Assembly (NCBI GenBank): GCA_004296455.1
Contig: AP018280.1
Span: 4,278,001 to 4,342,000, forward strand
Source of the DNA: Calothrix sp. NIES-4101
GTDB taxonomy: Bacteria > Cyanobacteriota > Cyanobacteriia > Cyanobacteriales > Nostocaceae
Length of the DNA: 64,000 bases
Reading direction: 5' to 3'
The notes beneath the pieces are model-generated. The model saw only the letters and a list, made by a program, of their open reading frames with translations, searched no databases and was not told the DNA's origin. The translations under genes and the position numbers were made by a program. Positions 1 to 64,000 of this stretch are shown in pieces (the stretch's first letter is position 1; the number at the start of each line of letters is the position of its first letter).

Positions 1-1
1 C

Positions 2-1054
2 CTGAGCTACACCCAAATTGGGCTGTTACTGACCATACCCAATACCGTTGGTAGTATCATCGAGCCGATATTGGGAATTTGGGCAGATATCGGTCAACGG
101 CGATCGTTGATTTTGGGTGGTGGGATTGCTTTTGCGGGGGCTTTATTACTAATTTCCCTCAGTCATAATTTTCCCCTATTATTGATAGCTCTGATTTTGT
201 TTAATCCCGCATCGGGTGCTTTTGTTAGCCTTGGACAAGTAACCTTGATGGACATCGAACCGCAGCGTCACGAGCAAAATATGGCACGTTGGGCTTTAGC
301 TGGTTCTCTGGGAAATACAATTGGTCCTGTTATATTTGTATTTGCATTGGGATTAACAAAAAGTTGGCGAAGTGCTTTTTTTAGCTTGGCAACACTGACG
401 CTGTTGTTGTTGGTAGGGTTATGGAAATATCGTCAACTCATTCCCAATACACCTTCCCAAATTGACGAACCAGTAGGGGGTTTGGGGGAGGGAATTGGTA
501 ATGCAATTAAAGCTTTAAAGCGGGGTGAAGTATGGCGATGGTTAACTTTGTTGCAATTTTCCGATTTAATGCTGGATGTATTACGTGGGTTTGTGGCGCT
601 GTATTTTGTTGATGTAGTCGGTGCAACTAATACCCAAGGGAGTTTAGCGACCGCTATTTGGTTAGGATGTGGTTTACTGGGAGATTTTTTATTGATTCCA
701 TTACTTGAAAAAGTACGGGGAATCACTTATTTGAAATTAAGTGCGATAGTCGTTTTGTTTGCTTACCCAGCTTTTTTACTCGTACCAAGTATCAGTATTA
801 AGTTATTAATTCTGGGTTTACTAGGCTTCTTTAATGCAGGTTGGTACTCGATTCTCCAAGGACAATTGTATACAGCAATGCCAGAAAAAAGTGGTACAGT
901 TCTGACCTTGAGTAATTTGTTTGGTTTAGTTGGCGGTTTCATCCCTTTGGGGTTGGGTTTATTGGCTCAGTATTATGGATTGGGAAGCACGATGTGGCTA
1001 TTGGTTATTGCACCAATTACTTTATTAATCGGACTTTTCACCCACCAAACGTAA
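2..1054 (+). CDS. MFS transporter, C-terminal part (5' end outside window)
   Basis: The reading frame is open from the first bases, so the true start lies upstream; a TTG at 71 is only an internal codon. The visible 350 residues are very hydrophobic, with about nine to ten membrane-spanning stretches separated by short charged loops. A loop rich in basic residues near the start (GIWADIGQRR) resembles the conserved loop 2-3 signature of the major facilitator superfamily. Substrate is unknown; cyanobacterial relatives are generally annotated as MFS efflux permeases. The stop lies inside the 3' end of the oppositely oriented GNAT fragment, a tail-to-tail overlap of 30 bases. Confidence 0.8.
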   Translation: MSYTQIGLLLTIPNTVGSIIEPILGIWADIGQRRSLILGGGIAFAGALLLISLSHNFPLLLIALILFNPASGAFVSLGQVTLMDIEPQRHEQNMARWALAGSLGNTIGPVIFVFALGLTKSWRSAFFSLATLTLLLLVGLWKYRQLIPNTPSQIDEPVGGLGEGIGNAIKALKRGEVWRWLTLLQFSDLMLDVLRGFVALYFVDVVGATNTQGSLATAIWLGCGLLGDFLLIPLLEKVRGITYLKLSAIVVLFAYPAFLLVPSISIKLLILGLLGFFNAGWYSILQGQLYTAMPEKSGTVLTLSNLFGLVGGFIPLGLGLLAQYYGLGSTMWLLVIAPITLLIGLFTHQT

Positions 1055-1249
1055 TACTAAATGTTCCTCATCGAAATAATTTCCATTAATAAATAAAGCA
1101 TCGCACTCCAAGCCAAAAACCTCAAACCCTCGTGATTTGTAAAGGGAAGATGCGGCTAAATTGCTTGCAGTGACTGTGAGGATAATTTGCCGCAAACCAT
1201 CTAAGTGTCGTAGATGAGATAATGCTCGGTCGAGAAGTACTGCTCGCAA
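1025..1249 (-). pseudogene. GNAT acetyltransferase, C-terminal fragment
   Basis: The 74 residues match the second half of a GNAT N-acetyltransferase: a helix after the acetyl-CoA loop (RAVLLDRALSHLRHLDG), strand beta5 (QIILTVTASN) and the helix SSLYKSRGFEVFG typical of the family C-terminus. The N-terminal half and the R/Q-x-x-G-x-G/A acetyl-CoA loop are absent: the frame runs back into the 3' end of the neighbouring Rep-like gene at about 1250. The only start is a TTG, and a normal GNAT is about twice as long. I read it as a fragment left by a deletion or insertion junction, not a working enzyme. Confidence 0.7.
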
Positions 1250-1251
1250 TA

Positions 1252-2254
1252 TTACCCACCCTCCATAGGATACCGTCGCATCATCTCCCCAATTTCCACG
1301 GCTTCTCCCTCAGACGTATACACAAAACCTGCCGACATCGCGATCGCAATCCGCTCCCTCCTCAACGATTCAAACCAGTCTTTAACCTCCGCATCTACAG
1401 TATTTTTGGGTTTTTCGCCACTTTTACAGCTATTGATAAACAAACCCGTGGGATTATTACACCATCCCTCGTTTATCGCTTCCTTCACACGAGCAAGTGC
1501 CCCAGCAACATTCTCCCAATGTTTCTTAATCACCCCCAAACATGGCTCCGGGTTAATTCGTAATCTTTTTAACTCAGTACAAATTTCCCGAATTTCGGAT
1601 TTATTTTGCTTATCCGAAGTTGTATCAACTTCGACTTCTTCTGCCGCTCCCCCGGAAAAATTATCCTCATGACTATCTTCAAGACTAATCGAGTTAACTT
1701 GTTCTATGTCTTCAACGTAGCGAGTAATCTTTGCGAAGTTGCCGGACAGAATCTTCTGTCCCGGCACATTCGCAGACTGCTCCCAGTCTTCGGTTTGTTG
1801 AGCTAACTTATTCCAGTCCACTTCTTCTTTTTCCCTAGGGCGTGTTTCTGAGGAGAGTTTTCTTCTGGAGGGTAGTCTTTGATATCATCTGTTGATTTTG
1901 AACAGATCGAATTGTTTAATGCGATCGCATCGATCTGTTCATTTTGACAAAGTGCTTGCACTGCCTCGGTTTGGAGTGTGTACCAATTTGCTTGGTAATA
2001 AGTTTTTGCTGATAGTCTTTCGACGGCAATCAACCCAAGCCTTTTGAGGCTACTGATTACTCTTCTAACGGTACTTAAAGATAATTGCAGTTCTTCTGAC
2101 CACTGCTGATATGTCTTCCAGAACCATTTAGTTCCATCAACGACTTTGCCCCCAGATACATTCATCCAGTAGTGGATTTGCTGCAAGCAGATAGCTTCGT
2201 TGCGACCAATTTTAGCTGCTATCTCTTTTGAGTAGAACAAATGCGGTGCTTGGT
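1252..2254 (-). pseudogene. Rep-like winged-helix protein, frameshifted and cut by ISAs1 element
   Basis: Two overlapping frames make one protein. The upstream part (2254 to 1803) begins inside the IS end with DQAPHLFYSKEIAAKIGRN and carries a winged-helix-like region (helices around QQWSEELQLSLSTVRRVISS) as in plasmid or phage replication initiators. The downstream part (1821 to 1252) continues with an acidic linker and a conserved-looking helical tail (ALARVKEAINEGW...GLFINSCKSG). The frames meet at a purine run (GGGAAAAAGAAGAAG) near 1825, a likely single-base slip. The N-terminus is lost: the gene is cut at 2254 by the ISAs1-family element. Function is inferred from fold and family feel only; it could be a general plasmid-borne DNA-binding protein. 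Confidence 0.55.
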
Positions 2255-3944
2255 CAGGGGAAACGCATCTAAAAAAACATCACAAGTATTGACAAAAAGC
2301 TTTATTAGTGAATTTAAAATAAATAGAGCTTACTTGACTCATAAAAGCAAATCATTTTAGTAATTAAGTATTACATTTATGAATTTTCTAGAATGTCTTG
2401 TTATTAGAGATAGAAGTTTTATTTATGACACTAAATCAGTAATTATTGCAGTATATTTACTATTGTTCGACAAAGTTGCCTTTTTCAGAAATCTTGAAAG
2501 AGCGTCAATAGCAGAAAAATAGTGTCAGTGCAATTGTATTTTCAGTTCTATAGAATCTGAAGAAATGAAAATATTGAGATGAAACTGAAACCAAAATTGA
2601 CGATCGCAGACCACTTTGATTCGGTAAAAGATCCAAGAGTAGAACGCACAAAACGACATAGCTTACTGGATATCTTTACAATTGCAATCTGTGCTGTAGT
2701 TTGTGGAGCAGATACATGGGGTGAAATAGAAGAATATGGGAAAGCCAAGCAACAGTGGTTAAAAAAATTTTTAAAGTTACCGAATGGTATCCCCTCACAC
2801 GATACATTTGCTCGTGTTTTTGCTCGTATCAATCCAGAGGAATTTCAATCAAGTTTTATTAATTGGATTCAGTCAATTAGTAAATTAACTTCGGGAGAAG
2901 TTGTTGCAATTGATGGTAAAACCCTGCGCCATTCATATGATAAAAGTCAAGATAAAGCTGCCATACATATGATTAGTGCATGGGCGACAAATGTGCAATT
3001 AGTTTTAGGTCAATTAAAAGTTGATGATAAATCAAATGAAATTACAGCGATTCCAGAATTGATTAAACTATTATCTCTCAAAGGCTGTATTGTTTCTATC
3101 GATGCAATGGGTTGTCAAAAATCAATTGTTAAACAAATTGTCAAGCAAGAAGCAGATTATATTATTGCACTTAAGAAGAATCAAAAAAACTTGTATAATC
3201 AAGTAGAAGCTTTATTTAAAGATGCAATTATTTCTAAATTTCAACAATATCAGCATACAGAGCATCGTTTGGTTGATGAGAGTCACGGACGAATAGTTAC
3301 TAGGTATTACAGCGTGTTAAATAATGTCGGACATCTTCTTGACCTCAAAGATGCATGGGCAAATCTATACAGTATTGGAAAGGTTGATACTTTGAGAATT
3401 GCAAATGGTAAAACTAAGTTAGAAAGTCGTTATTATATTATGAGTATAGACCGAAATGCAGAGTTTTTTAGTAATGCAATACGTAGCCATTGGCAGATAG
3501 AGAATTGTTTACATTGGGTATTGGATGTTCAGTTTCACGAAGATGATTCTCGAATACGTAAAGATAATGCTCCAGCTAATTTTGCCGTTTTAAGGCATAT
3601 TGCCCACAGTCTTATAACCCAAGAGAAATCATCAAAGATTGGAGTCAATAATAAGCGAAAAAAAGCTGGTTGGGATAATGAATATTTAGTTAGCTTATTC
3701 AACAAATAATTTTATCTCGCCTTCAAAATAATTATTTAAATAATACATTAAATTCGTAAGTATATTCATATTTATGATATTTATTGATGTAATTTTAATG
3801 ATAAATACTTGCATCTTTTTCAATTAATATTGGATGTTAAATCATTTTTTCTGATTAAAAATATTCGATACCATATTCATATTTTTTTCTCATTGGAAAA
3901 GCTTATTTTGCCAATATTTTGGCTATTTAGATGCGTTTACCCTG
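2255..3944 (+). mobile_element. ISAs1-family insertion sequence
   Basis: A 1690-bp element bounded by 19-bp terminal inverted repeats: CAGGGGAAACGCATCTAAA at 2255 and its complement at 3926-3944 with one mismatch. ISAs1-family ends typically begin CAGGG. A single complete transposase gene lies inside; the 324 bp left of it and 235 bp right of it are AT-rich and show no other gene. The flanks (CTTGGT before, GGTTAAAG after) do not form the 8-10 bp duplication expected for this family, so the two sides were probably brought together by recombination between copies rather than by simple insertion. Confidence 0.88.
2579..3709 (+). CDS. ISAs1-family transposase
   Basis: Complete 376-residue DDE transposase that would move the surrounding element. 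The N-terminus has the family's DUF-like domain (DPRVERTKRHSLLDIFTIAICAV..GADTW). The three expected acidic residues are visible: the first D in VVAIDGKTLRHS, the second in VSIDAMGCQK, and the E in SHWQIENCLHWVLDVQFHED, a hallmark ISAs1 block. Length is normal for the family (about 370). The ATG at 2579 is preceded by only a weak ribosome site. No internal stop or missing motif is seen, so the enzyme may be active although its element lacks target duplications. Confidence 0.92.
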   Translation: MKLKPKLTIADHFDSVKDPRVERTKRHSLLDIFTIAICAVVCGADTWGEIEEYGKAKQQWLKKFLKLPNGIPSHDTFARVFARINPEEFQSSFINWIQSISKLTSGEVVAIDGKTLRHSYDKSQDKAAIHMISAWATNVQLVLGQLKVDDKSNEITAIPELIKLLSLKGCIVSIDAMGCQKSIVKQIVKQEADYIIALKKNQKNLYNQVEALFKDAIISKFQQYQHTEHRLVDESHGRIVTRYYSVLNNVGHLLDLKDAWANLYSIGKVDTLRIANGKTKLESRYYIMSIDRNAEFFSNAIRSHWQIENCLHWVLDVQFHEDDSRIRKDNAPANFAVLRHIAHSLITQEKSSKIGVNNKRKKAGWDNEYLVSLFNK

Positions 3945-3975
3945 GGTTAAAGACTGGTTTGAGTCTTTACGGAAA

Positions 3976-4166
3976 GAACGAATTGCGAGCTCCGCAATCA
4001 ACCCTTTTTCTTGCCAAGACTTTAACTCGTCAAGTATCACTTGCATCTGCTTCATGTCATCAACAGGGGAGACATATTCAACAAAAAATACATCCACCCC
4101 ATCGATATTAAGATGATGGCGTAATTGCTCGAAGTATTGACGCAAAGTATTAGGTGACCTGTATTT
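3976..4166 (-). pseudogene. Aldo/keto reductase-like gene fragment
   Basis: About 60 residues read RSPNTLRQYFEQLRHHL, then DGVDVFFVEYVSPVDD, then VILDELKSWQEKGLIAELAI. The order (helix, strand ending in a family-like D-x-x-x-x-E, then L-D-E-L-x-x-x-x-E-K-G-x-I) resembles the middle of a cyanobacterial aldo/keto reductase. There is no N-terminal cofactor region and no downstream strand (expected after KGLI). On the 3' side the frame runs into a short piece resembling the Rep-like gene tail and then the IS end; on the 5' side it abuts the stop of the broken membrane-protein gene. Family assignment is by eye and moderate; its being a fragment is well supported. Confidence 0.45.
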
Positions 4167-4287
4167 TTATCAATAAAGAAGCCGCCCAAATCATCCAAAA
4201 AAGCAATAATAAAATATTGACATAGTGACCTTTACCAAATTTCTCATCTTTTAACACTATAATTGCTGGTATAAATAATGTTAGATA

Positions 4288-4412
4288 AGTAAGTCGGCAC
4301 GATAAAACCAAGGTATGTTGAGTTTTGTAAAAAGCCTGGAACGATTCTTTTATAAGCTCTTTGTTGGCTTTACACTTCGTTACATAGGTTGATTTTTTAA
4401 CGCCGACTTACT
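4288..4412 (+). mobile_element. 125-bp MITE, copy 1 (TA target duplication)
   Basis: A non-coding 125-bp block with terminal inverted repeats AGTAAGTCGGC / GCCGACTTACT, flanked on both sides by TA (4286-4287 and 4413-4414). The same 125 bp occurs base for base, in reverse orientation, at 51737-51861. TA duplication plus short inverted ends is the pattern of IS630/Tc1-mariner-type MITEs, which are mobilised by a transposase encoded elsewhere; no such transposase is in this window. This copy sits inside the broken membrane-protein gene. Confidence 0.9.
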
Positions 4413-4460
4413 TATACGAATAAATCACCATAGATGACTATTATTTGATTATTTTCCTGC

Positions 4461-6138
4461 GTAGTTTTTCACTTTCCCCCCTAAAACAAGAGTTTGCAGT
4501 GTAGGTAAAACTAGGGGTGTAGTTCATATGGTAATGTAAAAAATCATTGTGCAATGCAAACCAAAAGCTCATGAACCGACTGAGTAAAGAAGACTTAGCA
4601 CAAATGAACCGGGACTACTTCCAATCTCTGGACAAGCAGAAATTGGTGGAAGTTGCGGGAAATCTTCATAAACTAGCAGTCGAGCAACTAGAAAAATTAG
4701 AGCAAAATTCGAGCAATAGTTCCTTACCCCCATCATCAGACCAATTCAAAAGTAAGGAAAAATCAGGGTTACACCAAGAAGAACAAACACCGCACTCAGA
4801 ATCACAAACAGAACCAAAGCAAGAAGATAAGGTTGTTTCCGAATCCAGGGAAAAACCAAAAAGTAAGGGATTCGCTCTAAAAAAGCCGGGAAAACAACCA
4901 GGGGCTAAGGGGATATGGCGGACAGCACCCTTAGTGCCAAACCAAACCATATCCCATTACCCAAAAACTTGTGCATCGTGTAACAGTGGATTAGAAATAG
5001 ACCAACAAGCAAAACCCCACATGGGCTATTACGTATTGGAACTGGAAAAATTAGAGTCTGGAATTGAGGTAAAGTGTACGCTTCATCATTACTATCAGGC
5101 GACTTGCACCTGTGGACACCAAACAAAAGAAAAGCCTTTAGTCGGGTATGTTTCGGTAGTTGAAGGAAGAAGCAGAGATTTAAGCTTGCAGGAGTATGGA
5201 CTTGTCGGTCCGATGCTGGCAACGTTTATTGCTTCTGTTGCAATACGATACCGTATGTCCCGACCGAAAATAAGAGAGTTATTGAACGATTGGGTAGGTG
5301 TATCGCTGTCAGTCGGAACAATCGACAGATGTATTCGAGAGGTAGGAATAGCTTGTTCCCCAGTCGTTGAGGAATTAATTGAACAATTGCAATCGTCAGA
5401 AATAATCCACCTTGATGAAACACCCTGGTATGAGAAAGGGAAATATCGGTGGTTATGGGTAGCGATTACGAAAACAATTGCCGTTTACCACATCGGTAGT
5501 CGTCGTCAAGAAGAATTACTGCGGTTGATCAGTGATGCATTTGTGGGATGGTTAGTAACTGATGGGTATGGAGCCTACAGTCATTACCCAAAACGCCAAC
5601 ATTGTTTAGCTCATCTGATTCGTAAAGCGATCGCTTTGACCGAAGCAGTAGATAAAGAAGTGGCGGATTTAGGGCAGTGGCTTTTAGAGGAACTGAGGGA
5701 ACTAATACATACACTTGCTATCGGCGACGGGGATACAGATGAAAAAGACTCACACCCCGCTCGCCTATACAGAGTCTGCCGATTGGCTACGCTTGCAGAG
5801 CATAGTAAGTTAAAGGCTCTAGCAAAAGAAATTTTAGCTGATTGGGACGCTGTGGTTGCGTGTTTTTATCATCCGCAATTACCAGCAACCAATAATGAGG
5901 CTGAACGGGCTTTACGACATGCCGTTATTGCTCGACGTATTAGCTATGGTACTCGCACTACTGAAGGCAGTTTAGCTTACTGCTCTGTTTTGAGTGTCAT
6001 TGAAACTTGTCGTCTCAGAAAAGTTGATCCTTGGGGTTATATTGCAATGGTTCTTACTCAGGCTCGTAAAGGTATAAAACATCCCCCCATTCCTGTTGCT
6101 TCTTAATCCTTTTTTGATGCAGGAGAGTGAAAAACTAC
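4461..6138 (+). mobile_element. IS66-family insertion sequence (single-gene type)
   Basis: A 1678-bp element with ends GTAGTTTTTCACTTTCC (4461) and its inverted counterpart GGAGAGTGAAAAACTAC (to 6138), 16 of 17 positions matching. It is flanked by an exact 8-bp target duplication, TTTCCTGC at 4453-4460 and 6139-6146, as expected for IS66. Only the large transposase gene is present; the accessory tnpA/tnpB genes of classical IS66 are absent, as in the short IS66 subgroup. The perfect duplication suggests a fairly recent insertion, into an already decaying membrane-protein gene. Confidence 0.93.
4571..6106 (+). CDS. IS66-family transposase
   Basis: About 511 residues from the ATG at 4571 (an in-frame TTG at 4547 would add eight). 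Domains in order: an N-terminal coiled-coil leucine-zipper region (residues 1-55) ending in NSSNSSLPPSSD, the classic IS66 N-terminal motif; a basic linker with KKPGKQPGAKG; a zinc-ribbon-like segment with CASCNSG and CTCGHQ; then the DDE core with LDETPWYEKGKYRWLWV (first D), VTDGYGAYSHY (second D) and PATNNEAERALRHAVIARRISYGTRT (E) at the C-terminus. It is full length without stops and probably functional. Confidence 0.93.
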   Translation: MNRLSKEDLAQMNRDYFQSLDKQKLVEVAGNLHKLAVEQLEKLEQNSSNSSLPPSSDQFKSKEKSGLHQEEQTPHSESQTEPKQEDKVVSESREKPKSKGFALKKPGKQPGAKGIWRTAPLVPNQTISHYPKTCASCNSGLEIDQQAKPHMGYYVLELEKLESGIEVKCTLHHYYQATCTCGHQTKEKPLVGYVSVVEGRSRDLSLQEYGLVGPMLATFIASVAIRYRMSRPKIRELLNDWVGVSLSVGTIDRCIREVGIACSPVVEELIEQLQSSEIIHLDETPWYEKGKYRWLWVAITKTIAVYHIGSRRQEELLRLISDAFVGWLVTDGYGAYSHYPKRQHCLAHLIRKAIALTEAVDKEVADLGQWLLEELRELIHTLAIGDGDTDEKDSHPARLYRVCRLATLAEHSKLKALAKEILADWDAVVACFYHPQLPATNNEAERALRHAVIARRISYGTRTTEGSLAYCSVLSVIETCRLRKVDPWGYIAMVLTQARKGIKHPPIPVAS

Positions 6139-6476
6139 TTTCCTGCCAATTTATAGCAAATATATTAATCACGCCGAAAAATATATTGGTAGTAGCAGCC
6201 CACAATAACCATAATGAACCATATTTACCAATCTCGTAAGGTTGAGTAATTATCTCAGTCCATTTTCGCAATATATTGTCAGCTAACTTTTGATTCAGCA
6301 TCAAGTATAAAAAGATGCTGCCGATAATATTCCAAAAACCTAATGCAAGAAAAAAATATTTTTCCATGAATTTATTTACAAAATATTGGATTTTATAAAT
6401 GCATTAAAAATTGTACTTAAAATAATTAATAAGCTCTATTAATAATGTTTCCCATGTCAAGCATAACTGTAGATTT

Positions 6477-6935
6477 TTAACTTAATATTTGCTGCCAAGA
6501 CATATTTTTTAAATTTAAGACATAATTATTTTCATTATCTAAATACCCTAATGTATCCTGAACTTGACACCAAACTTTACCTTCAGTAATGTATATTTGA
6601 GATGGTTTTTAATAAGATGCTTGATGCTGACTAATCCATCCGGGCTTTTCTCCATTGGTTTCAACTTTTTCAATGTTGAATGTATGGCAATTTAACCGAT
6701 AAACAGGTGTATACTCGCAAATTCTCTCATTTCTATAGCCCAAGCAACCAATTATGTAAATATATTTTTCAACTAGAGTTGCAGTATGAAAATCGGTAGG
6801 TGGAAAAATATCTTGGGGATAACCAAAAATTGTAAATGTACCGTCACCTTGATGGACAACGACATCATTGTATATAAAAAATGGTGTTATTGATGATTTA
6901 TAGAGGCAATTAATATTCACTTCTCTACCTAGTTC
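6477..6935 (-). pseudogene. Kelch-type beta-propeller gene remnant
   Basis: The longest frame (6920 to 6609) reads NDVVVHQGDGTFTIFGYPQ..FPPTDFHTATLVEKYIYIIG, followed by VYRLNCHTFNIEKV: one to two Kelch-like blades (H-T-A-T-L then Y-I-I-G). After a stop and frame change near 6605 the same protein continues as ISQIYITEGKVWCQVQD and ends at a TAA (6477-6479). No proper start is visible upstream; the only start is an internal GTG. I infer a decayed fragment of a longer cyanobacterial Kelch/ankyrin-type protein of unknown role. Confidence 0.5.
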
Positions 6936-7131
6936 TTATTTAACGCCTGCGATATTTCCTTGTTTAGAAAAATCATGAATTTTAATTACTAGATTACCTC
7001 TTTCAGTAAATAATTAGGTTATATCGGTGCGATCGCTTGTTTGAGGATGGGATTATAAATTCGTGCTTTGCAATCCATAATTCCTATACTAAGCTAAATC
7101 GCAAATTTCATCACAATGGCATAAATAATTT

Positions 7132-10100
7132 TCACCTATCTTGATGACACACTTGAATTTTTTCTCTTGACTCTGGATGGGTAAGAAAATAGTCTGATAA
7201 CCAGGAACAACTTTGCTGGATAAAATTATCCAAATTATCATCTAAGTTCCAGATTTTGAAAGTATTATCGGAACTAGCAGAAGCAATAATTTTGCTATCG
7301 GGAGTAAAGCTAAGGCTAATAATTCGACCTTGATGTCCCCACAATTCATTCAGCAAGCTACCATCTGAAACCTTCCATAATTTAATTTTCATATCATCGC
7401 CCGTTGAAGCTAAAATTTTTCCATCTGGGCTAAATGTTACCCTTCTAATATCACTTTGATGGGCATTAATTTTCTTAATTAGTTGACCATTATTCACATT
7501 CCACAATTTAACTTTACTATCAGTTCCACCAGAAGCAAGTATTTTTCCATTTGGACTGAAACTAATACTAGAAATGTGGCTACTGTGACCTTTAATATTT
7601 AACAGTACAGAACCGGTGATGACATCCCATATTTGCATATTGCCATAGGAACAAGCAACACCGAGGGTTTTACCATTAGGATGAAAATTAATATCTCTGA
7701 CTACACAATGTTTATCTGGTGTATCTTTGAGGACTCTAATCGCAGTACCATCTTGAATATTCCATAGTTTAATTATTTTACTATTTTTAGTCGCAATAGT
7801 TTTACCGTCAGGACTAAACCTGACACTGCTGTATCTGTAACCATCAACAAGAGTTTGAAACAGACGACGATTTTTTACATCCCACAACCGCACTGTTTTA
7901 TCATCACTAGCGGAAGCTAAAAATTTTCCATTAGTACTAAATCGAATACTGCGAATCGCTTTATTTGGTTCGTGTTTAAAGGTGAATAATAGCTGTTTAT
8001 TTTGCATATCCCGCAGTTCGATCATTCCCTGATTACCTGCGGATGCAATCAATTTACCATCTGGACTAATGCTAACGCTAATCAAGTTATTTCCAGATGC
8101 ATAGGTATCGACTTTAGTTTCTAAATTCCATAATTTAACCGTTTCGTCCACACTTCCCGATGCTAAAGTTTTACCATCAGGACTAAAAGCCACACTCCAA
8201 ATTCTACCTTGATGTCCTTTGAGAACTTGAATATCGGTGGAAACATCTTTAATATTATCGACTCTTTGTAACTTAATTGTGCTATCAGCACCCAAAGCGG
8301 CTAAAGTTTTACCGTCAGGACTAAAAACAACACTCCAAATCGAAGTGCGATATTCTTGAATAGTTTCTAGTTCTTGACCATTTTCTAAATTCCATAATTT
8401 AATACTATTATCTTCACTACCAGAAGCTAAAATTTTTCCATCTGGACGAAAAGCTACGCTTCTGACATTTCCTTTATGACCTTTCAAGTTTTTCAGCAAA
8501 TCACCCGTTGCAAAATCCCATAATTTGACAGTACGATCAGCTCCAGCAGAAGCGAGAGTTTTACCATCCGGACTCAAACTTAAATGTGTTACCCAACCGC
8601 GATGTTGTTTCAGAGTCTTTAATAATTTACCATTTTCGGTATTCCACAATTTAATTGAACCATCGGAACTAGATGAAGCTAAAACCTTACCATCTTGACT
8701 AAAAATGACACTTCTTACCCATTGACTGTGAGCGTGAATAGTTCTGATTAACCTATGATTTTCTACATCCCATAGTTTGACGGTTCCATCATCACTTGCA
8801 GAAGCCAAAATTTTACTGTTCGGGCTAAATGTAACTTGCCAAATATTATCATTATGACCGTTAAAGGTGAACAGTAAAAAACCCTGTCTATTCCACAATT
8901 TAACAGTATCATCTTCACCACCAGAAGCTAGGTATTTACCATCGGGACTAAAACTCACACTTCTAACCGCACCTTGATGAGATTGTAGGCGATCGCGTTC
9001 TCTAATCACAAATAAAATCTGTTGTAGTGTTGATTTGACTGCTAACTTTGTCTTACCTTCTATGGGTGCTATTTTTTCTAGTGTTTTTAACTTTTGTGCA
9101 GCTTCCAAAACTTTTAACAATGCATCAAATGGATTTTCCGATAAAATTGCTTGCGCGGATGAACTAAGATTTATCACCTGAGTTTCAGCCAATTCTTGTT
9201 CTTTCCGTTCCCGTTGTTTTTCACTGATATCTGCTTTCTTTTGAGCATCTTCCTGTGCTATTTCGGCTTGTTCGCGACGAATTTGAGCTTGCTGTGCTAA
9301 AGCTTGTAAATATTTTGCTTGTCGTTGGGCATTTACTCGCGCAGCTTCAGCTTGATCGCGTCTTCTTTGAGCATTGATAGCTAAGTTTTCTGCCTCTTTG
9401 GCTTGTTTCTGAAAACTCTTCTGTTGTTGTTCGGCTAGATGTGCGGTTTCTGTTGCTAACTTTTCCCTCGCGATCGCTTGTAAAAATTCCTGCTGCACCT
9501 GTTGAGTTTCGATTTGGGCTAATTTGACATTTTCTTTTTCCTCATCAGCTTTGCGAGCATAAAAATCAGCTTCTTTTGCCCATCCTATGGCAATTAAAAT
9601 CATCCCGATAATAGAAATAGAACCGGCCATCATTGTTCGTTTTAATTGTCGTTTGGCTAACTTAATTTGTCCGGCGACATGATTAACTTGTTGTTGAGCA
9701 TTTTTTGTTTGTAAATTTGCTATATTTAGTTCTTTCTCAGCATTATCTAAAGCAATTTCAAACTGTTGTATTGCTAAATTTTGACTATCAGCAATAAATT
9801 GATAATCTAAATCTGTTAATTTTTTACTATTTGCCCATCCTAGAGCTAATTCTAAATTGTCACCTTTAAGTAAATAATCAGTATTTTGACATCCAGAAGC
9901 TTCCCATTTTATCAATGCATCTGTATAAAAATCAGGTCGTATTTTTTTTAATTCTTGTTCAACCCAATCTTGATTAAAAACAGACTCATAAATGCGATTA
10001 TAAACTTTTAATATTCCTTCTTGCTTAACAACCAAACCAGATAATCTTAACTCTATTTGTTCGCGACTATCATCAGCGATAATCTCTCCTTCCTGCAAAA

Positions 10101-11067
10101 TCTGCTGATATAATCCCAATAACCGACAAGTTTGAGACTCATTGCTTAATAGACGTTCCTTAATCGTCTGTAAATGTTGTTGCTTATCCTGCGTCCACCA
10201 ATTATCAATAATTTTTTCTCGAACAATTTTTGCTACCCATCCTAATTCCGAATCAGGGTGTACAGATGTAGATGAATATATACAAAGTATTTGACACAGC
10301 CATTGCGTTAAAAATGGTTGTCCACCCGTCCAATGGAGAACATCCTGTAATGCAACTTCAGGGTTATTGACTATTCCAACAAATCCCTGTTCGAGCGGAG
10401 TTGCTTGCTCAAGTTCTAACCCAGTCAATTCCACCGCTTGACTATCAATATTAAATGGTGTGAGATTATTATCTGCAATTAAATCTGTGGGAGTTGCCAC
10501 ACCTAATAAGGCAAAGGTGAGACAATTATATTGATAATTGTCAGCACGTTTATTATAACAGCTACGTACAAAAGCAAAAAAATCGTCTTTAAATTCTAAA
10601 TTGATTAAATTATCGATCTCATCCACAAAAATAATTATTTTCTGAGGATGAGGCTGACTAATACATTTATTTAATAACTTCTCTTCAACAAATTTACTTA
10701 AGCGTAATAAAGGAGAAATATATTCATTTTTACGCCACCATTCTCCCACATCAATTTCTAAATCAAAACCACTGACGATTAAACTCAAAAAACCGCCAAA
10801 AAATTCATCTGGAGTCACTCCATAACCACAAATATCTCTCATTTCAATTGCACAACAGGTAAATCCTTCTGCTGCTAATCTACGCATAGTTCGCACTCGC
10901 AAACTGGATTTACCCATCTGTCGAGAATTTAAGACATAACAAAATCTACCAGATGTTAAAGCCCTATACAGTTCCTCATCAGCTTGTCGTAACACATAGG
11001 TAGTTGCAGTCAAAGGTAAACTACCACCAACTTGATAACAATTACTGACTTTAGCTACTGTATTCAT
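7132..11067 (-). CDS. AAA-like ATPase / WD40 repeat protein
   Basis: A 1311-residue protein with three parts. Residues about 10-400 form an AAA-like (AAA_35 type) NTPase domain: P-loop [13 protein letters not shown] and Walker B IIIFVDEIDNLI. Residues about 478-500 are a membrane span (SISIIGMILIAIGWA) followed by a long charged coiled coil to about 650, rich in Q, A, E and R. Residues about 695-1290 are about 13 WD40 blades with the motif SFSPDGKxLASGxxDxTVKLWN. The family occurs in filamentous cyanobacteria and is thought to act as a STAND-like sensor or scaffold; no effector domain is seen. It follows the HTH-AAA gene by 114 bp on the same strand, so the two may be cotranscribed. A paralogue is at 42983-46576. 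Confidence 0.87.
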   Translation of the reverse strand: MNTVAKVSNCYQVGGSLPLTATTYVLRQADEELYRALTSGRFCYVLNSRQMGKSSLRVRTMRRLAAEGFTCCAIEMRDICGYGVTPDEFFGGFLSLIVSGFDLEIDVGEWWRKNEYISPLLRLSKFVEEKLLNKCISQPHPQKIIIFVDEIDNLINLEFKDDFFAFVRSCYNKRADNYQYNCLTFALLGVATPTDLIADNNLTPFNIDSQAVELTGLELEQATPLEQGFVGIVNNPEVALQDVLHWTGGQPFLTQWLCQILCIYSSTSVHPDSELGWVAKIVREKIIDNWWTQDKQQHLQTIKERLLSNESQTCRLLGLYQQILQEGEIIADDSREQIELRLSGLVVKQEGILKVYNRIYESVFNQDWVEQELKKIRPDFYTDALIKWEASGCQNTDYLLKGDNLELALGWANSKKLTDLDYQFIADSQNLAIQQFEIALDNAEKELNIANLQTKNAQQQVNHVAGQIKLAKRQLKRTMMAGSISIIGMILIAIGWAKEADFYARKADEEKENVKLAQIETQQVQQEFLQAIAREKLATETAHLAEQQQKSFQKQAKEAENLAINAQRRRDQAEAARVNAQRQAKYLQALAQQAQIRREQAEIAQEDAQKKADISEKQRERKEQELAETQVINLSSSAQAILSENPFDALLKVLEAAQKLKTLEKIAPIEGKTKLAVKSTLQQILFVIRERDRLQSHQGAVRSVSFSPDGKYLASGGEDDTVKLWNRQGFLLFTFNGHNDNIWQVTFSPNSKILASASDDGTVKLWDVENHRLIRTIHAHSQWVRSVIFSQDGKVLASSSSDGSIKLWNTENGKLLKTLKQHRGWVTHLSLSPDGKTLASAGADRTVKLWDFATGDLLKNLKGHKGNVRSVAFRPDGKILASGSEDNSIKLWNLENGQELETIQEYRTSIWSVVFSPDGKTLAALGADSTIKLQRVDNIKDVSTDIQVLKGHQGRIWSVAFSPDGKTLASGSVDETVKLWNLETKVDTYASGNNLISVSISPDGKLIASAGNQGMIELRDMQNKQLLFTFKHEPNKAIRSIRFSTNGKFLASASDDKTVRLWDVKNRRLFQTLVDGYRYSSVRFSPDGKTIATKNSKIIKLWNIQDGTAIRVLKDTPDKHCVVRDINFHPNGKTLGVACSYGNMQIWDVITGSVLLNIKGHSSHISSISFSPNGKILASGGTDSKVKLWNVNNGQLIKKINAHQSDIRRVTFSPDGKILASTGDDMKIKLWKVSDGSLLNELWGHQGRIISLSFTPDSKIIASASSDNTFKIWNLDDNLDNFIQQSCSWLSDYFLTHPESREKIQVCHQDR

Positions 11068-11181
11068 AAACTATCTTGAGGATTTAATCACATTCATAAT
11101 TGCTATTTTTTGATTAATCAGAATAAATTGAAATTAAATATTAATAGTAATTAAATATGAATGATAATTAACTATTAAGTT

Positions 11182-12723
11182 TTAACTACTCTCTTGACAA
11201 CGCTGACGAAAGTACAAATGATATAACTTATAACGAGGTCTAGCACTTATTGGAGAAAGTGTTACCAAACCTAAATCATTTAACTGAACAGATGTATCTT
11301 GATTTAAAAGCGAGTCAAATTCAACGGCTGTATCTGCCATCACAACTCTTTTAAAAGCCCCAATTAATTGAGAAGTAGCTAAGAGATTCTGACAGTGTTT
11401 CTGTAAATGATAGCGATAAATGCCCCATCCAGTCATAGCTGTTTGTAAAAATTCTGCTAACGTTACATTTTCCTGTACGATATGTTTAATTGCTTCTCCA
11501 ACTAAATAAGGATGTCCACCGAGCATTTCCATTAACTGGTTAACTTCATTTTGACCCCAATCCAAGCCAGATTTTTGTGCGAATAACAAAACTTGTTCAC
11601 TTGTAAAATCAGGTAAGCTGATTTCCGTTCCTGCATTAAAAGGAGACTGATTAATATCCAGTTGAGTATAAGCTTGAGTGTGCAACACCACCAATCGTAA
11701 TTGTCGCCATAGAGGACGAGTTTTTGCATCTTCATGCCAAGTTCTTAACATCCCTAAAAACTCACCCGTAATTTCTGGGTAAGGAAAAATTTTATCAACT
11801 TCATCTAAAGCTATAACCACAGGTTTATCAGCAGTCAATAAATATTTTTCAAAATAAGTTCTACACTTAATTTTGCTATTTCCCAAACTTCTACGAAAAT
11901 GCTCCGCAACTGGATAATTCATCTGCAACATCTCTGTAATACTGGTACATAACCACTGTAAAAATGCATCTAAGCTAGAAAAATCCCCCACCGTTGCATC
12001 CCGCAGATTTAATTCCACAGTTCGATAGTCTTGATGATTTGCATAATGCAATATTCTCGACATCAGTTCTGTTTTACCCGTTTGTAAAGGTGCTTTGATC
12101 CTCAATAAACACCCCGGTTGAACAATCTCAGCAAAACAGCGCTCCTCAACTGGAGGACGCTCAATATAGAAAGATTCAGTTGGTATTAACCGTTCTGGCA
12201 GAGTTTGACTGATATCATTAAATATACACTTATGTTGCTTCCAACCCCTCCTCAATGCTTCTTTGAAATTATGCTTGCTAACCTTTTCTCCCTTTCCCAA
12301 TGCTTCTGTCAGCTTATTCCATAATTTATTACCAACATCTTTATTGAGATACTCTGCACTGTAACCGTAATTATCTGCCATCTGTGGATAGGTGACACCT
12401 TCCCAAGAAGCTTGCAGTACAGTTATTTCAATATCTTTCAAATGAATACCAGTATGATTAAATATAAGCTTATCAGCAAATTCCAGGGCTACTTCCCAAG
12501 TAAAATCTGATTCTGCCATACGCTTACAAAGTTGAATAACTTTGCCTTTAACTTTCTTGTATAGCTTCATCTCCAAAAATAGTTTTTCGGAAGCGAGCAG
12601 ATAGGCTTTACATTTCTTTATAATTAGTTTTTGTTCAGCAGCCCCTAATTGTGAGTTCATAAAACAATACTGGAAAATAACTGAGGCTAAATTAATTATA
12701 GTTATTTGGGAACTCATTTTCAT
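11182..12723 (-). CDS. HTH-AAA STAND-type ATPase (VMAP-HTH plus AAA-like domain)
   Basis: The protein joins a predicted DNA- or protein-binding HTH (ALEFADKLIFNHTGIHLKDI to NKLWNKLTEALG) of the kind found at the N-terminus of vWA-MoxR-associated proteins, to an AAA-like ATPase. The P-loop is KAPLQTGKTELM and Walker B is VIALDEVDKIF. The C-terminal part carries the L-G-G-H-P-Y-L-V helix common to STAND/AAA_35 proteins. The coordinates use the first ATG (12723); the domain itself begins near an internal ATG at 12519 and neither has a clear ribosome site, so the start is open. It is a diverged paralogue of the 22755 gene and precedes the AAA-like/WD40 gene. Direct repeats upstream suggest regulation. 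Confidence 0.82.
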   Translation of the reverse strand: MKMSSQITIINLASVIFQYCFMNSQLGAAEQKLIIKKCKAYLLASEKLFLEMKLYKKVKGKVIQLCKRMAESDFTWEVALEFADKLIFNHTGIHLKDIEITVLQASWEGVTYPQMADNYGYSAEYLNKDVGNKLWNKLTEALGKGEKVSKHNFKEALRRGWKQHKCIFNDISQTLPERLIPTESFYIERPPVEERCFAEIVQPGCLLRIKAPLQTGKTELMSRILHYANHQDYRTVELNLRDATVGDFSSLDAFLQWLCTSITEMLQMNYPVAEHFRRSLGNSKIKCRTYFEKYLLTADKPVVIALDEVDKIFPYPEITGEFLGMLRTWHEDAKTRPLWRQLRLVVLHTQAYTQLDINQSPFNAGTEISLPDFTSEQVLLFAQKSGLDWGQNEVNQLMEMLGGHPYLVGEAIKHIVQENVTLAEFLQTAMTGWGIYRYHLQKHCQNLLATSQLIGAFKRVVMADTAVEFDSLLNQDTSVQLNDLGLVTLSPISARPRYKLYHLYFRQRCQESS

Positions 12724-12737
12724 CAGTTTGATAAAAA

Positions 12738-12829
12738 ACCTGACTTTATCCTATTTTGACTGATAAGCACCTGACTTTATCCTATAATTACATCTTTATT
12801 TGATAATTTTAATGTCTGACTATTTCCTA
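12738..12829. promoter_or_regulatory. Direct repeats CTGACTTTATCCTAT upstream of the HTH-AAA gene
   Basis: Two exact copies of ACCTGACTTTATCCTAT start at 12738 and 12769, 31 bp (about three helical turns) apart, and a third, imperfect copy (GTCTGACTATTTCCTAT) starts near 12813. They lie immediately upstream of the HTH-AAA gene and in the divergent gap to the secreted-protein gene at 12953. Phased direct repeats usually bind response regulators or HTH proteins; binding here is inference. Confidence 0.45.
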
Positions 12830-12952
12830 TTGTGAGCTTTATTTATTTACGCCATGATATAGCCATGAAGTGAAGAGATGAATAACTAATAAATTCAAAT
12901 AAATCATTTTTCATCTCTCAACTAGAGATTACAATATTCATGGGTAAAATAT

Positions 12953-13342
12953 ATGAAAATTACACCAGTTTTTGCAACAGGCTTGTTACTGAGTCTTGTC
13001 ACATTATCTTCAACAATCAATCCAAACTCGGCTGTAGCACAATCGAATCAAAAGCCTTACTGTACAGCGGCATCAAATAAAGGAATTAGTTATTTTCGAT
13101 ATGGTACTGATTCAATCGATAATGCTTGTTTTGATGTTTTTCAAAAGGTATTAAATGCAGGTCATAGTGTAGATAGAGCCGAATGGGGATATTACAAAAC
13201 CAGTGGTCAAAATACTGGAAAAATTTCTTGTATTCAAGGACAAAAAACAGTGAGAGGAAATGGAAGCGACTTTTTTAACGAAGCATCAAATATGCGTAGC
13301 TCCTTAGGTTGGAGTGGTTGTACTTACAAGGTAACTAATTAG
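12953..13342 (+). CDS. Small secreted protein, unknown function
   Basis: 129 residues with a clear signal peptide (MKITPVFATGLLLSLVTLSS, cleavage probably after AVAQS). The mature part of about 98 residues has four cysteines (YCTAAS, NACFDVF, ISCIQG, GCTYKV) that could form two disulfides. It resembles other short cyanobacterial exported proteins but I do not recognise a family. It starts a run of five same-strand genes for exported proteins (12953-16901). The ATG at 12953 follows an A-rich leader without a strong ribosome site. Confidence 0.75.
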   Translation: MKITPVFATGLLLSLVTLSSTINPNSAVAQSNQKPYCTAASNKGISYFRYGTDSIDNACFDVFQKVLNAGHSVDRAEWGYYKTSGQNTGKISCIQGQKTVRGNGSDFFNEASNMRSSLGWSGCTYKVTN

Positions 13343-13472
13343 TTAATTGGCTCTTCTGTTACTTAATGTAGTCTGATTTTAACTATCAATATTAGTGATG
13401 CGATTCATGAAGTGATCGCATTACTAACCTTTAATCTGTTCGCTCCTTTTTTATCTTTTCGGAGTTATTATC

Positions 13473-13820
13473 ATGTTTCATCGCAAACTCTTAACACCAT
13501 TAATGCTCATAAATACTTTATGTGCTATTTCTCTTTCCAGTGTCGCATTTGCATCAACACCAGTGAACCCATCTTGTCCTGATGGTTGGATACCTGCAAC
13601 ACCTCCTTTAAATCCTCAACTTGGTTGTATTTCTAATCAGATTAAACCCCGACCTTTACCTGGGAAGATTCAAAATATCCGTCAAACACCCAATTCAAAT
13701 AGTCAAATTAACTTCCCACCCCAAATTCCCCCTGTATTTAAAGTTAATCAATGTGAATTAGGTGTCATCGATCCGGTTGACTGTCCAGAAAATAATCCAA
13801 TTCCAGCACCAAGAGACTAA
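13473..13820 (+). CDS. Small proline-rich secreted protein
   Basis: 115 residues: signal peptide (LMLINTLCAISLSSVAFA), then a short mature chain rich in proline and asparagine, with cysteines in NPSCPDGW, LGCISNQ, NQCELG and VDCPEN. The start is supported by CGGAGTTATTATCATG just before 13473. No known domain recognised. The arrangement (signal peptide, low complexity, even number of cysteines) fits a periplasmic or outer-envelope protein. It lies 130 bp after the previous secreted-protein gene. Confidence 0.7.
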   Translation: MFHRKLLTPLMLINTLCAISLSSVAFASTPVNPSCPDGWIPATPPLNPQLGCISNQIKPRPLPGKIQNIRQTPNSNSQINFPPQIPPVFKVNQCELGVIDPVDCPENNPIPAPRD

Positions 13821-14355
13821 TTCAACCCTTAACTTTATCTTGATTAGGATGGGTGACGCGACTTTCCTCATTGGGATTAAAGCGTAAACCCATCTAATAA
13901 TAAAACCAAAATTGTCAAAAAGCCCTGAAAATCAATATACGTGTGGGGAAGATGTTCTGGTCTTACAACCCAACATGAAACTTTTCCTGTCACAGTCACT
14001 ACAACTTTTGATATCCTGTACCGTAAGCAAGTCATTAGATGTTGGTGTTGTTAATGTATATAGAACAATCTCAACCTGCGAGCAATATCAATCGACTGGA
14101 TTTACTTTTCTTAATTTTTTATTGCTAGAGAATAAATACTTTTTGCATAAGCGATCGCAGTTCGGACGTAAAGATATTATATAGATAAGTAGCAAAAGAG
14201 GGTTGACTGATCTGTGATGGACAGTACAAATACTGTCAATATTTTTAACTTGGAACTATTCAAAGTATTTATTCTCAACTCAAGTTTTAGCACCTCAAGT
14301 TTTAGCAAATCAACTTGAGAAATAATCAACAATGTATCTAGAAGGAGTTCAAGCA
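13821..14355. other. Intergenic stretch, mostly without genes
   Basis: 535 bp without a convincing gene. A 90-codon frame at 13912-14184 starts from TTG, has no ribosome site and overlaps another frame reading TTQHETFPVTVTTTFDILYR, so it looks like a decayed remnant. Near the right end ACTCAAGTTTTAGCA occurs twice in tandem (about 14278-14307), just before the ribosome site of the next gene. Confidence 0.4.
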
Positions 14356-15399
14356 ATGCAAATATATAGATTGATAACAGGAGTATTTTTAAGTTTGAGT
14401 ATCGTGTCAACTGGTTTCTTTGCAATGATAACCAATGTTCAAGCAGGGGAAGGAAAATGTGGTGATTCTGCTTCTGTTTGTCAAGAACCTCAAACACCAA
14501 ATCAACCAATAATTAGTATTCAATATACTATTGAAAATAAAACCAATCAAGCTATTCGTTTTGCTTTACCGACCGGTAAAATTTATGAATTAGCTCCCGG
14601 TCAGAAAGGTACTTACCAAAATACTTTACCTGCTAATCGTTTACGTTTATTTATTGTTGGTACAGGTCAACATTATCCCTTACGAAATGGTAATTATCAA
14701 TTTCGGAAAGACAGCAGTGGCAAAACTTTATTTGCACGGGTGACAGCATCTCGTAGAACTAATACCCGCATCCATCGAGTTAGTCCTTCCCCCCAAAGGA
14801 GTCATATCCGCGTACTTACGAATTTACCGAATCGAGTGGGAACAGCACCTGAGAAAAAAACCAATATAACAGATTCATCAACAGAAGCAACACCAACCGA
14901 ACATCAAGAACCAGAAACACCAGATTTGGAATCTCATAATAATTCTGAATCTAATTTGATGGGATTAGAAATAATTCGAGAAATTGCCGGAATTGTCAAA
15001 ACTGCAATTACCACAGAAGCAGAAACCGAACAAAAACGGATTGAAGCTTTCAATCATCAATCAACAGCACCTGAAAATTCTGATAATACTCATACTGCCA
15101 ATGATAGTTTAGGAAATACCCAAAAAACAGCTACAACTACAAATTTACTTCCAGAAACCCCTCCGGCGATACGCGAAGCGTCAAGTCTTCGGCTTATCGC
15201 ACAAACAAATATTGATACGGATAGCATTTTAGCAAAGTGGGGTTGGACAAAAGTTGAATGTTTGTCAGAAAATCCAGTTGTGACAATTACAGGATTAAGT
15301 GATCGCGATCTTTGTGTAAATCCAACGGAAAATATACCTGTAGGAAAGTATGAGTATAATCGGTCTTCTCATCAATTAACACCTATTAATCAACAATAA
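14356..15399 (+). CDS. Exported protein with N-terminal beta-rich domain, unknown function
   Basis: 347 residues from the ATG at 14356, chosen because GAAGGAGTTCAAGCAATG supplies a strong ribosome site; an in-frame ATG at 14332 lies upstream of it. A signal peptide (LITGVFLSLSIVSTGFFAM) leads to a beta-rich domain (YTIENKTNQAIRFALPTGK to FARVTASRRTNTR, about residues 50-140), a long S/T/E-rich disordered linker, and a short C-terminal domain with two cysteines (VECLSEN, RDLCVN). The linker includes AIREASSLRLIAQ, encoded by an in-frame small dispersed repeat (15166-15205). It sits 28 bp before the serine hydrolase gene and is probably cotranscribed. Confidence 0.7.
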   Translation: MQIYRLITGVFLSLSIVSTGFFAMITNVQAGEGKCGDSASVCQEPQTPNQPIISIQYTIENKTNQAIRFALPTGKIYELAPGQKGTYQNTLPANRLRLFIVGTGQHYPLRNGNYQFRKDSSGKTLFARVTASRRTNTRIHRVSPSPQRSHIRVLTNLPNRVGTAPEKKTNITDSSTEATPTEHQEPETPDLESHNNSESNLMGLEIIREIAGIVKTAITTEAETEQKRIEAFNHQSTAPENSDNTHTANDSLGNTQKTATTTNLLPETPPAIREASSLRLIAQTNIDTDSILAKWGWTKVECLSENPVVTITGLSDRDLCVNPTENIPVGKYEYNRSSHQLTPINQQ

Positions 15400-15427
15400 A
15401 TTTCTTTACAAACACAGGATAGTTATC

Positions 15428-16603
15428 ATGAAAACAACTATGAAAATTTTGGCAAGTGTAACTTTAATTACAGTTTCAATTTCGGCTGCTGCATTTGCAC
15501 AAATTTCACCCGATCAAACAAGAGCAAAAATCTCTTCTGTATCTTCAAACTCAACCCTTCCTAGCATTCAAGCACAAGCACGACGACAAATAAATCGAGT
15601 TAATTGGGAACCCAAACAGCAAGTCGATGCTGCAATTACTGCTTATCAAAATAAATTTAACGTCCCCGGAATGAGTGTTGCGATCGCGCAAAAAGGTAAA
15701 ATAGTATATGCTCGCGGTTTTGGCTTTGCAGACATAGCTAAACAGCAAAAGGCTGACTCCGCAACGGTATTTCGGCTTGCATCGGTCAGTAAACCGATTA
15801 CAATGGTTTTGACAATGCGTCAAGTTGAAAAAGGTCTTTCCCTTGACAAACCAGCTCGTTCCTATGTCCCAGAATTACCTAGACACCACACCTACACTGT
15901 TGGTCATCTGTTGAAACACCAATCCGGAATTCGTCACTATCGAGGTAGCAAGCGTCCAAATTGTGAAGTTCCGAATAACCCTAATTGGAAAGATTCAAGT
16001 AATACCCAATATCCAACAGCAACAGATGCAACCAAATTATTCAGTCAAGACCCATTGATGTTTAAACCAGGTAGCAAATCTTGCTATAGCACCCATGCTT
16101 ATACTGTTTTAGGTGCGGTACTCGAAGCTTCATCAAAACAGTCATTTAGCAAATTAGTCAATCAAGAACTAACTCAAGGTCTAAATTTACCGAGCTTGCG
16201 TCCAGAAGTTATTAATCAAACTAATAGTAAACGGGCAAATATCTATAAAAATAAAAATGATATTAATGACAAAAATATACCAGCAAATCGGGATAATTTG
16301 AGTTGGAAATATCCAGGTGGTGGTTTAGAGTCAAATAGCGTTGATCTGGCTAAATTCGGAATAAAAGTGATTGATGGTTCATTTCTTTCTCCTCAAGCGA
16401 AACAACAATTAGGATGGGGAAATGTTTTTACCTATAGTGGTGCCCAGACAGGTGCGGAATCTCACATTCGACTGGAATTTTCCAAAGGTATTGTGATTGT
16501 CTTATTATCCAATCAACGGATTAGTTTAGACGAAGATGACCCCAACCAAGGACAAGAAGGTGTAGGAAGACTAGCGAAGGCAATTAGTGACATTATTAAT
16601 TAG
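15428..16603 (+). CDS. Secreted serine hydrolase, beta-lactamase/penicillin-binding-protein family
   Basis: 391 residues with a signal peptide (ILASVTLITVSISAAAFAQ) and a class C beta-lactamase-like fold (Pfam Beta-lactamase). The nucleophile motif S-x-x-K is SVSK at about residue 119 in FRLASVSKPIT. The second motif, usually Y-x-N, is YSTHAY (about 218), with T for N. The third, usually K/HTG, is QTG in YSGAQTGAES (about 341), so two motifs are altered. Such proteins are peptidases or esterases more often than true beta-lactamases. A second copy of its last 144 codons lies at 21915-22346. The ATG follows ACAGGATAGTTATC. Confidence 0.87.
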   Translation: MKTTMKILASVTLITVSISAAAFAQISPDQTRAKISSVSSNSTLPSIQAQARRQINRVNWEPKQQVDAAITAYQNKFNVPGMSVAIAQKGKIVYARGFGFADIAKQQKADSATVFRLASVSKPITMVLTMRQVEKGLSLDKPARSYVPELPRHHTYTVGHLLKHQSGIRHYRGSKRPNCEVPNNPNWKDSSNTQYPTATDATKLFSQDPLMFKPGSKSCYSTHAYTVLGAVLEASSKQSFSKLVNQELTQGLNLPSLRPEVINQTNSKRANIYKNKNDINDKNIPANRDNLSWKYPGGGLESNSVDLAKFGIKVIDGSFLSPQAKQQLGWGNVFTYSGAQTGAESHIRLEFSKGIVIVLLSNQRISLDEDDPNQGQEGVGRLAKAISDIIN

Positions 16604-16676
16604 AAATTAATAATAACGCTGGTGTTAGTTCATTATTGTCCAACTTAGAACTACATAAATAAATGGTGAGATTACT

Positions 16677-16901
16677 ATGCGAAAATTATTTTTTGTTTTT
16701 CCATTATTGTTAGTTACCTTTTGTGGAAGTATTTTTAGTGCAGTAGAAGCACTTCCCTCTCAAGAGGTAGAAACCACTTATTACAGCAATGCCTCTAAGA
16801 CAAAAGTGGTCGGTGGTTCGATTTTATCCTGTTATGGAGGATTTAAAAAATGGGGTAAACAAACACAGTACAAAACAAGGTTCATAAGCCCCTGCGACTA
16901 A
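16677..16901 (+). CDS. Short exported protein, DUF6289-like
   Basis: 74 residues: signal peptide (LFFVFPLLLVTFCGSIFSA, cleavage near VEA) and a mature part of about 50 residues with YYSNASKTKVVGGSILSC and GGFKKWGKQTQYKT. The pattern Y-Y-s-x-a-x-x-x-V-V-G-x-x-x-x-C-x-G-x-x-x-W-G-x-x-T-x-Y resembles the DUF6289 family of small bacterial secreted proteins. Two cysteines in the mature part could pair. The gene lies 73 bp after the serine hydrolase with GGTGAG before the ATG. Function unknown. Confidence 0.68.
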   Translation: MRKLFFVFPLLLVTFCGSIFSAVEALPSQEVETTYYSNASKTKVVGGSILSCYGGFKKWGKQTQYKTRFISPCD

Positions 16902-16952
16902 ATGAGTTTATTAATGAGTATCTTTCGCCGTAAATTCTCTGAAACTCATGCA

Positions 16953-17014
16953 GGTAAGAGATTATAGCCCAAAACATTAGCCTCTTACCACACAGTATTT
17001 ATTATTCTCTGTGG
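16953..17014 (+). terminator. Paired stem-loops after the secreted-protein gene run
   Basis: GGTAAGAG (16953) pairs with CTCTTACC (16982), and TACCACACAG (16986) pairs imperfectly with CTCTGTGGTA (17007). These overlapping hairpins 50-110 bp after the last gene could end the transcript or form alternative structures. No strong T-run follows. Confidence 0.35.
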
Positions 17015-17156
17015 TAGACGAAAAGCAAATATGGGGTCAGAAGTGCCATTGCATTCATACACAAATTATCATTAGACATCAAAAGTGCTAGAACGTTTAT
17101 ATAGCAACGCTTTCCATACCATTAGCTACCTAAATGACATTTTTAATAACATGAAT

Positions 17157-17279
17157 CTATCCCACTATTACGAAAATGCTTATTTGCTTAAGTAAAAATT
17201 CTCCTGAAAAGCTTAATTTTTCGTTTTTATCTCTAAAAAATATTTGGGCTTTCCAGCAAAAATATTATTAGTGGGATAG
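17157..17279. mobile_element. 123-bp MITE-like element with 14-bp inverted ends
   Basis: CTATCCCACTATTA at 17157-17170 is repeated in inverse at 17266-17279 with one mismatch, enclosing about 95 bp of AT-rich non-coding DNA. Size and ends fit a MITE, or a large hairpin between converging genes. I see no target duplication, so the transposon origin is an inference. Confidence 0.45.
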
Positions 17280-17297
17280 GTTAATAATTAACTTTAA

Positions 17298-20006
17298 TTA
17301 ACTTTTAGGAACAGCAGCACAGGTTAGTGATTTTTGCATATTACTAGAAACTTTATCTGCAACTAATTCAATTTTTCCTTGGGCATTGCGATGCCAGCTA
17401 GTAGCTTGAACAAAAGTTTCTGGGGTGGTGGGGATTTTCGCTTGTACTGGCTGAGTTTGACGGAATGCAGAGATGTCACGCACATCAGACCAAGTGCGAT
17501 CGCTCCTCAATTCTTGTGTAGGATTTTGTGGCACACCACCCCTTCCTGTGGCGATAAAACTACTATCATTATTTCCTGAACAACCTGTAGCAATTTTCTG
17601 AGATGGATCGGTTAGATTTGCAGGTAATTCGACTAAACCAGAATTTGGATCAACACCAAAGTTATTAATTTGCACTGTGCCACTAACTCCAAATTCGGAA
17701 CTAGCCGTAATGTCACTTTCCGGGGTGAGTTGGTCGCGGAATTCTAGTCCAAATAAACCCTGAGTTTGAATATTAATATTACCACCAGCCCCTTTAATCG
17801 CATTGGCAGTGATATCGCTGTTTTCTAAACCTATAATAATCGGTGCATTAATGCTGATATTGCCACCTGTGGCTGTACCTGTGGCATTGGTGTTGATGTG
17901 ACTCCCATAACGCATCAATAGAACATCAGTATTGAGAGTAATATTACCGCGATCACCTGCGGAAACTTCCGAAAGCAAACTGCCTCCTTGTTCCAGCTTA
18001 ATTTGGTTGGCATTAACAAGCAAGTTACCTGCATTACCGCCACCTGTATTACTGACGGAAATTTGCCCATCATCAAGAACATTGAGTTGATCTACCACTA
18101 GATTAACTGAACCCGCATCAGAGCTAGTCGTGGAAGCTGCCGTAATGCTACTTGGGAGAATACGACCATCAGTTAAGGGTTGGGAATTACCCTTTACAGT
18201 TATATTGTTGACTTGCAAGTTGATATTACCTGCCGCACCATTGCCATCTGTGGAGGAGTTAATTTGTCCACCATTGAAGACACGCAAACTATCTGCTATC
18301 AAGCTAATGTTGCCCCCCTGGCCTGTGGAATTTTGCCCAACTGCTACAGTGATACCACTGACAGCGTTACCAAGAAGATCAACCACGGGATCGCTAACCT
18401 GCACGTCATTGGCTTGAATCGTGATATTTCCTGCTGTACCTCCACCTGCAAGCGCAGCTATTGGGCTACCTGCAATTTGACTGGAGATGCTTCCACCGTT
18501 GGTGAGAGCGAGTTGACCCGTGTTAATTGTCACATTGCCCCCTTGACCAACCGCCCCGGTTAGAATTGAACTGACGATCCCACTGGTACCATTATCCGGG
18601 TTTGTGCCGCGAATCTCCAGACTCTGAGTCGCTGTCACGGAAATATCCCCAGCTTTGCCAGTTAGAGGGGAGAAAGCACCAAACAAATCGGTGCTGATAC
18701 GTCCCCCATCTAGCAGGCGTACCCGTTCAGCCTCGACCGTAATTGCACCACTTTCATTCTGTTGTCCTCCGAGAATAAGCGTTCCAATTGCACTGATTGG
18801 AAAGGAGTTTCCTGTAATCTGACTGCGGAATGGCGCATAACCAATAATTTCTACATCGGTGGCATGAACTGTGACATTACCTGTTTTGGCATTATTGATC
18901 GGCGAGAAGGTTAAAAAGTCAATAATACCCAGGTTAGAGGAGTTTATCCATCCTCCGTTGGCAAGGCGCAATCGTTGAGTATCAATGGTGGTATTTCCAG
19001 CTGTTGCTCCACTCCCTTTTACACTGGTGGTTAAGCCTGGAAAAGTAACATTATCGGGATGAGAAACACCCAGCAGATCCACAAATTCTGTAGTTTTGAC
19101 GGTAATGCCCTGTCCTTGAGCATTCGCACCAGTGGATGATTCTATATTGGAACCATCTTGTAAGGTTAACCCCCGTCCCTGGATATTAATTGCACCACCA
19201 ATTGCTCCACTGGTGTTGATATAAGAGGACTGTTGCAGGGTAATATCGCCCCAGGTGGGCGATAGGGATGAACTCGCCAATTGCCAGTTGCCAGAGGTAG
19301 GGATACTCACCGTGCCATTTTGCATTGCCCACAGTTCCACACGACCATCCGGCGCAGAGATGTTGGCACTATTGATATCGATTTGTCCCCCAATCAGTGC
19401 CAGGGTTTGATTTGGTGCAATGGACAATGTTGGCATCCGAAAGAAGAAATTGTTGCTAGGTGTACCTTGGATTGCGATGCCTCCCGCATTACTTCCCACC
19501 TGCAAACCCACAGGTACACTCATGGTCAACAACGGTGGTTCAGTTGGATTTACAGCATTAAATTCTGTCCCATCGGCAAATTTAATACTATTCGCTGTCG
19601 TCCCCACAAATGAACCGCCAATATCCAATTTGGCATTTTGCCCAAACATAATTCCGTTGGGATTCATCAAAAACAAACTCACAGAATTATTCGCGTTGAG
19701 AGTTTGAATTAATCCATCAATATTAGAAATATTTCCACCTGTAACTCGGCTAAAAATGGTAGTAATATTTGGTGTATTTGTTAAATTAAAAATCGCTGCG
19801 CCACCTGTTGGTACAGAGAAACTACTAAAGCTATGAAATAAGTTATTACCTTTATCAATACCATTAATAATAGTAAAATTACTGCCATTTTGGTTGACAA
19901 TAGTGTTGGTAGTCCCATCGGATACTACTTGAGCCACAGATGAACGCATCATTCCTGGTGTTAATAAACCTGTCGTTAATATTAATAGGAAGGTTATGGT
20001 TTTCAT
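17298..20006 (-). CDS. Two-partner-secretion exoprotein with filamentous haemagglutinin N-terminal domain
   Basis: 902 residues. A signal peptide (ITFLLILTTGLLTPGMMRSS) leads into the haemagglutination activity (TPS) domain, residues about 25-140, with the diagnostic NSVSLFLMNPNGIMFGQNAK and IGGSFVGTTANSIKF. The rest is beta-helix repeats with recurring A-G-N-I/V-T and N-G-G-x-I-S-S. The last 100 residues carry a conserved tail (ATGCSGN..SSFIATGRGG..ELRSDRTWSD) ending in two cysteine-containing segments. Such proteins are exported across the outer membrane by a TpsB (ShlB-type) partner, not present here. The tail is duplicated in the fragment just upstream. Confidence 0.92.
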   Translation of the reverse strand: MKTITFLLILTTGLLTPGMMRSSVAQVVSDGTTNTIVNQNGSNFTIINGIDKGNNLFHSFSSFSVPTGGAAIFNLTNTPNITTIFSRVTGGNISNIDGLIQTLNANNSVSLFLMNPNGIMFGQNAKLDIGGSFVGTTANSIKFADGTEFNAVNPTEPPLLTMSVPVGLQVGSNAGGIAIQGTPSNNFFFRMPTLSIAPNQTLALIGGQIDINSANISAPDGRVELWAMQNGTVSIPTSGNWQLASSSLSPTWGDITLQQSSYINTSGAIGGAINIQGRGLTLQDGSNIESSTGANAQGQGITVKTTEFVDLLGVSHPDNVTFPGLTTSVKGSGATAGNTTIDTQRLRLANGGWINSSNLGIIDFLTFSPINNAKTGNVTVHATDVEIIGYAPFRSQITGNSFPISAIGTLILGGQQNESGAITVEAERVRLLDGGRISTDLFGAFSPLTGKAGDISVTATQSLEIRGTNPDNGTSGIVSSILTGAVGQGGNVTINTGQLALTNGGSISSQIAGSPIAALAGGGTAGNITIQANDVQVSDPVVDLLGNAVSGITVAVGQNSTGQGGNISLIADSLRVFNGGQINSSTDGNGAAGNINLQVNNITVKGNSQPLTDGRILPSSITAASTTSSDAGSVNLVVDQLNVLDDGQISVSNTGGGNAGNLLVNANQIKLEQGGSLLSEVSAGDRGNITLNTDVLLMRYGSHINTNATGTATGGNISINAPIIIGLENSDITANAIKGAGGNINIQTQGLFGLEFRDQLTPESDITASSEFGVSGTVQINNFGVDPNSGLVELPANLTDPSQKIATGCSGNNDSSFIATGRGGVPQNPTQELRSDRTWSDVRDISAFRQTQPVQAKIPTTPETFVQATSWHRNAQGKIELVADKVSSNMQKSLTCAAVPKS

Positions 20007-20094
20007 TCTTCAAAAATTTCCTCCACCTGAGTTAAACTCATAGTTCCCTGAATGAAATTTTTAATAACATACTTAACTTTAATTAACTTTTAGA

Positions 20095-20430
20095 TTAACT
20101 GATAGGAATTGCAGCACAGGTTAATTCTTGTTGTACTTGAGTAGGAGGTTTATCTGCAACTAATTCAATTTTTCCTTGGGCATTACTATGCCAAAATGTA
20201 GCTTGGACAAGTGTTTCTAGGGTGGTGGGAATTTTCGCTTGTACTGGCTGAGTTTGACGGAATGCAGAGATGTCACGCACATCAGACCAAGTGCGATCGC
20301 TCCTCAATTCTTGACTAGGATTTTGTGGTATTCCACCTCTTCCGGTGGCGATAAAACTATTACCACCGTTATCTGCACAACCTGTAGCAATTTGTTGTGA
20401 TGGATCGGTAATATTTGCTGGTAATTCTAC
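20095..20430 (-). pseudogene. C-terminal fragment of a second TPS exoprotein
   Basis: The frame from 20430 to 20095 reads VELPANITDPSQQIATGC, FIATGRGGIPQNP, ELRSDRTWSDVRDISAF and ends ELTCAAIPIS, closely matching the last 110 residues of the exoprotein gene immediately downstream. The homology stops at 20430, where IS5-type remnant sequence begins, so an insertion removed the rest of a tandem paralogue. The only start (20307) is internal to the conserved tail, so no exported product is expected. Confidence 0.8.
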
Positions 20431-20795
20431 CTAGCGTGGTAAAACTTGCTAGAAGAGGTTATAAATCATGTACTCTATGGAATGTGCTTCCAGCAGACTT
20501 TCCTCCAAGTTCAACAGTTTATAGCTATTACAGAAAATGCAACGCAAGGGAGTTTGGGAAAAATTAAACCATGCACTACGTGGTCGGGTTCGCTCGAAAT
20601 TAGGTAAATCAACACAACCAAGTGCGTTAGCGAAGCTCGCCGTAGGCATCGCAGCAGATAATCAGTCGGTAAAAACGGCTGAAAAAAGGGAGCCAGTGCG
20701 TTATGCGGCTTCGCCGACTTGAAGCAACTGGCGTGGGATATCTACGGCTTTGATGGTGGCAAGCGCTGGACATTGCTTTTTGGAGGATGGCGAAA
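20431..20795 (+). mobile_element. IS5-type transposase remnant
   Basis: In the plus frames one reads LPADFPPSSTVYSYYRK, QRKGVWEKLNHALRGRVR, ADNQSVKTAEK and, after a frame break, DIYGFDGGKRWT. These are ordered pieces of an IS5-family (IS427/IS1031-like) transposase: the N-terminal DFPPxxTVYxYFRK block, the D-x-Q-S-V-K-T catalytic strand and the Y-G-x-D-G-x-K-x block. The C-terminal half is missing. A small dispersed repeat (GCGTTAGCGAAGCTCGCCG, from 20623) is inserted within it. The element truncated the adjacent exoprotein paralogue and is dead. Confidence 0.7.
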
Positions 20796-20798
20796 ATA

Positions 20799-20930
20799 TT
20801 ATACTTGCAGACTCGCTGTTGTGGAAGTAATTTGTGAAGATTGTTTAGTAATATCGCTAACAGAATATTCGCCTAAAATCGAGTTATCTATTGTTTGAAA
20901 ACTAGTCACCGATGATTTACGTGGAGCCAT
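20799..20930 (-). CDS. Putative 43-residue peptide
   Basis: ATG at 20928-20930 to TAA at 20799-20801. The peptide starts MAPRKSSVTSF and is rich in serine and threonine, with no cysteine and no signal peptide. It lies 49 bp after the 59-residue gene on the same strand and ends at the edge of the IS remnant, so it may be the surviving 5' end of a longer gene. There is no clear ribosome site. Function unknown; it may not be expressed. Confidence 0.3.
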   Translation of the reverse strand: MAPRKSSVTSFQTIDNSILGEYSVSDITKQSSQITSTTASLQV

Positions 20931-20979
20931 AATTCAAATACCTATTAAATGATTCATTTCCCTGTTGGCGTTAGCCTTT

Positions 20980-21159
20980 TCAAAACCAGCTAGTATCGTC
21001 GCAGTCTGAAAACAAGTCTGCTCTTTCTCGATAATTTTGATACTCTATTTCCAACTGCTGCAAATCTGTATCTGATACCAAATTTTGCAATTCTCGCACT
21101 TGATTATCTTCGCTGATACCTGAATAGTAGGTTTTGATAAATTTGTCAGCTTTGCTCAT
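20980..21159 (-). CDS. Small acidic protein, unknown function
   Basis: 59 residues from the ATG at 21157-21159 (a TTG at 21192 would add eleven). It is charged and helical (SKADKFIKTYYSGISEDNQ, then DTDLQQLEIEYQNYRER) and ends in the acidic CDDTSWF. No domain recognised. It lies just after the DUF6876-like gene on the same strand, so both are probably cotranscribed. Confidence 0.5.
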   Translation of the reverse strand: MSKADKFIKTYYSGISEDNQVRELQNLVSDTDLQQLEIEYQNYRERADLFSDCDDTSWF

Positions 21160-21213
21160 TGCTAATTGCTTGCACCATAATTCTTTACCCAATATTCATG
21201 ACTTCGATGTGAC

Positions 21214-21576
21214 TTAATATTCACTGGGAATCATGAGAATTTCTTCAACTAAATAGAGCTTTATGTGACCGAATATAAAATCTGTGTATTCGATTTCTTG
21301 GCGTAATACTTCTTGGTTCGTGTCCCACTCACAAATCAAGATTCCAGAATTATTCTCAACTCGTAAATGCCAAATTTGGAATTCTCGCAAGTTGGGATTG
21401 GAGAGAAATTGTTTTGTTTGATGGGAGAATATTGCATCTATTAGCCAATAACAATTGGTTTCATCTGCTAGATATTTAATCCCTTCAGTGTATTTCAAGC
21501 CGAGCCAATGTTTGTAGAGAATTGTCGAACCAGTAAATTGGTCGAGTGCGGCTTTTATTTCGGATGGTATTTTCAT
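21214..21576 (-). CDS. DUF6876-like small protein
   Basis: 120 residues with the pattern LDQFTGSTILYKHW, then YTEGIKYLADETNCYWLIDAI, matching the DUF6876 family as I know it (L-x-x-F-T-G-S/T, Y-T-x-G-x-x-y-L-a-e, Y-W-L-x-D-x-I). The family occurs on plasmids and in accessory regions of bacteria and its role is unknown. The ATG is at 21574-21576. It heads a short minus-strand run with the 59-residue gene and perhaps the 43-residue peptide. Confidence 0.65.
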   Translation of the reverse strand: MKIPSEIKAALDQFTGSTILYKHWLGLKYTEGIKYLADETNCYWLIDAIFSHQTKQFLSNPNLREFQIWHLRVENNSGILICEWDTNQEVLRQEIEYTDFIFGHIKLYLVEEILMIPSEY

Positions 21577-21914
21577 TGTTGTGAATCTCTAGATTTTACA
21601 AACTTCACACACACATGGGCGTAAGCCATAAAATAAAACTGCTGATAATAAATACCAGCAGTTAAGAGATTATGGTTGATTAGTTAAAACTACATTTTTG
21701 ACCAAAGTAATTTATTTACTGCCGCTAAATCTTCTTCGATAAATTCTTCACAAAATTCCTATGGGTACTCAAAAACGACTGTGTAATTCCAGTTATTTGT
21801 GGTGCTAATTCCATTGACTTTACTCACTTTTTGGCGTAAGCCATAAGTAATTGATTATGCTTGTAGCGAACTAACTCACTGCTATTTCAACACCTACCGA
21901 ATGTGTTTCTTAGA
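21577..21914. other. Intergenic stretch upstream of the duplicated hydrolase fragment
   Basis: 338 bp without a gene that I can support. Two traces of AAGCCATAA (CGTAAGCCATAAAATAA near 21623 and GCGTAAGCCATAAGTAA near 21834) form a short direct repeat about 210 bp apart. The homology to the serine hydrolase begins abruptly at about 21915. Confidence 0.35.
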
Positions 21915-22346
21915 AGTCAGGGTCTAAATTTACCAAGCTTACGTCCAGACATTATTAATCAAGCTAACAATAAACGGGCAAATATCTATAAAAATAAAAA
22001 TGATGCTAATGACAAAAATATACCAGTAAATCGGGATAACTTAAGTTGGAAATATCCCGGTGGTGGTTTAGAGTCAAATAGCATTGATCTCGCCAAATTT
22101 GGGGTGAAAATCATTGATGGTTCATTTCTCTCCCCACAAGCACGACAACAATTAGGATGGGGAAATGTTTTTACCTATAGTGGTGCTCAAACAGGTGCAG
22201 AATCTCACATTCGGCTTGAATTTTCTCAAGGTAATGTGATTGTGGTGTTATCCAATCAACGAATTAGTTTAGATGAAGACGACCCCAACCAAGGACAAGA
22301 AGGAGTAGGAAGACTAGCAAAGACAATTAGCAAGCTCATTAATTAG
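21915..22346 (+). pseudogene. Duplicated C-terminal part of the serine hydrolase
   Basis: From SQGLNLPSLRPDIIN to the stop, this frame is nearly identical in protein and DNA to the last 144 codons of the gene at 15428-16603, keeping the third motif (SGAQTGAES). The signal peptide, the nucleophile motif SVSK and the second motif are missing, and the upstream sequence is unrelated. It is a truncated tandem or segmental duplicate separated from the parent by 5.3 kb. The apparent start at 21903 (TTG) is fortuitous. Confidence 0.85.
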
Positions 22347-22754
22347 AAAAGATTGAAATTTAATCGTATGACATTATGATGTTAAATGATTCTTTTCTGA
22401 TTATGCTCGAGAAGCTTTAAAATTATCTCGAGTATTAATTTTATTCATGTAATGATTGTTTCGTAATACTATTCACCTTTTCCAAAATGCTCCAGTTGAG
22501 TAGCATTTTTTGTGATTACGAATTGCGAATTGTTTTGTTGAATTACCGCAAGAAGGAGAACAAAATCCTACGGGATATATGAAAGCTTGTTTGGCAACTT
22601 TGTCAGCGTTAACAGGCTACTACGAGCTTACTGTGGAAGGATGGTTTTATGGGAAGCCTTACCATTATTCAGTAGAAATATTACTGCGATGTTTGCATTT
22701 GATTTTTACATTGCAGTAATATTTAGAGTAATTAAATTTAGAAATAAGATTAAA
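22347..22754. other. Intergenic stretch with a possible gene remnant
   Basis: No complete gene. On the plus strand 22531-22719 reads ELPQEGEQNPTGYMKACLA, then LTGYYELTVEGWFYGKPYHY, without a start codon and ending in TAA. Its composition looks protein-like, so it is probably a fragment of an unrecognised gene lying between the dead hydrolase copy and the HTH-AAA operon end. Confidence 0.3.
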
Positions 22755-24143
22755 TCACATTTCTATACGCGCTTCAAAATACTGTCGATATAGCTCACAA
22801 CTAGGTATAACCTGATTCTCGTGTAGTTTTACCAAACCCATACTATGTAGTTTAAATGCACTTAACTGTTCTAATTCTACAGGTGTTGGTGATTTGATTA
22901 CTTCGTCGTATGCTGCTGCTAATTGGGGATGCTCTTGTAGGTTTCGTAAGTGTCGATGCAGATGATGGCAATAAATACCTGCATCTGTTGCTGCGGTTTT
23001 AATTAACTGTTGGAAAGTTAGATGACCATATGCTAAATGGTATAAAGCTTGTTGAATTAAGTATGGATGTCCGGATAGCAGTTGCATCAGTTCTGAGAGT
23101 TCATTTTCAGATAAATCCAGTCCATAGCGTTTTTGTAAATCGATTAACTGTAAGTGATTAAATGCTTGCAATTCAATAGCTAAACCGACATTAAAGGGTG
23201 ATTTATTAATATCTAAAGGGATATAAACTTCTGTGGAATGGATAATCAGTAGCCGAAGATTTTGCCAATTAGGATTACCACTATCACCATAGGCTGCTTC
23301 TTCATACCAAGAACGGAGTAATGTAAAGAAATCATCGGCAATTTCTGTATGTAAAAATACTTCGTCAATATCATCCAACGCTAATACCAAAATTCCATTA
23401 ATATTTGGTAGTAAACAGTCTTCAAAATAAGCAGTACAATTACTTTTACTACCAAAGGTATCACTCCAGTAATCTTCGACTCGATAGGGTAGTTGTAATT
23501 TGCGGGTAATAGAGGTACAAAACCAGCGCAAAAATTTATCTAAGTCATTAAAAATACAGCGTTCTGCTCGTTGTAAACTCAGTGCAACTGTATTCACTTG
23601 ATTCTGTTGTTTGGCATGGGCTAAAATTCTCACCATCAAGGAAGTTTTACCCATTTGACTGGGTGCTTTAATCCGAATTAATGCTCCTGATCTGTTAATC
23701 TCTTCATAGCAGCGTGATTCTACCCCCGGACGCTCGATATATAAGGGTGATTCTAAAGATATTAGTCCTACTTGTGCTTCTAATTCTGTTTGTTTGGATG
23801 TGGAGGATGGTAAATAGGATATTGTTGGTTTTTCTTTCACCTCTTCAGATTCTGCAAATGCTCGTTGTGCTAAAACTGCCATTAAATTAGTTTTACTAAC
23901 TTTTTCTCCTAAACTTAATGAAAGAATCTGCCACAATTTAGGACCTACATCATGTTTAATATATTCAGGAGCATAACCACAATCATCTGCAATCTTGTCA
24001 TACTTTTGACCCGATAATGCGCCTTTGAGAACGGCAATTTCAATATTTTTGAGGTGTCTGTTAGTTTTGTGGAAGACTGCTGCATCTGCGATTTTGAGAG
24101 CTAATTCAAAGGCGATCGCGTCTTCTTTCATTATTTCTATCAT
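22755..24143 (-). CDS. HTH-AAA STAND-type ATPase (second paralogue)
   Basis: 462 residues from the ATG at 24141-24143, chosen because AATGGAGGAATAGCT gives a good ribosome site; an in-frame ATG at 24182 lies ahead of it. The N-terminal VMAP-type HTH spans about residues 8-90 (ALKIADAAVFHKTNRHLKNI to KLWQILSLSLGEKVSK). The AAA-like domain has P-loop KAPSQMGKTSLMVR and Walker B LVLALDDIDEVF, then LLSGHPYLIQQAL. Architecture and motifs match the 11182 gene along the whole length. It lies 48 bp downstream of the ParA-like gene and is almost certainly cotranscribed with it. No catalytic effector domain is fused, so the pair likely acts through partners. Confidence 0.85.
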   Translation of the reverse strand: MIEIMKEDAIAFELALKIADAAVFHKTNRHLKNIEIAVLKGALSGQKYDKIADDCGYAPEYIKHDVGPKLWQILSLSLGEKVSKTNLMAVLAQRAFAESEEVKEKPTISYLPSSTSKQTELEAQVGLISLESPLYIERPGVESRCYEEINRSGALIRIKAPSQMGKTSLMVRILAHAKQQNQVNTVALSLQRAERCIFNDLDKFLRWFCTSITRKLQLPYRVEDYWSDTFGSKSNCTAYFEDCLLPNINGILVLALDDIDEVFLHTEIADDFFTLLRSWYEEAAYGDSGNPNWQNLRLLIIHSTEVYIPLDINKSPFNVGLAIELQAFNHLQLIDLQKRYGLDLSENELSELMQLLSGHPYLIQQALYHLAYGHLTFQQLIKTAATDAGIYCHHLHRHLRNLQEHPQLAAAYDEVIKSPTPVELEQLSAFKLHSMGLVKLHENQVIPSCELYRQYFEARIEM

Positions 24144-24191
24144 AGCTATTCCTCCATTTTTCATAAAATATTTTTCATGCAAATAATTAAC

Positions 24192-24971
24192 TTAAATTAA
24201 AATTCCTTCATGTAATCGCGATCCTTGGCTAATATTCTCGGCAAATTTATGTAGGAGATGGGTAAAATAATGGTCAGGGTAATGTAAAGAAAAAATCCCC
24301 TTACTACCTAGTTCTGCCATTTCTGGTGAGAGTGGGAAAATACCTGACACTGGAAGATGATAGTTTGTTTCGACTTTTTGCTGGAGTTCAACCAAGTCTA
24401 GATTTATGGGTGTTTTATTGATAGCCATCATCATATTTTTCACTTGTAACTGATGAGCAATATTCACTGTTACATCAGTTCCTTGAAAGTCCTGGCGGTC
24501 TGGTCGTAAAATAATAATTAATAGATTAGATATAGCTATAGACAATAAAGTCTCTCGACTTAAACCGGGGTGAGTATCGATAAATAAATAGTCTAAATTA
24601 AGTTCTTTAATTAATCGTCGAAATCCACTATTAAGAAAACTCACGTTGTATCCATCACTGATAATTTTGGCGATATCTTCAGGATGAATACTGGCAGGAA
24701 TTAAGAAAAGCTGACCTTTTTGCTGGTTGGGAATATAATCACTAATATCATATGCAGCCTCAGTAATAGGAATACGATTCCACAAATAGTCATTTAAGGT
24801 TTTTCTGTCATCATTAATATTAAATAGAGCATGAATACCGGGGGATTGTAAGTCAGTATCAATTATTGCCACTCGTTTCCCTTGAAGTGCAATTAATACT
24901 GCTAAATTAGCTATGAGGTTAGATTTACCAGTTCCACCCCGGAAGGAGTGCATCGAGATAATTTTAGACAT
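24192..24971 (-). CDS. ParA/MinD-like P-loop ATPase
   Basis: 259 residues. The deviant Walker A is FRGGTGKSNLIANLA: the family's signature lysine before GG is replaced by arginine. Walker A-prime is VAIIDTDLQSPG and Walker B is YLFIDTHPGLSRETL, followed by ILRPDRQDFQGTDV, as in MinD/ParA proteins that position cargo on membranes or DNA. No membrane-targeting helix is evident at the C-terminus. It heads the operon with the HTH-AAA gene, and no ParB-like gene is nearby, so a role in plasmid partition is less likely than a regulatory one coupled to the AAA partner. Divergent from the 25344 operon. Confidence 0.88.
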   Translation of the reverse strand: MSKIISMHSFRGGTGKSNLIANLAVLIALQGKRVAIIDTDLQSPGIHALFNINDDRKTLNDYLWNRIPITEAAYDISDYIPNQQKGQLFLIPASIHPEDIAKIISDGYNVSFLNSGFRRLIKELNLDYLFIDTHPGLSRETLLSIAISNLLIIILRPDRQDFQGTDVTVNIAHQLQVKNMMMAINKTPINLDLVELQQKVETNYHLPVSGIFPLSPEMAELGSKGIFSLHYPDHYFTHLLHKFAENISQGSRLHEGILI

Positions 24972-25343
24972 AATGTTTTTGACACCAGAATTGAGATTCC
25001 TAGCAGTCCATTACTCTAAAAAATAGGAATGATTAACAACTGACCAGAACAGGGGGAGATGAACCACTAGCTAATTTACTAGTGTGATGCGATCGCACCT
25101 TTTAATAAAAGATCAGTTTTGCTGTGCAGATGGATTTGTAAAACTGGTCTTGACAAAAATAGACACTAATGGTATTAAAACAAATGCTTTGTTTTTGGAA
25201 CATTTGATGAATTTTTGGGAATTTGATGAGAAATTTCCTGAAATAGATTATTATGCAACTTAAAGATACATCAGTTTACTTGCTAAATTTGATTGGCGAT
25301 CGCTTAAAATTTAGAAGTTCGTGATTTTCATCTTCTTAAGAGA
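24972..25343. promoter_or_regulatory. Divergent control region between the two ATPase operons
   Basis: 372 bp between outward-facing start codons, AT-rich, with HIP1-type sites (TGCGATCGCA near 25088, GGCGATCGC near 25294). It must contain promoters for both the ParA/HTH-AAA operon and the ATPase/TPR operon, and is the natural place for a shared operator. I do not see a strong palindrome. Confidence 0.45.
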
Positions 25344-26690
25344 ATGTCTCAGTCAAGTTTTCAACGTGCTAATACTCTGAAAGCAGCTTTTCTGGCTTGT
25401 AATGTTGAGCCGCTTGCACCAGCAGAAATGGAACGCTATTATGTCGATTTGTCGGCGGTACGAAAAACTTCAGCTATTGATAATGTCAGCACAATTTTGG
25501 ATTTTCAAGAAGCAGGTGATTTTACAACAATTTTATTTACCGGACATCGCGGTTGTGGTAAAAGTACCGAGTTAAAAAAAATTCAAAGTCTTTGGGAAAA
25601 TAATTATCGGGTGATTTATTTGGAAGCAAATGAAGAGACAGATATTAATGATGCCCGATATACAGATTTATATTTAATTGTGATTAAACAAGTTGAATTT
25701 GAATTACGAAAATTAGATTTGAGTTTTGATAAAGATTTATTAAAAAGTTTTGAATCGTGGTTTAAAGATATTACTCAAGAAAACGAGCAAAGTGTTGAAA
25801 AATCAGTCAACGTTGAGGCAGAAGCAACTCTCAGTCCTACAGCACCATTTCTTGCTAAACTAATGGTTAAATTGTTGGCACAAATTAAAGGCTCGGATAA
25901 GCAAAAAACAACTATTCGGCAAACTCTAGAAAAAGATTTATCTCGTCTCAAGTCTGATACCAATTTGTTATTAAGTGACGCTTACATAAAATTGCGAAAA
26001 AAATTTCCTGAATGCAAAGGTTTATTAATTATCTTTGATAATTTGGATCGAGTTCCACCAGGAGTAGCAGAACATTTATTCTTTGATTATGCGGCACAGA
26101 TGCAGGAATTAAATTGTACAATTATTTATACAGTCCCGATTTCGATTCTTTGCTCGCCAAAAAATCCCCTGAATCAATTTGATGGTAATCCTCATATTGT
26201 GCCAATGATTAATATCTATGAATTTGAACGGCATAAATGCGATTTAAATTATAATCAAATAGGCTTAGATGCAATGGCAAGTGTAATTGAAAAGCGGGTG
26301 GATATTGATGCAATTTTCGAGAGTCGCGATCAATTATTAGAATTAGCAAAAGCAAGCGGTGGACACGTACGGCAGTTAATGCAAATGATGCGCTCGGCTT
26401 GTCAAACAGCAAGTACCCGCAAACATCCAAAAATTACATCCGAAGATATAGAATATGCAGTTAAACAGCAACAATTTAGTTTTGAGAGGTTTATTCCTGA
26501 AGAACATTACTCTCACTTAGCTCAGGTTTGTTTAACTAAAGATGTTAGTAAAGATGAAATTGGACAATTAATGTTATTTAATACTTCCGTATTGGAATAT
26601 AACGGCGATAAACGATGGAATTATCCAAATCCGGTGGTGAAGCGAAATGAATTCTTCCAACAAGCTCTCCAATCAGCACAACAACAGTAA
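25344..26690 (+). CDS. P-loop ATPase of STAND/AAA type
   Basis: 448 residues. The P-loop is FTGHRGCGKSTELKK (about residues 72-86) and Walker B is LLIIFDNLDRV (about 230). A helical insert with an acidic, serine-rich segment lies between them. The C-terminal part (LLELAKASGGHVRQLMQMM) resembles the winged-helix/lid region of AAA-type STAND ATPases. No effector domain is fused. The gene overlaps the TPR gene by 44 bp (its last 14 codons), which implies translational coupling and probably a complex of the two products. It is divergent from the ParA-like gene. Confidence 0.82.
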   Translation: MSQSSFQRANTLKAAFLACNVEPLAPAEMERYYVDLSAVRKTSAIDNVSTILDFQEAGDFTTILFTGHRGCGKSTELKKIQSLWENNYRVIYLEANEETDINDARYTDLYLIVIKQVEFELRKLDLSFDKDLLKSFESWFKDITQENEQSVEKSVNVEAEATLSPTAPFLAKLMVKLLAQIKGSDKQKTTIRQTLEKDLSRLKSDTNLLLSDAYIKLRKKFPECKGLLIIFDNLDRVPPGVAEHLFFDYAAQMQELNCTIIYTVPISILCSPKNPLNQFDGNPHIVPMINIYEFERHKCDLNYNQIGLDAMASVIEKRVDIDAIFESRDQLLELAKASGGHVRQLMQMMRSACQTASTRKHPKITSEDIEYAVKQQQFSFERFIPEEHYSHLAQVCLTKDVSKDEIGQLMLFNTSVLEYNGDKRWNYPNPVVKRNEFFQQALQSAQQQ

Positions 26691-27984
26691 ATTCCAAACA
26701 GAAATAAGCAAATTTATTGCCTCTAACCAAGATGAATTTGCTGAATTGGTGACATTTGTCGATTTTGCCGAAAAATTTACGTTAGGTTTTATTGAAATTA
26801 ATTTTTCGCCCGATATAGATTTATTAATTGCTGGATTACGACAGGATTCTCAGTGTCAGGGAGTCCAATTTGTAGTTTTAGATTTTCCTGACGCGAATTT
26901 GCGCTTTCTGCGGGATGAATTAGTGCAGCAGTTAGCCAAAATTACTCAAGAAACAAATAAAAAACTGGTTTTATTAATTCGGAATTTAGAAAAATCGATA
27001 GGTGTTTTTGGTGATTATCCGCCAGTCTTACAAGATTTAAACTTTGTCCGCGATTCCTATCGTCAAACCATACCGCATCCGCTTTTATTTATCTTGCCAG
27101 ATTATGCGATTTCACGGTTAGCAAAATTTGCGCCCGATTTTTGGGCTTGGAAGTCAGGATTATTTCGCTTTAAAACTACAGAGTTAACTAAAAATGAGGC
27201 AATTGCTCATACTCTGAATGCAGATACCAATATAGAACGCATACCTACACCAGAACAACAAGAACGCATCGATTTATTACATCGCTTGTTGATGGAATAT
27301 AACCCCACTGGAGAAACACCCAGCCGAGAAAATCTTCGCAATTGCTGTAATATTTTAAATGAATTAGGCAAAGCGTATTTAAGTCAGCGTAAATCAATTA
27401 AAGCCAGAGAATATTTACAAAAAGCTGCGGAAATTATTCAGAAATTTCCTGATTATTCTCTACAAATCGAAGTTTTCAACCAGTTAGGTAAAAGCTATCA
27501 ACAGCAACGACAGTTTGATAATGCAATCAGCTATTATCAACAAGCTTTAGATATTGCCGAAAAGCAGAAAAATCGTCATGATATTGCCAATTCCTTGTTT
27601 TATTTAGGTAATGTTTCCCTGGATACGCGACAGCTTCACCAGGCACGGAATTATTATCAACAAGCCCTGAAAATCGAAATTGAATTTGGCGATCGCTATG
27701 AATGTGCTGGGACTTACCACCAGTTGGGAATCGTTGCCCAAGAGTTGCGCGAATACGACCAGGCACGGGATTATTATCAACAAGCCCTGGAAATCAAGAT
27801 CGAATTTGGCGATCGCTATGAATGTGCTGGGACTTACGCAATGTTAGGATTGCTTGCACAAGCTAAGGAGAATTACGCGGAAGCTAGGGCGAATTTGCAG
27901 ACAGCGTTGGAGATATATGTTGAGTATCAGGATGAATATATGGCTACAGTGACGCGGGAGATTTTAGAAAGTTTACCGGAGTGA
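26647..27984 (+). CDS. TPR protein with degenerate NTPase-like N-terminus
   Basis: 445 residues. Residues about 20-190 look like a P-loop-type fold (VQFVVLDFPDANLRFL, then KLVLLIRNLEKSIG in the Walker B position) but have no Walker A, so it is probably an inactive partner of the ATPase encoded by the overlapping gene. Residues about 225-440 are five to six TPRs (ARNYYQQALKIEIEFGDRYE and similar). Two adjacent repeats are almost identical at DNA level with a 120-nt period (around 27642 and 27762). TPRs suggest a peptide-binding sensor. The start at 26647 lies inside the preceding gene. Confidence 0.8.
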   Translation: MNSSNKLSNQHNNSKFQTEISKFIASNQDEFAELVTFVDFAEKFTLGFIEINFSPDIDLLIAGLRQDSQCQGVQFVVLDFPDANLRFLRDELVQQLAKITQETNKKLVLLIRNLEKSIGVFGDYPPVLQDLNFVRDSYRQTIPHPLLFILPDYAISRLAKFAPDFWAWKSGLFRFKTTELTKNEAIAHTLNADTNIERIPTPEQQERIDLLHRLLMEYNPTGETPSRENLRNCCNILNELGKAYLSQRKSIKAREYLQKAAEIIQKFPDYSLQIEVFNQLGKSYQQQRQFDNAISYYQQALDIAEKQKNRHDIANSLFYLGNVSLDTRQLHQARNYYQQALKIEIEFGDRYECAGTYHQLGIVAQELREYDQARDYYQQALEIKIEFGDRYECAGTYAMLGLLAQAKENYAEARANLQTALEIYVEYQDEYMATVTREILESLPE

Positions 27985-28120
27985 GGGATTAATCTTCTCT
28001 ACGTTTTTTGTTGATTTTCATATTTATTGAAGTTGAAGATTTAAGTACGATAAGTTCAAAACAAATAAAGCATATTTTAAGTTAGAATAAACAGCAAAAA
28101 TATTTTAATTTATATACGAT

Positions 28121-29233
28121 ATGGTCTTTCTACATTCTCAATTTCTACATCCTTTACTTCCTCAAGGTCAAGACTCGCAAGCTAACCAGAAATTAGGGAA
28201 AGAAATTAGTCAATCAGGTCAAGGCTACTTTAGTCTGTTAAAACAGGAAATTGAAGCCCTTACAGAGCAATCATCCTCTAAGAATCATCAATTACGCAAA
28301 CAACTTGATGCCATACCGAGGATTCAAGAAGTTAATCAGCAACGTAGTCAACTGCAAGACAAAATGTGGTCTTATACTCAAGCAAGCATAGACAACGATC
28401 GCGATCGCCTGATACAAGCTTATCAAAAACATATTAAGGGGCTGAGTCAATTAGAACTGAATCCAAATTTATTAATTCCCAAGCATCAAAGTAAAGTTGA
28501 TATTCATAGAATGCCTGGTGGTTATCTGGAAGAGCAAGGGGACGATGATTTTTGGACTGGTGTACTATATGATCATGGAGTATTTCTTTATGGAATAGGT
28601 TGGTTAGGTTCTCTCAATGATGAGCTTGGTCACACAATTATTGAACAAGTTTTAAAATCTCACTACCCCGAATTTAATCCCCAGCAAATTTTAGATATGG
28701 GGTGTTCTGTTGGTCATAGCACTCTTCCCTACACCCAAGCTTATCCAGATGCTCAAGTTTGGGGTATTGATTTAGGAGCTTCCCTATTACGTTATGCTAC
28801 TGCTAGAGCTAATGGACTGGGAAAAAAGGTATATTTTGCCCAGCAGAATGCCGAACAAACTGACTTTCCAGACCACAGTTTTGACCTAGTGGTGAGTCAT
28901 ATTTTAATGCACGAAGTCCCTAATGTGGCTAAACAACGTGTCTTTAAGGAAAGTTATCGTTTACTTAAAACTGGGGGGATAATGGTGCATTTAGATAGTT
29001 TGTTATTTCTATCTCCTCCTAACCCAGCAGCCCGTTATTTCCGAGATACAGAAGTTTATTATAACTCCGAACCTTTTGTGGGTTGTGCTAATTTAGATGA
29101 CTTAAATAACTTAGCTCTAGAAGCAGGTTTTGCCCCTCAAAATTGTCATCTATATCAAGTTTCTGGTTATTATAGTCAGCAACAGGGTTCAACCCAACCG
29201 AAATGGTTAGCTTTCTGTGGGGTTAAAGGTTAA
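28121..29233 (+). CDS. Class I SAM-dependent methyltransferase
   Basis: 370 residues. The first 110 are charged and helical; the methyltransferase domain spans about 180-310. Motif I is ILDMGCSVGHSTLPY, the acidic end of strand 2 is VWGIDLGASLLRYA, motif post-II is QQNAEQTDFPDHSFDLVVS and the next strand is LKTGGIMVHLD. This is the Methyltransf_11/25 type, acting on small molecules in most cases; the substrate cannot be told. The enzyme is complete. It stands alone, 136 bp after the TPR gene and converging on the PNPOx-like gene. Confidence 0.85.
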   Translation: MVFLHSQFLHPLLPQGQDSQANQKLGKEISQSGQGYFSLLKQEIEALTEQSSSKNHQLRKQLDAIPRIQEVNQQRSQLQDKMWSYTQASIDNDRDRLIQAYQKHIKGLSQLELNPNLLIPKHQSKVDIHRMPGGYLEEQGDDDFWTGVLYDHGVFLYGIGWLGSLNDELGHTIIEQVLKSHYPEFNPQQILDMGCSVGHSTLPYTQAYPDAQVWGIDLGASLLRYATARANGLGKKVYFAQQNAEQTDFPDHSFDLVVSHILMHEVPNVAKQRVFKESYRLLKTGGIMVHLDSLLFLSPPNPAARYFRDTEVYYNSEPFVGCANLDDLNNLALEAGFAPQNCHLYQVSGYYSQQQGSTQPKWLAFCGVKG

Positions 29234-29253
29234 TCCCCTGACGGATAGAAGTA

Positions 29254-30165
29254 CTACTTCTCAACTTTTGGATTAGCTGGGGAATATTCCCCAAATTGCC
29301 ACCGTAAAGGTGTAGAATTTGCTGTTTCTAATACCTGTTCAATTTCAAACTCGACTAAACGCTCTGCTCCGATAAATTCATTTAATCTGTCTGCATCCCA
29401 AATTACTTTTGCTTTCCCGATTAATTGCAAGATATTACCTGTTTCAAAGTCGATAAATAATAACCCTGCGTTGGGATTTATCTGTAAATTACCGAAGGTT
29501 TGAAACATATTATTTCCCGCATAATCAGGGAATAATAATTGGCGATGATTTAAGACTTGAATAAATCCCGGAAATCCTCCTCGATGGGAAGCATCTGCAC
29601 CACTTTCGGGATGAAAACTAGCAATGAAAAATGTGTCTGCTTGGGTTATCCAATTTTGATGTTTTACGCTTAAAGTTTCTCTGGTAAAAGTTTGTGATTG
29701 TTCTCTAGATTCAGTTATATTTTTTTCGATGTGACGGGTTTGGATGTATTTGGGACAGTTAAAAAATGTCTGAGTAACCTGTATTTTTATACTATCTGAG
29801 CCTAACTCAGCTTTGCCATTGAAGCGCGATCGCCTACGGTTTGACAAGTCAATCACCAATAAACCAATATTTTGGTTGTGGTGCAGATTTTGGTACAGTG
29901 GATCGCTAGGTGTAAGGCTACCATCTAAACTAATCTCTAGGGTCTGTTGGTTCAAAGCTTGGATAAAACCAGGTTGTCCTGTTAATAAAGATGCCCAAAC
30001 TTGACCATGTATATCAACTGTAGCGGCGATCGCTAATTGTTGCGTAACTAGAAATTCCTGTGCTGCTGGTTTAATAAAATCGCTGATGACACTACACAGT
30101 TTTTGCGCTTCTTCTCGTTTCCCTGCTTGGGTTTGGACTGCTATTTCTCCGGAATGGAAAGACAT
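29254..30165 (-). CDS. Pyridoxamine 5'-phosphate oxidase-like flavoprotein
   Basis: 303 residues made of two related halves of the FMN-binding split-barrel (PNPOx-like) fold. The first half has VDIHGQVWASLLTGQPGFIQ; the second has ADASHRGGFPGFIQVL, then NMFQTFGNLQINPNAGLLFIDFETGNILQLIGKAKV, the usual family core. These proteins often bind FMN or F420 and act on small substrates or reduce peroxides; the reaction is unknown here. The N-terminal HSGEIAVQTQAGKR also fits the family. The ATG at 30163-30165 is preceded by CCTCCAAATCCCC complement, giving a GGAGG-like site. Confidence 0.82.
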   Translation of the reverse strand: MSFHSGEIAVQTQAGKREEAQKLCSVISDFIKPAAQEFLVTQQLAIAATVDIHGQVWASLLTGQPGFIQALNQQTLEISLDGSLTPSDPLYQNLHHNQNIGLLVIDLSNRRRSRFNGKAELGSDSIKIQVTQTFFNCPKYIQTRHIEKNITESREQSQTFTRETLSVKHQNWITQADTFFIASFHPESGADASHRGGFPGFIQVLNHRQLLFPDYAGNNMFQTFGNLQINPNAGLLFIDFETGNILQLIGKAKVIWDADRLNEFIGAERLVEFEIEQVLETANSTPLRWQFGEYSPANPKVEK

Positions 30166-30228
30166 GGGGATTTGGAGGTGATATGAATATGATTCTCAAT
30201 TTATCTGATGTTATCTAATTAACTCTAG

Positions 30229-30272
30229 ATCGGTTTGGCGATCGCTTCGCTTGCACTACGTGAACGCTCAGA
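30229..30272. repeat. Small dispersed repeat
   Basis: GGCGATCGCTTCGCTTGCAC followed by TACGTGAACGCTCAG. It resembles the GCGAAGC/GCTTCGC palindromic small dispersed repeats common in Nostocales and also seen here at about 15166-15205, 20623-20655 and 49468-49486. Located in the divergent gap before the NB-ARC/WD40 gene. Confidence 0.5.
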
Positions 30273-30386
30273 CAAATAAAACTGATCTAGGCAAACATTT
30301 ATGAATATGCTATTGCAATCATGATTTAAATTCTGAGATATTGATACCTATAAAAAATATGTATTAGATAGGATGCATAGACAATA

Positions 30387-33300
30387 GTGGCAACTCTCAA
30401 AGCCTCTCAATCCGGACTAGGGATTATCAAGCAAGCTAGAATTGCTAAGGGTTGGTCTGTGGATGATTTTCGCTGGTTAGAGTCAGCTAGCGAGGTTTTG
30501 GATGTTTCTTGGTCAGAAAGTGGTGTTTTAGCGGTGGGAATTTCCGAGGGTACTTGGAAAAGATTTCTAGCAGGGAAAAATCCCATTAATCCTGAGGCTT
30601 TTAAGGCTTATTGTCAGGTGTTGGGATTGAATTGGCAAGAGGTTATTGAAAACAAGGTAGAAAAACTAGTTTCCCCTTCCCCCACTCCTGTTACAGATTG
30701 GGGAGATGCTCCCGATGTCTCAATTTTTTATGGTCGTCAGGTAGAAATACAGTTAGTTAAGCAGTGGGTTATACAAGAAAATTGTCGTTTAATTACGCTG
30801 TTGGGGATGGGTGGGATTGGTAAAACGACTCTTTCTGTCAAGGTAGCACAACAAATTTTGGAGACAGGAAATATTGAGTTTGTAATTTGGCGAAGTCTGC
30901 GTAATGCACCACCGATTGAAGATATTTTAGTTGAATTAATTCAGTTTTTATCGTCACAGGAAGAAACTTTTTTACCTAGTAGTGTATCAGCGAAAATTTC
31001 TCTATTATTAAAATATTTGCGTAGCTCGCACTGTTTGTTAATTTTAGATAATGTTGAGTCGATTTTACAAGCAGGTGAACGTACTGGTCTTTATCGAGTT
31101 GGGTATGAGGGATATGGGGAATTATTGCGATGTTTTGCAGAAACTTCTCATCAAAGTTGTTTGCTGTTAACTTCGCGGGAAAAACCCCAAGGTTTAGCTA
31201 GATATGAGGGAGAAAATTTACCTGTACGTTCTTTACAATTGACAGGTTTAGCGGATAAGGAAGGGCGAGAATTATTTGCTCTCAAAGGTCAATTTACTGC
31301 TTCCGAGGGAGAATGGCAAGCTTTAATTTCCCGTTATGGAGGTAATCCCCTGGCTTTAAAAATTGTTGCGTCTTCAATTCATGATTTTTTTGAGGGAGAT
31401 ATTTGTCAATTTTTAGAGATATCTCAACAAAGTACGTTTATTTTTGATGATATTCGAGATTTACTCAATCAACAATTTAATCGCCTGACAAAGTTGGAAC
31501 GAGAAATTATGTTTTGGATTGCGATTAATCGTGAACCTATTTCATTATCTGAATTACAAACAGATTTTGTTACTCCAATTCTCCCGCGTGAGTTGTTAGA
31601 ATCCCTAGCATCCTTACAAAGACGGGCTTTTATTGAAAAAACTACTGGTGGTTTAACTCAGCAACCTGTGGTGATGGAATATGTGATTAATCAAATTATT
31701 GAGTTAGTCTCTGAGGAAATTTTTAATCAGGATATATCTCTATTTGCAAGTCATGCGTTGATGAAAGCACAAGGGAAAGACTATGTGCGTGAGACTCAAA
31801 TTAATTTGATTTTACAACCTGTGATTAATCAATTAATCAATCAATTGGGGAGTTTAGAAAATATTTCTCATTATATCAAGCAAATTATTTCTAACTTACA
31901 AGGAAAAACACCTAAAGAAACGGGATATGTCGCTGCTAATTCTCTAAATTTATTACATCAAGCTGAAATTGATATTAGTGGCTGTGATTTTTCTCGTTTA
32001 ACACTTTGGCAAGCTTATCTACAAGGTGTAAATTTACATGATGTGAATTTTGTTAATTCTGATTTATCTCGTTGTGTATTTACTGAAACTTTAGGTAATA
32101 TTTTATCTGCTAACTTTAGTCCAAATGGAGAACTTTTAGCTACCTGTGATACTGACTGTAATGTGCGAATTTGGGAAGTTCAAACAGGTAAATTACTCTT
32201 GATTTGTCAAGGTCATCAGAACTGGGTACGCTTCGTCACTTTTAGTCCAGATGGAAAAATTTTAGCAAGTTGTGGTGCGGACCATCTGATTAAATTATGG
32301 AATGCTAGTGATGGTATTTGCATTAAAACTCTCATTGGACACCATCATGAGGTATTTTCTGTTGCTTTTAGCCCCAAGGGTAACATTTTAGCAAGTGCAA
32401 GTGGCGATCGCACGATTAAAGCCTGGGATATTCATGATGGTAACTGTATCAAAACTCTTACCGGACATACAGATTGGGTGCGTTGCGTTGCTTTTAGTCC
32501 CGATGGGGAAATATTAGCAAGTAGTGGTGCTGAAGCGCAAATTAAATTATGGGATATGGAATCTGGTGAATGTCTGCAAACCTTAATAGAACATCAAAGT
32601 TGGGTGCGTTCGATTGCATTTAGTTCAGATAATCAAACTTTAGCAAGTGCAAGTGGCGATCGCACGATTAAAATTTGGAATTATCAGACAGGAGAATGCA
32701 TCAAAACCTATACAGGACATACAAACAGCGTTTATTCAGTCGCATTTAGTCCTGGGGGTGAAATACTAGTGAGTGGAAGTGGCGATCGCACTGTGAAAAT
32801 TTGGGATTGCGACACTCATACTTGCATTAAAACCTTGTATAAACAAACTAATGAGGTTTGTTGCGTTGCTGTCAGTCCCGATAATCAAACAATTGCTTGC
32901 GTCAGTTTAGACCAAACTATGCGATTGTGGGATTACCATAGTGGACAATGTTTAAAAACTTGGCAAGGAAATACAGATTGGGCACTTCCTGTAAAATATA
33001 GTCCAAATGGGCAAATTTTAGCCAGTGGGAGTAATGATAAAAGTATTAAATTATGGGATTTGCAAACAGGAAATTGTTTAAGAAGTTTGCAAGGACATAC
33101 AGATTTTATTTATGGAATTGCATTTAGTCCAGATGGACAAATTTTAGCTAGTGCGAGTACCGATTCTACGGTCAGATTGTGGACTGTAAATACAGGAAAA
33201 TGCTTTCAACTTTTACAAGGACATACAGATTGGGTTTATGCTGTAGAATTTCATCCCCAAGGTGAAATTATCGCCACTGCAAGTGCAGATTGTACAATTA

Positions 33301-33944
33301 AAATCTGGGATTGGCAGACAGGAAAAAGTTTAAATAATTTAACAGGTCATCATGATAAGATTCTGGGAATTGCCTTTAATTCTGATGGGAAATTCTTAGC
33401 TAGTAGTTCAGCTGACCAAACTGTGAGAATTTGGGATTGGCAAACAGGTGATTGTGTAAAAACTTTAAATGCTCATGAAGATAGAATTTATGCAGTTATA
33501 TTCAGTTCAGATGGAAAGATTTTCGCAACCTGTAGTACCGACCAAACAATTAAACTTTGGCAATTCCCAACCGGAAAGTTTTTAAAAACTTTAACCGGAC
33601 ATCATAACTGGGTTTTTTCCATCGCTTTTAGTCCTGATGGTAAAATCATTGTTAGCGCTTCCCATGACCAAACTGTGAGAATTTGGGATGTAAATACAGG
33701 TGAATGTCAACATATTTGTGCTGGACATACCCATTTAGTTTCCTCGGTTGCATTTAGTCCAGATGGTAAATTTATCGCTAGTGGTTCTCAAGACCAAACC
33801 GTGAGAATTTGGGATATCAATACGGGTGAATGTAGGAGAATTTTCATTGCGAAAAGAATGTATGAAGGGATGAAAATTACTGGAGTCAAAGGGTTAACAG
33901 ATGCGACCATTTTAACGCTCCAAGCTTTGGGTGCAGTCGTGTAA
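30387..33944 (+). CDS. NB-ARC / WD40 repeat STAND protein
   Basis: 1185 residues, starting with GTG at 30387. Residues about 5-95 form the cyanobacterial HTH-like domain (LGIIKQARIAKGWSVDDFRW, ISEGTWKRFLAGKNPI). The NB-ARC core has P-loop LLGMGGIGKTTLSVK (about 138-152), Walker B LLILDNVESIL, LLLTSREKP, and GGNPLALKIVAS. A pentapeptide-like linker (CDFSRLTLWQAYLQGVNL) joins about 14 WD40 blades (about 570-1150) with FSPDGxILASxSxDxTIKIWD. It is predicted to be a ligand-sensing STAND switch, as in plant and bacterial NLR-like conflict systems; no toxic effector is fused. A weakly related architecture is seen in the two AAA-like/WD40 genes. Confidence 0.92.
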   Translation: MATLKASQSGLGIIKQARIAKGWSVDDFRWLESASEVLDVSWSESGVLAVGISEGTWKRFLAGKNPINPEAFKAYCQVLGLNWQEVIENKVEKLVSPSPTPVTDWGDAPDVSIFYGRQVEIQLVKQWVIQENCRLITLLGMGGIGKTTLSVKVAQQILETGNIEFVIWRSLRNAPPIEDILVELIQFLSSQEETFLPSSVSAKISLLLKYLRSSHCLLILDNVESILQAGERTGLYRVGYEGYGELLRCFAETSHQSCLLLTSREKPQGLARYEGENLPVRSLQLTGLADKEGRELFALKGQFTASEGEWQALISRYGGNPLALKIVASSIHDFFEGDICQFLEISQQSTFIFDDIRDLLNQQFNRLTKLEREIMFWIAINREPISLSELQTDFVTPILPRELLESLASLQRRAFIEKTTGGLTQQPVVMEYVINQIIELVSEEIFNQDISLFASHALMKAQGKDYVRETQINLILQPVINQLINQLGSLENISHYIKQIISNLQGKTPKETGYVAANSLNLLHQAEIDISGCDFSRLTLWQAYLQGVNLHDVNFVNSDLSRCVFTETLGNILSANFSPNGELLATCDTDCNVRIWEVQTGKLLLICQGHQNWVRFVTFSPDGKILASCGADHLIKLWNASDGICIKTLIGHHHEVFSVAFSPKGNILASASGDRTIKAWDIHDGNCIKTLTGHTDWVRCVAFSPDGEILASSGAEAQIKLWDMESGECLQTLIEHQSWVRSIAFSSDNQTLASASGDRTIKIWNYQTGECIKTYTGHTNSVYSVAFSPGGEILVSGSGDRTVKIWDCDTHTCIKTLYKQTNEVCCVAVSPDNQTIACVSLDQTMRLWDYHSGQCLKTWQGNTDWALPVKYSPNGQILASGSNDKSIKLWDLQTGNCLRSLQGHTDFIYGIAFSPDGQILASASTDSTVRLWTVNTGKCFQLLQGHTDWVYAVEFHPQGEIIATASADCTIKIWDWQTGKSLNNLTGHHDKILGIAFNSDGKFLASSSADQTVRIWDWQTGDCVKTLNAHEDRIYAVIFSSDGKIFATCSTDQTIKLWQFPTGKFLKTLTGHHNWVFSIAFSPDGKIIVSASHDQTVRIWDVNTGECQHICAGHTHLVSSVAFSPDGKFIASGSQDQTVRIWDINTGECRRIFIAKRMYEGMKITGVKGLTDATILTLQALGAVV

Positions 33945-33948
33945 ATAT

Positions 33949-34164
33949 TCATGATGTTTTTTCTGTTGTCGTTAACAACCACAGTTTTTCTAGCTTCTCG
34001 ACACGTCGTTTGCAAATAGAAGCTTTACATTTACGATAGCTAATAACTGTCAACAGAAAAAGTAGAGGAAAAGAAATGATGAAATATCCAATCAAAGGAT
34101 TAATTGCAACATCATTTCTTGTTTGAAAATGAGCTTGGGATGGAACTGCTATTTGTAAATACAT
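33949..34164 (-). CDS. Small single-span membrane protein
   Basis: 71 residues from the ATG at 34162-34164 (an upstream TTG-type frame starting at 34197 overlaps the next gene and is less likely). One membrane span (INPLIGYFIISFPLLFLLTVI) is followed by a basic cytoplasmic tail with a helix (CKRRVEKLEKLWLL). It resembles small conserved cyanobacterial membrane proteins without a known role. It is convergent with the NB-ARC/WD40 gene, their stops 5 bp apart, and lies just after the DUF4278 gene. Confidence 0.6.
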   Translation of the reverse strand: MYLQIAVPSQAHFQTRNDVAINPLIGYFIISFPLLFLLTVISYRKCKASICKRRVEKLEKLWLLTTTEKTS

Positions 34165-34187
34165 AATTCTGCTCAGTAAATAATCTA

Positions 34188-34373
34188 TCAATGACAACCA
34201 CGTATATAGGTGACACCGCGATACTTAAGTTCAAATCGAGAGAAAGTTGTCAATAATCTTGGTTTGGAGATACGGTAACTAATTCCTCGATATTTTGCAT
34301 TCTTCTCATACTTTGTGCTTGTTAATTCCGAAATATCCGATTCATAATGGGAACCACGATAAGATAGTTGCAT
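34188..34373 (-). CDS. DUF4278 domain protein
   Basis: 61 residues: MQLSYRGSHYESD at the start, then AKYRGISYRISKP and LKYRGVTYIRG. The repeated Y-R-G-x-x-Y is the mark of DUF4278, a short family found almost only in cyanobacteria and of unknown function. It is 24 bp upstream of the small membrane protein gene on the same strand, so the two may be cotranscribed. Confidence 0.75.
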   Translation of the reverse strand: MQLSYRGSHYESDISELTSTKYEKNAKYRGISYRISKPRLLTTFSRFELKYRGVTYIRGCH

Positions 34374-34577
34374 AATTTTCTCTGGGTATTTGAATGTGAC
34401 AATTTTGAGAATATGACTTATATTTCTTCTCGTCGATGTGTAAAAGTTATGGATTTAGCACTTAACTTTTCATCAACTATATTTTGACTAATCTTAAACT
34501 CGTTCCCTGAAAAAGGGTGTGCTAGACTTTCCTTGCATCTAACACACCTCTACAAAATCAATCTGAAAACTATTGAT

Positions 34578-34748
34578 TTAATTACCACTATACTCAAGCG
34601 AGTGGTTTACAGGAATTTCTCCATGAGATTGCATGGACAATCTCTGAGGAGCGCAAGCTTGTGTAAATAACAAAATACTAATTGATAAACCGAGTGTAAG
34701 CATTCTATTCCAGCGAATATTGTTCGTAGAATTGATGAAAGTCTTCAT
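34578..34748 (-). CDS. Small lipoprotein (56 residues)
   Basis: The ATG at 34746-34748 is supported by AAGGAGTTGAAATC directly before it. The peptide has a positive start, a hydrophobic stretch (MLTLGLSISILLFTQAC) and a lipobox-like LFTQAC, then about 25 mature residues (APQRLSMQSHGEIPVN...). It would be a lipid-anchored short peptide or a released leader. Its promoter (34781-34824) has the same architecture as those of the monooxygenase and exporter, suggesting joint control. A hairpin-free A/T-rich tail follows. Function unknown. Confidence 0.6.
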   Translation of the reverse strand: MKTFINSTNNIRWNRMLTLGLSISILLFTQACAPQRLSMQSHGEIPVNHSLEYSGN

Positions 34749-34780
34749 GATTTCAACTCCTTCAAGGTGTTCTATCATTT

Positions 34781-34824
34781 TTATAGAATTGACCAAGAAC
34801 AAAGTCGATACAGAAAAGTTAAGG
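34781..34824 (-). promoter_or_regulatory. Shared-type promoter of the small lipoprotein gene
   Basis: Read on the minus strand: CTTAACTTTTCTGTATCGAC (from 34823 to 34804), then 16 bp, then TCTATAA (34787-34781). The start codon is 33 bp further on. The same layout precedes four other genes in this window. Confidence 0.65.
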
Positions 34825-35054
34825 AATTCAAGATATCAGCTAACTTAACTGGGAACTTAACTGTTATCGCATCATTATTAATCACAGCAGCTTTAATGCA
34901 GGGTTAATATAGGTAGTGGACTGACACAGCTACAATGTTGTATTAAATTTTAGAAATTTTTGAATAATTTAGAGCGCTAAAGCGCAACTATAAACCTTTT
35001 AGATTCTACTATGGTAAGAATATACTAAATAGTTTAATTTTAATTTAATTGAAT
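34825..35054. other. Intergenic region between lipoprotein and monooxygenase genes
   Basis: AT-rich, no gene seen. It continues the promoter side of the lipoprotein gene (GAATTC next to the conserved box, as at the 46.6 kb promoter) and ends with the 3' side of the monooxygenase. ACTTAACTGTTATCGCATC near 34869 is a partial copy of the conserved box on the plus strand but has no gene after it. Confidence 0.35.
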
Positions 35055-36326
35055 TTATATATGCAATTTTTGAGGTGATAAGAATTGTTTATTCTGTAAT
35101 TGTAATGCAATTCTTTTACCTGTACACCAACCGTAATATCCATAGGTTCCGGATGCACCTAATTTTTTTTCAAACCCCACAAAGTAAAGTGTAGGGTCAA
35201 CAACTGATTGACACTTACCATTCGTTTTTGGTAGTAATCTATCGTCGAGATTTAGATATAATTCAGACTGTCTCAATATTTTATTAATACCAGGACGAAA
35301 ACCAGTCCCTAAAATAATTGCATCATAATCCTTTGATTCCCCATTGCTGAAAATCACACCAGTTTTTGTTAATTGCTGAATATGACTATAAATAACTTTA
35401 ATATTTCCTTCTTTAATTTGTTTAACAGTACCTCTATCTACCCACGCTACACGACCATAATTAACCTCCATGTCGATGGCTCCCCTATCTTCTGGGTAAA
35501 TAGAGTAAGCGCTCAAATCTAAAGCAAAACGCCGAACAAATTTATCATACTCATTAATTTCTACTTGTAATTCTTCTGGAGTAAAATCAATAGCTTTCTC
35601 CATTGCTGCGATTTTAGTATCTACTGTATGCTTATGAAACAAACGTTTAAAATATGACCGAATTTGCCATAACCAATATTGTAGCGATCGCAATCTAGGA
35701 TAGAGAGGAAATACCCAGCGTTTACCACGAATTAACATATCAATACTACTAGCACCATGTTCGTATAAATCTAGTGCTATTTCTGCTGATGAATTTCCTG
35801 AACCCAGAACTAATATTTTCTTGTTTTTATAAGGGATACCATTTTTATATATACTACTGTGAATAATCTCACCAGTAAAATCTTCTTGTCCTACAAAGCT
35901 GAGAATGATAGGTTCATTAGTTAACCCAGTACAGATAACCAATACTTTACATTTCAGGATATCTTTATTTGTTTGTATCTGCCAGTCATTATCTATTTGA
36001 TGATTAATTTTGTTAATATTTTGCACCTCTTCATCAAAACGAATATGGTCATAAACTTGAAAATGATGTGCATATTCTGTTAAATAATCCACAATTTCAT
36101 CTTTAGTTTTAAACGTGGAATAGTTTCGCTTACCTGCAAAAAAAGGCAGAGTAAAATAAGGATTTTGAGTAACTAATCTTTCGTAAGCATTTTTCCAAAT
36201 TCTGGCGACAGTTTTACCCTTTTCGATAATTACAAAATTCTCAATTCCGAATTTTTTCAAACTAGCAGCTACGGTAATACCGCAAAAACCAGCCCCAATG
36301 ATAATAACGTCTAGTTCAGCATTCAT
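35055..36326 (-). CDS. Flavin-containing monooxygenase
   Basis: 423 residues. The FAD-binding Rossmann motif is DVIIIGAGFCGITVAASL (about residues 6-23); the FMO fingerprint F-x-G-x-x-x-H-x-x-x-Y is FTGEIIHSSIYK (about 150); the NADPH-binding motif is VLGSGNSSAEIAL (about 170). LGTGFRPG marks the C-terminal FAD contact. These flavoenzymes oxygenate N, S or carbonyl groups (N-hydroxylation or Baeyer-Villiger type). It is divergent from the cyclic-peptide-type ABC exporter with a shared promoter class on each side, which suggests a common role in making and exporting a small product. Confidence 0.87.
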   Translation of the reverse strand: MNAELDVIIIGAGFCGITVAASLKKFGIENFVIIEKGKTVARIWKNAYERLVTQNPYFTLPFFAGKRNYSTFKTKDEIVDYLTEYAHHFQVYDHIRFDEEVQNINKINHQIDNDWQIQTNKDILKCKVLVICTGLTNEPIILSFVGQEDFTGEIIHSSIYKNGIPYKNKKILVLGSGNSSAEIALDLYEHGASSIDMLIRGKRWVFPLYPRLRSLQYWLWQIRSYFKRLFHKHTVDTKIAAMEKAIDFTPEELQVEINEYDKFVRRFALDLSAYSIYPEDRGAIDMEVNYGRVAWVDRGTVKQIKEGNIKVIYSHIQQLTKTGVIFSNGESKDYDAIILGTGFRPGINKILRQSELYLNLDDRLLPKTNGKCQSVVDPTLYFVGFEKKLGASGTYGYYGWCTGKRIALQLQNKQFLSPQKLHI

Positions 36327-36359
36327 AGTATTGACTTGAATTGCAAATATATTTTATCT

Positions 36360-36403
36360 TTATAAAAGCTTAAATTTCAACAGTCAATATAGATTAGTTA
36401 AGG
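36360..36403 (-). promoter_or_regulatory. Shared-type promoter of the monooxygenase gene
   Basis: Minus strand: CTTAACTAATCTATATTGAC (36402 to 36383), then 17 bp, then TTATAA (36365-36360), 34 bp before the start codon. It differs from the other four copies at three positions inside the upstream box. It faces the exporter promoter 88 bp away. Confidence 0.6.
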
Positions 36404-36490
36404 TATTTAAGTTAAACCTCTCTTCCATAAACACTCAAGTTGTAAGCGCAGAGGTTACGCGGTGTTAATCCATCTTCGATCCAGCTAATG

Positions 36491-36533
36491 ACTTAACTTT
36501 TCTGTATTGACCATAAAATCATTAATATCTATA
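36491..36533 (+). promoter_or_regulatory. Shared-type promoter of the ABC exporter gene
   Basis: Plus strand: CTTAACTTTTCTGTATTGAC (36492-36511), then 16 bp, then TCTATA (36528-36533) within CTATATATA. TATTGAC could act as a -35 element and TATA as a -10; the start codon is 35 bp further on. Confidence 0.68.
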
Positions 36534-36568
36534 TATAAAAATATCCATTTGCAATCCAAGAGTTTATT

Positions 36569-38179
36569 ATGAACTTAGTTAACTTATTACTGCGCTATTC
36601 TTGGAAAATTATAGTTATCTCAGCCTTACTTGGTTTATTAAGTGGATTTAGTACAGCCGGATTACTTATTCTTGTAAATGCTCAAATTAACAATTATCGA
36701 TTAATTAATCAACTTGTGTGGAGTTTTATTGGACTTTGTATTCTCCGATTTATTACTAATATAACTTCTAAATATTTATTAATTATTCTCGCAGAAAAAG
36801 CAATTCTCGAATTACGCCTCATATTAAGTGAGAGTATTTTAGCCGCTCCACTATATCAGTTAGAAAAATTAGGTCAACATAGAATTTTAGCCACACTAAC
36901 CGATGATATTTTATCCATCTCTCGTACAGTTTATGTGATTCCCACATTATGTATTGATATTGCTATTGTAGTCAGTTGTCTTAGTTATGCATTTTGGTTA
37001 TCGCCAATCATATTTTTTATAATCATAACAACTTTATTAATAGGAATAATCAGTTATCAAAAAATATCAGAAAAGGCAACATCATTTTTTATATTAGCTC
37101 GTTTGCAAGAAGATAAATTATTTAACCATTTCCGTAGTATTACAGAGGGAACAAAAGAACTTAAGCTTCATTATCAGCGACAACAAACATTTCTCAAACA
37201 AGAATTAAAACAAGCAGCACAATCATATCAACGTCAAAATATAGCGGGTTTGACAATATTTACTGTTGCTGCTGGTTGGGGAAATATCTTATTTTTTGTA
37301 GTGATTGGACTGATAATTTTTGCTGTACCTATTTTTCAAGTGATACCCACACATATTTTATCCGGATACGTGTTAACTATTCTCTATCTACTTTCACCTT
37401 TAGACTATATTATGAGTGCTATTCCTACTTTTAGTAAAGCAACAGTTGCATTAAATAAAATTGATTCCCTCAAACTGTCATTATCCAATCAATATTATCG
37501 GAATAATTTAATATATTCGCTGGCAGTAGAGAATCATTGTCAACATCTAGAACTTATAGGTGTAACTCATACTTATTATCAACAGGATGAAGATACAGCT
37601 TTTACTCTTGGTGCTATCGATTTTACTATTTCGGGTGGTGAAATTGTTTTTATCATCGGTGGAAATGGTAGTGGTAAGTCTACTCTGATTAAACTCATAA
37701 CTGGTTTATATACTCCTGAAATCGGAAAAATATATCTGAATGGGAAATTAGTAAGTCAGGAAAATCAGGAATGGTTTCGTCAACATTTTTCAGTAGTATT
37801 TTACGATTTTTATTTATTTGATAATATTTTAAATCTCGGTAAAAAGATTAATGATAAACAAGTCCATGATTATTTAGTAAAATTGCATCTAGATAAAAAA
37901 GTTACCATCAAAGATGGTATAATTTCCACAACATTATTATCTCAAGGACAGCGAAAACGCCTAGCATTATTAACAGCTTATTTAGAAGATAGACCGATTT
38001 ATGTATTTGATGAATGGGCTTCTGACCAAGACCCAATCTTTAAGAAAATCTTTTATACAGAATTATTACCGGAATTGAAGAGTAAAGGTAAAGCTGTAAT
38101 TGTCGTGACTCATGACGACCAATATTTCCATCTATCAGATAGGATAGTGAAATTAGATTATGGCAAGATAGAAAATTAA
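36569..38179 (+). CDS. Cyclic-peptide-type ABC exporter (SyrD/PvdE-like)
   Basis: 536 residues: an N-terminal membrane domain with about six spans (residues 1-300) fused to a nucleotide-binding domain. Walker A is IIGGNGSGKSTLIKL (about 362-376), the signature is LSQGQRKRLALLTAYL, and Walker B is PIYVFDEWASDQDP, with VVTHDDQY as H-loop. D-E-W-A-x-D-Q-D-P is typical of the SyrD/PvdE family, which exports cyclic peptides, siderophore precursors or microcins. Because the half-transporter is fused and complete it may work as a homodimer. The substrate is unknown; no peptide synthetase is in the window. Confidence 0.9.
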   Translation: MNLVNLLLRYSWKIIVISALLGLLSGFSTAGLLILVNAQINNYRLINQLVWSFIGLCILRFITNITSKYLLIILAEKAILELRLILSESILAAPLYQLEKLGQHRILATLTDDILSISRTVYVIPTLCIDIAIVVSCLSYAFWLSPIIFFIIITTLLIGIISYQKISEKATSFFILARLQEDKLFNHFRSITEGTKELKLHYQRQQTFLKQELKQAAQSYQRQNIAGLTIFTVAAGWGNILFFVVIGLIIFAVPIFQVIPTHILSGYVLTILYLLSPLDYIMSAIPTFSKATVALNKIDSLKLSLSNQYYRNNLIYSLAVENHCQHLELIGVTHTYYQQDEDTAFTLGAIDFTISGGEIVFIIGGNGSGKSTLIKLITGLYTPEIGKIYLNGKLVSQENQEWFRQHFSVVFYDFYLFDNILNLGKKINDKQVHDYLVKLHLDKKVTIKDGIISTTLLSQGQRKRLALLTAYLEDRPIYVFDEWASDQDPIFKKIFYTELLPELKSKGKAVIVVTHDDQYFHLSDRIVKLDYGKIEN

Positions 38180-38277
38180 CTGCAAGTGGTTATCAATAAA
38201 TAGGAGTAAATTATATCGCTCTTGCTTTTCTGTCGATTTTCATATTAATCCCATTGATGTTGAATATATAAGTTATT

Positions 38278-38616
38278 TCAGAAATTTATGAATTTCCTGT
38301 AGATACTGTTTTTTGGTTGTAAACCCCCAATATTTGCTAATATTTCATGACCTTTTAACAATACGACTGTTGGCGCACTTCTGACACCAAAATTCATTGC
38401 TATTTCTGGTTCTTCAGTCATATCAATTTCTACGAGATTTAATTTACCTACACAATCCTGAGCAATTTGATTTAGAACCGGTTTGAGAGTTTTGCAACCA
38501 GGACAATGAGGTGCTACAAACTTGAGAATAATTAATCTATCGGATTCCTGCATCAACCACTTAAAAGCAGTTTTTCCAGTCAAGAAAGTTTGGTCAATAG
38601 AAAAAATCTCTGACAT
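38278..38616 (-). CDS. Thioredoxin-family protein
   Basis: 112 residues, thioredoxin fold with active site APHCPGCKTLKPVL (about residues 35-48; C-P-G-C instead of C-G-P-C), followed by LNLVEIDMTEEPEIAMNFGVRSAPTVVLLKG, including the cis-proline of SAPT. No signal peptide, so cytoplasmic. It is 45 bp downstream of ccdA and likely supplies electrons to it. The start ATG is preceded by GGGAGATAAATC. The unusual CPGC centre suggests a redox potential unlike classical thioredoxin. Confidence 0.85.
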   Translation of the reverse strand: MSEIFSIDQTFLTGKTAFKWLMQESDRLIILKFVAPHCPGCKTLKPVLNQIAQDCVGKLNLVEIDMTEEPEIAMNFGVRSAPTVVLLKGHEILANIGGLQPKNSIYRKFINF

Positions 38617-38661
38617 GATTTATCTCCCAAATGATTATATAATTTTGCAATAAAACAATAA

Positions 38662-39513
38662 CTATGAACCGACAAACCACTGAGTCCCTGTAAACAGGTA
38701 ATACACACCAGTTAAAATCAGTGCGACACTACCAAAGCGGATAATTCCCTCGGAATGATTCAACAAACTACGACTTTGTTTTGCTAATCCTGTAAATAAA
38801 CTTGCGAGAAAAATTAATAGGGTATAACCAAGCGCATAACTTACCATTGTCAACGTACCCAATAACTGGGAACCCGTAGCTGCTGCTGATGCTAACACCG
38901 CAAATAATACTGGACTTGCACAGGGAGAACTCACCAACGCAAAGGTCAAACCGACTCCATATGGTCCAGCTTGGGGAAGATTTACATTCATCTGCGGTAA
39001 GGGTATATTTACCACACCCATCAACCACAGACCCATCACAGCCATGATTAAGCCCACTACTATATTAATATAGCCACGGTACTCCACCATTACGGCTCCC
39101 GCGAAGGAAGAAACTAAACCAAACAAACTTAAAATAGTCACCGCACCCAAAACAAACAAACCTGCTTTACTAAAAGCATCCCAACGGGATTTGATATTGA
39201 GTGTACCGATATAGCTGAGATTGACAGGTAAAAGTGCGAGAATACAAGGAGACACAGATGCGATCGCACCACCTACAAATGCTAATGGTAACAAGACAAA
39301 AGGATTGGCGGTATCCTGTTTATCGAACCATTGTTGGTAGCGGTTTTCGACAATGGAAATTAATCGCTCGATGGGATGACTAATTGCAGGTCCAATGGTG
39401 ATAACTAGAATTAGTGATAGTAATCCCAATCCACCGTAAACTAGCCATTTTTTCGAGATTGGAAAACGTCGGGAAGGGGTTCGCTCTGGGGAAGATTGGG
39501 GTATTGGTTTCAT
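38662..39513 (-). CDS. ccdA: Cytochrome c biogenesis/thiol-disulfide transmembrane protein CcdA
   Basis: 283 residues from the ATG at 39511-39513 (an upstream TTG would add six). After an N-terminal span and a short loop, six membrane spans follow, with the two conserved transmembrane cysteines in SVSPCILALLPVNLSYIG and VSSPCASPVLFAVLASAA. CcdA/DsbD-beta carries reducing equivalents from a cytoplasmic thioredoxin across the membrane to an exported one. Both kinds of thioredoxin are encoded next to it here (38278 and 39714). An extra N-terminal extension of about 80 residues precedes the core. The three genes form a minus-strand set. Confidence 0.87.
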   Translation of the reverse strand: MKPIPQSSPERTPSRRFPISKKWLVYGGLGLLSLILVITIGPAISHPIERLISIVENRYQQWFDKQDTANPFVLLPLAFVGGAIASVSPCILALLPVNLSYIGTLNIKSRWDAFSKAGLFVLGAVTILSLFGLVSSFAGAVMVEYRGYINIVVGLIMAVMGLWLMGVVNIPLPQMNVNLPQAGPYGVGLTFALVSSPCASPVLFAVLASAAATGSQLLGTLTMVSYALGYTLLIFLASLFTGLAKQSRSLLNHSEGIIRFGSVALILTGVYYLFTGTQWFVGS

Positions 39514-39547
39514 GAAATTCTCTGTAAACAATGAAGAGATAGAGATT

Positions 39548-39610
39548 AATTTTTGGCTATTGCAGCATCGATGACTTTGGTGTAGTCAGCTTTGTGTAGA
39601 TCTTGTAGGA
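39548..39610 (-). pseudogene. Remnant of a duplicated thioredoxin gene 3' end
   Basis: The minus strand reads LHKADYTKVIDAAIAKN then a stop, matching the last 17 residues of the exported thioredoxin at 39714 (NKADYTKILNAAVAKK). The rest of the copy is replaced by dispersed-repeat sequence (GTAGGATG ... CATCCTAC, about 39608-39671). It is a trace of a tandem duplication. Confidence 0.6.
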
Positions 39611-39684
39611 TGCGTATATTAGATGAGGATTTTGGTAACTCGCTGGTCGCCTACTCTACAACACATCCTACTGGACTGACACCA

Positions 39685-39701
39685 GGGAGCGAGACGCTCC
39701 C
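39685..39701. repeat. Palindromic repeat GGGAGCGAGACGCTCCC
   Basis: A perfect 7-bp stem with a 3-base loop between the thioredoxin remnant and the exported thioredoxin gene. The same GGGAGCGAGAC core appears in the hairpin at 60212-60231, and a related AGTGGGAGC hairpin at 47104-47127. It may act as a bidirectional terminator for the thioredoxin transcripts. Confidence 0.5.
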
Positions 39702-39713
39702 ACTACTTTTGAC

Positions 39714-40247
39714 CTATTTTTTTGCCACAGCAGCGTTCAGGATTTTGGTATAGTCAGCTTTATTGGCATTATTTTTATACATAGCTAAAATGTTACCCGT
39801 CGCTGGGTCAACAATCGCCACTGTACTTGTTTGACTCTTGTTAGCTTCTAGAAATTTACCTAAGCCCAATCTTTGTGCTGTTGCTTCTGTTTGTTTGAGC
39901 TTACCTTTATCGGTGACATCCAGAACTACAAAATTCACTTTACCTGCATAATCCCGTTTCAACTGCGATAGGGTGGGAGTAATATTTTTACAACCAGCAC
40001 ACCAAGTAGCATATATATCCACCACTACAGGTTTACCCTGAAGTTCTTTTGCTAGAGGTCCTCCGACGGATTTCACTTTACCTGCACAGGGATTTTTCCC
40101 AGCACAGGGATTCCCTTGAGCAATTTTGGTAATTGATGATTGAGCTTCAGTTGCAGAGATACTAGTTGAGGTTGTTGCAACCATAGATGCAGTCAAAACT
40201 AGGCTGCTCAGACAAATTTTGAGCAATAAATTCGCGTGTTTATGCAT
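39714..40247 (-). CDS. Exported thioredoxin-domain protein
   Basis: 177 residues: a signal peptide (ICLSSLVLTASMVATTS), then a short CAGK repeat (NPCAGKNPCAGK), then a thioredoxin domain with active site YATWCAGCKNITP (about residue 90) and VVVDIY/VNFVVLDV strands. It should act in the periplasm or thylakoid lumen and receive electrons through CcdA, encoded 183 bp downstream with a decayed copy of its 3' end between. Relatives help in cytochrome assembly or in keeping exported cysteines reduced. The two extra cysteines ahead of the domain are unusual. Confidence 0.85.
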   Translation of the reverse strand: MHKHANLLLKICLSSLVLTASMVATTSTSISATEAQSSITKIAQGNPCAGKNPCAGKVKSVGGPLAKELQGKPVVVDIYATWCAGCKNITPTLSQLKRDYAGKVNFVVLDVTDKGKLKQTEATAQRLGLGKFLEANKSQTSTVAIVDPATGNILAMYKNNANKADYTKILNAAVAKK

Positions 40248-40853
40248 AAAATTCTTCCTGTCCTCAAGCTGAAAGTGTTTAATGGCGGTATGCTGCCACG
40301 AGAATAGTCAATAGTGGTGCATCTATTTACTAAGACGACTGAGGGTGAGAATTGGATTTAATGAAATTCAATTTTTTTTCTTCGTGTTAAAAATTTACAG
40401 ATTAACAGTAGCGATCGCTGTTCTTGAATTAGCAAAGAAAACCTTGACGCCCACGTCCATCCCAACATCCCAATTAATTATTAAGTTTATTTAAAATCAA
40501 ATATCCCCATCTCACGCTAAATCCGATCGCTACCCCTGTTAAGGTGTACCAATAATGTACTAGCCAGAAGTCCCATTCTTACGTTCTACCTCTAATCGCA
40601 GAACCTAAATTTTTAACGCAAGCATTATTTTTTGCCTTCAATTTTTAATGGATGCGGTGCTGAAACCCCTATAAATCGTCAGTACAAATGTTCACCTTAA
40701 CAGGGGTAATCCGATCGCCTACCCCAGTCGTCATATTATATAGACGGCTTTTTTAAGCAAAAATATCTCTGTGTACGTTGTGGAGCGAGGTGATAATGGA
40801 AAAAATATGCAAAACGGACGACTGTATTAGTTTAGACATGGATTAAAAATTGC
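40248..40853. other. Intergenic region with long-range inverted repeat
   Basis: 606 bp without a gene. CCCCTGTTAAGGTG (40533-40546) is exactly inverted at 40693-40706 (CACCTTAACAGGGG), and each copy is next to a CCGATCGC plus TACCCC motif, so about 175 bp could fold as one unit or represents a small mobile repeat. It ends with the leader of the ECF sigma gene. I see no obvious sigma-autoregulated GGAAC/GTC pair. Confidence 0.4.
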
Positions 40854-41456
40854 ATGGAGCCTAAACAACCCCAGTCAAATTTAACAGGGCTTACCGATGT
40901 GACGGATGAAGCTTTGTTTGTAGCGCTCAAAAATGGCGATGCTTCTGCATTAAGCGTTTTATTTAATCGTCACGGTCGGTTGGTGTATGGATTAGCACTC
41001 AAAATTTTGACGCATCCCCAGGAAGCGGAGGACTTAACCCAGGAAATTTTTCTGACACTGTGGCGAAAAGCATCTACTAATCCCGACTGTCGCTTTTTTG
41101 TCCGCTACTTAATCACGATAACGCGATCGCGTGCCATCGATAAAATTCGCGCTCGTACTAGACAACTCAAACTTGTGGAAAAAGTAGGAACTATGAGCAA
41201 TGATATAACACCCGAACCGACACCCACCGAACAGGTAAGTAATGCAGAGCGATCGCAAAGAGTTAATCATGCTCTTTCTGAACTCCCAGAAAAGCAACGT
41301 CAGGTCATAGAACTAGCTTATAACCAGGGATTGAGTCAATCGGAAATTGCTAAACAACTGGATATTCCCCTAGGTACAGTTAAAACTAATACCCGTCAAG
41401 GATTATTAAAACTCAAACGGATTTTACTTGATGCAGATATCTTAATTTATGAATAA
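40854..41456 (+). CDS. ECF (group 4) RNA polymerase sigma factor
   Basis: 200 residues. Region 2 has LVYGLALKILTHPQEAEDLTQEIFLTLWR (about 45-73) and region 4 has LPEKQRQVIELAYNQGLSQSEIAKQLDIPLGTVKT (about 143-178). The short linker between them is typical of extracytoplasmic-function sigma factors. It overlaps the next gene by 8 bp (ATGAATAA), and that gene encodes its probable anti-sigma factor, so it is likely held inactive until a signal. The target promoters are not known. It is the only sigma factor in the window and lies in the middle of the five shared promoters. Confidence 0.92.
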   Translation: MEPKQPQSNLTGLTDVTDEALFVALKNGDASALSVLFNRHGRLVYGLALKILTHPQEAEDLTQEIFLTLWRKASTNPDCRFFVRYLITITRSRAIDKIRARTRQLKLVEKVGTMSNDITPEPTPTEQVSNAERSQRVNHALSELPEKQRQVIELAYNQGLSQSEIAKQLDIPLGTVKTNTRQGLLKLKRILLDADILIYE

Positions 41457-42294
41457 ATCTTTTGATTCTGAATATATAAAAAATTTAGCTGCGGGATTTG
41501 TGGTAGATGACCTTTCCCCGGAAGAAGCTGAGGAATTTCGGCTATTACTTGATGAGCATCCGGAATTGATTGCTGAAATTGAGGATTTGCAGGAAGTTTT
41601 ACGACAGGTTGTAGATGGTTTTATTGAAGTGGAACCACCTGCTGATTTGTTGGGTAAAATTATCTCCCAAGCCGAAGTAATGACAACTCAAAAATCAAAT
41701 ATAAATGATATTCCAATTCAGCAACAGAATAATTTACTCATACCGAAAAAATCTCAAAGATGGACAAAAATTGCTGGTAGTATCGCCGCATTATTTGTGG
41801 TAATTTTAGGTGTTGATAATTATAGATTGAGGCAAAGTTTGAGTGTTGTCACCGCCGACAACCAAAAATTACGCCAGGATTTTGCTCAAGCTCAAGCTGT
41901 CAAAAATATGCTGCAAAATTCCCAAACGCGATTGTACACTTTTGCAGCATCTAGCTCTACAAATAACTCTACAAATAACATTCCAGATAATGCTTCCGGA
42001 AGTATAGTTATTAATCCTGAAAAACAAAAAGCAGTCATGGTGTTCCAAAATCTACCCGCTCCACCCCCCGGACAGGTTTATCTATTGTGGACAGTTATCG
42101 CGGACAAAAAATTACCCTGTGGTCAAGTAAAACCCTATTCCTGGGGAACTGCTTCCTATGAGTTACCATTTACAGAACAAATGTATAAAGAATTTTCCCA
42201 TCCCCAGTTTTCTGGGTTAGTTGTGACATTAGAAACAGATGCAAAGGTTTCTCGTCCAACAGGAAAAGTAGTGATGCAGAGTTCACATATTTAA
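41449..42294 (+). CDS. Anti-sigma factor, RskA-like
   Basis: 281 residues: an N-terminal cytoplasmic anti-sigma domain (residues 1-85, helical, AAGFVVDDLSPEEAEEFRLL), one membrane span (IAGSIAALFVVILGVDN, about 105-122), a coiled stalk and an exported RskA/anti-sigma-K type domain (MVFQNLPAPPPGQVYLLWTV, then WGTASYELPF). No zinc-binding H-x-x-x-C-x-x-C motif is seen, so this is a non-ZAS class. Translation is coupled to the sigma gene by an 8-bp overlap. Release is presumably by regulated proteolysis or by sensing through the exported domain. Confidence 0.87.
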   Translation: MNKSFDSEYIKNLAAGFVVDDLSPEEAEEFRLLLDEHPELIAEIEDLQEVLRQVVDGFIEVEPPADLLGKIISQAEVMTTQKSNINDIPIQQQNNLLIPKKSQRWTKIAGSIAALFVVILGVDNYRLRQSLSVVTADNQKLRQDFAQAQAVKNMLQNSQTRLYTFAASSSTNNSTNNIPDNASGSIVINPEKQKAVMVFQNLPAPPPGQVYLLWTVIADKKLPCGQVKPYSWGTASYELPFTEQMYKEFSHPQFSGLVVTLETDAKVSRPTGKVVMQSSHI

Positions 42295-42310
42295 ATTTTA
42301 CGGGAAAAGA

Positions 42311-42940
42311 ATGGTGACTTCTACAGATTGTCTGCATTCTCAAAACTGGCTAGTAAATGATAGTGGTGACTATATTGCCTTAAATCTGGAGGAACTTACT
42401 TTACCAGAAAAGCCCTATCGCTTATATCGATTCCTCACGGAATTAGAAGATATCCTGGATCATATTACCGATGATTGTTTTCGCATCCAGGCAATTATGC
42501 CATTAGTACGGAAATTATTAGCTAGTTCCTATTGGTTACAAATGGAGTTTAGCGAACCACCAATTGACCCCGGTTGGTCTGTAAAATTCCTGTATGATGA
42601 GTATGAATTTCCTTCAACTATCCAGATGGTTGCTTGGCTCCCTGGAAATATTTCTCCAATTCACAATCACGCAACTTGGGGAATTGTCGCTGTTGTTGGT
42701 GGACAGGAAAAAAATCAATTTTGGCGAAAAGTTTCTACTTTAGAATATCCAAATCACATTGAATGTGTTGGTGAAAAAATTTTGGTTCCCGGTGATATTA
42801 TTGGTTTCACCGCCGATGCTATCCACTGCGTTGAAGCGTTAGGGAATGAACCAGTGGTAACATTCAATTTGTATGGAGAAACCGCATATCATCAGCGTTT
42901 TGAGTTCGATCGCGTCACCCATGAAGCCAAGAATTTTTGA
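42311..42940 (+). CDS. Cupin / cysteine-dioxygenase-like protein
   Basis: 209 residues of double-stranded beta-helix fold. The metal site region reads SPIHNHATWGIVAVVGGQE (H-x-H then a glycine/glutamate-rich strand, about 117-135) and a later histidine is in FTADAIHCVEALG. This matches predicted metal-dependent cysteine-dioxygenase-type cupins. It lies 16 bp after the anti-sigma gene, so it is probably cotranscribed with the sigma/anti-sigma pair; a thiol-dioxygenase role would fit control by oxidative or sulfur stress. Function beyond the fold is not shown. Confidence 0.75.
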   Translation: MVTSTDCLHSQNWLVNDSGDYIALNLEELTLPEKPYRLYRFLTELEDILDHITDDCFRIQAIMPLVRKLLASSYWLQMEFSEPPIDPGWSVKFLYDEYEFPSTIQMVAWLPGNISPIHNHATWGIVAVVGGQEKNQFWRKVSTLEYPNHIECVGEKILVPGDIIGFTADAIHCVEALGNEPVVTFNLYGETAYHQRFEFDRVTHEAKNF

Positions 42941-42982
42941 GATTGAGTGACATTTTAGTGAATTCCGTAAAAAACCCCTCAC

Positions 42983-45900
42983 TTACCGCTTCGGAGAATT
43001 TACACCAACCCCATCACATAATCCCCTCTCATCTTCTTTGACATTCGCACTATTCCTTAAATAATTCCTCACGCGATCGCAACCCTCCTTCAATAATTTA
43101 TCTGGGTGAGAATTTAAGTCTAAATGCCAGAAAATTACATTTCCCAAGGAGTCGGAGGAGGCTAAAAGCTGATGATTTGGATTAAAGCTGACACTTTTAA
43201 TTCCAGCGTCATGTCCCCCAAAGGTTTGCAGAACATTTCCATCTAACGTCCATAATTTAATGGTTTTATCTTCGCTTGCGGTGACAAAGATTTTACTGTC
43301 TGGATTAAAAATCAGGCTATTGATTGCACCTTGATGACAATATATGGTTTGTAATAATTTACCCTGGAAATTCCATAATTTAATTGTATTATCGTGACTG
43401 ACTGTGGCAATTGTTTGATTATCGGGTGTGATCGCTACAGCTAAAATACCTGCTTGATGTCCCCGTAGAGTGATTAATTCTTTCCCCTGTCGATTCCAAA
43501 TTTTCGCGGTTCCATCTTCGCTACCAGTGACGATAGTTTCACCATCAGGACTAAAATTGACACTTCTTAATCCTGCTTGATGTCCCCGCAATGTCACTAA
43601 TTCCTTACCAGCTAAATTCCATAATTTTGCGGTATTGTCCCAACTTGCACTCGCAATTGTTTGACCGTCAGGACTAAATACAGCACTCCTCACATCTGCA
43701 TTGTGTCCTGGCAATGTCACCAATTCTTTACCATCCAAGTTCCATAGTTTCACAGTTTTATCCCGACTCGCAGTCACAACGGTTTTCCCATCTGGACTAA
43801 ACTGCAAACTTCTTAATGTATCGCTATGACCCTTTAAAGACGTTATATGTCGAACTTCTACACCTTCAAGTTTCCAAAGCGTAGCATGATTTAACCTTCC
43901 CGTCGTACCCAAAATTTGACCTGTAGGGTTGAAACTAATACTAGTAGAAGCAGATTCACCCAGATTTTTACTCCAAGCAGGGGGATTGATGTCTGCACCC
44001 ATATTTGACCCTTGCAGATTCCACAATCTCACAGTTCCATCCTCACCACTGCTAGCTAGGGTTTGATTATCTTTGCTAAAATTTACACCCCAAACAGCAT
44101 CTTGATGTCCCTGTAAAACTTGTAACTGTTCCCCTTGACGGTTCCATATTCTCACGCTTCGATCCCAACCTGCGGTAGCAATTGTTTGACCGTCACGGGT
44201 GAAAACTGCACTCGCAACTGTATCCCAATGTCCCTGGAGAGTAGCGAGTTCCTCTCCGTGTAAATTCCAGAGTTTCGCGGTTTTATCCCGACTAGCTGTA
44301 ATTAAACTCTTACTATCCCGACTGAAATTAACATACATGACCCAATCGTCATGTCCGCGCAATGTTGCTAATACCTGACCATCAAGACTCCAAATTTTTG
44401 CAGTACCGTCCCGACTCGCAGTCGCAATCCTATCACCCTGGGGACTAAAATGGATGGCGACCACAGGTTGATTGTGGGTTTTGAAGAATTTTAATTGTTG
44501 TCCCTGCAAATTCCACAATCGCATTGTCCCATTCCATTCCATAGATGCGATCATCTTACCATCGGGACTAAATCCCACACAGGCAACCCAATCTTGGTTA
44601 GGTAGGGTGACTAACTCTTTACCATCAGCAACACGCCAAATTTTCGCGGTTTTATCCCGACTGGAACTGACTAAGAGTTTACCATCGGGACTGTAATTAA
44701 TACTCCAAACGGCATCCGTATGTCCCCGGAGAGTATGCAATAATTTCCCGTCACGCTGCCAGATTTTAACTGTTTTGTCCCAACTAGCACTAGCTAAGGT
44801 TTTTCCGTCGGGATTAAATTTTACCCGTGTGACAACATCACCATGACCAATGAGACGGTTTTCTTCACGCACCCAATACAGCGATTGACGCAGAGCTTTA
44901 TCTACTTGTACTCTTAACTGTAAATCCCCATTTTGCCAGCCAACTTGTTTGAATTTGATACCAGCTTTTAAACTAGAAAATAAAGCATCAAAGGTTTGTT
45001 GAGAATCAAAAGATGCTTCCGAGGAAATCGTTAAAGCTTTAATTTCACCCAAAGTCACCTGCTTTTTTTGTTGTGCTGTTTGCCACATCAGTAAGCTAGA
45101 TACTCCCAACAATATCAAAGCAACAACAGACACCAGCGATAGTCCCAGTAAACCCCGCCGAATTGTATTTTTCGCTTGTTTTTCAGCATCCAGGAGGATT
45201 TGATTTGCTTGTTCCGATGCAATCAACGCAGTTTGTACTTCTCGTTTCTCTAGTTCCTCACTAGCAGCTAAAAAGCGGTAATCTAAGTTACTTAAACTTT
45301 TTCCCTTTGCCCAAATTTGAGCATCAACAAGCGCTTGTCCCCGTAAAAGATAATTTTCATCTTGATAATTAGATGTTACCCAAGCATTAAGTAAATCTGC
45401 ATAGGGTCGCAATCGCTTTAATTGCTTTTCCACCCATTCTAAATTAAATACTTCTTGATAGATGCGATTATAAACCTGTAAATTGCCTTGTTTCTTAACA
45501 ACCAACCCTGACAACAACAACTCGATTTTTTCCGGGGAATCGTCAGCAGGAACAGCACCATTTTCTAGGATTTGTAGATATAACCCTAGTAATCTGCTTG
45601 CACGTTGTTCGTGAGTCAGTAATCTATCCCGTATTGTTCTTAAATGGGGTGGTTCATCCTGCGCTGTCCAATTTTCGATTATATGCGATCGCGCAATTGC
45701 AGCTACTTGTTGAGCAATTTCCTCTGGTTGCGTCAAAATTTCCCGCATCAACTTTTGCAGATAGGGGGATTCACAGCTAGAAATTATTCCCCCTTCTTCC
45801 CCTGTTCTCTTTTCCCCATACAGTGCAACTAATTGACATAATTTTTGGGTGAGAAACGGTTGTCCTCCTGTCCAAACAAGTATTTCACTCAGTACAGCGT

Positions 45901-46576
45901 GGGGATTATCAAGCTTATCTGTCAAACCTGGTTCTAATGGTTCGACTTCATTTAAAGTAAAACCATTTAAGGCGATCGCGCGTCCAATATTAAAGGGAGT
46001 ACGGGTTTTATCTGTAATTAAATCAGAAGGTGTTGCTACTCCCAACAGCGCAAAAGTCAAACGTTTATGTTCGTGACAGGAACGGATCAGGGCAAAAAAG
46101 TCATCAGTATTAAACGACAAACTCAAGGTACTATCAATTTCATCAAAAAAAATCACTATCGGTTGCTCAATAAACTCTGGTAGAACTGATTGCAGCAATT
46201 CACCCAAACGTCCCACAGGGGAAAAATCTTGTCTTTGAGCTAACCAATTGCGGAGATTAATGTGTCCCGATAATCCCAAACTCCGCACCAATCGCATAAT
46301 TATATCTGCATACCACTGGTCAGCAGTAATATTGCTGTTACCAATTCCCGACAAATCCACCGTCGTGCAAATAATCCCATCTGCTTGCAATCGTTTCGCT
46401 ACCTGTACCCGCAAACTAGATTTTCCCATTTGCCGACAGTTGAGAACATAGCAAAACTCACCCGCCTTGAGAGCATTGTACAGTTCATCGTCAGCATAGC
46501 GAAACACATAACTGGGTGCATCAACAGGTAAACGACCGCCAACATGATATTCATAGGATGAAGTCATTTTTTGCAC
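42983..46576 (-). CDS. AAA-like ATPase / WD40 repeat protein (paralogue of the 7132 gene)
   Basis: 1197 residues. The AAA-like domain covers about 10-400: P-loop [14 protein letters not shown] and Walker [14 protein letters not shown], with [15 protein letters not shown] as in the 7132 protein. A membrane span ([20 protein letters not shown], about 473-492) follows. About 13 WD40 blades fill about 575-1150 ([20 protein letters not shown]). Unlike its paralogue it has almost no coiled coil between span and propeller. Its promoter carries the shared CTTAACTTTTC box. The long array of similar blades suggests recent internal duplication. Confidence 0.9.
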
Positions 46577-46624
46577 AGGTTTACCTGCCTTTCAATTACA
46601 AATTAATTCCTATTCTGTTCTATA

Positions 46625-46667
46625 TATATAGTTTGCTGGTGGTGCTGTCGATGTAGAAAAGTTAAGG
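46625..46667 (-). promoter_or_regulatory. Shared-type promoter of the AAA-like/WD40 gene
   Basis: Minus strand: CTTAACTTTTCTACATCGAC (46666 to 46647), then 16 bp, then TATATA (46630-46625), 48 bp before the start codon. As at 34.8 kb, TGAATTC precedes the box, extending the similarity outward. Confidence 0.65.
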
Positions 46668-46748
46668 AATTCACAACTTTATGGATAAACCACATTGATT
46701 TGAGATGAGATATTTGCAGCAAAGATAAAAAGTAGCGATCGCCTTCCT

Positions 46749-47153
46749 TCAAGTCACCAAGACCTTACGAAACACTATTTTGTCCTCACCCACTTGATAA
46801 AAATCCCGAATTCGCGCTTCCTCTTCAAAACCGCACTTGTGATAAAAATCTCGAACATACTTAAAACTTTCCAAACCGGAGGTTTCCACCAATAGTATTC
46901 GCTCCCCTCGTTCTACTAGCATTTTTTCGATCTGAGCTAAAAGTGCTGTACCTCTTCCCCGTTTCTGATATTTGGGATGGATAGCAATTAGATATAAATT
47001 CCACGTTCCTTCGGTCATTCTTTCCGGTGCAAAGTAGGCAACCCCGACCAAATCACGCTCGTCATCCGTGAGCCAAATGCCAGAACTATAGTATTTATAA
47101 AGTAGTGGGAGCATATTGCTCCCCACTGGTAGTAGCACTACTCCAAGTTTCAA
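46749..47153 (-). pseudogene. GNAT acetyltransferase, N-terminally truncated
   Basis: The frame contains most of a GNAT domain: DDERDLVGVAYFAPERMTEG, the acetyl-CoA loop LIAIHPKYQKRGRGTALLAQIE (Q/R-x-x-G-x-G/A as KRGRGTA) and YHKCGFEEEARIRDFY. The expected first about 50 residues are missing; instead the frame enters a hairpin repeat (47104-47127) near its 5' end, giving an artificial start. It lies between the AAA/WD40 gene and the 856-residue gene, all on the minus strand. Possibly a dead gene; the downstream domain could still fold if expressed. Confidence 0.65.
47104..47127. repeat. Hairpin repeat AGTGGGAGC...GCTCCCCACT
   Basis: Nine- to ten-base inverted arms around ATATT at the truncated 5' end of the GNAT gene. 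It belongs to the same GGGAGC-type palindromes as 39685-39701 and 60212-60231, and probably arrived by insertion or marks a deletion end. Confidence 0.5.
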
Positions 47154-47179
47154 AATGGACGAAGTTTAGAAAGTTCCTA

Positions 47180-49750
47180 TCAACCCCTAGGCAATAGCAA
47201 CTGCGCTAATGCTCTGGCGCTTTCCTGGGGTGCGTTAAAGTTGAATGCCAAATTTAGACGACGCGGTTGGTTCATATATACCATTTCTAATGCGATCGCC
47301 ACTTGACCGCTAGCAGCCACATCTAGGTTGGCGTTGAATTGAGCCGAGCGCACATCCAGTAAACTATTTAAACCTTGTTGGCTGATAAAAGTGTTGATTT
47401 GTGCTATTGCTCCCAGCGATCGCGTTGTGGTTTGTAGTATCTCACGGGCGCGATTCAGTCCAGTGTTAGCGAGGGAGAGGGAAGCATTGAGACTAACAAT
47501 TTCTGGATCTGCATCGATGGGTATCTGACTCACCCCATTACGAGCAGCCTGTAAGCTAGCTTCAAACCGTGATAAGGTTGCTTGAGCGGCTGGTAATCCT
47601 GCTTGTAATCCTGCAAGTTCTGTACCCAACCTTGCGGCTTGAGCAAGTGCCTCTGGATCGGGAATACATTGCCGTCCAATGAGGGGAATATCTGTACACC
47701 GTTGCTGACGCGAAAGGCGATTAATCTCCCGTTGCAGGTTTTGAATCCGACTGTTAAGACTGTTGAGACTATTACGGGCATTTGTCACATCTCGTTCGAG
47801 TTGTTGAATCCGTTGATTTGCAGTCGCTCGTTCCTGTTCTACAGTTTGTCGTCGCCGACGAATGCGATCGCTTAAGCGATTGACTTCCTGTTGGGCGCGA
47901 TCGACTTCTTGTTGAGCCGTATTAATACTATTGCTGGCATTACGAGCAACTTGTTGAATCTCCCGCGAAACATCATCCTTGAGGAACCGCAACAAGTCAT
48001 TTTGCATAGTTGCAGCAACCTGGAAATTACGGCGATCGCCAATACCAGGAGTTGTAACAACCAAAGCAGCCTCAAATCTATTGAACAGTCTTCCCGCTAT
48101 ATTGAAGCGTAATCCGGCTGTAGTTGCCTCGATACGCAATTCCTGGGTAATTCCCAATACAGAAACCAGTCCTGAAATGAATAGCTCAGAATTAACAGAG
48201 GGACCCAACCGTAAGCGGAGTTGAGGGTTTATTTCACCCTGAGTACCCCGAATTTGCAAAATCCCCGCTCCCAAATCGATCGCATCCATCACAGCTCGCA
48301 CTGTCAGCCCATCAAAGTAATCCACATTCACAAACGCATCTGCACCCCAACCCCAAACAGTCATCCGTCCTTGTAGAGTTACACCTGGTTCGCGGAACAA
48401 CACCTGACCAATTTGGGTGGGCACTGGCACAATATTAACTTTAACGTCTTCCATCTGGGCATTAACAACCGTTTCCAAAGGTTGCCGCACCTCTGCTGGT
48501 AGGGCATTATAGGCGACAAAGGTGGGTGCAGTCATGGCACTCATCAATTGTAGGAAAGTTAAGCGATCGGTTGACCCTGCCAAAACAAACTCATCGGGGT
48601 CATTACTATCTACCAAAATCGATATACTGCCATCAATATCTCCCAGACGCAAGTTACCATGCAAACCAATGTTGTCAATCCAGGGTGAGGAATAGGTAAG
48701 CCCCAGTTGCAGGGAGAGTTGACGTATGATGATGCCAGGAATACCAAAGGGATTAACCCATTCATCGGTATTTTGAATTTCCCCAGTGAGTTCACCTTCC
48801 GGGCTACGTCCGGTACCATTGAGAGTAAAGAAACTGGTGAGGGATTCAGCTTCAGTCCGCACACCACCAGTGAAAACTAGGCGAGTCAGTTGCCCTTTTT
48901 CCCGTAGTGTCACAACAATATCTTGGGCAATACCTAACTGCGCTTCTGGGGGCGCTCCGGAAATTTCTAACCCCACATCCGAACGTGAAAAACTAATCTG
49001 GAAATTCTCACCCTGAATCAAATCAGTATTGGTTCGCACCGACCCTTCCAGTACATACTTAGGTAATGACTCATCTACCGTTAGGGCTGCGTGAACTGCC
49101 AACTGTCTGACATGGAGCAGTCCCCCCACCAATTCCCAAGTGCGATCGCCTGAATTCTCTACCTCCACATTGCCGTAGAAGTTAAATCCCCGATTGATAG
49201 CCGCATCTAAGCGTGGATCGTAGGCTTGGTCACTGGAAGATAAAATGATTGCAGGAGCAGTAAACCGCATTGCTCGAACAATCGGAATATCAGGAAAGAC
49301 ATTGCCAATTCCCCAGGAAGGTACTTGATTCGCCAGTTCTGGTAAGGGTTCAAATTTGAGAATGGCATGAGGAACACCCTTGAATAGGAAAAATTCGGCT
49401 GTGAGCAACACTCGATCCAAACCCAGGTAAGTTACTTCACCAGTGATTCTCGTCTTCGTATTTTCAGGAGTCGCTACGCGAACGCCACTTTCAATTTCCC
49501 GTCCAGGATCACCTACTAATCCCGGTTGTCCTTCGATAAACTCAATCGTGGGATTCTCAATTTCCACGAATACATTGACCACACCACCAACAATCTCGCC
49601 TAAAACATTAAACGCACCCAGAAGGTCACCACTTAATTGCAGTCGATTACCTTCTACACTTTCCCGTAATCTTTGCATCAAAGCATAATGAGGTAATGAT
49701 ATCCCCATTGCTGTTTCCATTGCCATCAATGCACGCTCTATCGATTGCAT
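47180..49750 (-). CDS. Large beta-rich/coiled-coil protein, unknown function
   Basis: 856 residues from the ATG at 49748-49750, chosen because GGAGTTGATT precedes it. There is no signal peptide. About 600 residues are beta-rich with repeating blocks such as GEVTYLGLDRVLLTAEFF and GRMTVWGWGADAFVNVDY, suggesting a repeated elongated domain. Residues about 600-740 form a coiled coil (QQEVDRAQQEVNRLSDRIRR) interrupted by a cysteine pair region (RCTDIPLIGRQCIPD), and a short beta tail ends the protein. I do not recognise the family. It has its own copy of the shared promoter and probably a structural or lipid-binding role, which is a guess. Confidence 0.72.
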   Translation of the reverse strand: MQSIERALMAMETAMGISLPHYALMQRLRESVEGNRLQLSGDLLGAFNVLGEIVGGVVNVFVEIENPTIEFIEGQPGLVGDPGREIESGVRVATPENTKTRITGEVTYLGLDRVLLTAEFFLFKGVPHAILKFEPLPELANQVPSWGIGNVFPDIPIVRAMRFTAPAIILSSSDQAYDPRLDAAINRGFNFYGNVEVENSGDRTWELVGGLLHVRQLAVHAALTVDESLPKYVLEGSVRTNTDLIQGENFQISFSRSDVGLEISGAPPEAQLGIAQDIVVTLREKGQLTRLVFTGGVRTEAESLTSFFTLNGTGRSPEGELTGEIQNTDEWVNPFGIPGIIIRQLSLQLGLTYSSPWIDNIGLHGNLRLGDIDGSISILVDSNDPDEFVLAGSTDRLTFLQLMSAMTAPTFVAYNALPAEVRQPLETVVNAQMEDVKVNIVPVPTQIGQVLFREPGVTLQGRMTVWGWGADAFVNVDYFDGLTVRAVMDAIDLGAGILQIRGTQGEINPQLRLRLGPSVNSELFISGLVSVLGITQELRIEATTAGLRFNIAGRLFNRFEAALVVTTPGIGDRRNFQVAATMQNDLLRFLKDDVSREIQQVARNASNSINTAQQEVDRAQQEVNRLSDRIRRRRQTVEQERATANQRIQQLERDVTNARNSLNSLNSRIQNLQREINRLSRQQRCTDIPLIGRQCIPDPEALAQAARLGTELAGLQAGLPAAQATLSRFEASLQAARNGVSQIPIDADPEIVSLNASLSLANTGLNRAREILQTTTRSLGAIAQINTFISQQGLNSLLDVRSAQFNANLDVAASGQVAIALEMVYMNQPRRLNLAFNFNAPQESARALAQLLLPRG

Positions 49751-49784
49751 AATCAACTCCGTAAAATTAACTGAATGATTCAGT

Positions 49785-49827
49785 TTTACAAGGATTCATT
49801 GATAGGGTCGATACAGAAAAATTAGGG
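49785..49827 (-). promoter_or_regulatory. Shared-type promoter of the 856-residue protein gene
   Basis: Minus strand: CCTAATTTTTCTGTATCGAC (49826 to 49807), then 16 bp, then TGTAAA (49790-49785), 34 bp before the start codon. The upstream box differs at a few bases (AATTTTTC for AACTTTTC) and the -10 is the weakest of the five. Confidence 0.5.
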
Positions 49828-49957
49828 ACTTGAGCGTGAATAGCTTTCTTAACTTTTATGGGCGATCGCTCAAATCAGACACCACTTATTCCATAGATTT
49901 AAGAACAAAGCATATACTTTTTGCTTCACTTTTCTTCTCCTCCTCAACAGGGTTTGA

Positions 49958-50588
49958 ATAATCGCAACCCCACTCAGCTAAAATCATTCACCTAGCAACA
50001 CACGGGTTATTCGATGACTTACGCGGTTTGGGGAGTGCGATCACTTTAGCATCTTCTGGTAAAGATGATGGTTTGCTAACTGCGGAAGAAATTTTGAATT
50101 TTAAACAAGAACTGAACGCTGACTTAGTTGTTCTCAGCGCTTGTGACACAGGTAGAGGAAGAATTACAGGTGACGGGGTAATTGGCTTATCACGCGCTTT
50201 CATTAGTATATAAATACCAAGCGTTGTTTTCTCCCTGTGGGCTGTACCTAGGCTGTTGACTCTGTGCCTTATTTGGGATTTTGTTCATACAAAAAACGTG
50301 ACTATTCACGAAGGCTGTAAAGCTTATTTAACCGGGCTTTTGATGGACAATTTAACGTCACGTACAAAATTACTAGAAACCGCTCAAATTTTAACAAAGT
50401 ACACAGCCTAGGCTGTACCTGATGGTGAAACAGCATTTTTGATGGAAAAATTCTACGAAAATTGGCTACAAAATATTGACAAACAAGACAAAGCAATAGC
50501 ATTACGAAATGCGATGCTGACAACGAAGGAGAAATATCCAAATCCCCGTCAGTGGGCAGCATTTACCTTGATTGGGGAAGCTGAGTAA
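49958..50588 (+). pseudogene. CHAT-domain protease C-terminal fragment, with stop and insertion
   Basis: The plus frame reads AKIIHLATHGLFDDLRGLGSAI, LLTAEEILNF, LVVLSACDTGRGRITGDGVIGLSRAF, then an in-frame TAA, then PSVVFSLWAVP and, after a 161-bp insert, GETAFLMEKFYENWLQ and NPRQWAAFTLIGEAE. H of ATHG and C of SACDTG are the catalytic pair of CHAT (caspase-like) proteases. The N-terminal TPR part is absent. It was broken by a stop codon and by the MITE-like insertion, so the gene is dead. Confidence 0.82.
50250..50410. mobile_element. 161-bp MITE-like insert in the CHAT pseudogene
   Basis: The insert is flanked by an exact 10-bp direct repeat GGCTGTACCT (50240-50249 and 50411-50420), consistent with a target duplication. 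Its ends, AGGCTGTTGACTCTGTG and the inverse of the right end (AGGCTGTGTACTTTGTT), match at 13 of 17 positions. No gene is inside. Removing it with one copy of the repeat restores the CHAT reading frame (AVPDGETAF). Confidence 0.75.
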
Positions 50589-51147
50589 GTAAAAATAAAG
50601 TATTTAGCACTTGCAGTATGGACATTATCAATTGTGATCGCAATTCTGCCTTGCTCTCAAATCATCCAAAAGCTTATCTAAGCTATGAACACTAATAGTT
50701 ATTTCAATCAGTGGACAATCCGTAGTAAAAACTTTATAGATTTCCCCCGATTCCATTTCATAAAAGTTGACAATTAATCCTTCACGTTTGGCATAACTCA
50801 GTTTTTTGATTGGTTCTGGAAGCATCTGACATACAGATTTTCTTTCCAACTCTGAGAGCATCTTCCAAGCTTCTTCTTTTACTAGTTGATATTGATACAA
50901 ACCCCTCCGCACATCTGCATAATCTGAAGCGTGACGCAGTATATCTGCAAGAATTACTGCATCTTTAACTGGTGTTTGATTTTTGACTAAGATTAGACAT
51001 CTCCAATAAATACCAAACCCCTGCTATCAAAAGCTTTCAGTCTGTAAATGCAACTATGATTTTTTCGCAATTAGATACGATAAAATAGGGATTTGATATA
51101 TTTGATGATAGTAATAGGGCAAAAATATGTAAAATTCTGCACGAATT

Positions 51148-52198
51148 TTAGCCAGATGCCGAAAGATTTATTACATTTGGTAATATCAGCGCTTTAATTC
51201 TCAATCTTACTAATCCACAAACAGTCAGAATTACTTGCTCATATTTTTGAGGTTTAAGTCTAAATCTTTCTTGGACAACTCGGAATATCTTTACCGAACG
51301 GATTCGGTGTTCTACCAATACCCTTTTAGATGAAAATTTCTTATTTTGTTGTTTTTGTTCAACTGTTAACTTCCCATTTTTTGGTTTTTTAATTGGAGTG
51401 TCAATTAAATCTTCTCCTTGATAAGCTAAGTCACCTTTAAATCTTTGCTTTGGATGGAAATTATCCCTATTTTCTCGAAACAAAGTTATGTCATGTTTCG
51501 GTCCAGGCTCACCAGCCACGACATCAACAATATCACGAGAATTTGGCAGGATAGCCATTTGAGTTTTAAATGTATGTTTACATGCCTTTCCAGAGTAATA
51601 TTTTTCCTGCTCTTTATTGTGTCCAGGTCTTTCCCTGACTTGCTCATAGCTATCTATAATTAATTCGTAGTCGGTTAAAATTTCTTGAACTGTTTCGTAG
51701 TCAGTATCATTTTTTTTTACTTGTTCAAGCAAACTAAGTAAGTCGGCGTTAAAAAATCAACCTATGTAACGAAGTGTAAAGCCAACAAAGAGCTTATAAA
51801 AGAATCGTTCCAGGCTTTTTACAAAACTCAACATACCTTGGTTTTATCGTGCCGACTTACTTAGAAGGTAATAAATCTCTTAACAATGGCAACCAATAGT
51901 GAAAAGTCGAATTTGCTGTTGATTCGCTGACTCCAAATTGAATACCAATCACTTGAAACGTCATCAGATGCCGGAGATAAACTAAAGTCAATATCACTTG
52001 TTCTTTAGTCGATAATATTGGCTGTCTTCCACCACCTTTTTCAATTAGTCTCACTTTTTTATTTTCTAGTAAAACTTGTTTCTCGTTATGCAAGATTTCT
52101 GCATTTTTAATCAGATTTTCTAGTTCAGTATAATTTAAACCAATTAATCGTTTTGTCTCTTGAGGATGCTCTTCGATGTAATTCAGTATATCGCTCAT
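51148..52198 (-). pseudogene. IS5-family transposase split by MITE
   Basis: The N-terminal part (52198 to 51857) has an HTH region (GGGRQPILSTKEQVILTLVY, FQVIGIQFGVSESTANSTFH). The C-terminal part (51732 to 51148) has the DDE core: LIIDSYEQ, FKGDLAYQGEDL and VLVEHRIRSVKIFRVVQERFR. Removing the MITE with one TA joins LLRDLLPS to SLLEQVKKND without frame change, giving about 310 residues, a normal length for DDE_Tnp_4 (HARBI1-like) transposases. Both breaks are therefore due to the MITE alone, a recent event; the element is immobile on its own. Confidence 0.88.
51737..51861 (-). mobile_element. 125-bp MITE, copy 2 (TA target duplication)
   Basis: Reverse complement of the copy at 4288-4412 and identical to it over all 125 bases. 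TA flanks it at 51735-51736 and 51862-51863. Its insertion into the transposase of an IS that itself sits in another gene makes it the youngest of the three layers here. Confidence 0.92.
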
Positions 52199-53202
52199 TT
52201 TTTTGTGCTAAAAAGACCCTATTATATTCTTTTACCACAAAATATTTATATTTTGGAGATGTCTATTTCTGGTTGTGCATCGATCGCTTCTGCAACATCA
52301 CTCTCTCGACAGTCAATATCTGACTCTTGAGGTTCTTCAAGATATTCGGAGCCAGTATATTCTTTTGATTCTTCTCCATCCCTCTGCCACAGGGTTTCAA
52401 ATTCTTCTTGTTTAGATTCCCAGTTTATTTTCTTAGCCACATCTCCCAAATCACTTATCAAATTTTCTTCCGCAGGCTTTGCTGCCACAAAATCATCAAT
52501 TTCATCTTGGGTGATTTCGGTTTGCTGTTTTTCGTATAAATCCGCGATCGCCATCCGGACAATACGCTGTGGTGACAATCCCGTTTGTTCTATCAACTTC
52601 TCAGTCAGCACTCCCGTTTGCTGGTCATCTTCCATAATCTTGCCGAAGGTGTAATAGCGATTACCATCAGTTGTAGCTCGCCAATTTCCTTCTTTTTTAT
52701 CTCGACTCTGGGATTTGAGAAATGCCCTTCTCTCTTCAATTAGTTCCAATACTTCAGTGCAGCTAAATTGGCGATATCCTTGCAACTCGTGAATCAATAC
52801 TTTGTAGTTGCGTGAGCATAGACGTAATAGTACTGGCACTGGTAACACAGCTAAATCTTCAGGACGATTAACAAAAGCTTGGAAATGTTCGGCAATTTTG
52901 AGCGATCGCTTTTCCTCTGTATTCCCCTTATCCCAAGCATATTCTGATAATAATGCCCGGTATTCTCGCTTGTTGTGGGTTTGCTTGCATTCGTAGAGTA
53001 GGAAAGCTGTGTGCAAATACTCCAAGGTACTTTGCTCAATATGCACCGTGGGGTTGGAGTTGATTTGATGTTGTTGTTCGTAACTTTCGGTTGCAATAGT
53101 TAGTGCATTCATGGTAGATTCGCTTTGCTTTTATTTGATTCTTGGTCTGTACAAAAGACCAATTTCTCTAATTTGACCAACTTGAATAGCTGAAAAGATA
53201 AC

Positions 53203-53793
53203 TCAGGCTGCTTTGTGCCATGTGTTCGATGTTTGCGCTTGGGAAATCGCTGCGATTGCGTAAGCCAAGGTGTGTTTGTGAATGCGGGGCATTTTACGAA
53301 AAGAGATATCTTGTCCCCAATCCTGGACTGATTTGCTGCCGATGTGCAGAACTTGGGTGAGAGTTCTGATGCAGGTTCCCCGAAAGTTGGCATGGGAGAC
53401 AGTTTGCAATATTTGCTGTTCTGTTAAACCGTTGAGGAGAATTTTTTCGAGAAAGGTTTGAGCATCAATCGAAGGTGGTTTGTATTCACCTTTGAGAATG
53501 CTGTTTAACTGATAAGGAATAATCCCGGCTGTGTGGATATAAGCCAGGGTGATTTTGCAGTAATTGGGCATTCCATCAAAATTGAGGTCACTTCCCCATT
53601 TGCGAACTGTTGGACGTTGAATGTCGAAGACAGCGCAGAGTACGGTGATGCATTTTTTGCGGTATTGGGAGTCGGTTTCTTCTTCTAGCAGCTCTGTGGG
53701 GGTTAAATCAGCGATACCGAAGCAATAGCGCAGGAATTGTCGGGGTTCTAAGCCTTGGTTTGGCAGGTATTTGAGAGGATTGTAGTTGTTCAT
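53203..53793 (-). CDS. HTH-like protein of plasmid type, unknown function
   Basis: 196 residues made of two similar halves, each ending in an HTH-like pattern: ITVLCAVFDIQRPTVRKWGSDLNFDGMP and IRTLTQVLHIGSKSVQDWGQDISFRKMP. The duplicated V-x-x-W-G-x-D-x-x-F-x-x-M-P motif is striking and implies an internal duplication with two binding units. It lies 90 bp upstream of the IS-split gene on the same strand, and its own promoter region holds the CTTTAAAG palindromes. I do not recognise the family; a DNA-binding regulator is likely. Confidence 0.65.
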   Translation of the reverse strand: MNNYNPLKYLPNQGLEPRQFLRYCFGIADLTPTELLEEETDSQYRKKCITVLCAVFDIQRPTVRKWGSDLNFDGMPNYCKITLAYIHTAGIIPYQLNSILKGEYKPPSIDAQTFLEKILLNGLTEQQILQTVSHANFRGTCIRTLTQVLHIGSKSVQDWGQDISFRKMPRIHKHTLAYAIAAISQAQTSNTWHKAA

Positions 53794-53934
53794 GGCAGAA
53801 ATTCCAGACAGGTCAAAGGTTGACTCAAATATTTAACTTTTCCAGACAAAGCTGAAATTGAATACTTTCTTGCTTCTTCCTCGGTTCATAAATTGTATTT
53901 TTATAAAATTAACTCTATAGATTCCCTGAAGAAT

Positions 53935-53981
53935 CTTTAAAGCATCTTTAAAGTTAGAATAGCATAATAGAATCTTTAAAG
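53935..53981. promoter_or_regulatory. Three CTTTAAAG palindromes in a divergent promoter region
   Basis: Perfect 8-bp palindromes at 53935-53942, 53946-53953 and 53974-53981, two of them inside a 16-bp direct repeat GAATCTTTAAAGCATC (53931 and 53970). They lie between the HTH-like gene (leftward) and the ribbon-helix-helix gene at 54023 (rightward), 42 bp before the latter. Spacing of 11 bp between the first two fits cooperative RHH dimers. The operator role is inferred. Confidence 0.55.
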
Positions 53982-54022
53982 CATCACTGGAACATCGCAA
54001 GAGATAATAAGGATGTACATTA

Positions 54023-54283
54023 ATGAAGACACAGCGAGAAGAAGTATTAGACATGGCAGAGGATAACGTTCGGTTTTCAATTACCCTATCCCCCTATGAC
54101 TTTCGGAAGTTAAAGCTTTGGGCAAAACTCCGGGGTCGCTCCCCTGCTGCTTTTGCCGCTCAAATCATCGCTGCAAGGATAGAAGCCAATTTTGAAACTA
54201 TTAACCAGCAACTCGACGAATATGCAAGGTATAAGAATATTTCTATCGAGGAATTGGAAGCTAGTCTTGATTCTGATGGTTAG
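54023..54283 (+). CDS. Ribbon-helix-helix (CopG-like) regulator
   Basis: 86 residues. The N-terminal strand VRFSITLSPYDFRKLKLWAK followed by GRSPAAFAAQIIAARIE matches an RHH (Arc/MetJ) DNA-binding domain; the C-terminal part is a charged helix. AAGGATG precedes the ATG; a second in-frame ATG (54053) right before the domain is possible. It could be the repressor of its own promoter with the CTTTAAAG boxes. No toxin gene follows directly, so a toxin-antitoxin role is not supported. Confidence 0.72.
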   Translation: MKTQREEVLDMAEDNVRFSITLSPYDFRKLKLWAKLRGRSPAAFAAQIIAARIEANFETINQQLDEYARYKNISIEELEASLDSDG

Positions 54284-54496
54284 GTAATTTACTCTTGTTA
54301 GCCGCTTTTTGTAACTAGATTTTTAGTCATCTTGTTTCATAGGAGTAGTTTTGCTTTTCGATTTACCTAAAGAATGGTCTTTGGGTAGATGTTTGGACAC
54401 GTCAACTAGAACGCTCATCGTTTATACAGTTATTTTACATCTAAAAAGATGCTATATCGCAGCAATAAGTAATTCAGATCGAAGGTACGATGAAAC

Positions 54497-54709
54497 ATGA
54501 AAGCTAGAAGAAAATCTGTTGTGACCAAAAGAATTAGCGTTTCTATCCCCGATTTGACCCACGAGAAGTTACAGAAGTGGGCAGACATTGAAGGCACAAG
54601 CTTGGCTGACCTAGCATCTTATTTGTTGCGTAGGGACGTGGAAATAGCAGAGGAGCAGGGCAAGATTAAATATCCAGATGAGAATGGGAATAAGAAATCT
54701 CAGTCTTAG
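54497..54709 (+). CDS. Ribbon-helix-helix (CopG-like) small protein
   Basis: 70 residues: KRISVSIPDLTHEKLQKWAD (strand and first helix) and TSLADLASYLLRRDVE (second helix) form an RHH domain, followed by an acidic tail. It is the second of three RHH genes within 1.2 kb and has its own ribosome-site-like GATCGAAGGTACG upstream. Probably a transcription regulator of plasmid or accessory type. No partner gene is recognised. Confidence 0.68.
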   Translation: MKARRKSVVTKRISVSIPDLTHEKLQKWADIEGTSLADLASYLLRRDVEIAEEQGKIKYPDENGNKKSQS

Positions 54710-54990
54710 AAATCCATCGATGAAATCAAGTAACGCAGCATTAGAAGTTGTAAGTTACCAAATTTCTTTGCTCTGTAGTCGAGCGATCGCTACTTTCACG
54801 TTTTTAGGCAAGTTATTTAGATAAAGGCAATTTTTCTTGTTTATACATAAACAGAGCCTGGAGAAGTTATTTACCGATACAAGTATCCTAAAACCTAGTA
54901 ATGAACTATGTCAATAGGTAATGCACTTAAGTGACAAATGTTTAGAATAGAGCAAAAATAATGAACTATAACTAGTTTCTTTATTTTGAC

Positions 54991-55149
54991 GTGCCAACCA
55001 AAAAGCCTAGAACAACGATTTACCTTGAACCAGAACTGATGCAAGCGCTTGAAGAAAGAGCCAAGCAAGAAAAGCGCACAGTCAGTAATCTGTGTAATTT
55101 ATTGTTGGAACAAGCGATGAGCGAATGGTTGAAACAGAAGGGAAAATAA
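54991..55149 (+). CDS. Ribbon-helix-helix small protein (short, GTG start)
   Basis: 52 residues from the GTG at 54991 to the TAA at 55147-55149. PRTTIYLEPELMQALEERAK then RTVSNLCNLLLEQAM is a textbook RHH domain (strand, helix A, turn, helix B). It is the third RHH gene in the cluster and the closest to the CHAT/NB-ARC gene (107 bp upstream), so it may regulate it. No ribosome site is evident. Confidence 0.65.
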   Translation: MPTKKPRTTIYLEPELMQALEERAKQEKRTVSNLCNLLLEQAMSEWLKQKGK

Positions 55150-55256
55150 GCCCTTTTCGCAAATGAGCTAATTATTGTAAATTGCTGAAAAAAGCACAAC
55201 TTTGCGGAATTACGTGATAATACGGTGAAGGTAGCTATAAAAATCCCAAATAGGCT

Positions 55257-57893
55257 ATGTCGCTAACTTTCACTTTTGCCCTCAGTCAAAACCAAACTTT
55301 TGAGTTGCGCTGCAATTACGGTACTCGTCGTTTGGATACAAATGCGTTGGCGGCGTTAATTAATTTGTGTGAGGAACAATATTATACTCAGGATTTTGAT
55401 CGCCCCGCACAGTTGCAAAATATTGGTCGCGAATTATATCAATGGTTGGATGGGAAGGAAGGTTGGTTACGTCGGGGTTTGGAGGAAAGCGACGAACAGC
55501 AGATTTACCTCGATTTAATTCAAACAAGTGAAGCACAAGGATTGAATCCGCAAACCCAGAAAGTCGCGTTGGGGTTGGCGCATTTGCCTTGGGAATTGTT
55601 ACACGATGGTTCGCGGTTTTTACTGTTGGAAACCAATCTTTTACCTGTGCGGAAGGTACAACAACGCCAAAATAGGGTAATCGGGACGCAAAATCGCCCG
55701 TTACGGTTGTTATTTATGGCGACTTCCCCGGAATATCCAGGGATTTCACCTCTGGGTTTTGAACGGGAAGAGACGAATATTCTCAAAGCGACGGAAAAAC
55801 AGCCTTTGGCTTTGGTGGTGGAAGAAAGCGGTTCGGTAGAGGAATTAAAAAATCTCGTACAATCCTACGATGGAGATTATTTTGATGTATTTCATCTCAC
55901 TGGGCATGGGGTGATTTATACGGAAGCAAAATTTGGTAATTTACTGCCACCAGGCAAGCAAATCAGAGATAATACGCCTTGTTTTATTACCGAAGATGAT
56001 TTTGGGAATGTTGTATTTACGACTGCCGAGGATTTAGGGAAAGCCTTTAGTAGAAGTAATAAAGGGCGGTTTCCACGGGTAATTTTCCTTTCCGGCTGTC
56101 ATACCGGACAATTGGCGGATGGGGGAACGGTTCCCTCGATGGCTCAGGCTTTGGTGAAAGCGGGTGCGAGTGTAGTATTAGGTTGGGCGCGTCCGGTTTA
56201 TGATACAACGGGTATTGTGGCAGCGACGGCGATTTATCACGCTTTGGCGACGGGTGCGACGGTGGAAGAAGCGATAATTACCGCGCACCAGGAAATGATT
56301 AGTCAAAAATGTCCCGATGGGCATTTATTGCGGGTTTATCGGGATACGCGGGAAATTGGCAGTTTAGTGACATCGTTGAGGGGAAACAAGGGACGGGAAA
56401 AGCTGAAATTTAAAGCCGCAGAAAGCGAGTTTTTGGATGAGAATAATATTGTCAAAGTTGCCAGTCGTGGGGAGTTTGTGGGGCGCAGACGGGCTTTACA
56501 GAGATGTTTGCGGGCTTTGCGGGAAATGAGCGGCGAGGTAGGGGTATTTATTGCGGGAATGGGTGGACTTGGTAAAAGTTCTTTGGCTGCGCGGTTGTGT
56601 ACGCGGGTGCAATCGCAACGGGAAAATTTTGAGCGTGTGGTTTTGGTTGGTGTAGTTGATGAGGTGGGTTTGCTGGGGAAATTGGCAAGTAAATATCAAC
56701 GCTTTGCAGAGATTGGGGAAATTTTGAACCAACCAGGGGTTTCTCTACAGGGACGGTTAGAGAACTTTTTTGATGAAATTGAGACGCAGCATGAGAAACC
56801 GTTGTTACTGGTTTTGGATGATTTCGAGCAGAATATTCCCCCAGCGAACATCGAAGACGGTAGTTTGCGGATGACGACGGAAGCGTACCGGGTTCTGAAA
56901 GCGATTTGTGCGGCTTTGGCGGAAAATCAAGCTGAGAGTCGATTGATTGTCACCTGTCGCTATTTACGAGAGGATACTTTACCACCCCATAATCTGCATT
57001 TGGAAAGTTTAGCAGCGATGGGGAGATCGGATATTGATAAGATTGTCCGGGATTTGCAGGGAGAAGCCAAGGAAAAGTTACAGCAACAGAGGATTATTAA
57101 AATTGCCGATGGGAATCCGCGTTTGTTGAAGTGGTTGTTGGATGTGGTGCAGTTGGAAGTATCAGAACAGACAGAAATTGCTGGGGATGAGTTGTTGACG
57201 CGGTTGGAAGCGGTGGAGTTGAAGTTTCGAGAGAATATTTTAGCGGAAACCCTGTTGAGTGGGTTGGGGAATGGGGAAAAAAAGTTTCTGGCTAGGTTGA
57301 GTGTGTTTCGGTTGCCGGTGACGGAGGATATTCTTAGGGGTGTGGCATTTTCTCAAGAGGTAGCAGAAGCGCGAAATGTTGAGTGTTTGCGTTTGGTGGA
57401 ATCGGCGACGGTATACGCGACACAGCAGCCAGAATATCGGGTGACAACGATTTTAGAACCATTGTTGCAAGATGGGTTGACGGTGGAAGAATGGCAAAGC
57501 ACCAAAAAAGCTGCAACCGCAAGCATTTATAAAACCTGGTGGGAAGAAACAGGAGACACCTACAACGAAGAACAAGCACGGGAAATCGTCAGGTTAGCAG
57601 TATCCGCAACAGAAAAAGAAATTGCCATCACCATTGGGGATTTGATTGCTAATACATGGGTGAATGGTAGCCGTTATGTGGAAGTGCTGGAAATATGTCG
57701 GGAAATTCTCCAATTAGGCGCAGATTACCGGATTTTAGGAACTATTGCCAGAGCAGAAGAAACTTTGGGTTTAGTTGCAGATGCAAGGGAGCATTATCAA
57801 AAAGCTTTGGAACTTTGCCCAGAGGATGAATTAATTAGAAAAGCTGCCATTATTCACAACCGCACTTTACAACCAATCCTTACAAATATATGA
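55257..57893 (+). CDS. CHAT protease / NB-ARC-like ATPase / TPR protein (5' part of a frameshifted gene)
   Basis: 878 residues. After an N-terminal region (1-140) comes the CHAT caspase-like protease domain (about 145-365) with catalytic H in FHLTGHGVIY (about 218) and C in LSGCHTGQLADG (about 281). Then an NB-ARC-like ATPase: P-loop IAGMGGLGKSSLAAR (about 432), Walker B LLLVLDDFEQNI, LIVTCRY, GNPRLLKWLL. TPR-like helices start near 800 (YQKALELCPED). The frame ends early at 57893: a 44-nt deletion in the TPR array at about 57860 shifts the frame, and the protein continues at 57907-58692. It is a STAND-type conflict protein with protease effector and TPR sensor. High GC compared with neighbours. 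Confidence 0.88.
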   Translation: MSLTFTFALSQNQTFELRCNYGTRRLDTNALAALINLCEEQYYTQDFDRPAQLQNIGRELYQWLDGKEGWLRRGLEESDEQQIYLDLIQTSEAQGLNPQTQKVALGLAHLPWELLHDGSRFLLLETNLLPVRKVQQRQNRVIGTQNRPLRLLFMATSPEYPGISPLGFEREETNILKATEKQPLALVVEESGSVEELKNLVQSYDGDYFDVFHLTGHGVIYTEAKFGNLLPPGKQIRDNTPCFITEDDFGNVVFTTAEDLGKAFSRSNKGRFPRVIFLSGCHTGQLADGGTVPSMAQALVKAGASVVLGWARPVYDTTGIVAATAIYHALATGATVEEAIITAHQEMISQKCPDGHLLRVYRDTREIGSLVTSLRGNKGREKLKFKAAESEFLDENNIVKVASRGEFVGRRRALQRCLRALREMSGEVGVFIAGMGGLGKSSLAARLCTRVQSQRENFERVVLVGVVDEVGLLGKLASKYQRFAEIGEILNQPGVSLQGRLENFFDEIETQHEKPLLLVLDDFEQNIPPANIEDGSLRMTTEAYRVLKAICAALAENQAESRLIVTCRYLREDTLPPHNLHLESLAAMGRSDIDKIVRDLQGEAKEKLQQQRIIKIADGNPRLLKWLLDVVQLEVSEQTEIAGDELLTRLEAVELKFRENILAETLLSGLGNGEKKFLARLSVFRLPVTEDILRGVAFSQEVAEARNVECLRLVESATVYATQQPEYRVTTILEPLLQDGLTVEEWQSTKKAATASIYKTWWEETGDTYNEEQAREIVRLAVSATEKEIAITIGDLIANTWVNGSRYVEVLEICREILQLGADYRILGTIARAEETLGLVADAREHYQKALELCPEDELIRKAAIIHNRTLQPILTNI

Positions 57894-58160
57894 ATCCATC
57901 AACAATGTGCGAGGCAAAGCTGCTACCCTCCACAATATGGCAGATTTAAAAGCACAACAGGGAGAAATAGAAGATGCGATCGCACTTTACAACCAATCCT
58001 TACAAATATATGAATCCATCAACGATGTGCGAGGCAAAGCTGCTACCCTCCACAATATGGCAGATTTAAAAGCACAACAGGGAGAAATAGAAGATGCGAT
58101 CGCACTTTACAACCAATCCTTACAAATATATGAATCCATCAACGATGTACGAGGGAAAGC
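57861..58160 (+). repeat. Near-identical 120-nt TPR-coding tandem repeat
   Basis: Two complete units (57861-57980, 57981-58100) differ at a single base (CAACAATGTG against CAACGATGTG), and a third partial unit starts at 58101 and diverges from about 58150. Each unit encodes 40 residues, one TPR plus linker. Such identity indicates very recent duplication or gene conversion. A unit-length change leaves the frame intact, but the 5' edge has lost 44 nt. Confidence 0.85.
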
Positions 58161-58692
58161 TGCAACGTTAAATAATATGGCTTATTTAGCTGGAAAAATA
58201 GGGGATACAGCTAGAGAATTAGAACTATATTTGCAAGTTGCTGATATTTTGGGGCAAATCCGAGATTACATCAACTTACGCACAGTCTTAAAGAATTTAG
58301 GTGTCACCGATGAAAGCCAGAGAATTATCTACTTTGCCCAAGCGGTGTGGTTGTGTCTGCGGGTACAAATTCCCCTGACAGCTACCCTAGAAACTTTTGA
58401 AAGTATGTACCAATCGGTTCCCCAAGGGGATGAAATAGAAGCTTTACTGGGTGCGGGTGTGGTGTATTTGTGTGCGGTGCGTGGTGGAGAGCATCCCCAG
58501 TTAGAGGAGTTACAAGAGCGTGGCTTCAATATTTTATTAGGTGCGGCAGGGGCACAGGGAATTGAGACTCAGGAAGCGTTTGATACTTGGTATGAGTCGC
58601 AGCAGTTAAATAATCCTGAGTATTATATGCCGCGACTGTACGAGAAATTGGCGGAAATCGTCGGCGATGAATGGCTATTCGAGCGATTTTAA
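57907..58692 (+). CDS. TPR-containing 3' part of the frameshifted CHAT/NB-ARC gene
   Basis: 261 residues. The first 90 are TPRs (KAATLHNMADLKAQQGEIED, then AIALYNQSLQIYESIN, repeated), the next about 40 a diverged TPR, and residues about 130-261 a C-terminal domain (LETFESMYQSVPQGDEIEAL to the end). It is in the frame left by the deletion in the 55257 gene and lacks its own promoter; a start at 57907 is unlikely to be used. Joined to the first part the protein would be about 1145 residues. Frameshift reversal through repeat recombination could restore it. Confidence 0.8.
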   Translation: MRGKAATLHNMADLKAQQGEIEDAIALYNQSLQIYESINDVRGKAATLHNMADLKAQQGEIEDAIALYNQSLQIYESINDVRGKAATLNNMAYLAGKIGDTARELELYLQVADILGQIRDYINLRTVLKNLGVTDESQRIIYFAQAVWLCLRVQIPLTATLETFESMYQSVPQGDEIEALLGAGVVYLCAVRGGEHPQLEELQERGFNILLGAAGAQGIETQEAFDTWYESQQLNNPEYYMPRLYEKLAEIVGDEWLFERF

Positions 58693-58768
58693 GATGACGC
58701 AGCATAAAGTCGAATCCAAAATTAGCTCATAATATATGTACGTGGGCACTTTTTATGTTTAATTGTCT

Positions 58769-59347
58769 ATGAGCAACTTACTTCTCAATATTCCTCCCAA
58801 CCTAAAAGTTACCCAAGAGCAATTCGCCCTCCTTGCTGCTGCAAATCGAGACGTACAGCTAGAACTAACTCCCACTGGAGAACTAATTATTATGCCCCCT
58901 ACGGGAGGAAATACAGGTAAGCGTAACATAGACATTGAAGGACAACTTTGGTTTTGGAACCGACAAACAAAACTAGGTGTTGCTTTTAACTCCTCAACAG
59001 CTTTCCTACTTGCCAATGGAGCAGAACGTTCTCCCGATGCGGCTTGGGTAAGTCAAGCCAGATGGGATAAATTGAAACCAGAAGAACAAGACTCCTTTCC
59101 GCCACTTTGCCCAGATTTTGCGATTGAATTACGTTCCAAAAGTGACAATATGGAACCACTACGTAGAAAAATGCAGGAATATATCGATAATGGATTGCGT
59201 TTGGGGTGGCTAATTGATACAAAAAATCAAAAAGTGGAAATTTATCGTCCCAATCAATCCGTAGAAGTTGTGAATAGTCCCACAAGTTTATCTGGAGAGG
59301 ATGTTTTACCAGGATTTGTTTTAGATTTACAAGTTGTGTTTAGCTAG
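58769..59347 (+). CDS. Uma2-family endonuclease (DUF820)
   Basis: 192 residues from the ATG at 58769 (a TTG at 58763 would add two). Motifs of the family: FALLAAANRDVQLELTPTGELIIMPPTGG, then SPDAAWVSQARWDKL and CPDFAIELRSKSDN, the D-x-(18)-E-x-K pattern of a PD-(D/E)XK nuclease fold. Uma2 genes are abundant in cyanobacteria and are thought to be restriction-type or transposon-derived nucleases. It stands 76 bp after the TPR gene, and is followed 74 bp later by another nuclease-family gene. Confidence 0.9.
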   Translation: MSNLLLNIPPNLKVTQEQFALLAAANRDVQLELTPTGELIIMPPTGGNTGKRNIDIEGQLWFWNRQTKLGVAFNSSTAFLLANGAERSPDAAWVSQARWDKLKPEEQDSFPPLCPDFAIELRSKSDNMEPLRRKMQEYIDNGLRLGWLIDTKNQKVEIYRPNQSVEVVNSPTSLSGEDVLPGFVLDLQVVFS

Positions 59348-59421
59348 CAATTTTGAAGACATTTGGTTCCAGGCAGATTGTAAAATCGAAAAATTGCGCC
59401 ACCAATCCAACACCAACCAGT

Positions 59422-60207
59422 GTGAAAACTGACACAATCTTCTACCGCTTATTCCAAAGCTTCCCCAGCATCTTCTTTGAACTCATCAACCAACCCCCAG
59501 AAACCGCCAACACCTACCAATTTTCCTCCGTCGAAGTCAAACAACTGGCTTTCCGTATAGATAGTGTATTCCTCCCCCAAGACAACCCCTCATCCCCCAT
59601 CTATTTCGTAGAAGTCCAATTTCAACCTGACAAAAAACTCTACTCTCGCCTATTTACGGAAATCTTTCTTTACCTCGACAAAACCGAACTCACCAACAAT
59701 TGGCGAGGAGTTGTCGTATATCCCAACCGCAACACAGATACAGGCGAGACCGAGAGGTATATAGAACTACTCACATCCGGACGCATCACGCGCATATACT
59801 TAGACGAACTCGATACCCCAACATCAATCGCCATTGCAACTGTTAAATTAGTAGTAGAACCGGAATCGAGTGCAGTAACAAAAGCCAGGGAGTTAATCAA
59901 CCTTGCCAAACAACAAATAGAATCGGAAATAGCCCAAAGGGAATTTCTTGAACTAATAGAAACCATCATCGTCTACAAATTTCCCCAAAAAAGCAGAGAG
60001 GAGATAGAACAAATGTTTGGATTTAGCGAATTAAAACAAACCAAAGTTTACCAAGAAGCCAAACAGGAAGGGAGAACAGAAGGCAAACTGGAAGGAAAAT
60101 TAGAAGCGGTTCCTTTAATGTTGAATTTGGGTGCAACAGTAGAACAAATTGCTGAATCTTTAGATTTGGATATTGAGTTGGTGCGGTCAGTTGCAAGCCA
60201 TAAATAA
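59422..60207 (+). CDS. Rpn-family nuclease (DUF2887)
   Basis: 261 residues from the GTG at 59422, where the family's usual start KTDTIFYRLFQSFPSIFFELI begins; an in-frame upstream start (59353) overlaps the gene before. Nuclease-fold residues are in LAFRIDSVFLP (D), YFVEVQFQPD (E-x-Q/K) and LYSRLFTEIFLYL. The C-terminus is a charged helix with a short QEGRTEGKLEGKLE repeat typical of Rpn/DUF2887 proteins. Relatives promote recombination. It is adjacent to the Uma2 gene, giving two nuclease genes in a row. Confidence 0.87.
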   Translation: MKTDTIFYRLFQSFPSIFFELINQPPETANTYQFSSVEVKQLAFRIDSVFLPQDNPSSPIYFVEVQFQPDKKLYSRLFTEIFLYLDKTELTNNWRGVVVYPNRNTDTGETERYIELLTSGRITRIYLDELDTPTSIAIATVKLVVEPESSAVTKARELINLAKQQIESEIAQREFLELIETIIVYKFPQKSREEIEQMFGFSELKQTKVYQEAKQEGRTEGKLEGKLEAVPLMLNLGATVEQIAESLDLDIELVRSVASHK

Positions 60208-60211
60208 AAAA

Positions 60212-60231
60212 AGCGAGGAAGTCTCGCTCCC
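60212..60231 (+). terminator. Hairpin terminator between the nuclease and exoprotein genes
   Basis: AGCGAG (60212) pairs with CTCGCT (60223) around GAAGT, just after the stop of the DUF2887 gene; A-runs precede it. The core sequence (GGGAGCGAGAC on the minus strand) is the same as the palindrome at 39685. It may serve both converging genes. Confidence 0.45.
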
Positions 60232-60299
60232 TCACTATTAGAAAATTAGTACAGCCTAACTAAATCTTGTTGTTACATTGAGATGTAATAACTTTATTT

Positions 60300-63200
60300 T
60301 TAAACTACACTAACCGAAAAAACAAAGCTATTTGCATCCAGGGATATAGCGGTAATTCCTAATAATGAAGCTAATTCAGTACTGCCGACTTTTACCAAAG
60401 TGTCATTACCTTGTTGTAAAAGTGTTAAGCCACTAAACTTACTCACGCCAGTAATACCGCCAATACCAATTACGTCAATTCCTGGGGTAAAGTCGGTGAT
60501 AATGTTTTTACTCGTAGGGAGGCTAGCATTCACAATCCAGAAGGAGTCAGCGCCATTACCGCCAGTCAAGCGGTTATTTCCTCGATCGCCAGCAAATAGC
60601 ACATCATCACCATCACCACCAAATAAGGAATCATTGGAATTAGAGAAAAGTTTGTCATCTCCAGAACCACCATAAAGACGGTTATTGCTACCACCACTGA
60701 TGAGAATGTCTTCACCTGAGCCACCATAGAGGTATTGACGAGAACCTTCAATTACTTGCAGGGTATCATTACCTGCTCCACCAAATAAGTTATTACTACC
60801 ATTGGCTTCGACTACGGTAAGTTCATCGTTACCATTACCCCCATCAACATTAGTATTTTTTGCAGGTTCATTAGCACCAAGAAAAACGCGATCGCTTCCA
60901 TTACCTGTGGAGACTAAAGAGTCACTACCAGCAAATACTGTGTCATCACCGTTACCAGTGTTAATAGTATTTTTTTGGCTACCCTCGACAGTATCCGCAC
61001 CGTTACCTGTGAATAAAGTTTGACCAGGTTGGAGATTGTTGCTAGTACCAAATTGAATGTCTGGTTTTTTGGCAGGATCTACCTCAAACTGGCTGACAAT
61101 TTGCGGTTGACGGCTAATAACTGCACTGGGGTTAGCGGCTAATTCCTCACGGTTGTATGGTTCAATTCCATAGGTGGTGACAGTTAGCTTCTGAGTTTGG
61201 GGGTCAATATTAAACTCAGTCCAGCCGTAGGTTTGGGTGGCGATGTAATCTCCTTGTAAAAGCTTGGCATTAATTAAGCCGTTGGCTTCGGGGAGATTGT
61301 TATTTAAGCCTACAGGGTCATAACCTAAAGGAGTTAGACTAGAATTTATCGCCTGTTTGATGAAATCGTCTTTGTCGTTGGCTAGGCTATCGGCATCATT
61401 GGCGACAGCAAGCGAATCGTATAAGGCTTTCTGTGCTGGGGTGAGAAAGTCGGCTACTGTTGGGCCAAAGGGCGCATCGAAGGCAACGGAACCTGTGCTA
61501 ATCTCAAAGGCACTAGTAGCAATTTGTGCTTGACCTGGGGCTAATTGATAAGTGAGATTATTGACGACTGTACCGTGAATATCAGCAGTGACAAAGACAA
61601 CGTTACTGATGTTGTTATCATTGATGAACTTGAGAATTTCGGTGCGTTCGGCGGCGTAACCCTCAAAGCGATCGCTCGCAGCAACTACCCCTAAATTCTG
61701 GATTGGCTCTGGCACCATGATAAACTTCCAGGTGATGCCGTTATTTTTGGCTTCTAAGAGGTCGCGTTTCAGGTCTTCTAGTTGCTGTTTTCCTAATAAA
61801 GTGCGATTACTCTGAAAGGATTTGCCTAGATAATCAGCAACTTGCGCGGGATCGTTGGGGTTAGCAATATCCGGTAATTCTGGATCTCGGAAGGAACGGG
61901 TATCGAGAACGAAGGTGGCAGCATCACTGCCGTAAGTATTATAACGGTAAAGTTTACGTTCTCCATCAGTGCGGGCATCACCTGTTTGACCGTAGAACTG
62001 ATCGCGGATGGGGTTGTATTCTTGGAAAGCTTGCAGACCGTTGTCGTATAGTGGTGAGTCATTGACTAACCCGGAACTCGCACCATATAAAGCTTGATCT
62101 GCGGCTGAGGCGGTGGCTAAATTCTCACCGCCTGTGAAATCGTTGACTACCTCATGGTCATCAATGGTTGCCAAAATAGAAGTTGAAGCCCGTAAATCTT
62201 GCCAAGTATTTTTACCATAGCGATCGCTGTAGACTTCTGCTTGTTTAGCGCGGTAATCTTCTAAAGTTGTAGCTTGGGCTTTTTCTGTGCCATCTGGGTT
62301 TCTCAGTCCGGGTGAGGGGTAGTCTGCATAGATGGTATCGCCAAATTCAAAGAAGAATTTCAGGTTGGCATCATCTGCATTGCTAATAGCTGGATAGGGT
62401 GCTAATTCTCCCCGCCAGTCCCCAGAGACACCAAATTTTAACCCTGCTTTTGTGCCAATATTTGCCGCCGTACTAAATTTACCTGTAGCGGTTGCGCCTG
62501 CTGCGTCGGTGACTCTGTAGTAATACTGGGTTCCTGCTTGCAGTCCCGCCACTTCAACTTTCACAGGCTGGTTGATATTAGTAACGCTGACGGTTTTTGT
62601 GCCTGCGATCGCATTAAAGTTGGCATCAGTTGCATATTCAAATTTCACGTCCCCAGGGAAAATACTCCGCGCCCAGAGAACTGTAGAGTTTTGGGTGGTA
62701 TCACCACTGGCGATTCCATTCACCGAAATTGGTGTTGCAGTATTAGCAACTTGTTGACGGCTGGTTGCGGTTGAACTCCAGTTACCATCAATAGGGGTAA
62801 TGGTAATATTTCGCTCTAAGAATCTGCCCCCTTCCGATGACAAATCTCCTGTACCTGTATTGCTGGAAGCCCCTAAAGTTAAGCCAGGAACTCCGGGCTG
62901 AATCTCAGCTACCTTTAAACCCAGGCTGCTAGCTTGGTCAAATTTGGTAACTGCAACCCCTGTAATTGTGCTGAATTTGGCAATATCGGGATTATAAGCA
63001 GGGATATTGATATTTAAACCTGTTCCTTTCGGCAGTAAATCTGCATTACTACCTTGAGTGGCTTGGAGTTGGTTAATCGCATCAACAACCAACCTCGCAC
63101 CGATTTCATAGGCTTTTTCCGTGCTGGATTTATCGCCTGTTTGTAACCCAGCAAGGTCAATTCCTGCACTAACTGCGATCGCCGGAATGCCATTTTGTAA

Positions 63201-64000
63201 TGCAGTTACCGCCGCGCTGATTGTACCAGAAGAAACGGCATCTAAACCGATGTTTTCACCTTCATTAATGCCGGAAATCACCAAATCGGGTTTATTTATA
63301 TTCTCCTTAGATAATATGTAATCAAGTCCCGCCCAAGTGGTGACAACTGGAGTCCCATCGACATACCATTTGTTTTTGCTGGTATCAAATTCTACAACTT
63401 CCATATTCTGGAAAATCTTATCGGTGTTGATGGAAGTACCTTTCCCGCTTTGCTGGTCTTTGGGTGCGACTAAAATCACGTTGTGACCAGCAGACGTTAA
63501 AGTTTTGTAGATGACATCAATACCTTTGGCTTGATAGCCATCATCATTCACCAGCAGAATATTTAACGCCTTGCTAGCAGGCTTGATTGCATCCATTAAA
63601 CCTGGGACTTTTAGGTTAGCAAGAGAACTCAGTGCTTGGCGTTCACTTTGGGTTGTACTCCAATCGCCATCAAAGGGAGTTACCGTCACTCGCCCTGCTA
63701 AGAATTGTTCGCCTTCTGAGAATGGTTTTGGTGTTGTCCCATCAGGTAAGGAATTTTGAGTATAAAGTATGCCTTGTCCTGTGCCAAAGTTAGGCGGTAA
63801 TTCCCCAAATTTGAAATCAAAACTACCTGCACTGTCAAACTCTGTAAAAGCTATACCTTGAATTTTGTCAGTTGCCGGGATATTGACATTTAAACCAATA
63901 CCTTTTGGTAAGATAGCGGGATTATTGCCTTGTTTTGCTTGTAATTGGGCAATTAAATCGACAACGTAATTAGCACCAACATCGTAGGCTTTATCAGTAC
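60300..64000 (-). CDS. SurE / PhoD phosphatase / RTX exoprotein (5' end outside window)
   Basis: The frame is open to the window edge, so at least 1233 residues. Order: end of one SurE-like repeat ([17 protein letters not shown]), a full SurE 5'-nucleotidase-like domain ([41 protein letters not shown]), a fibronectin-like PhoD N-terminal domain, then the PhoD alkaline-phosphatase/phosphodiesterase domain ([40 protein letters not shown]), and a C-terminal RTX block ([24 protein letters not shown]). RTX repeats bind calcium and go with type I secretion, so this is probably an exported phosphatase for phosphorus scavenging. The fusion and repeated SurE part are unusual. Confidence 0.9.

Follow-up and report, generated by a model that had tools for sequence, protein, structure and literature searches.

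A conserved promoter element of cyanobacteria and its candidate activator, an HTH-AAA_35 ATPase

Introduction

In MalT, a DNA-binding domain is joined to a STAND ATPase, and the protein exerts positive control over several promoters. The accessible part of one account presents MalT as a STAND transcription activator (PMC4381067). The protein at the centre of this study, which we call F7, differs from MalT in that its predicted helix-turn-helix (HTH) is N-terminal, its ATPase is of the AAA_35 type, sensor repeats are absent and a ParA-like gene adjoins its own. Its candidate site also differs, being one 25-bp element without significant repeat. AAA_35, WD40 and NB-ARC are listed as accessory domains of cyanobacterial sigma-70 homologs in a survey that, in the text available, gives no target or function for such domains (PMC11119718). 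Going by that list, an F7-like build is therefore not new, whereas a target for F7 would be. F7 itself matches the domain Sigma70_r4_2 weakly (see below).

Two other described systems resemble the present locus in part. The J-Box of SigJ in Nostoc punctiforme is likewise a cyanobacteria-conserved element tied to one regulator, but in the accessible part of its description it is an extended -10 (GGGaAtacT) with a weak -35, whereas the box described here has an ordinary -10 and is conserved upstream of and over the -35 (PMC6495340). Identity of the two was rejected, since the box consensus differs from GGGaAtacT. STAND/ParA conflict systems of multicellular bacteria, as far as the available text describes them, bring AP-ATPases and MinD/ParA-like proteins together in one neighbourhood, as here (PMC7159879). 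Unlike those systems, the locus has no vWA or MoxR among its Pfam-scanned proteins and F7 draws no PADLOC match; its hallmark is a shared promoter.

Results

A shared promoter in the window

The window is a stretch of 64,000 nucleotides from Calothrix sp. NIES-4101 (contig AP018280.1, positions 4,278,001 to 4,342,000). An initial annotation had proposed that five of its genes share one promoter architecture, and the five boxes were found where it had placed them (Table 1). With ≤3 mismatches allowed, TTAACTTTTCTGTATYGAC is matched six times in the window, whereas 100 shuffles averaged 0.07 matches; the additional match, at 37373, falls within the exporter gene. Mismatches number zero at 34804-34822(-) and 36493-36511(+), two at 46647-46665(-) and 49807-49825(-), and three at 36383-36401(-). 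A -10 hexamer stands at a fixed distance from the -35-like element, at an offset of 18 bp from the final C of the box in 5/5 window sites, not at the 16-17 bp first given. The 33-48 bp claimed between promoter and start codon fits the TATA-to-start distance only, and that roughly; from the end of the box to the start codon we measured 55 (lipoprotein), 56 (monooxygenase), 57 (exporter), 70 (AAA_35-WD40) and 56 bp (856-aa protein).

The conserved element extends 6 bp further upstream (AANTCC) than first noted. A sixth, degenerate promoter had been overlooked: it lies 58 bp 5' of the DUF4278 gene 34188-34373 and reads ATAACTTTTACACATCGAC-N18-TATTCT (span 34450-34408(-)). By permutation, the 25-bp site contains no significant direct or inverted repeat. 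An 11-bp direct repeat can be drawn by eye and was rejected (p 0.11 at 11 bp, 0.49 over offsets 8-15), as was an inverted repeat (p ≥0.72). No Rfam family was found in the window at gathering scores.

Table 1. Positions of genes and promoter boxes, counted from the first letter of the window
Feature	Coordinates	Strand	Remarks
HTH-AAA_35 ATPase F7	22755..24143	-	Candidate activator; AAA_35 E 1.6e-144; co-distribution with box
ParA/MinD-like ATPase	24192..24971	-	Adjoins F7, also in relatives; 77.8 against a KGGVGR model cut-off of 90 (below)
NB-ARC-WD40 protein	30387..33944	+	N-terminus XRE-like by eye; second-best regulator candidate
DUF4278 protein, 61 aa	34188..34373	-	Probable regulon member
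DUF4278 gene promoter	34432..34456	-	Degenerate sixth box; core ATAACTTTTACACATCGAC at 34432-34450; N18; TATTCT at 34408-34413
Small protein, 56 aa	34578..34748	-	Lipoprotein-like by eye; regulon member
Lipoprotein promoter box	34804..34828	-	AATTCCTTAACTTTTCTGTATCGAC; -10 TATAAA at 34780-34785
FAD/NAD(P) monooxygenase-like protein, 423 aa	35055..36326	-	Regulon member
Flavin monooxygenase promoter box	36383..36407	-	AATACCTTAACTAATCTATATTGAC; -10 TATAAA at 36359-36364
Cyclic-peptide exporter promoter box	36487..36511	+	AATGACTTAACTTTTCTGTATTGAC; -10 TATATA at 36530-36535
Cyclic peptide export ABC transporter	36569..38179	+	TIGR01194, 474.7 bits against a cut-off of 286.2; regulon member
ECF sigma factor (40854-41456) and RskA-like anti-sigma factor (41449-42294)	40854..42294	+	In cluster; weakly associated with box
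AAA_35-WD40 protein, 1197 aa	42983..46576	-	Regulon member
AAA_35-WD40 promoter box	46647..46671	-	AATTCCTTAACTTTTCTACATCGAC; -10 TATATA at 46623-46628
856-aa protein	47180..49750	-	Final 400 residues match C-terminal regions of two of the four LamG giants compared
856/858-aa protein promoter box	49807..49831	-	AAGTCCCTAATTTTTCTGTATCGAC; -10 TAAAAC at 49783-49788

Strong sites are confined to one cluster

The genome comprises 7,586,835 bases in 6 contigs and contains 18 box matches at ≤3 mismatches, against 6 for the reversed control. At offset 18, four to six of the six TATAAA letters are present in exactly the five boxes, and zero to three in the other 13 matches. A genome-wide scan with a sequence-only model of 38 diverse promoters bore out the local grouping, ranking the five boxes top (E 1.1e-12 to 4.9e-8) and followed by an outside match (E 0.018) and by the DUF4278 site (E 0.024). 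All five window boxes are among the 38 training rows, which partly predetermines their own scores but not the lack of strong sites elsewhere. With 150 of 4479 first-look candidates scored, the model found no other strong site in the 7.6-Mb genome and one degenerate sixth box. The strong sites of this genome all lie within one 15-kb stretch. The DUF4278 site is credible by its place and not by its score alone, because DUF4278 genes elsewhere regularly own a box, and the gene is a probable regulon member.

The signal recurs across cyanobacteria

The exact 19-mer occurs in 53 stretches within a collection of 84,980 species' genomes, and 51 of these bear cyanobacterial titles. Carriers include many Nostocales, Microseira, an Oscillatoriaceae MAG, a Leptolyngbyaceae MAG and Hydrococcus, and two culturable carriers are Chlorogloeopsis fritschii PCC 6912 and Calothrix sp. 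PCC 7103. Of the other two stretches, one belongs to a Gracilibacteria MAG, which has the same promoter before a frame sharing 76% identity across 262 residues with one of the AAA_35-WD40 proteins of the set, and is therefore probably mis-binned. The second is from Lokiarchaeia, where no -10 follows at 18 bp and the sequence downstream contains no open frame of 40 residues.

The full signal is AANTCCTTAACTTTTCTGTATCGAC-N18-TATAAA, from a matrix of 105 distinct sites. These sites were selected for a -10 at offset 18, which builds the -10 into the matrix; the upstream AANTCC part owes nothing to that selection. The conserved element spans positions -6 to 19 of the matrix and the spacer is low in information. 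We also gathered 61 distinct exact boxes from the 19-mer loci without any -10 criterion. At an offset of exactly 18, 42/61 match TATAAA in at least five of six letters and 53/61 match at least four and start with TA; CC stands directly before the box in 54/61. Genes of the set follow 38 of these boxes (lipoprotein 15, exporter 10, AAA_35-WD40 7, DUF4278 6), while 7/61 precede a family first met behind a box and 16/61 precede nothing recognised. The regulon is real and is scattered through cyanobacterial lineages. Of the architecture first proposed, a local regulon with an activator-type box over the -35, this much is supported by confinement, the conserved box, the 18-bp spacing and the downstream genes; the ECF sigma factor as its driver is not (see below).

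If the -10 hexamer TATAAA is placed at about -12 to -7, TYGAC occupies positions -35 to -31 from the inferred start, and the conserved AANTCCTTAACTTTTCTGTA lies immediately upstream of it. The C at matrix position 16 is kept in 83%, giving a -35 of TCGAC, not TTGAC. The conserved element, a putative activator site, overlaps or abuts the -35 as in class II promoters. The signal is read here as a sigma-70-type promoter in which an activator site would run into a weak -35 (TCGAC); with conserved bases upstream and an ordinary -10, its predicted geometry is that of a class II activated promoter.

Genes behind the box

The targets were surveyed at 137 distinct sites above the matrix threshold, in loci L048 and up together with the window, with up to two open frames considered per site; close relatives count separately in the figures that follow, and the matrix was trained partly on the same loci. 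The frames found are AAA_35-WD40 (24), the small lipoprotein (19), the cyclic-peptide exporter (18), DUF4278 (18, three of them assigned by similarity within the group only) and the monooxygenase (15). Rarer groups are LamG/856-aa (7), family F233 (4), VanY/peptidoglycan-binding (3) and NRPS-type (3). Three nameless groups have 13, 3 and 3 members; the largest consists of second-choice frames, most of them at AAA_35-WD40 sites. Of the 137 sites, 20 stand alone.

Several of these genes can be described further. The 56-aa lipoprotein-like protein has no Pfam or NCBIfam match. The 856-aa protein is 38 and 35% identical over its last 400 residues to the two LamG giants that it matches, and a 95% identical ortholog in relative L067 is preceded by the same box. 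The variant ACATCGAC is frequent before AAA_35-WD40 orthologs, some of which carry GTATCGAC. In L067, NRPS and MFS genes fill the slot between the exporter and AAA_35-WD40 genes; Nostoc sp. UHCC 0870 carries a 247-kb plasmid on which 172 bp separate the end of a box from the annotated NRPS gene that follows it; and in L072 a box precedes a phage-tail-sheath gene. According to an earlier study, a glutamine synthetase inactivating factor carries DUF4278 in its N-terminal part (PMC6316151). The targets point to peptide export and to surface or secreted proteins, which would be the physiological role of the regulon. A small peptide would be exported by genes of the cluster and, in relatives, probably also made by them.

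The box is distributed with F7

The F7 gene lies about 10 kb from the box cluster. We compared its distribution with that of a composite promoter (box, N18, TAWA, ≤1 mismatch) in two partly overlapping samples, 145 genomes of the family and 388 of the class. Orthologs of F7 were accepted at ≥66% identity over a 110-residue query (family) or at ≥63% (class), cut-offs placed at gaps in the data after the fact. The composite box occurs in 27/145 family genomes; one further observation is that G053 has the exact 19-mer without a -10. All 21 family genomes with F7 have the box, against 6/124 without F7 (phi 0.86, p 2.8e-20). Twelve genera have members with and without F7, and in 11 of them F7 and box agree in every genome, genus 5 being the exception. 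In the class, the box is present in 12/388 genomes (one match for the reversed control) and F7 in 10; the box at ≤1 mismatch is found in 8/10 F7 genomes and 4/378 others (p 1.8e-12). The ninth F7 genome of the class (G316) has a variant box near F7 by the matrix. The tenth (G272) has no site on its 6.7-kb F7 contig and no box at ≤1 mismatch in the genome.

Boxes in F7-less genomes are of two kinds. G049, G004 and G105 in the family and G049, G501, G442 and G326 in the class have a single one-mismatch match each, which may be chance. The promoters of G007, G057 and G122 fit without a mismatch, yet these genomes have only F7 paralogs at ≤56% identity.

Linkage alone is no proof of regulation, because genes of one island co-occur, and the ParA-like gene would presumably track the box as well. 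In Microseira (L122) and MAG UBA11371 (L137), a box follows the end of F7 at a distance of about 70-290 bp. Elsewhere the two are far apart. The single 7.0-Mb contig of G060 carries boxes at 0.70, 3.86 and 5.04 Mb, with F7 at 5.05 Mb; in G168, 1.5 Mb separate F7 and box on one contig; and in G432 two contigs carry four boxes, of which the nearest is about 109 kb away from F7. Such joint presence at unlinked places, consistent with action in trans, goes beyond what inheritance of a single island would give. In G432 and G446, F7 matches as two pieces in different frames, yet both genomes keep several boxes. In a plasmid search, F7 was found at 78% identity on the Nostoc sp. UHCC 0870 plasmid, the other 33 records being below 60%. 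F7 is probably the activator of the box promoters, to which it would bind.

Features of the F7 protein

AAA_35 is the sole Pfam match of F7, from residue 126 nearly to the C-terminal end. A structure model from an alignment of five sequences predicts the first 100 residues to be helical with an HTH-like arrangement (helices 33-43, 48-55 and 59-78); the block has pLDDT 73-86 over residues 31-90, with a whole-model mean of 66. The core of this putative HTH, YDxIA....YxPEYIKHDVGPxLWxxLSxSxGE, is invariant in 20/20 aligned orthologs, including PEYIKHDVGP.LW around the putative recognition helix, which is identical in all 20. Mean pairwise identity among 16 orthologs is 84% for residues 48-80, 79% for the HTH (28-90), 30% for the linker, 75% for the whole ATPase and 81% for the ATPase core (150-320). 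Both domains are conserved, so that conservation by itself does not single out the HTH. QMGKTS and GHPYL are invariant in 16 orthologs, and GHP may be the STAND GxP motif. Pfam finds no ligand-sensing repeat domain; a WD40 domain is present on a separate protein, itself a target gene product.

The putative HTH has weak Pfam matches only: GerE in 5/20 orthologs (best E 0.03) and Sigma70_r4_2 in 2/20 (best E 0.084), with the unrelated Cupin_7 scoring alike (3/20, E 0.04). A sequence search of solved structures gave one chance-level match for F7 (RecA, E 2.3) and none for the HTH profile. Homology of the HTH to ECF region 4 was rejected, profile comparison being unsupportive (hhalign probability 0.9%). 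Assignment to a defence system was also rejected: among eight window proteins scanned with PADLOC, F7 and the monooxygenase have no match, and the others match ATPase, TPR, WD40 or ParA-like stretches. A protein bearing an F7-type N-terminal domain is present in 91/388 class genomes at E ≤1e-15.

Alternative readings of the box

The ECF sigma factor named as a possible driver by the initial annotation lies in the cluster beside an RskA-like anti-sigma factor, and its orthologs (≥79%) are associated with the box in the family, although weakly (box in 12/24 genomes with an ortholog and 15/121 without; p 1e-4, n=145). The other 12 of those 24 genomes lack the box, same-genus G019 with 92% identity among them, and the ortholog is absent from 10/21 genomes with F7 and box (≤22 candidates scored per genome). 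The -10 resembles TATAAA and lies at a distance suited to a sigma-70-type factor, and none of the 15 model matches precedes the ECF gene itself. The -35 and -10 elements of ECF promoters are separated by more than 9 bp, and the gap from TTAACT to CGAC, at 9 bp, is too small for such a pair. Recognition of the box by this sigma factor is extremely improbable, and F7 is a much better candidate for the driver. The NB-ARC-WD40 protein, a complete STAND protein whose sensor is a WD40 domain, is also quite unlikely to be the regulator. Its N-terminus is conserved and XRE-like to the eye, with no Pfam HTH match, and orthologs at ≥62% coincide with the box in 19/24 family genomes (phi 0.69, p 2.5e-13). 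However, five family genomes with this protein and without F7 have no composite box (G021, G032, G053, G091 and G111), whereas two with F7 and without it do (G109 and G137). In the class (≥60%; G146 at 58% and G427 with a partial match excluded) the box accompanies it in 6/13 genomes against 8/10 for F7, and in G181 and G326 no site lies within the 20 kb read around its gene.

The box might instead be served by a widespread regulator coded elsewhere, such as a response regulator, with F7 merely riding the same island. An OmpR-type protein would suit an asymmetric site beside the -35 such as this one, and three genomes keep perfect promoters without F7. Such a regulator should have sites in island-less genomes too, and this disfavours it: 118/124 family genomes without F7 have no box at ≤1 mismatch, and the restriction of strong sites to 15 kb of this genome also argues against wide use. 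We hold this reading to be improbable. AraC-type activators (HTH_18), also considered as candidates, number four in the genome, and none lies in the window. The boxes could also be repressor operators overlapping the -35, since the element spans roughly -55 to -31, a region that repressors occupy as well; but a -35 kept as TCGAC is expected of a promoter needing help, which is indirect evidence against this reading, and we consider repression unlikely.

Discussion

We consider it likely that a dedicated activator binds the box within a sigma-70-type promoter of class II, that this activator is most probably F7, gated by its ATPase, and that the regulon is secretion-related. The N-terminal HTH of F7 would read the box, and AANTCCTTAACTTTTCTGTA would place a bound activator within reach of RNA polymerase. 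Activity would be gated on a signal by the STAND-like ATPase, perhaps together with the product of the adjoining ParA-like gene. F7 would turn on, in this genome, the lipoprotein, FAD monooxygenase, cyclic-peptide exporter, AAA_35-WD40, 856-aa and DUF4278 proteins and, elsewhere, NRPS genes, LamG giants and peptidoglycan-binding proteins. Activation rather than repression is suggested by the non-optimal -35, and the AAA_35-WD40 protein may feed back on its own regulon.

A more elaborate scheme, which we put forward tentatively and regard as doubtful, is a mobile, self-reinforcing switch for secreted weapons or signals, assembled on the box from F7, the ParA-like protein and the AAA_35-WD40 protein. 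F7 would bind both its ParA-like partner and the AAA_35-WD40 protein, which is also a target, to form a STAND-like assembly whose WD40 part would sense an external cue. ATP-bound assemblies would then sit on the 25-bp box. Their targets would be NRPS genes, the cyclic-peptide exporter, LamG/RTX-like surface giants, peptidoglycan-binding proteins and, in one genome, a phage-tail-sheath-like gene.

We found no description of this regulon in the literature. To our knowledge, no protein with an F7-type N-terminal domain has an assigned DNA target, and our literature search found none; here such a protein is paired with a long site that hardly varies and with an identified set of genes. What would be new is a target for an HTH-AAA_35 protein. 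The sigma-factor reading falls, and an HTH-AAA_35 activator probably replaces it. The biochemistry of F7 becomes testable with one protein and one short DNA. As the targets include peptide export and, in relatives, NRPS genes, F7 and its box may be a handle on silent natural-product clusters.

Variant box promoters and differing neighbours

Three exact copies of the box, the conserved promoter element of the local regulon, have no -10 at 18 bp. They share a similar downstream stretch, lie near DUF4278 or NB-ARC-WD40 genes and are perhaps relics. At some LamG giants the start lies ~270–330 bp downstream of the box, a distance that implies long leaders for these genes. The window slot between the exporter and the AAA_35-WD40 gene contains thioredoxin-DsbD-thioredoxin genes and the ECF/RskA/209-aa block, and the equivalent slot of the relative L067 holds NRPS and MFS genes.

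Features and their coordinates
Feature	Locus	Position
Boxes without -10	L063	8818
	L066	9242
	L074	10036
LamG giants, distant box	L071	9427
	L062	16499
Exporter to AAA_35-WD40 slot	window	38278–42940
Split F7 matches (G432, G446)	L147	~10577–10623
	L144	~9928
Partial F7-like match	L128	7416–7874
NB-ARC-WD40 protein	window	30387–33944
Transposase parts	window	51148–52198
120-bp repeat	window	57861–58163
TPR gene	window	57907–58692

Candidate regulators and mobile or repeated DNA

In two sampled genomes the match to F7, the HTH-AAA_35 ATPase and candidate activator, is split into two pieces in different frames, reflecting either assembly error or a decayed gene. In an Oscillatoriaceae MAG, an F7-like match limited to the last third of the protein (61% over 156 residues) directly follows a lipoprotein gene bearing the box.

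Elsewhere in the window, DDE_Tnp_4 and HTH_Tnp_4 transposase parts each occupy their own frame. A 120-bp unit (2.5 copies, 98% matches), which overlaps the TPR gene, is a recent repeat expansion.

The NB-ARC-WD40 protein begins with an N terminus that is XRE-like as judged by eye and conserved in relatives, followed by NB-ARC and WD40; it is possibly a second HTH-STAND regulator with a separate putative site of its own.
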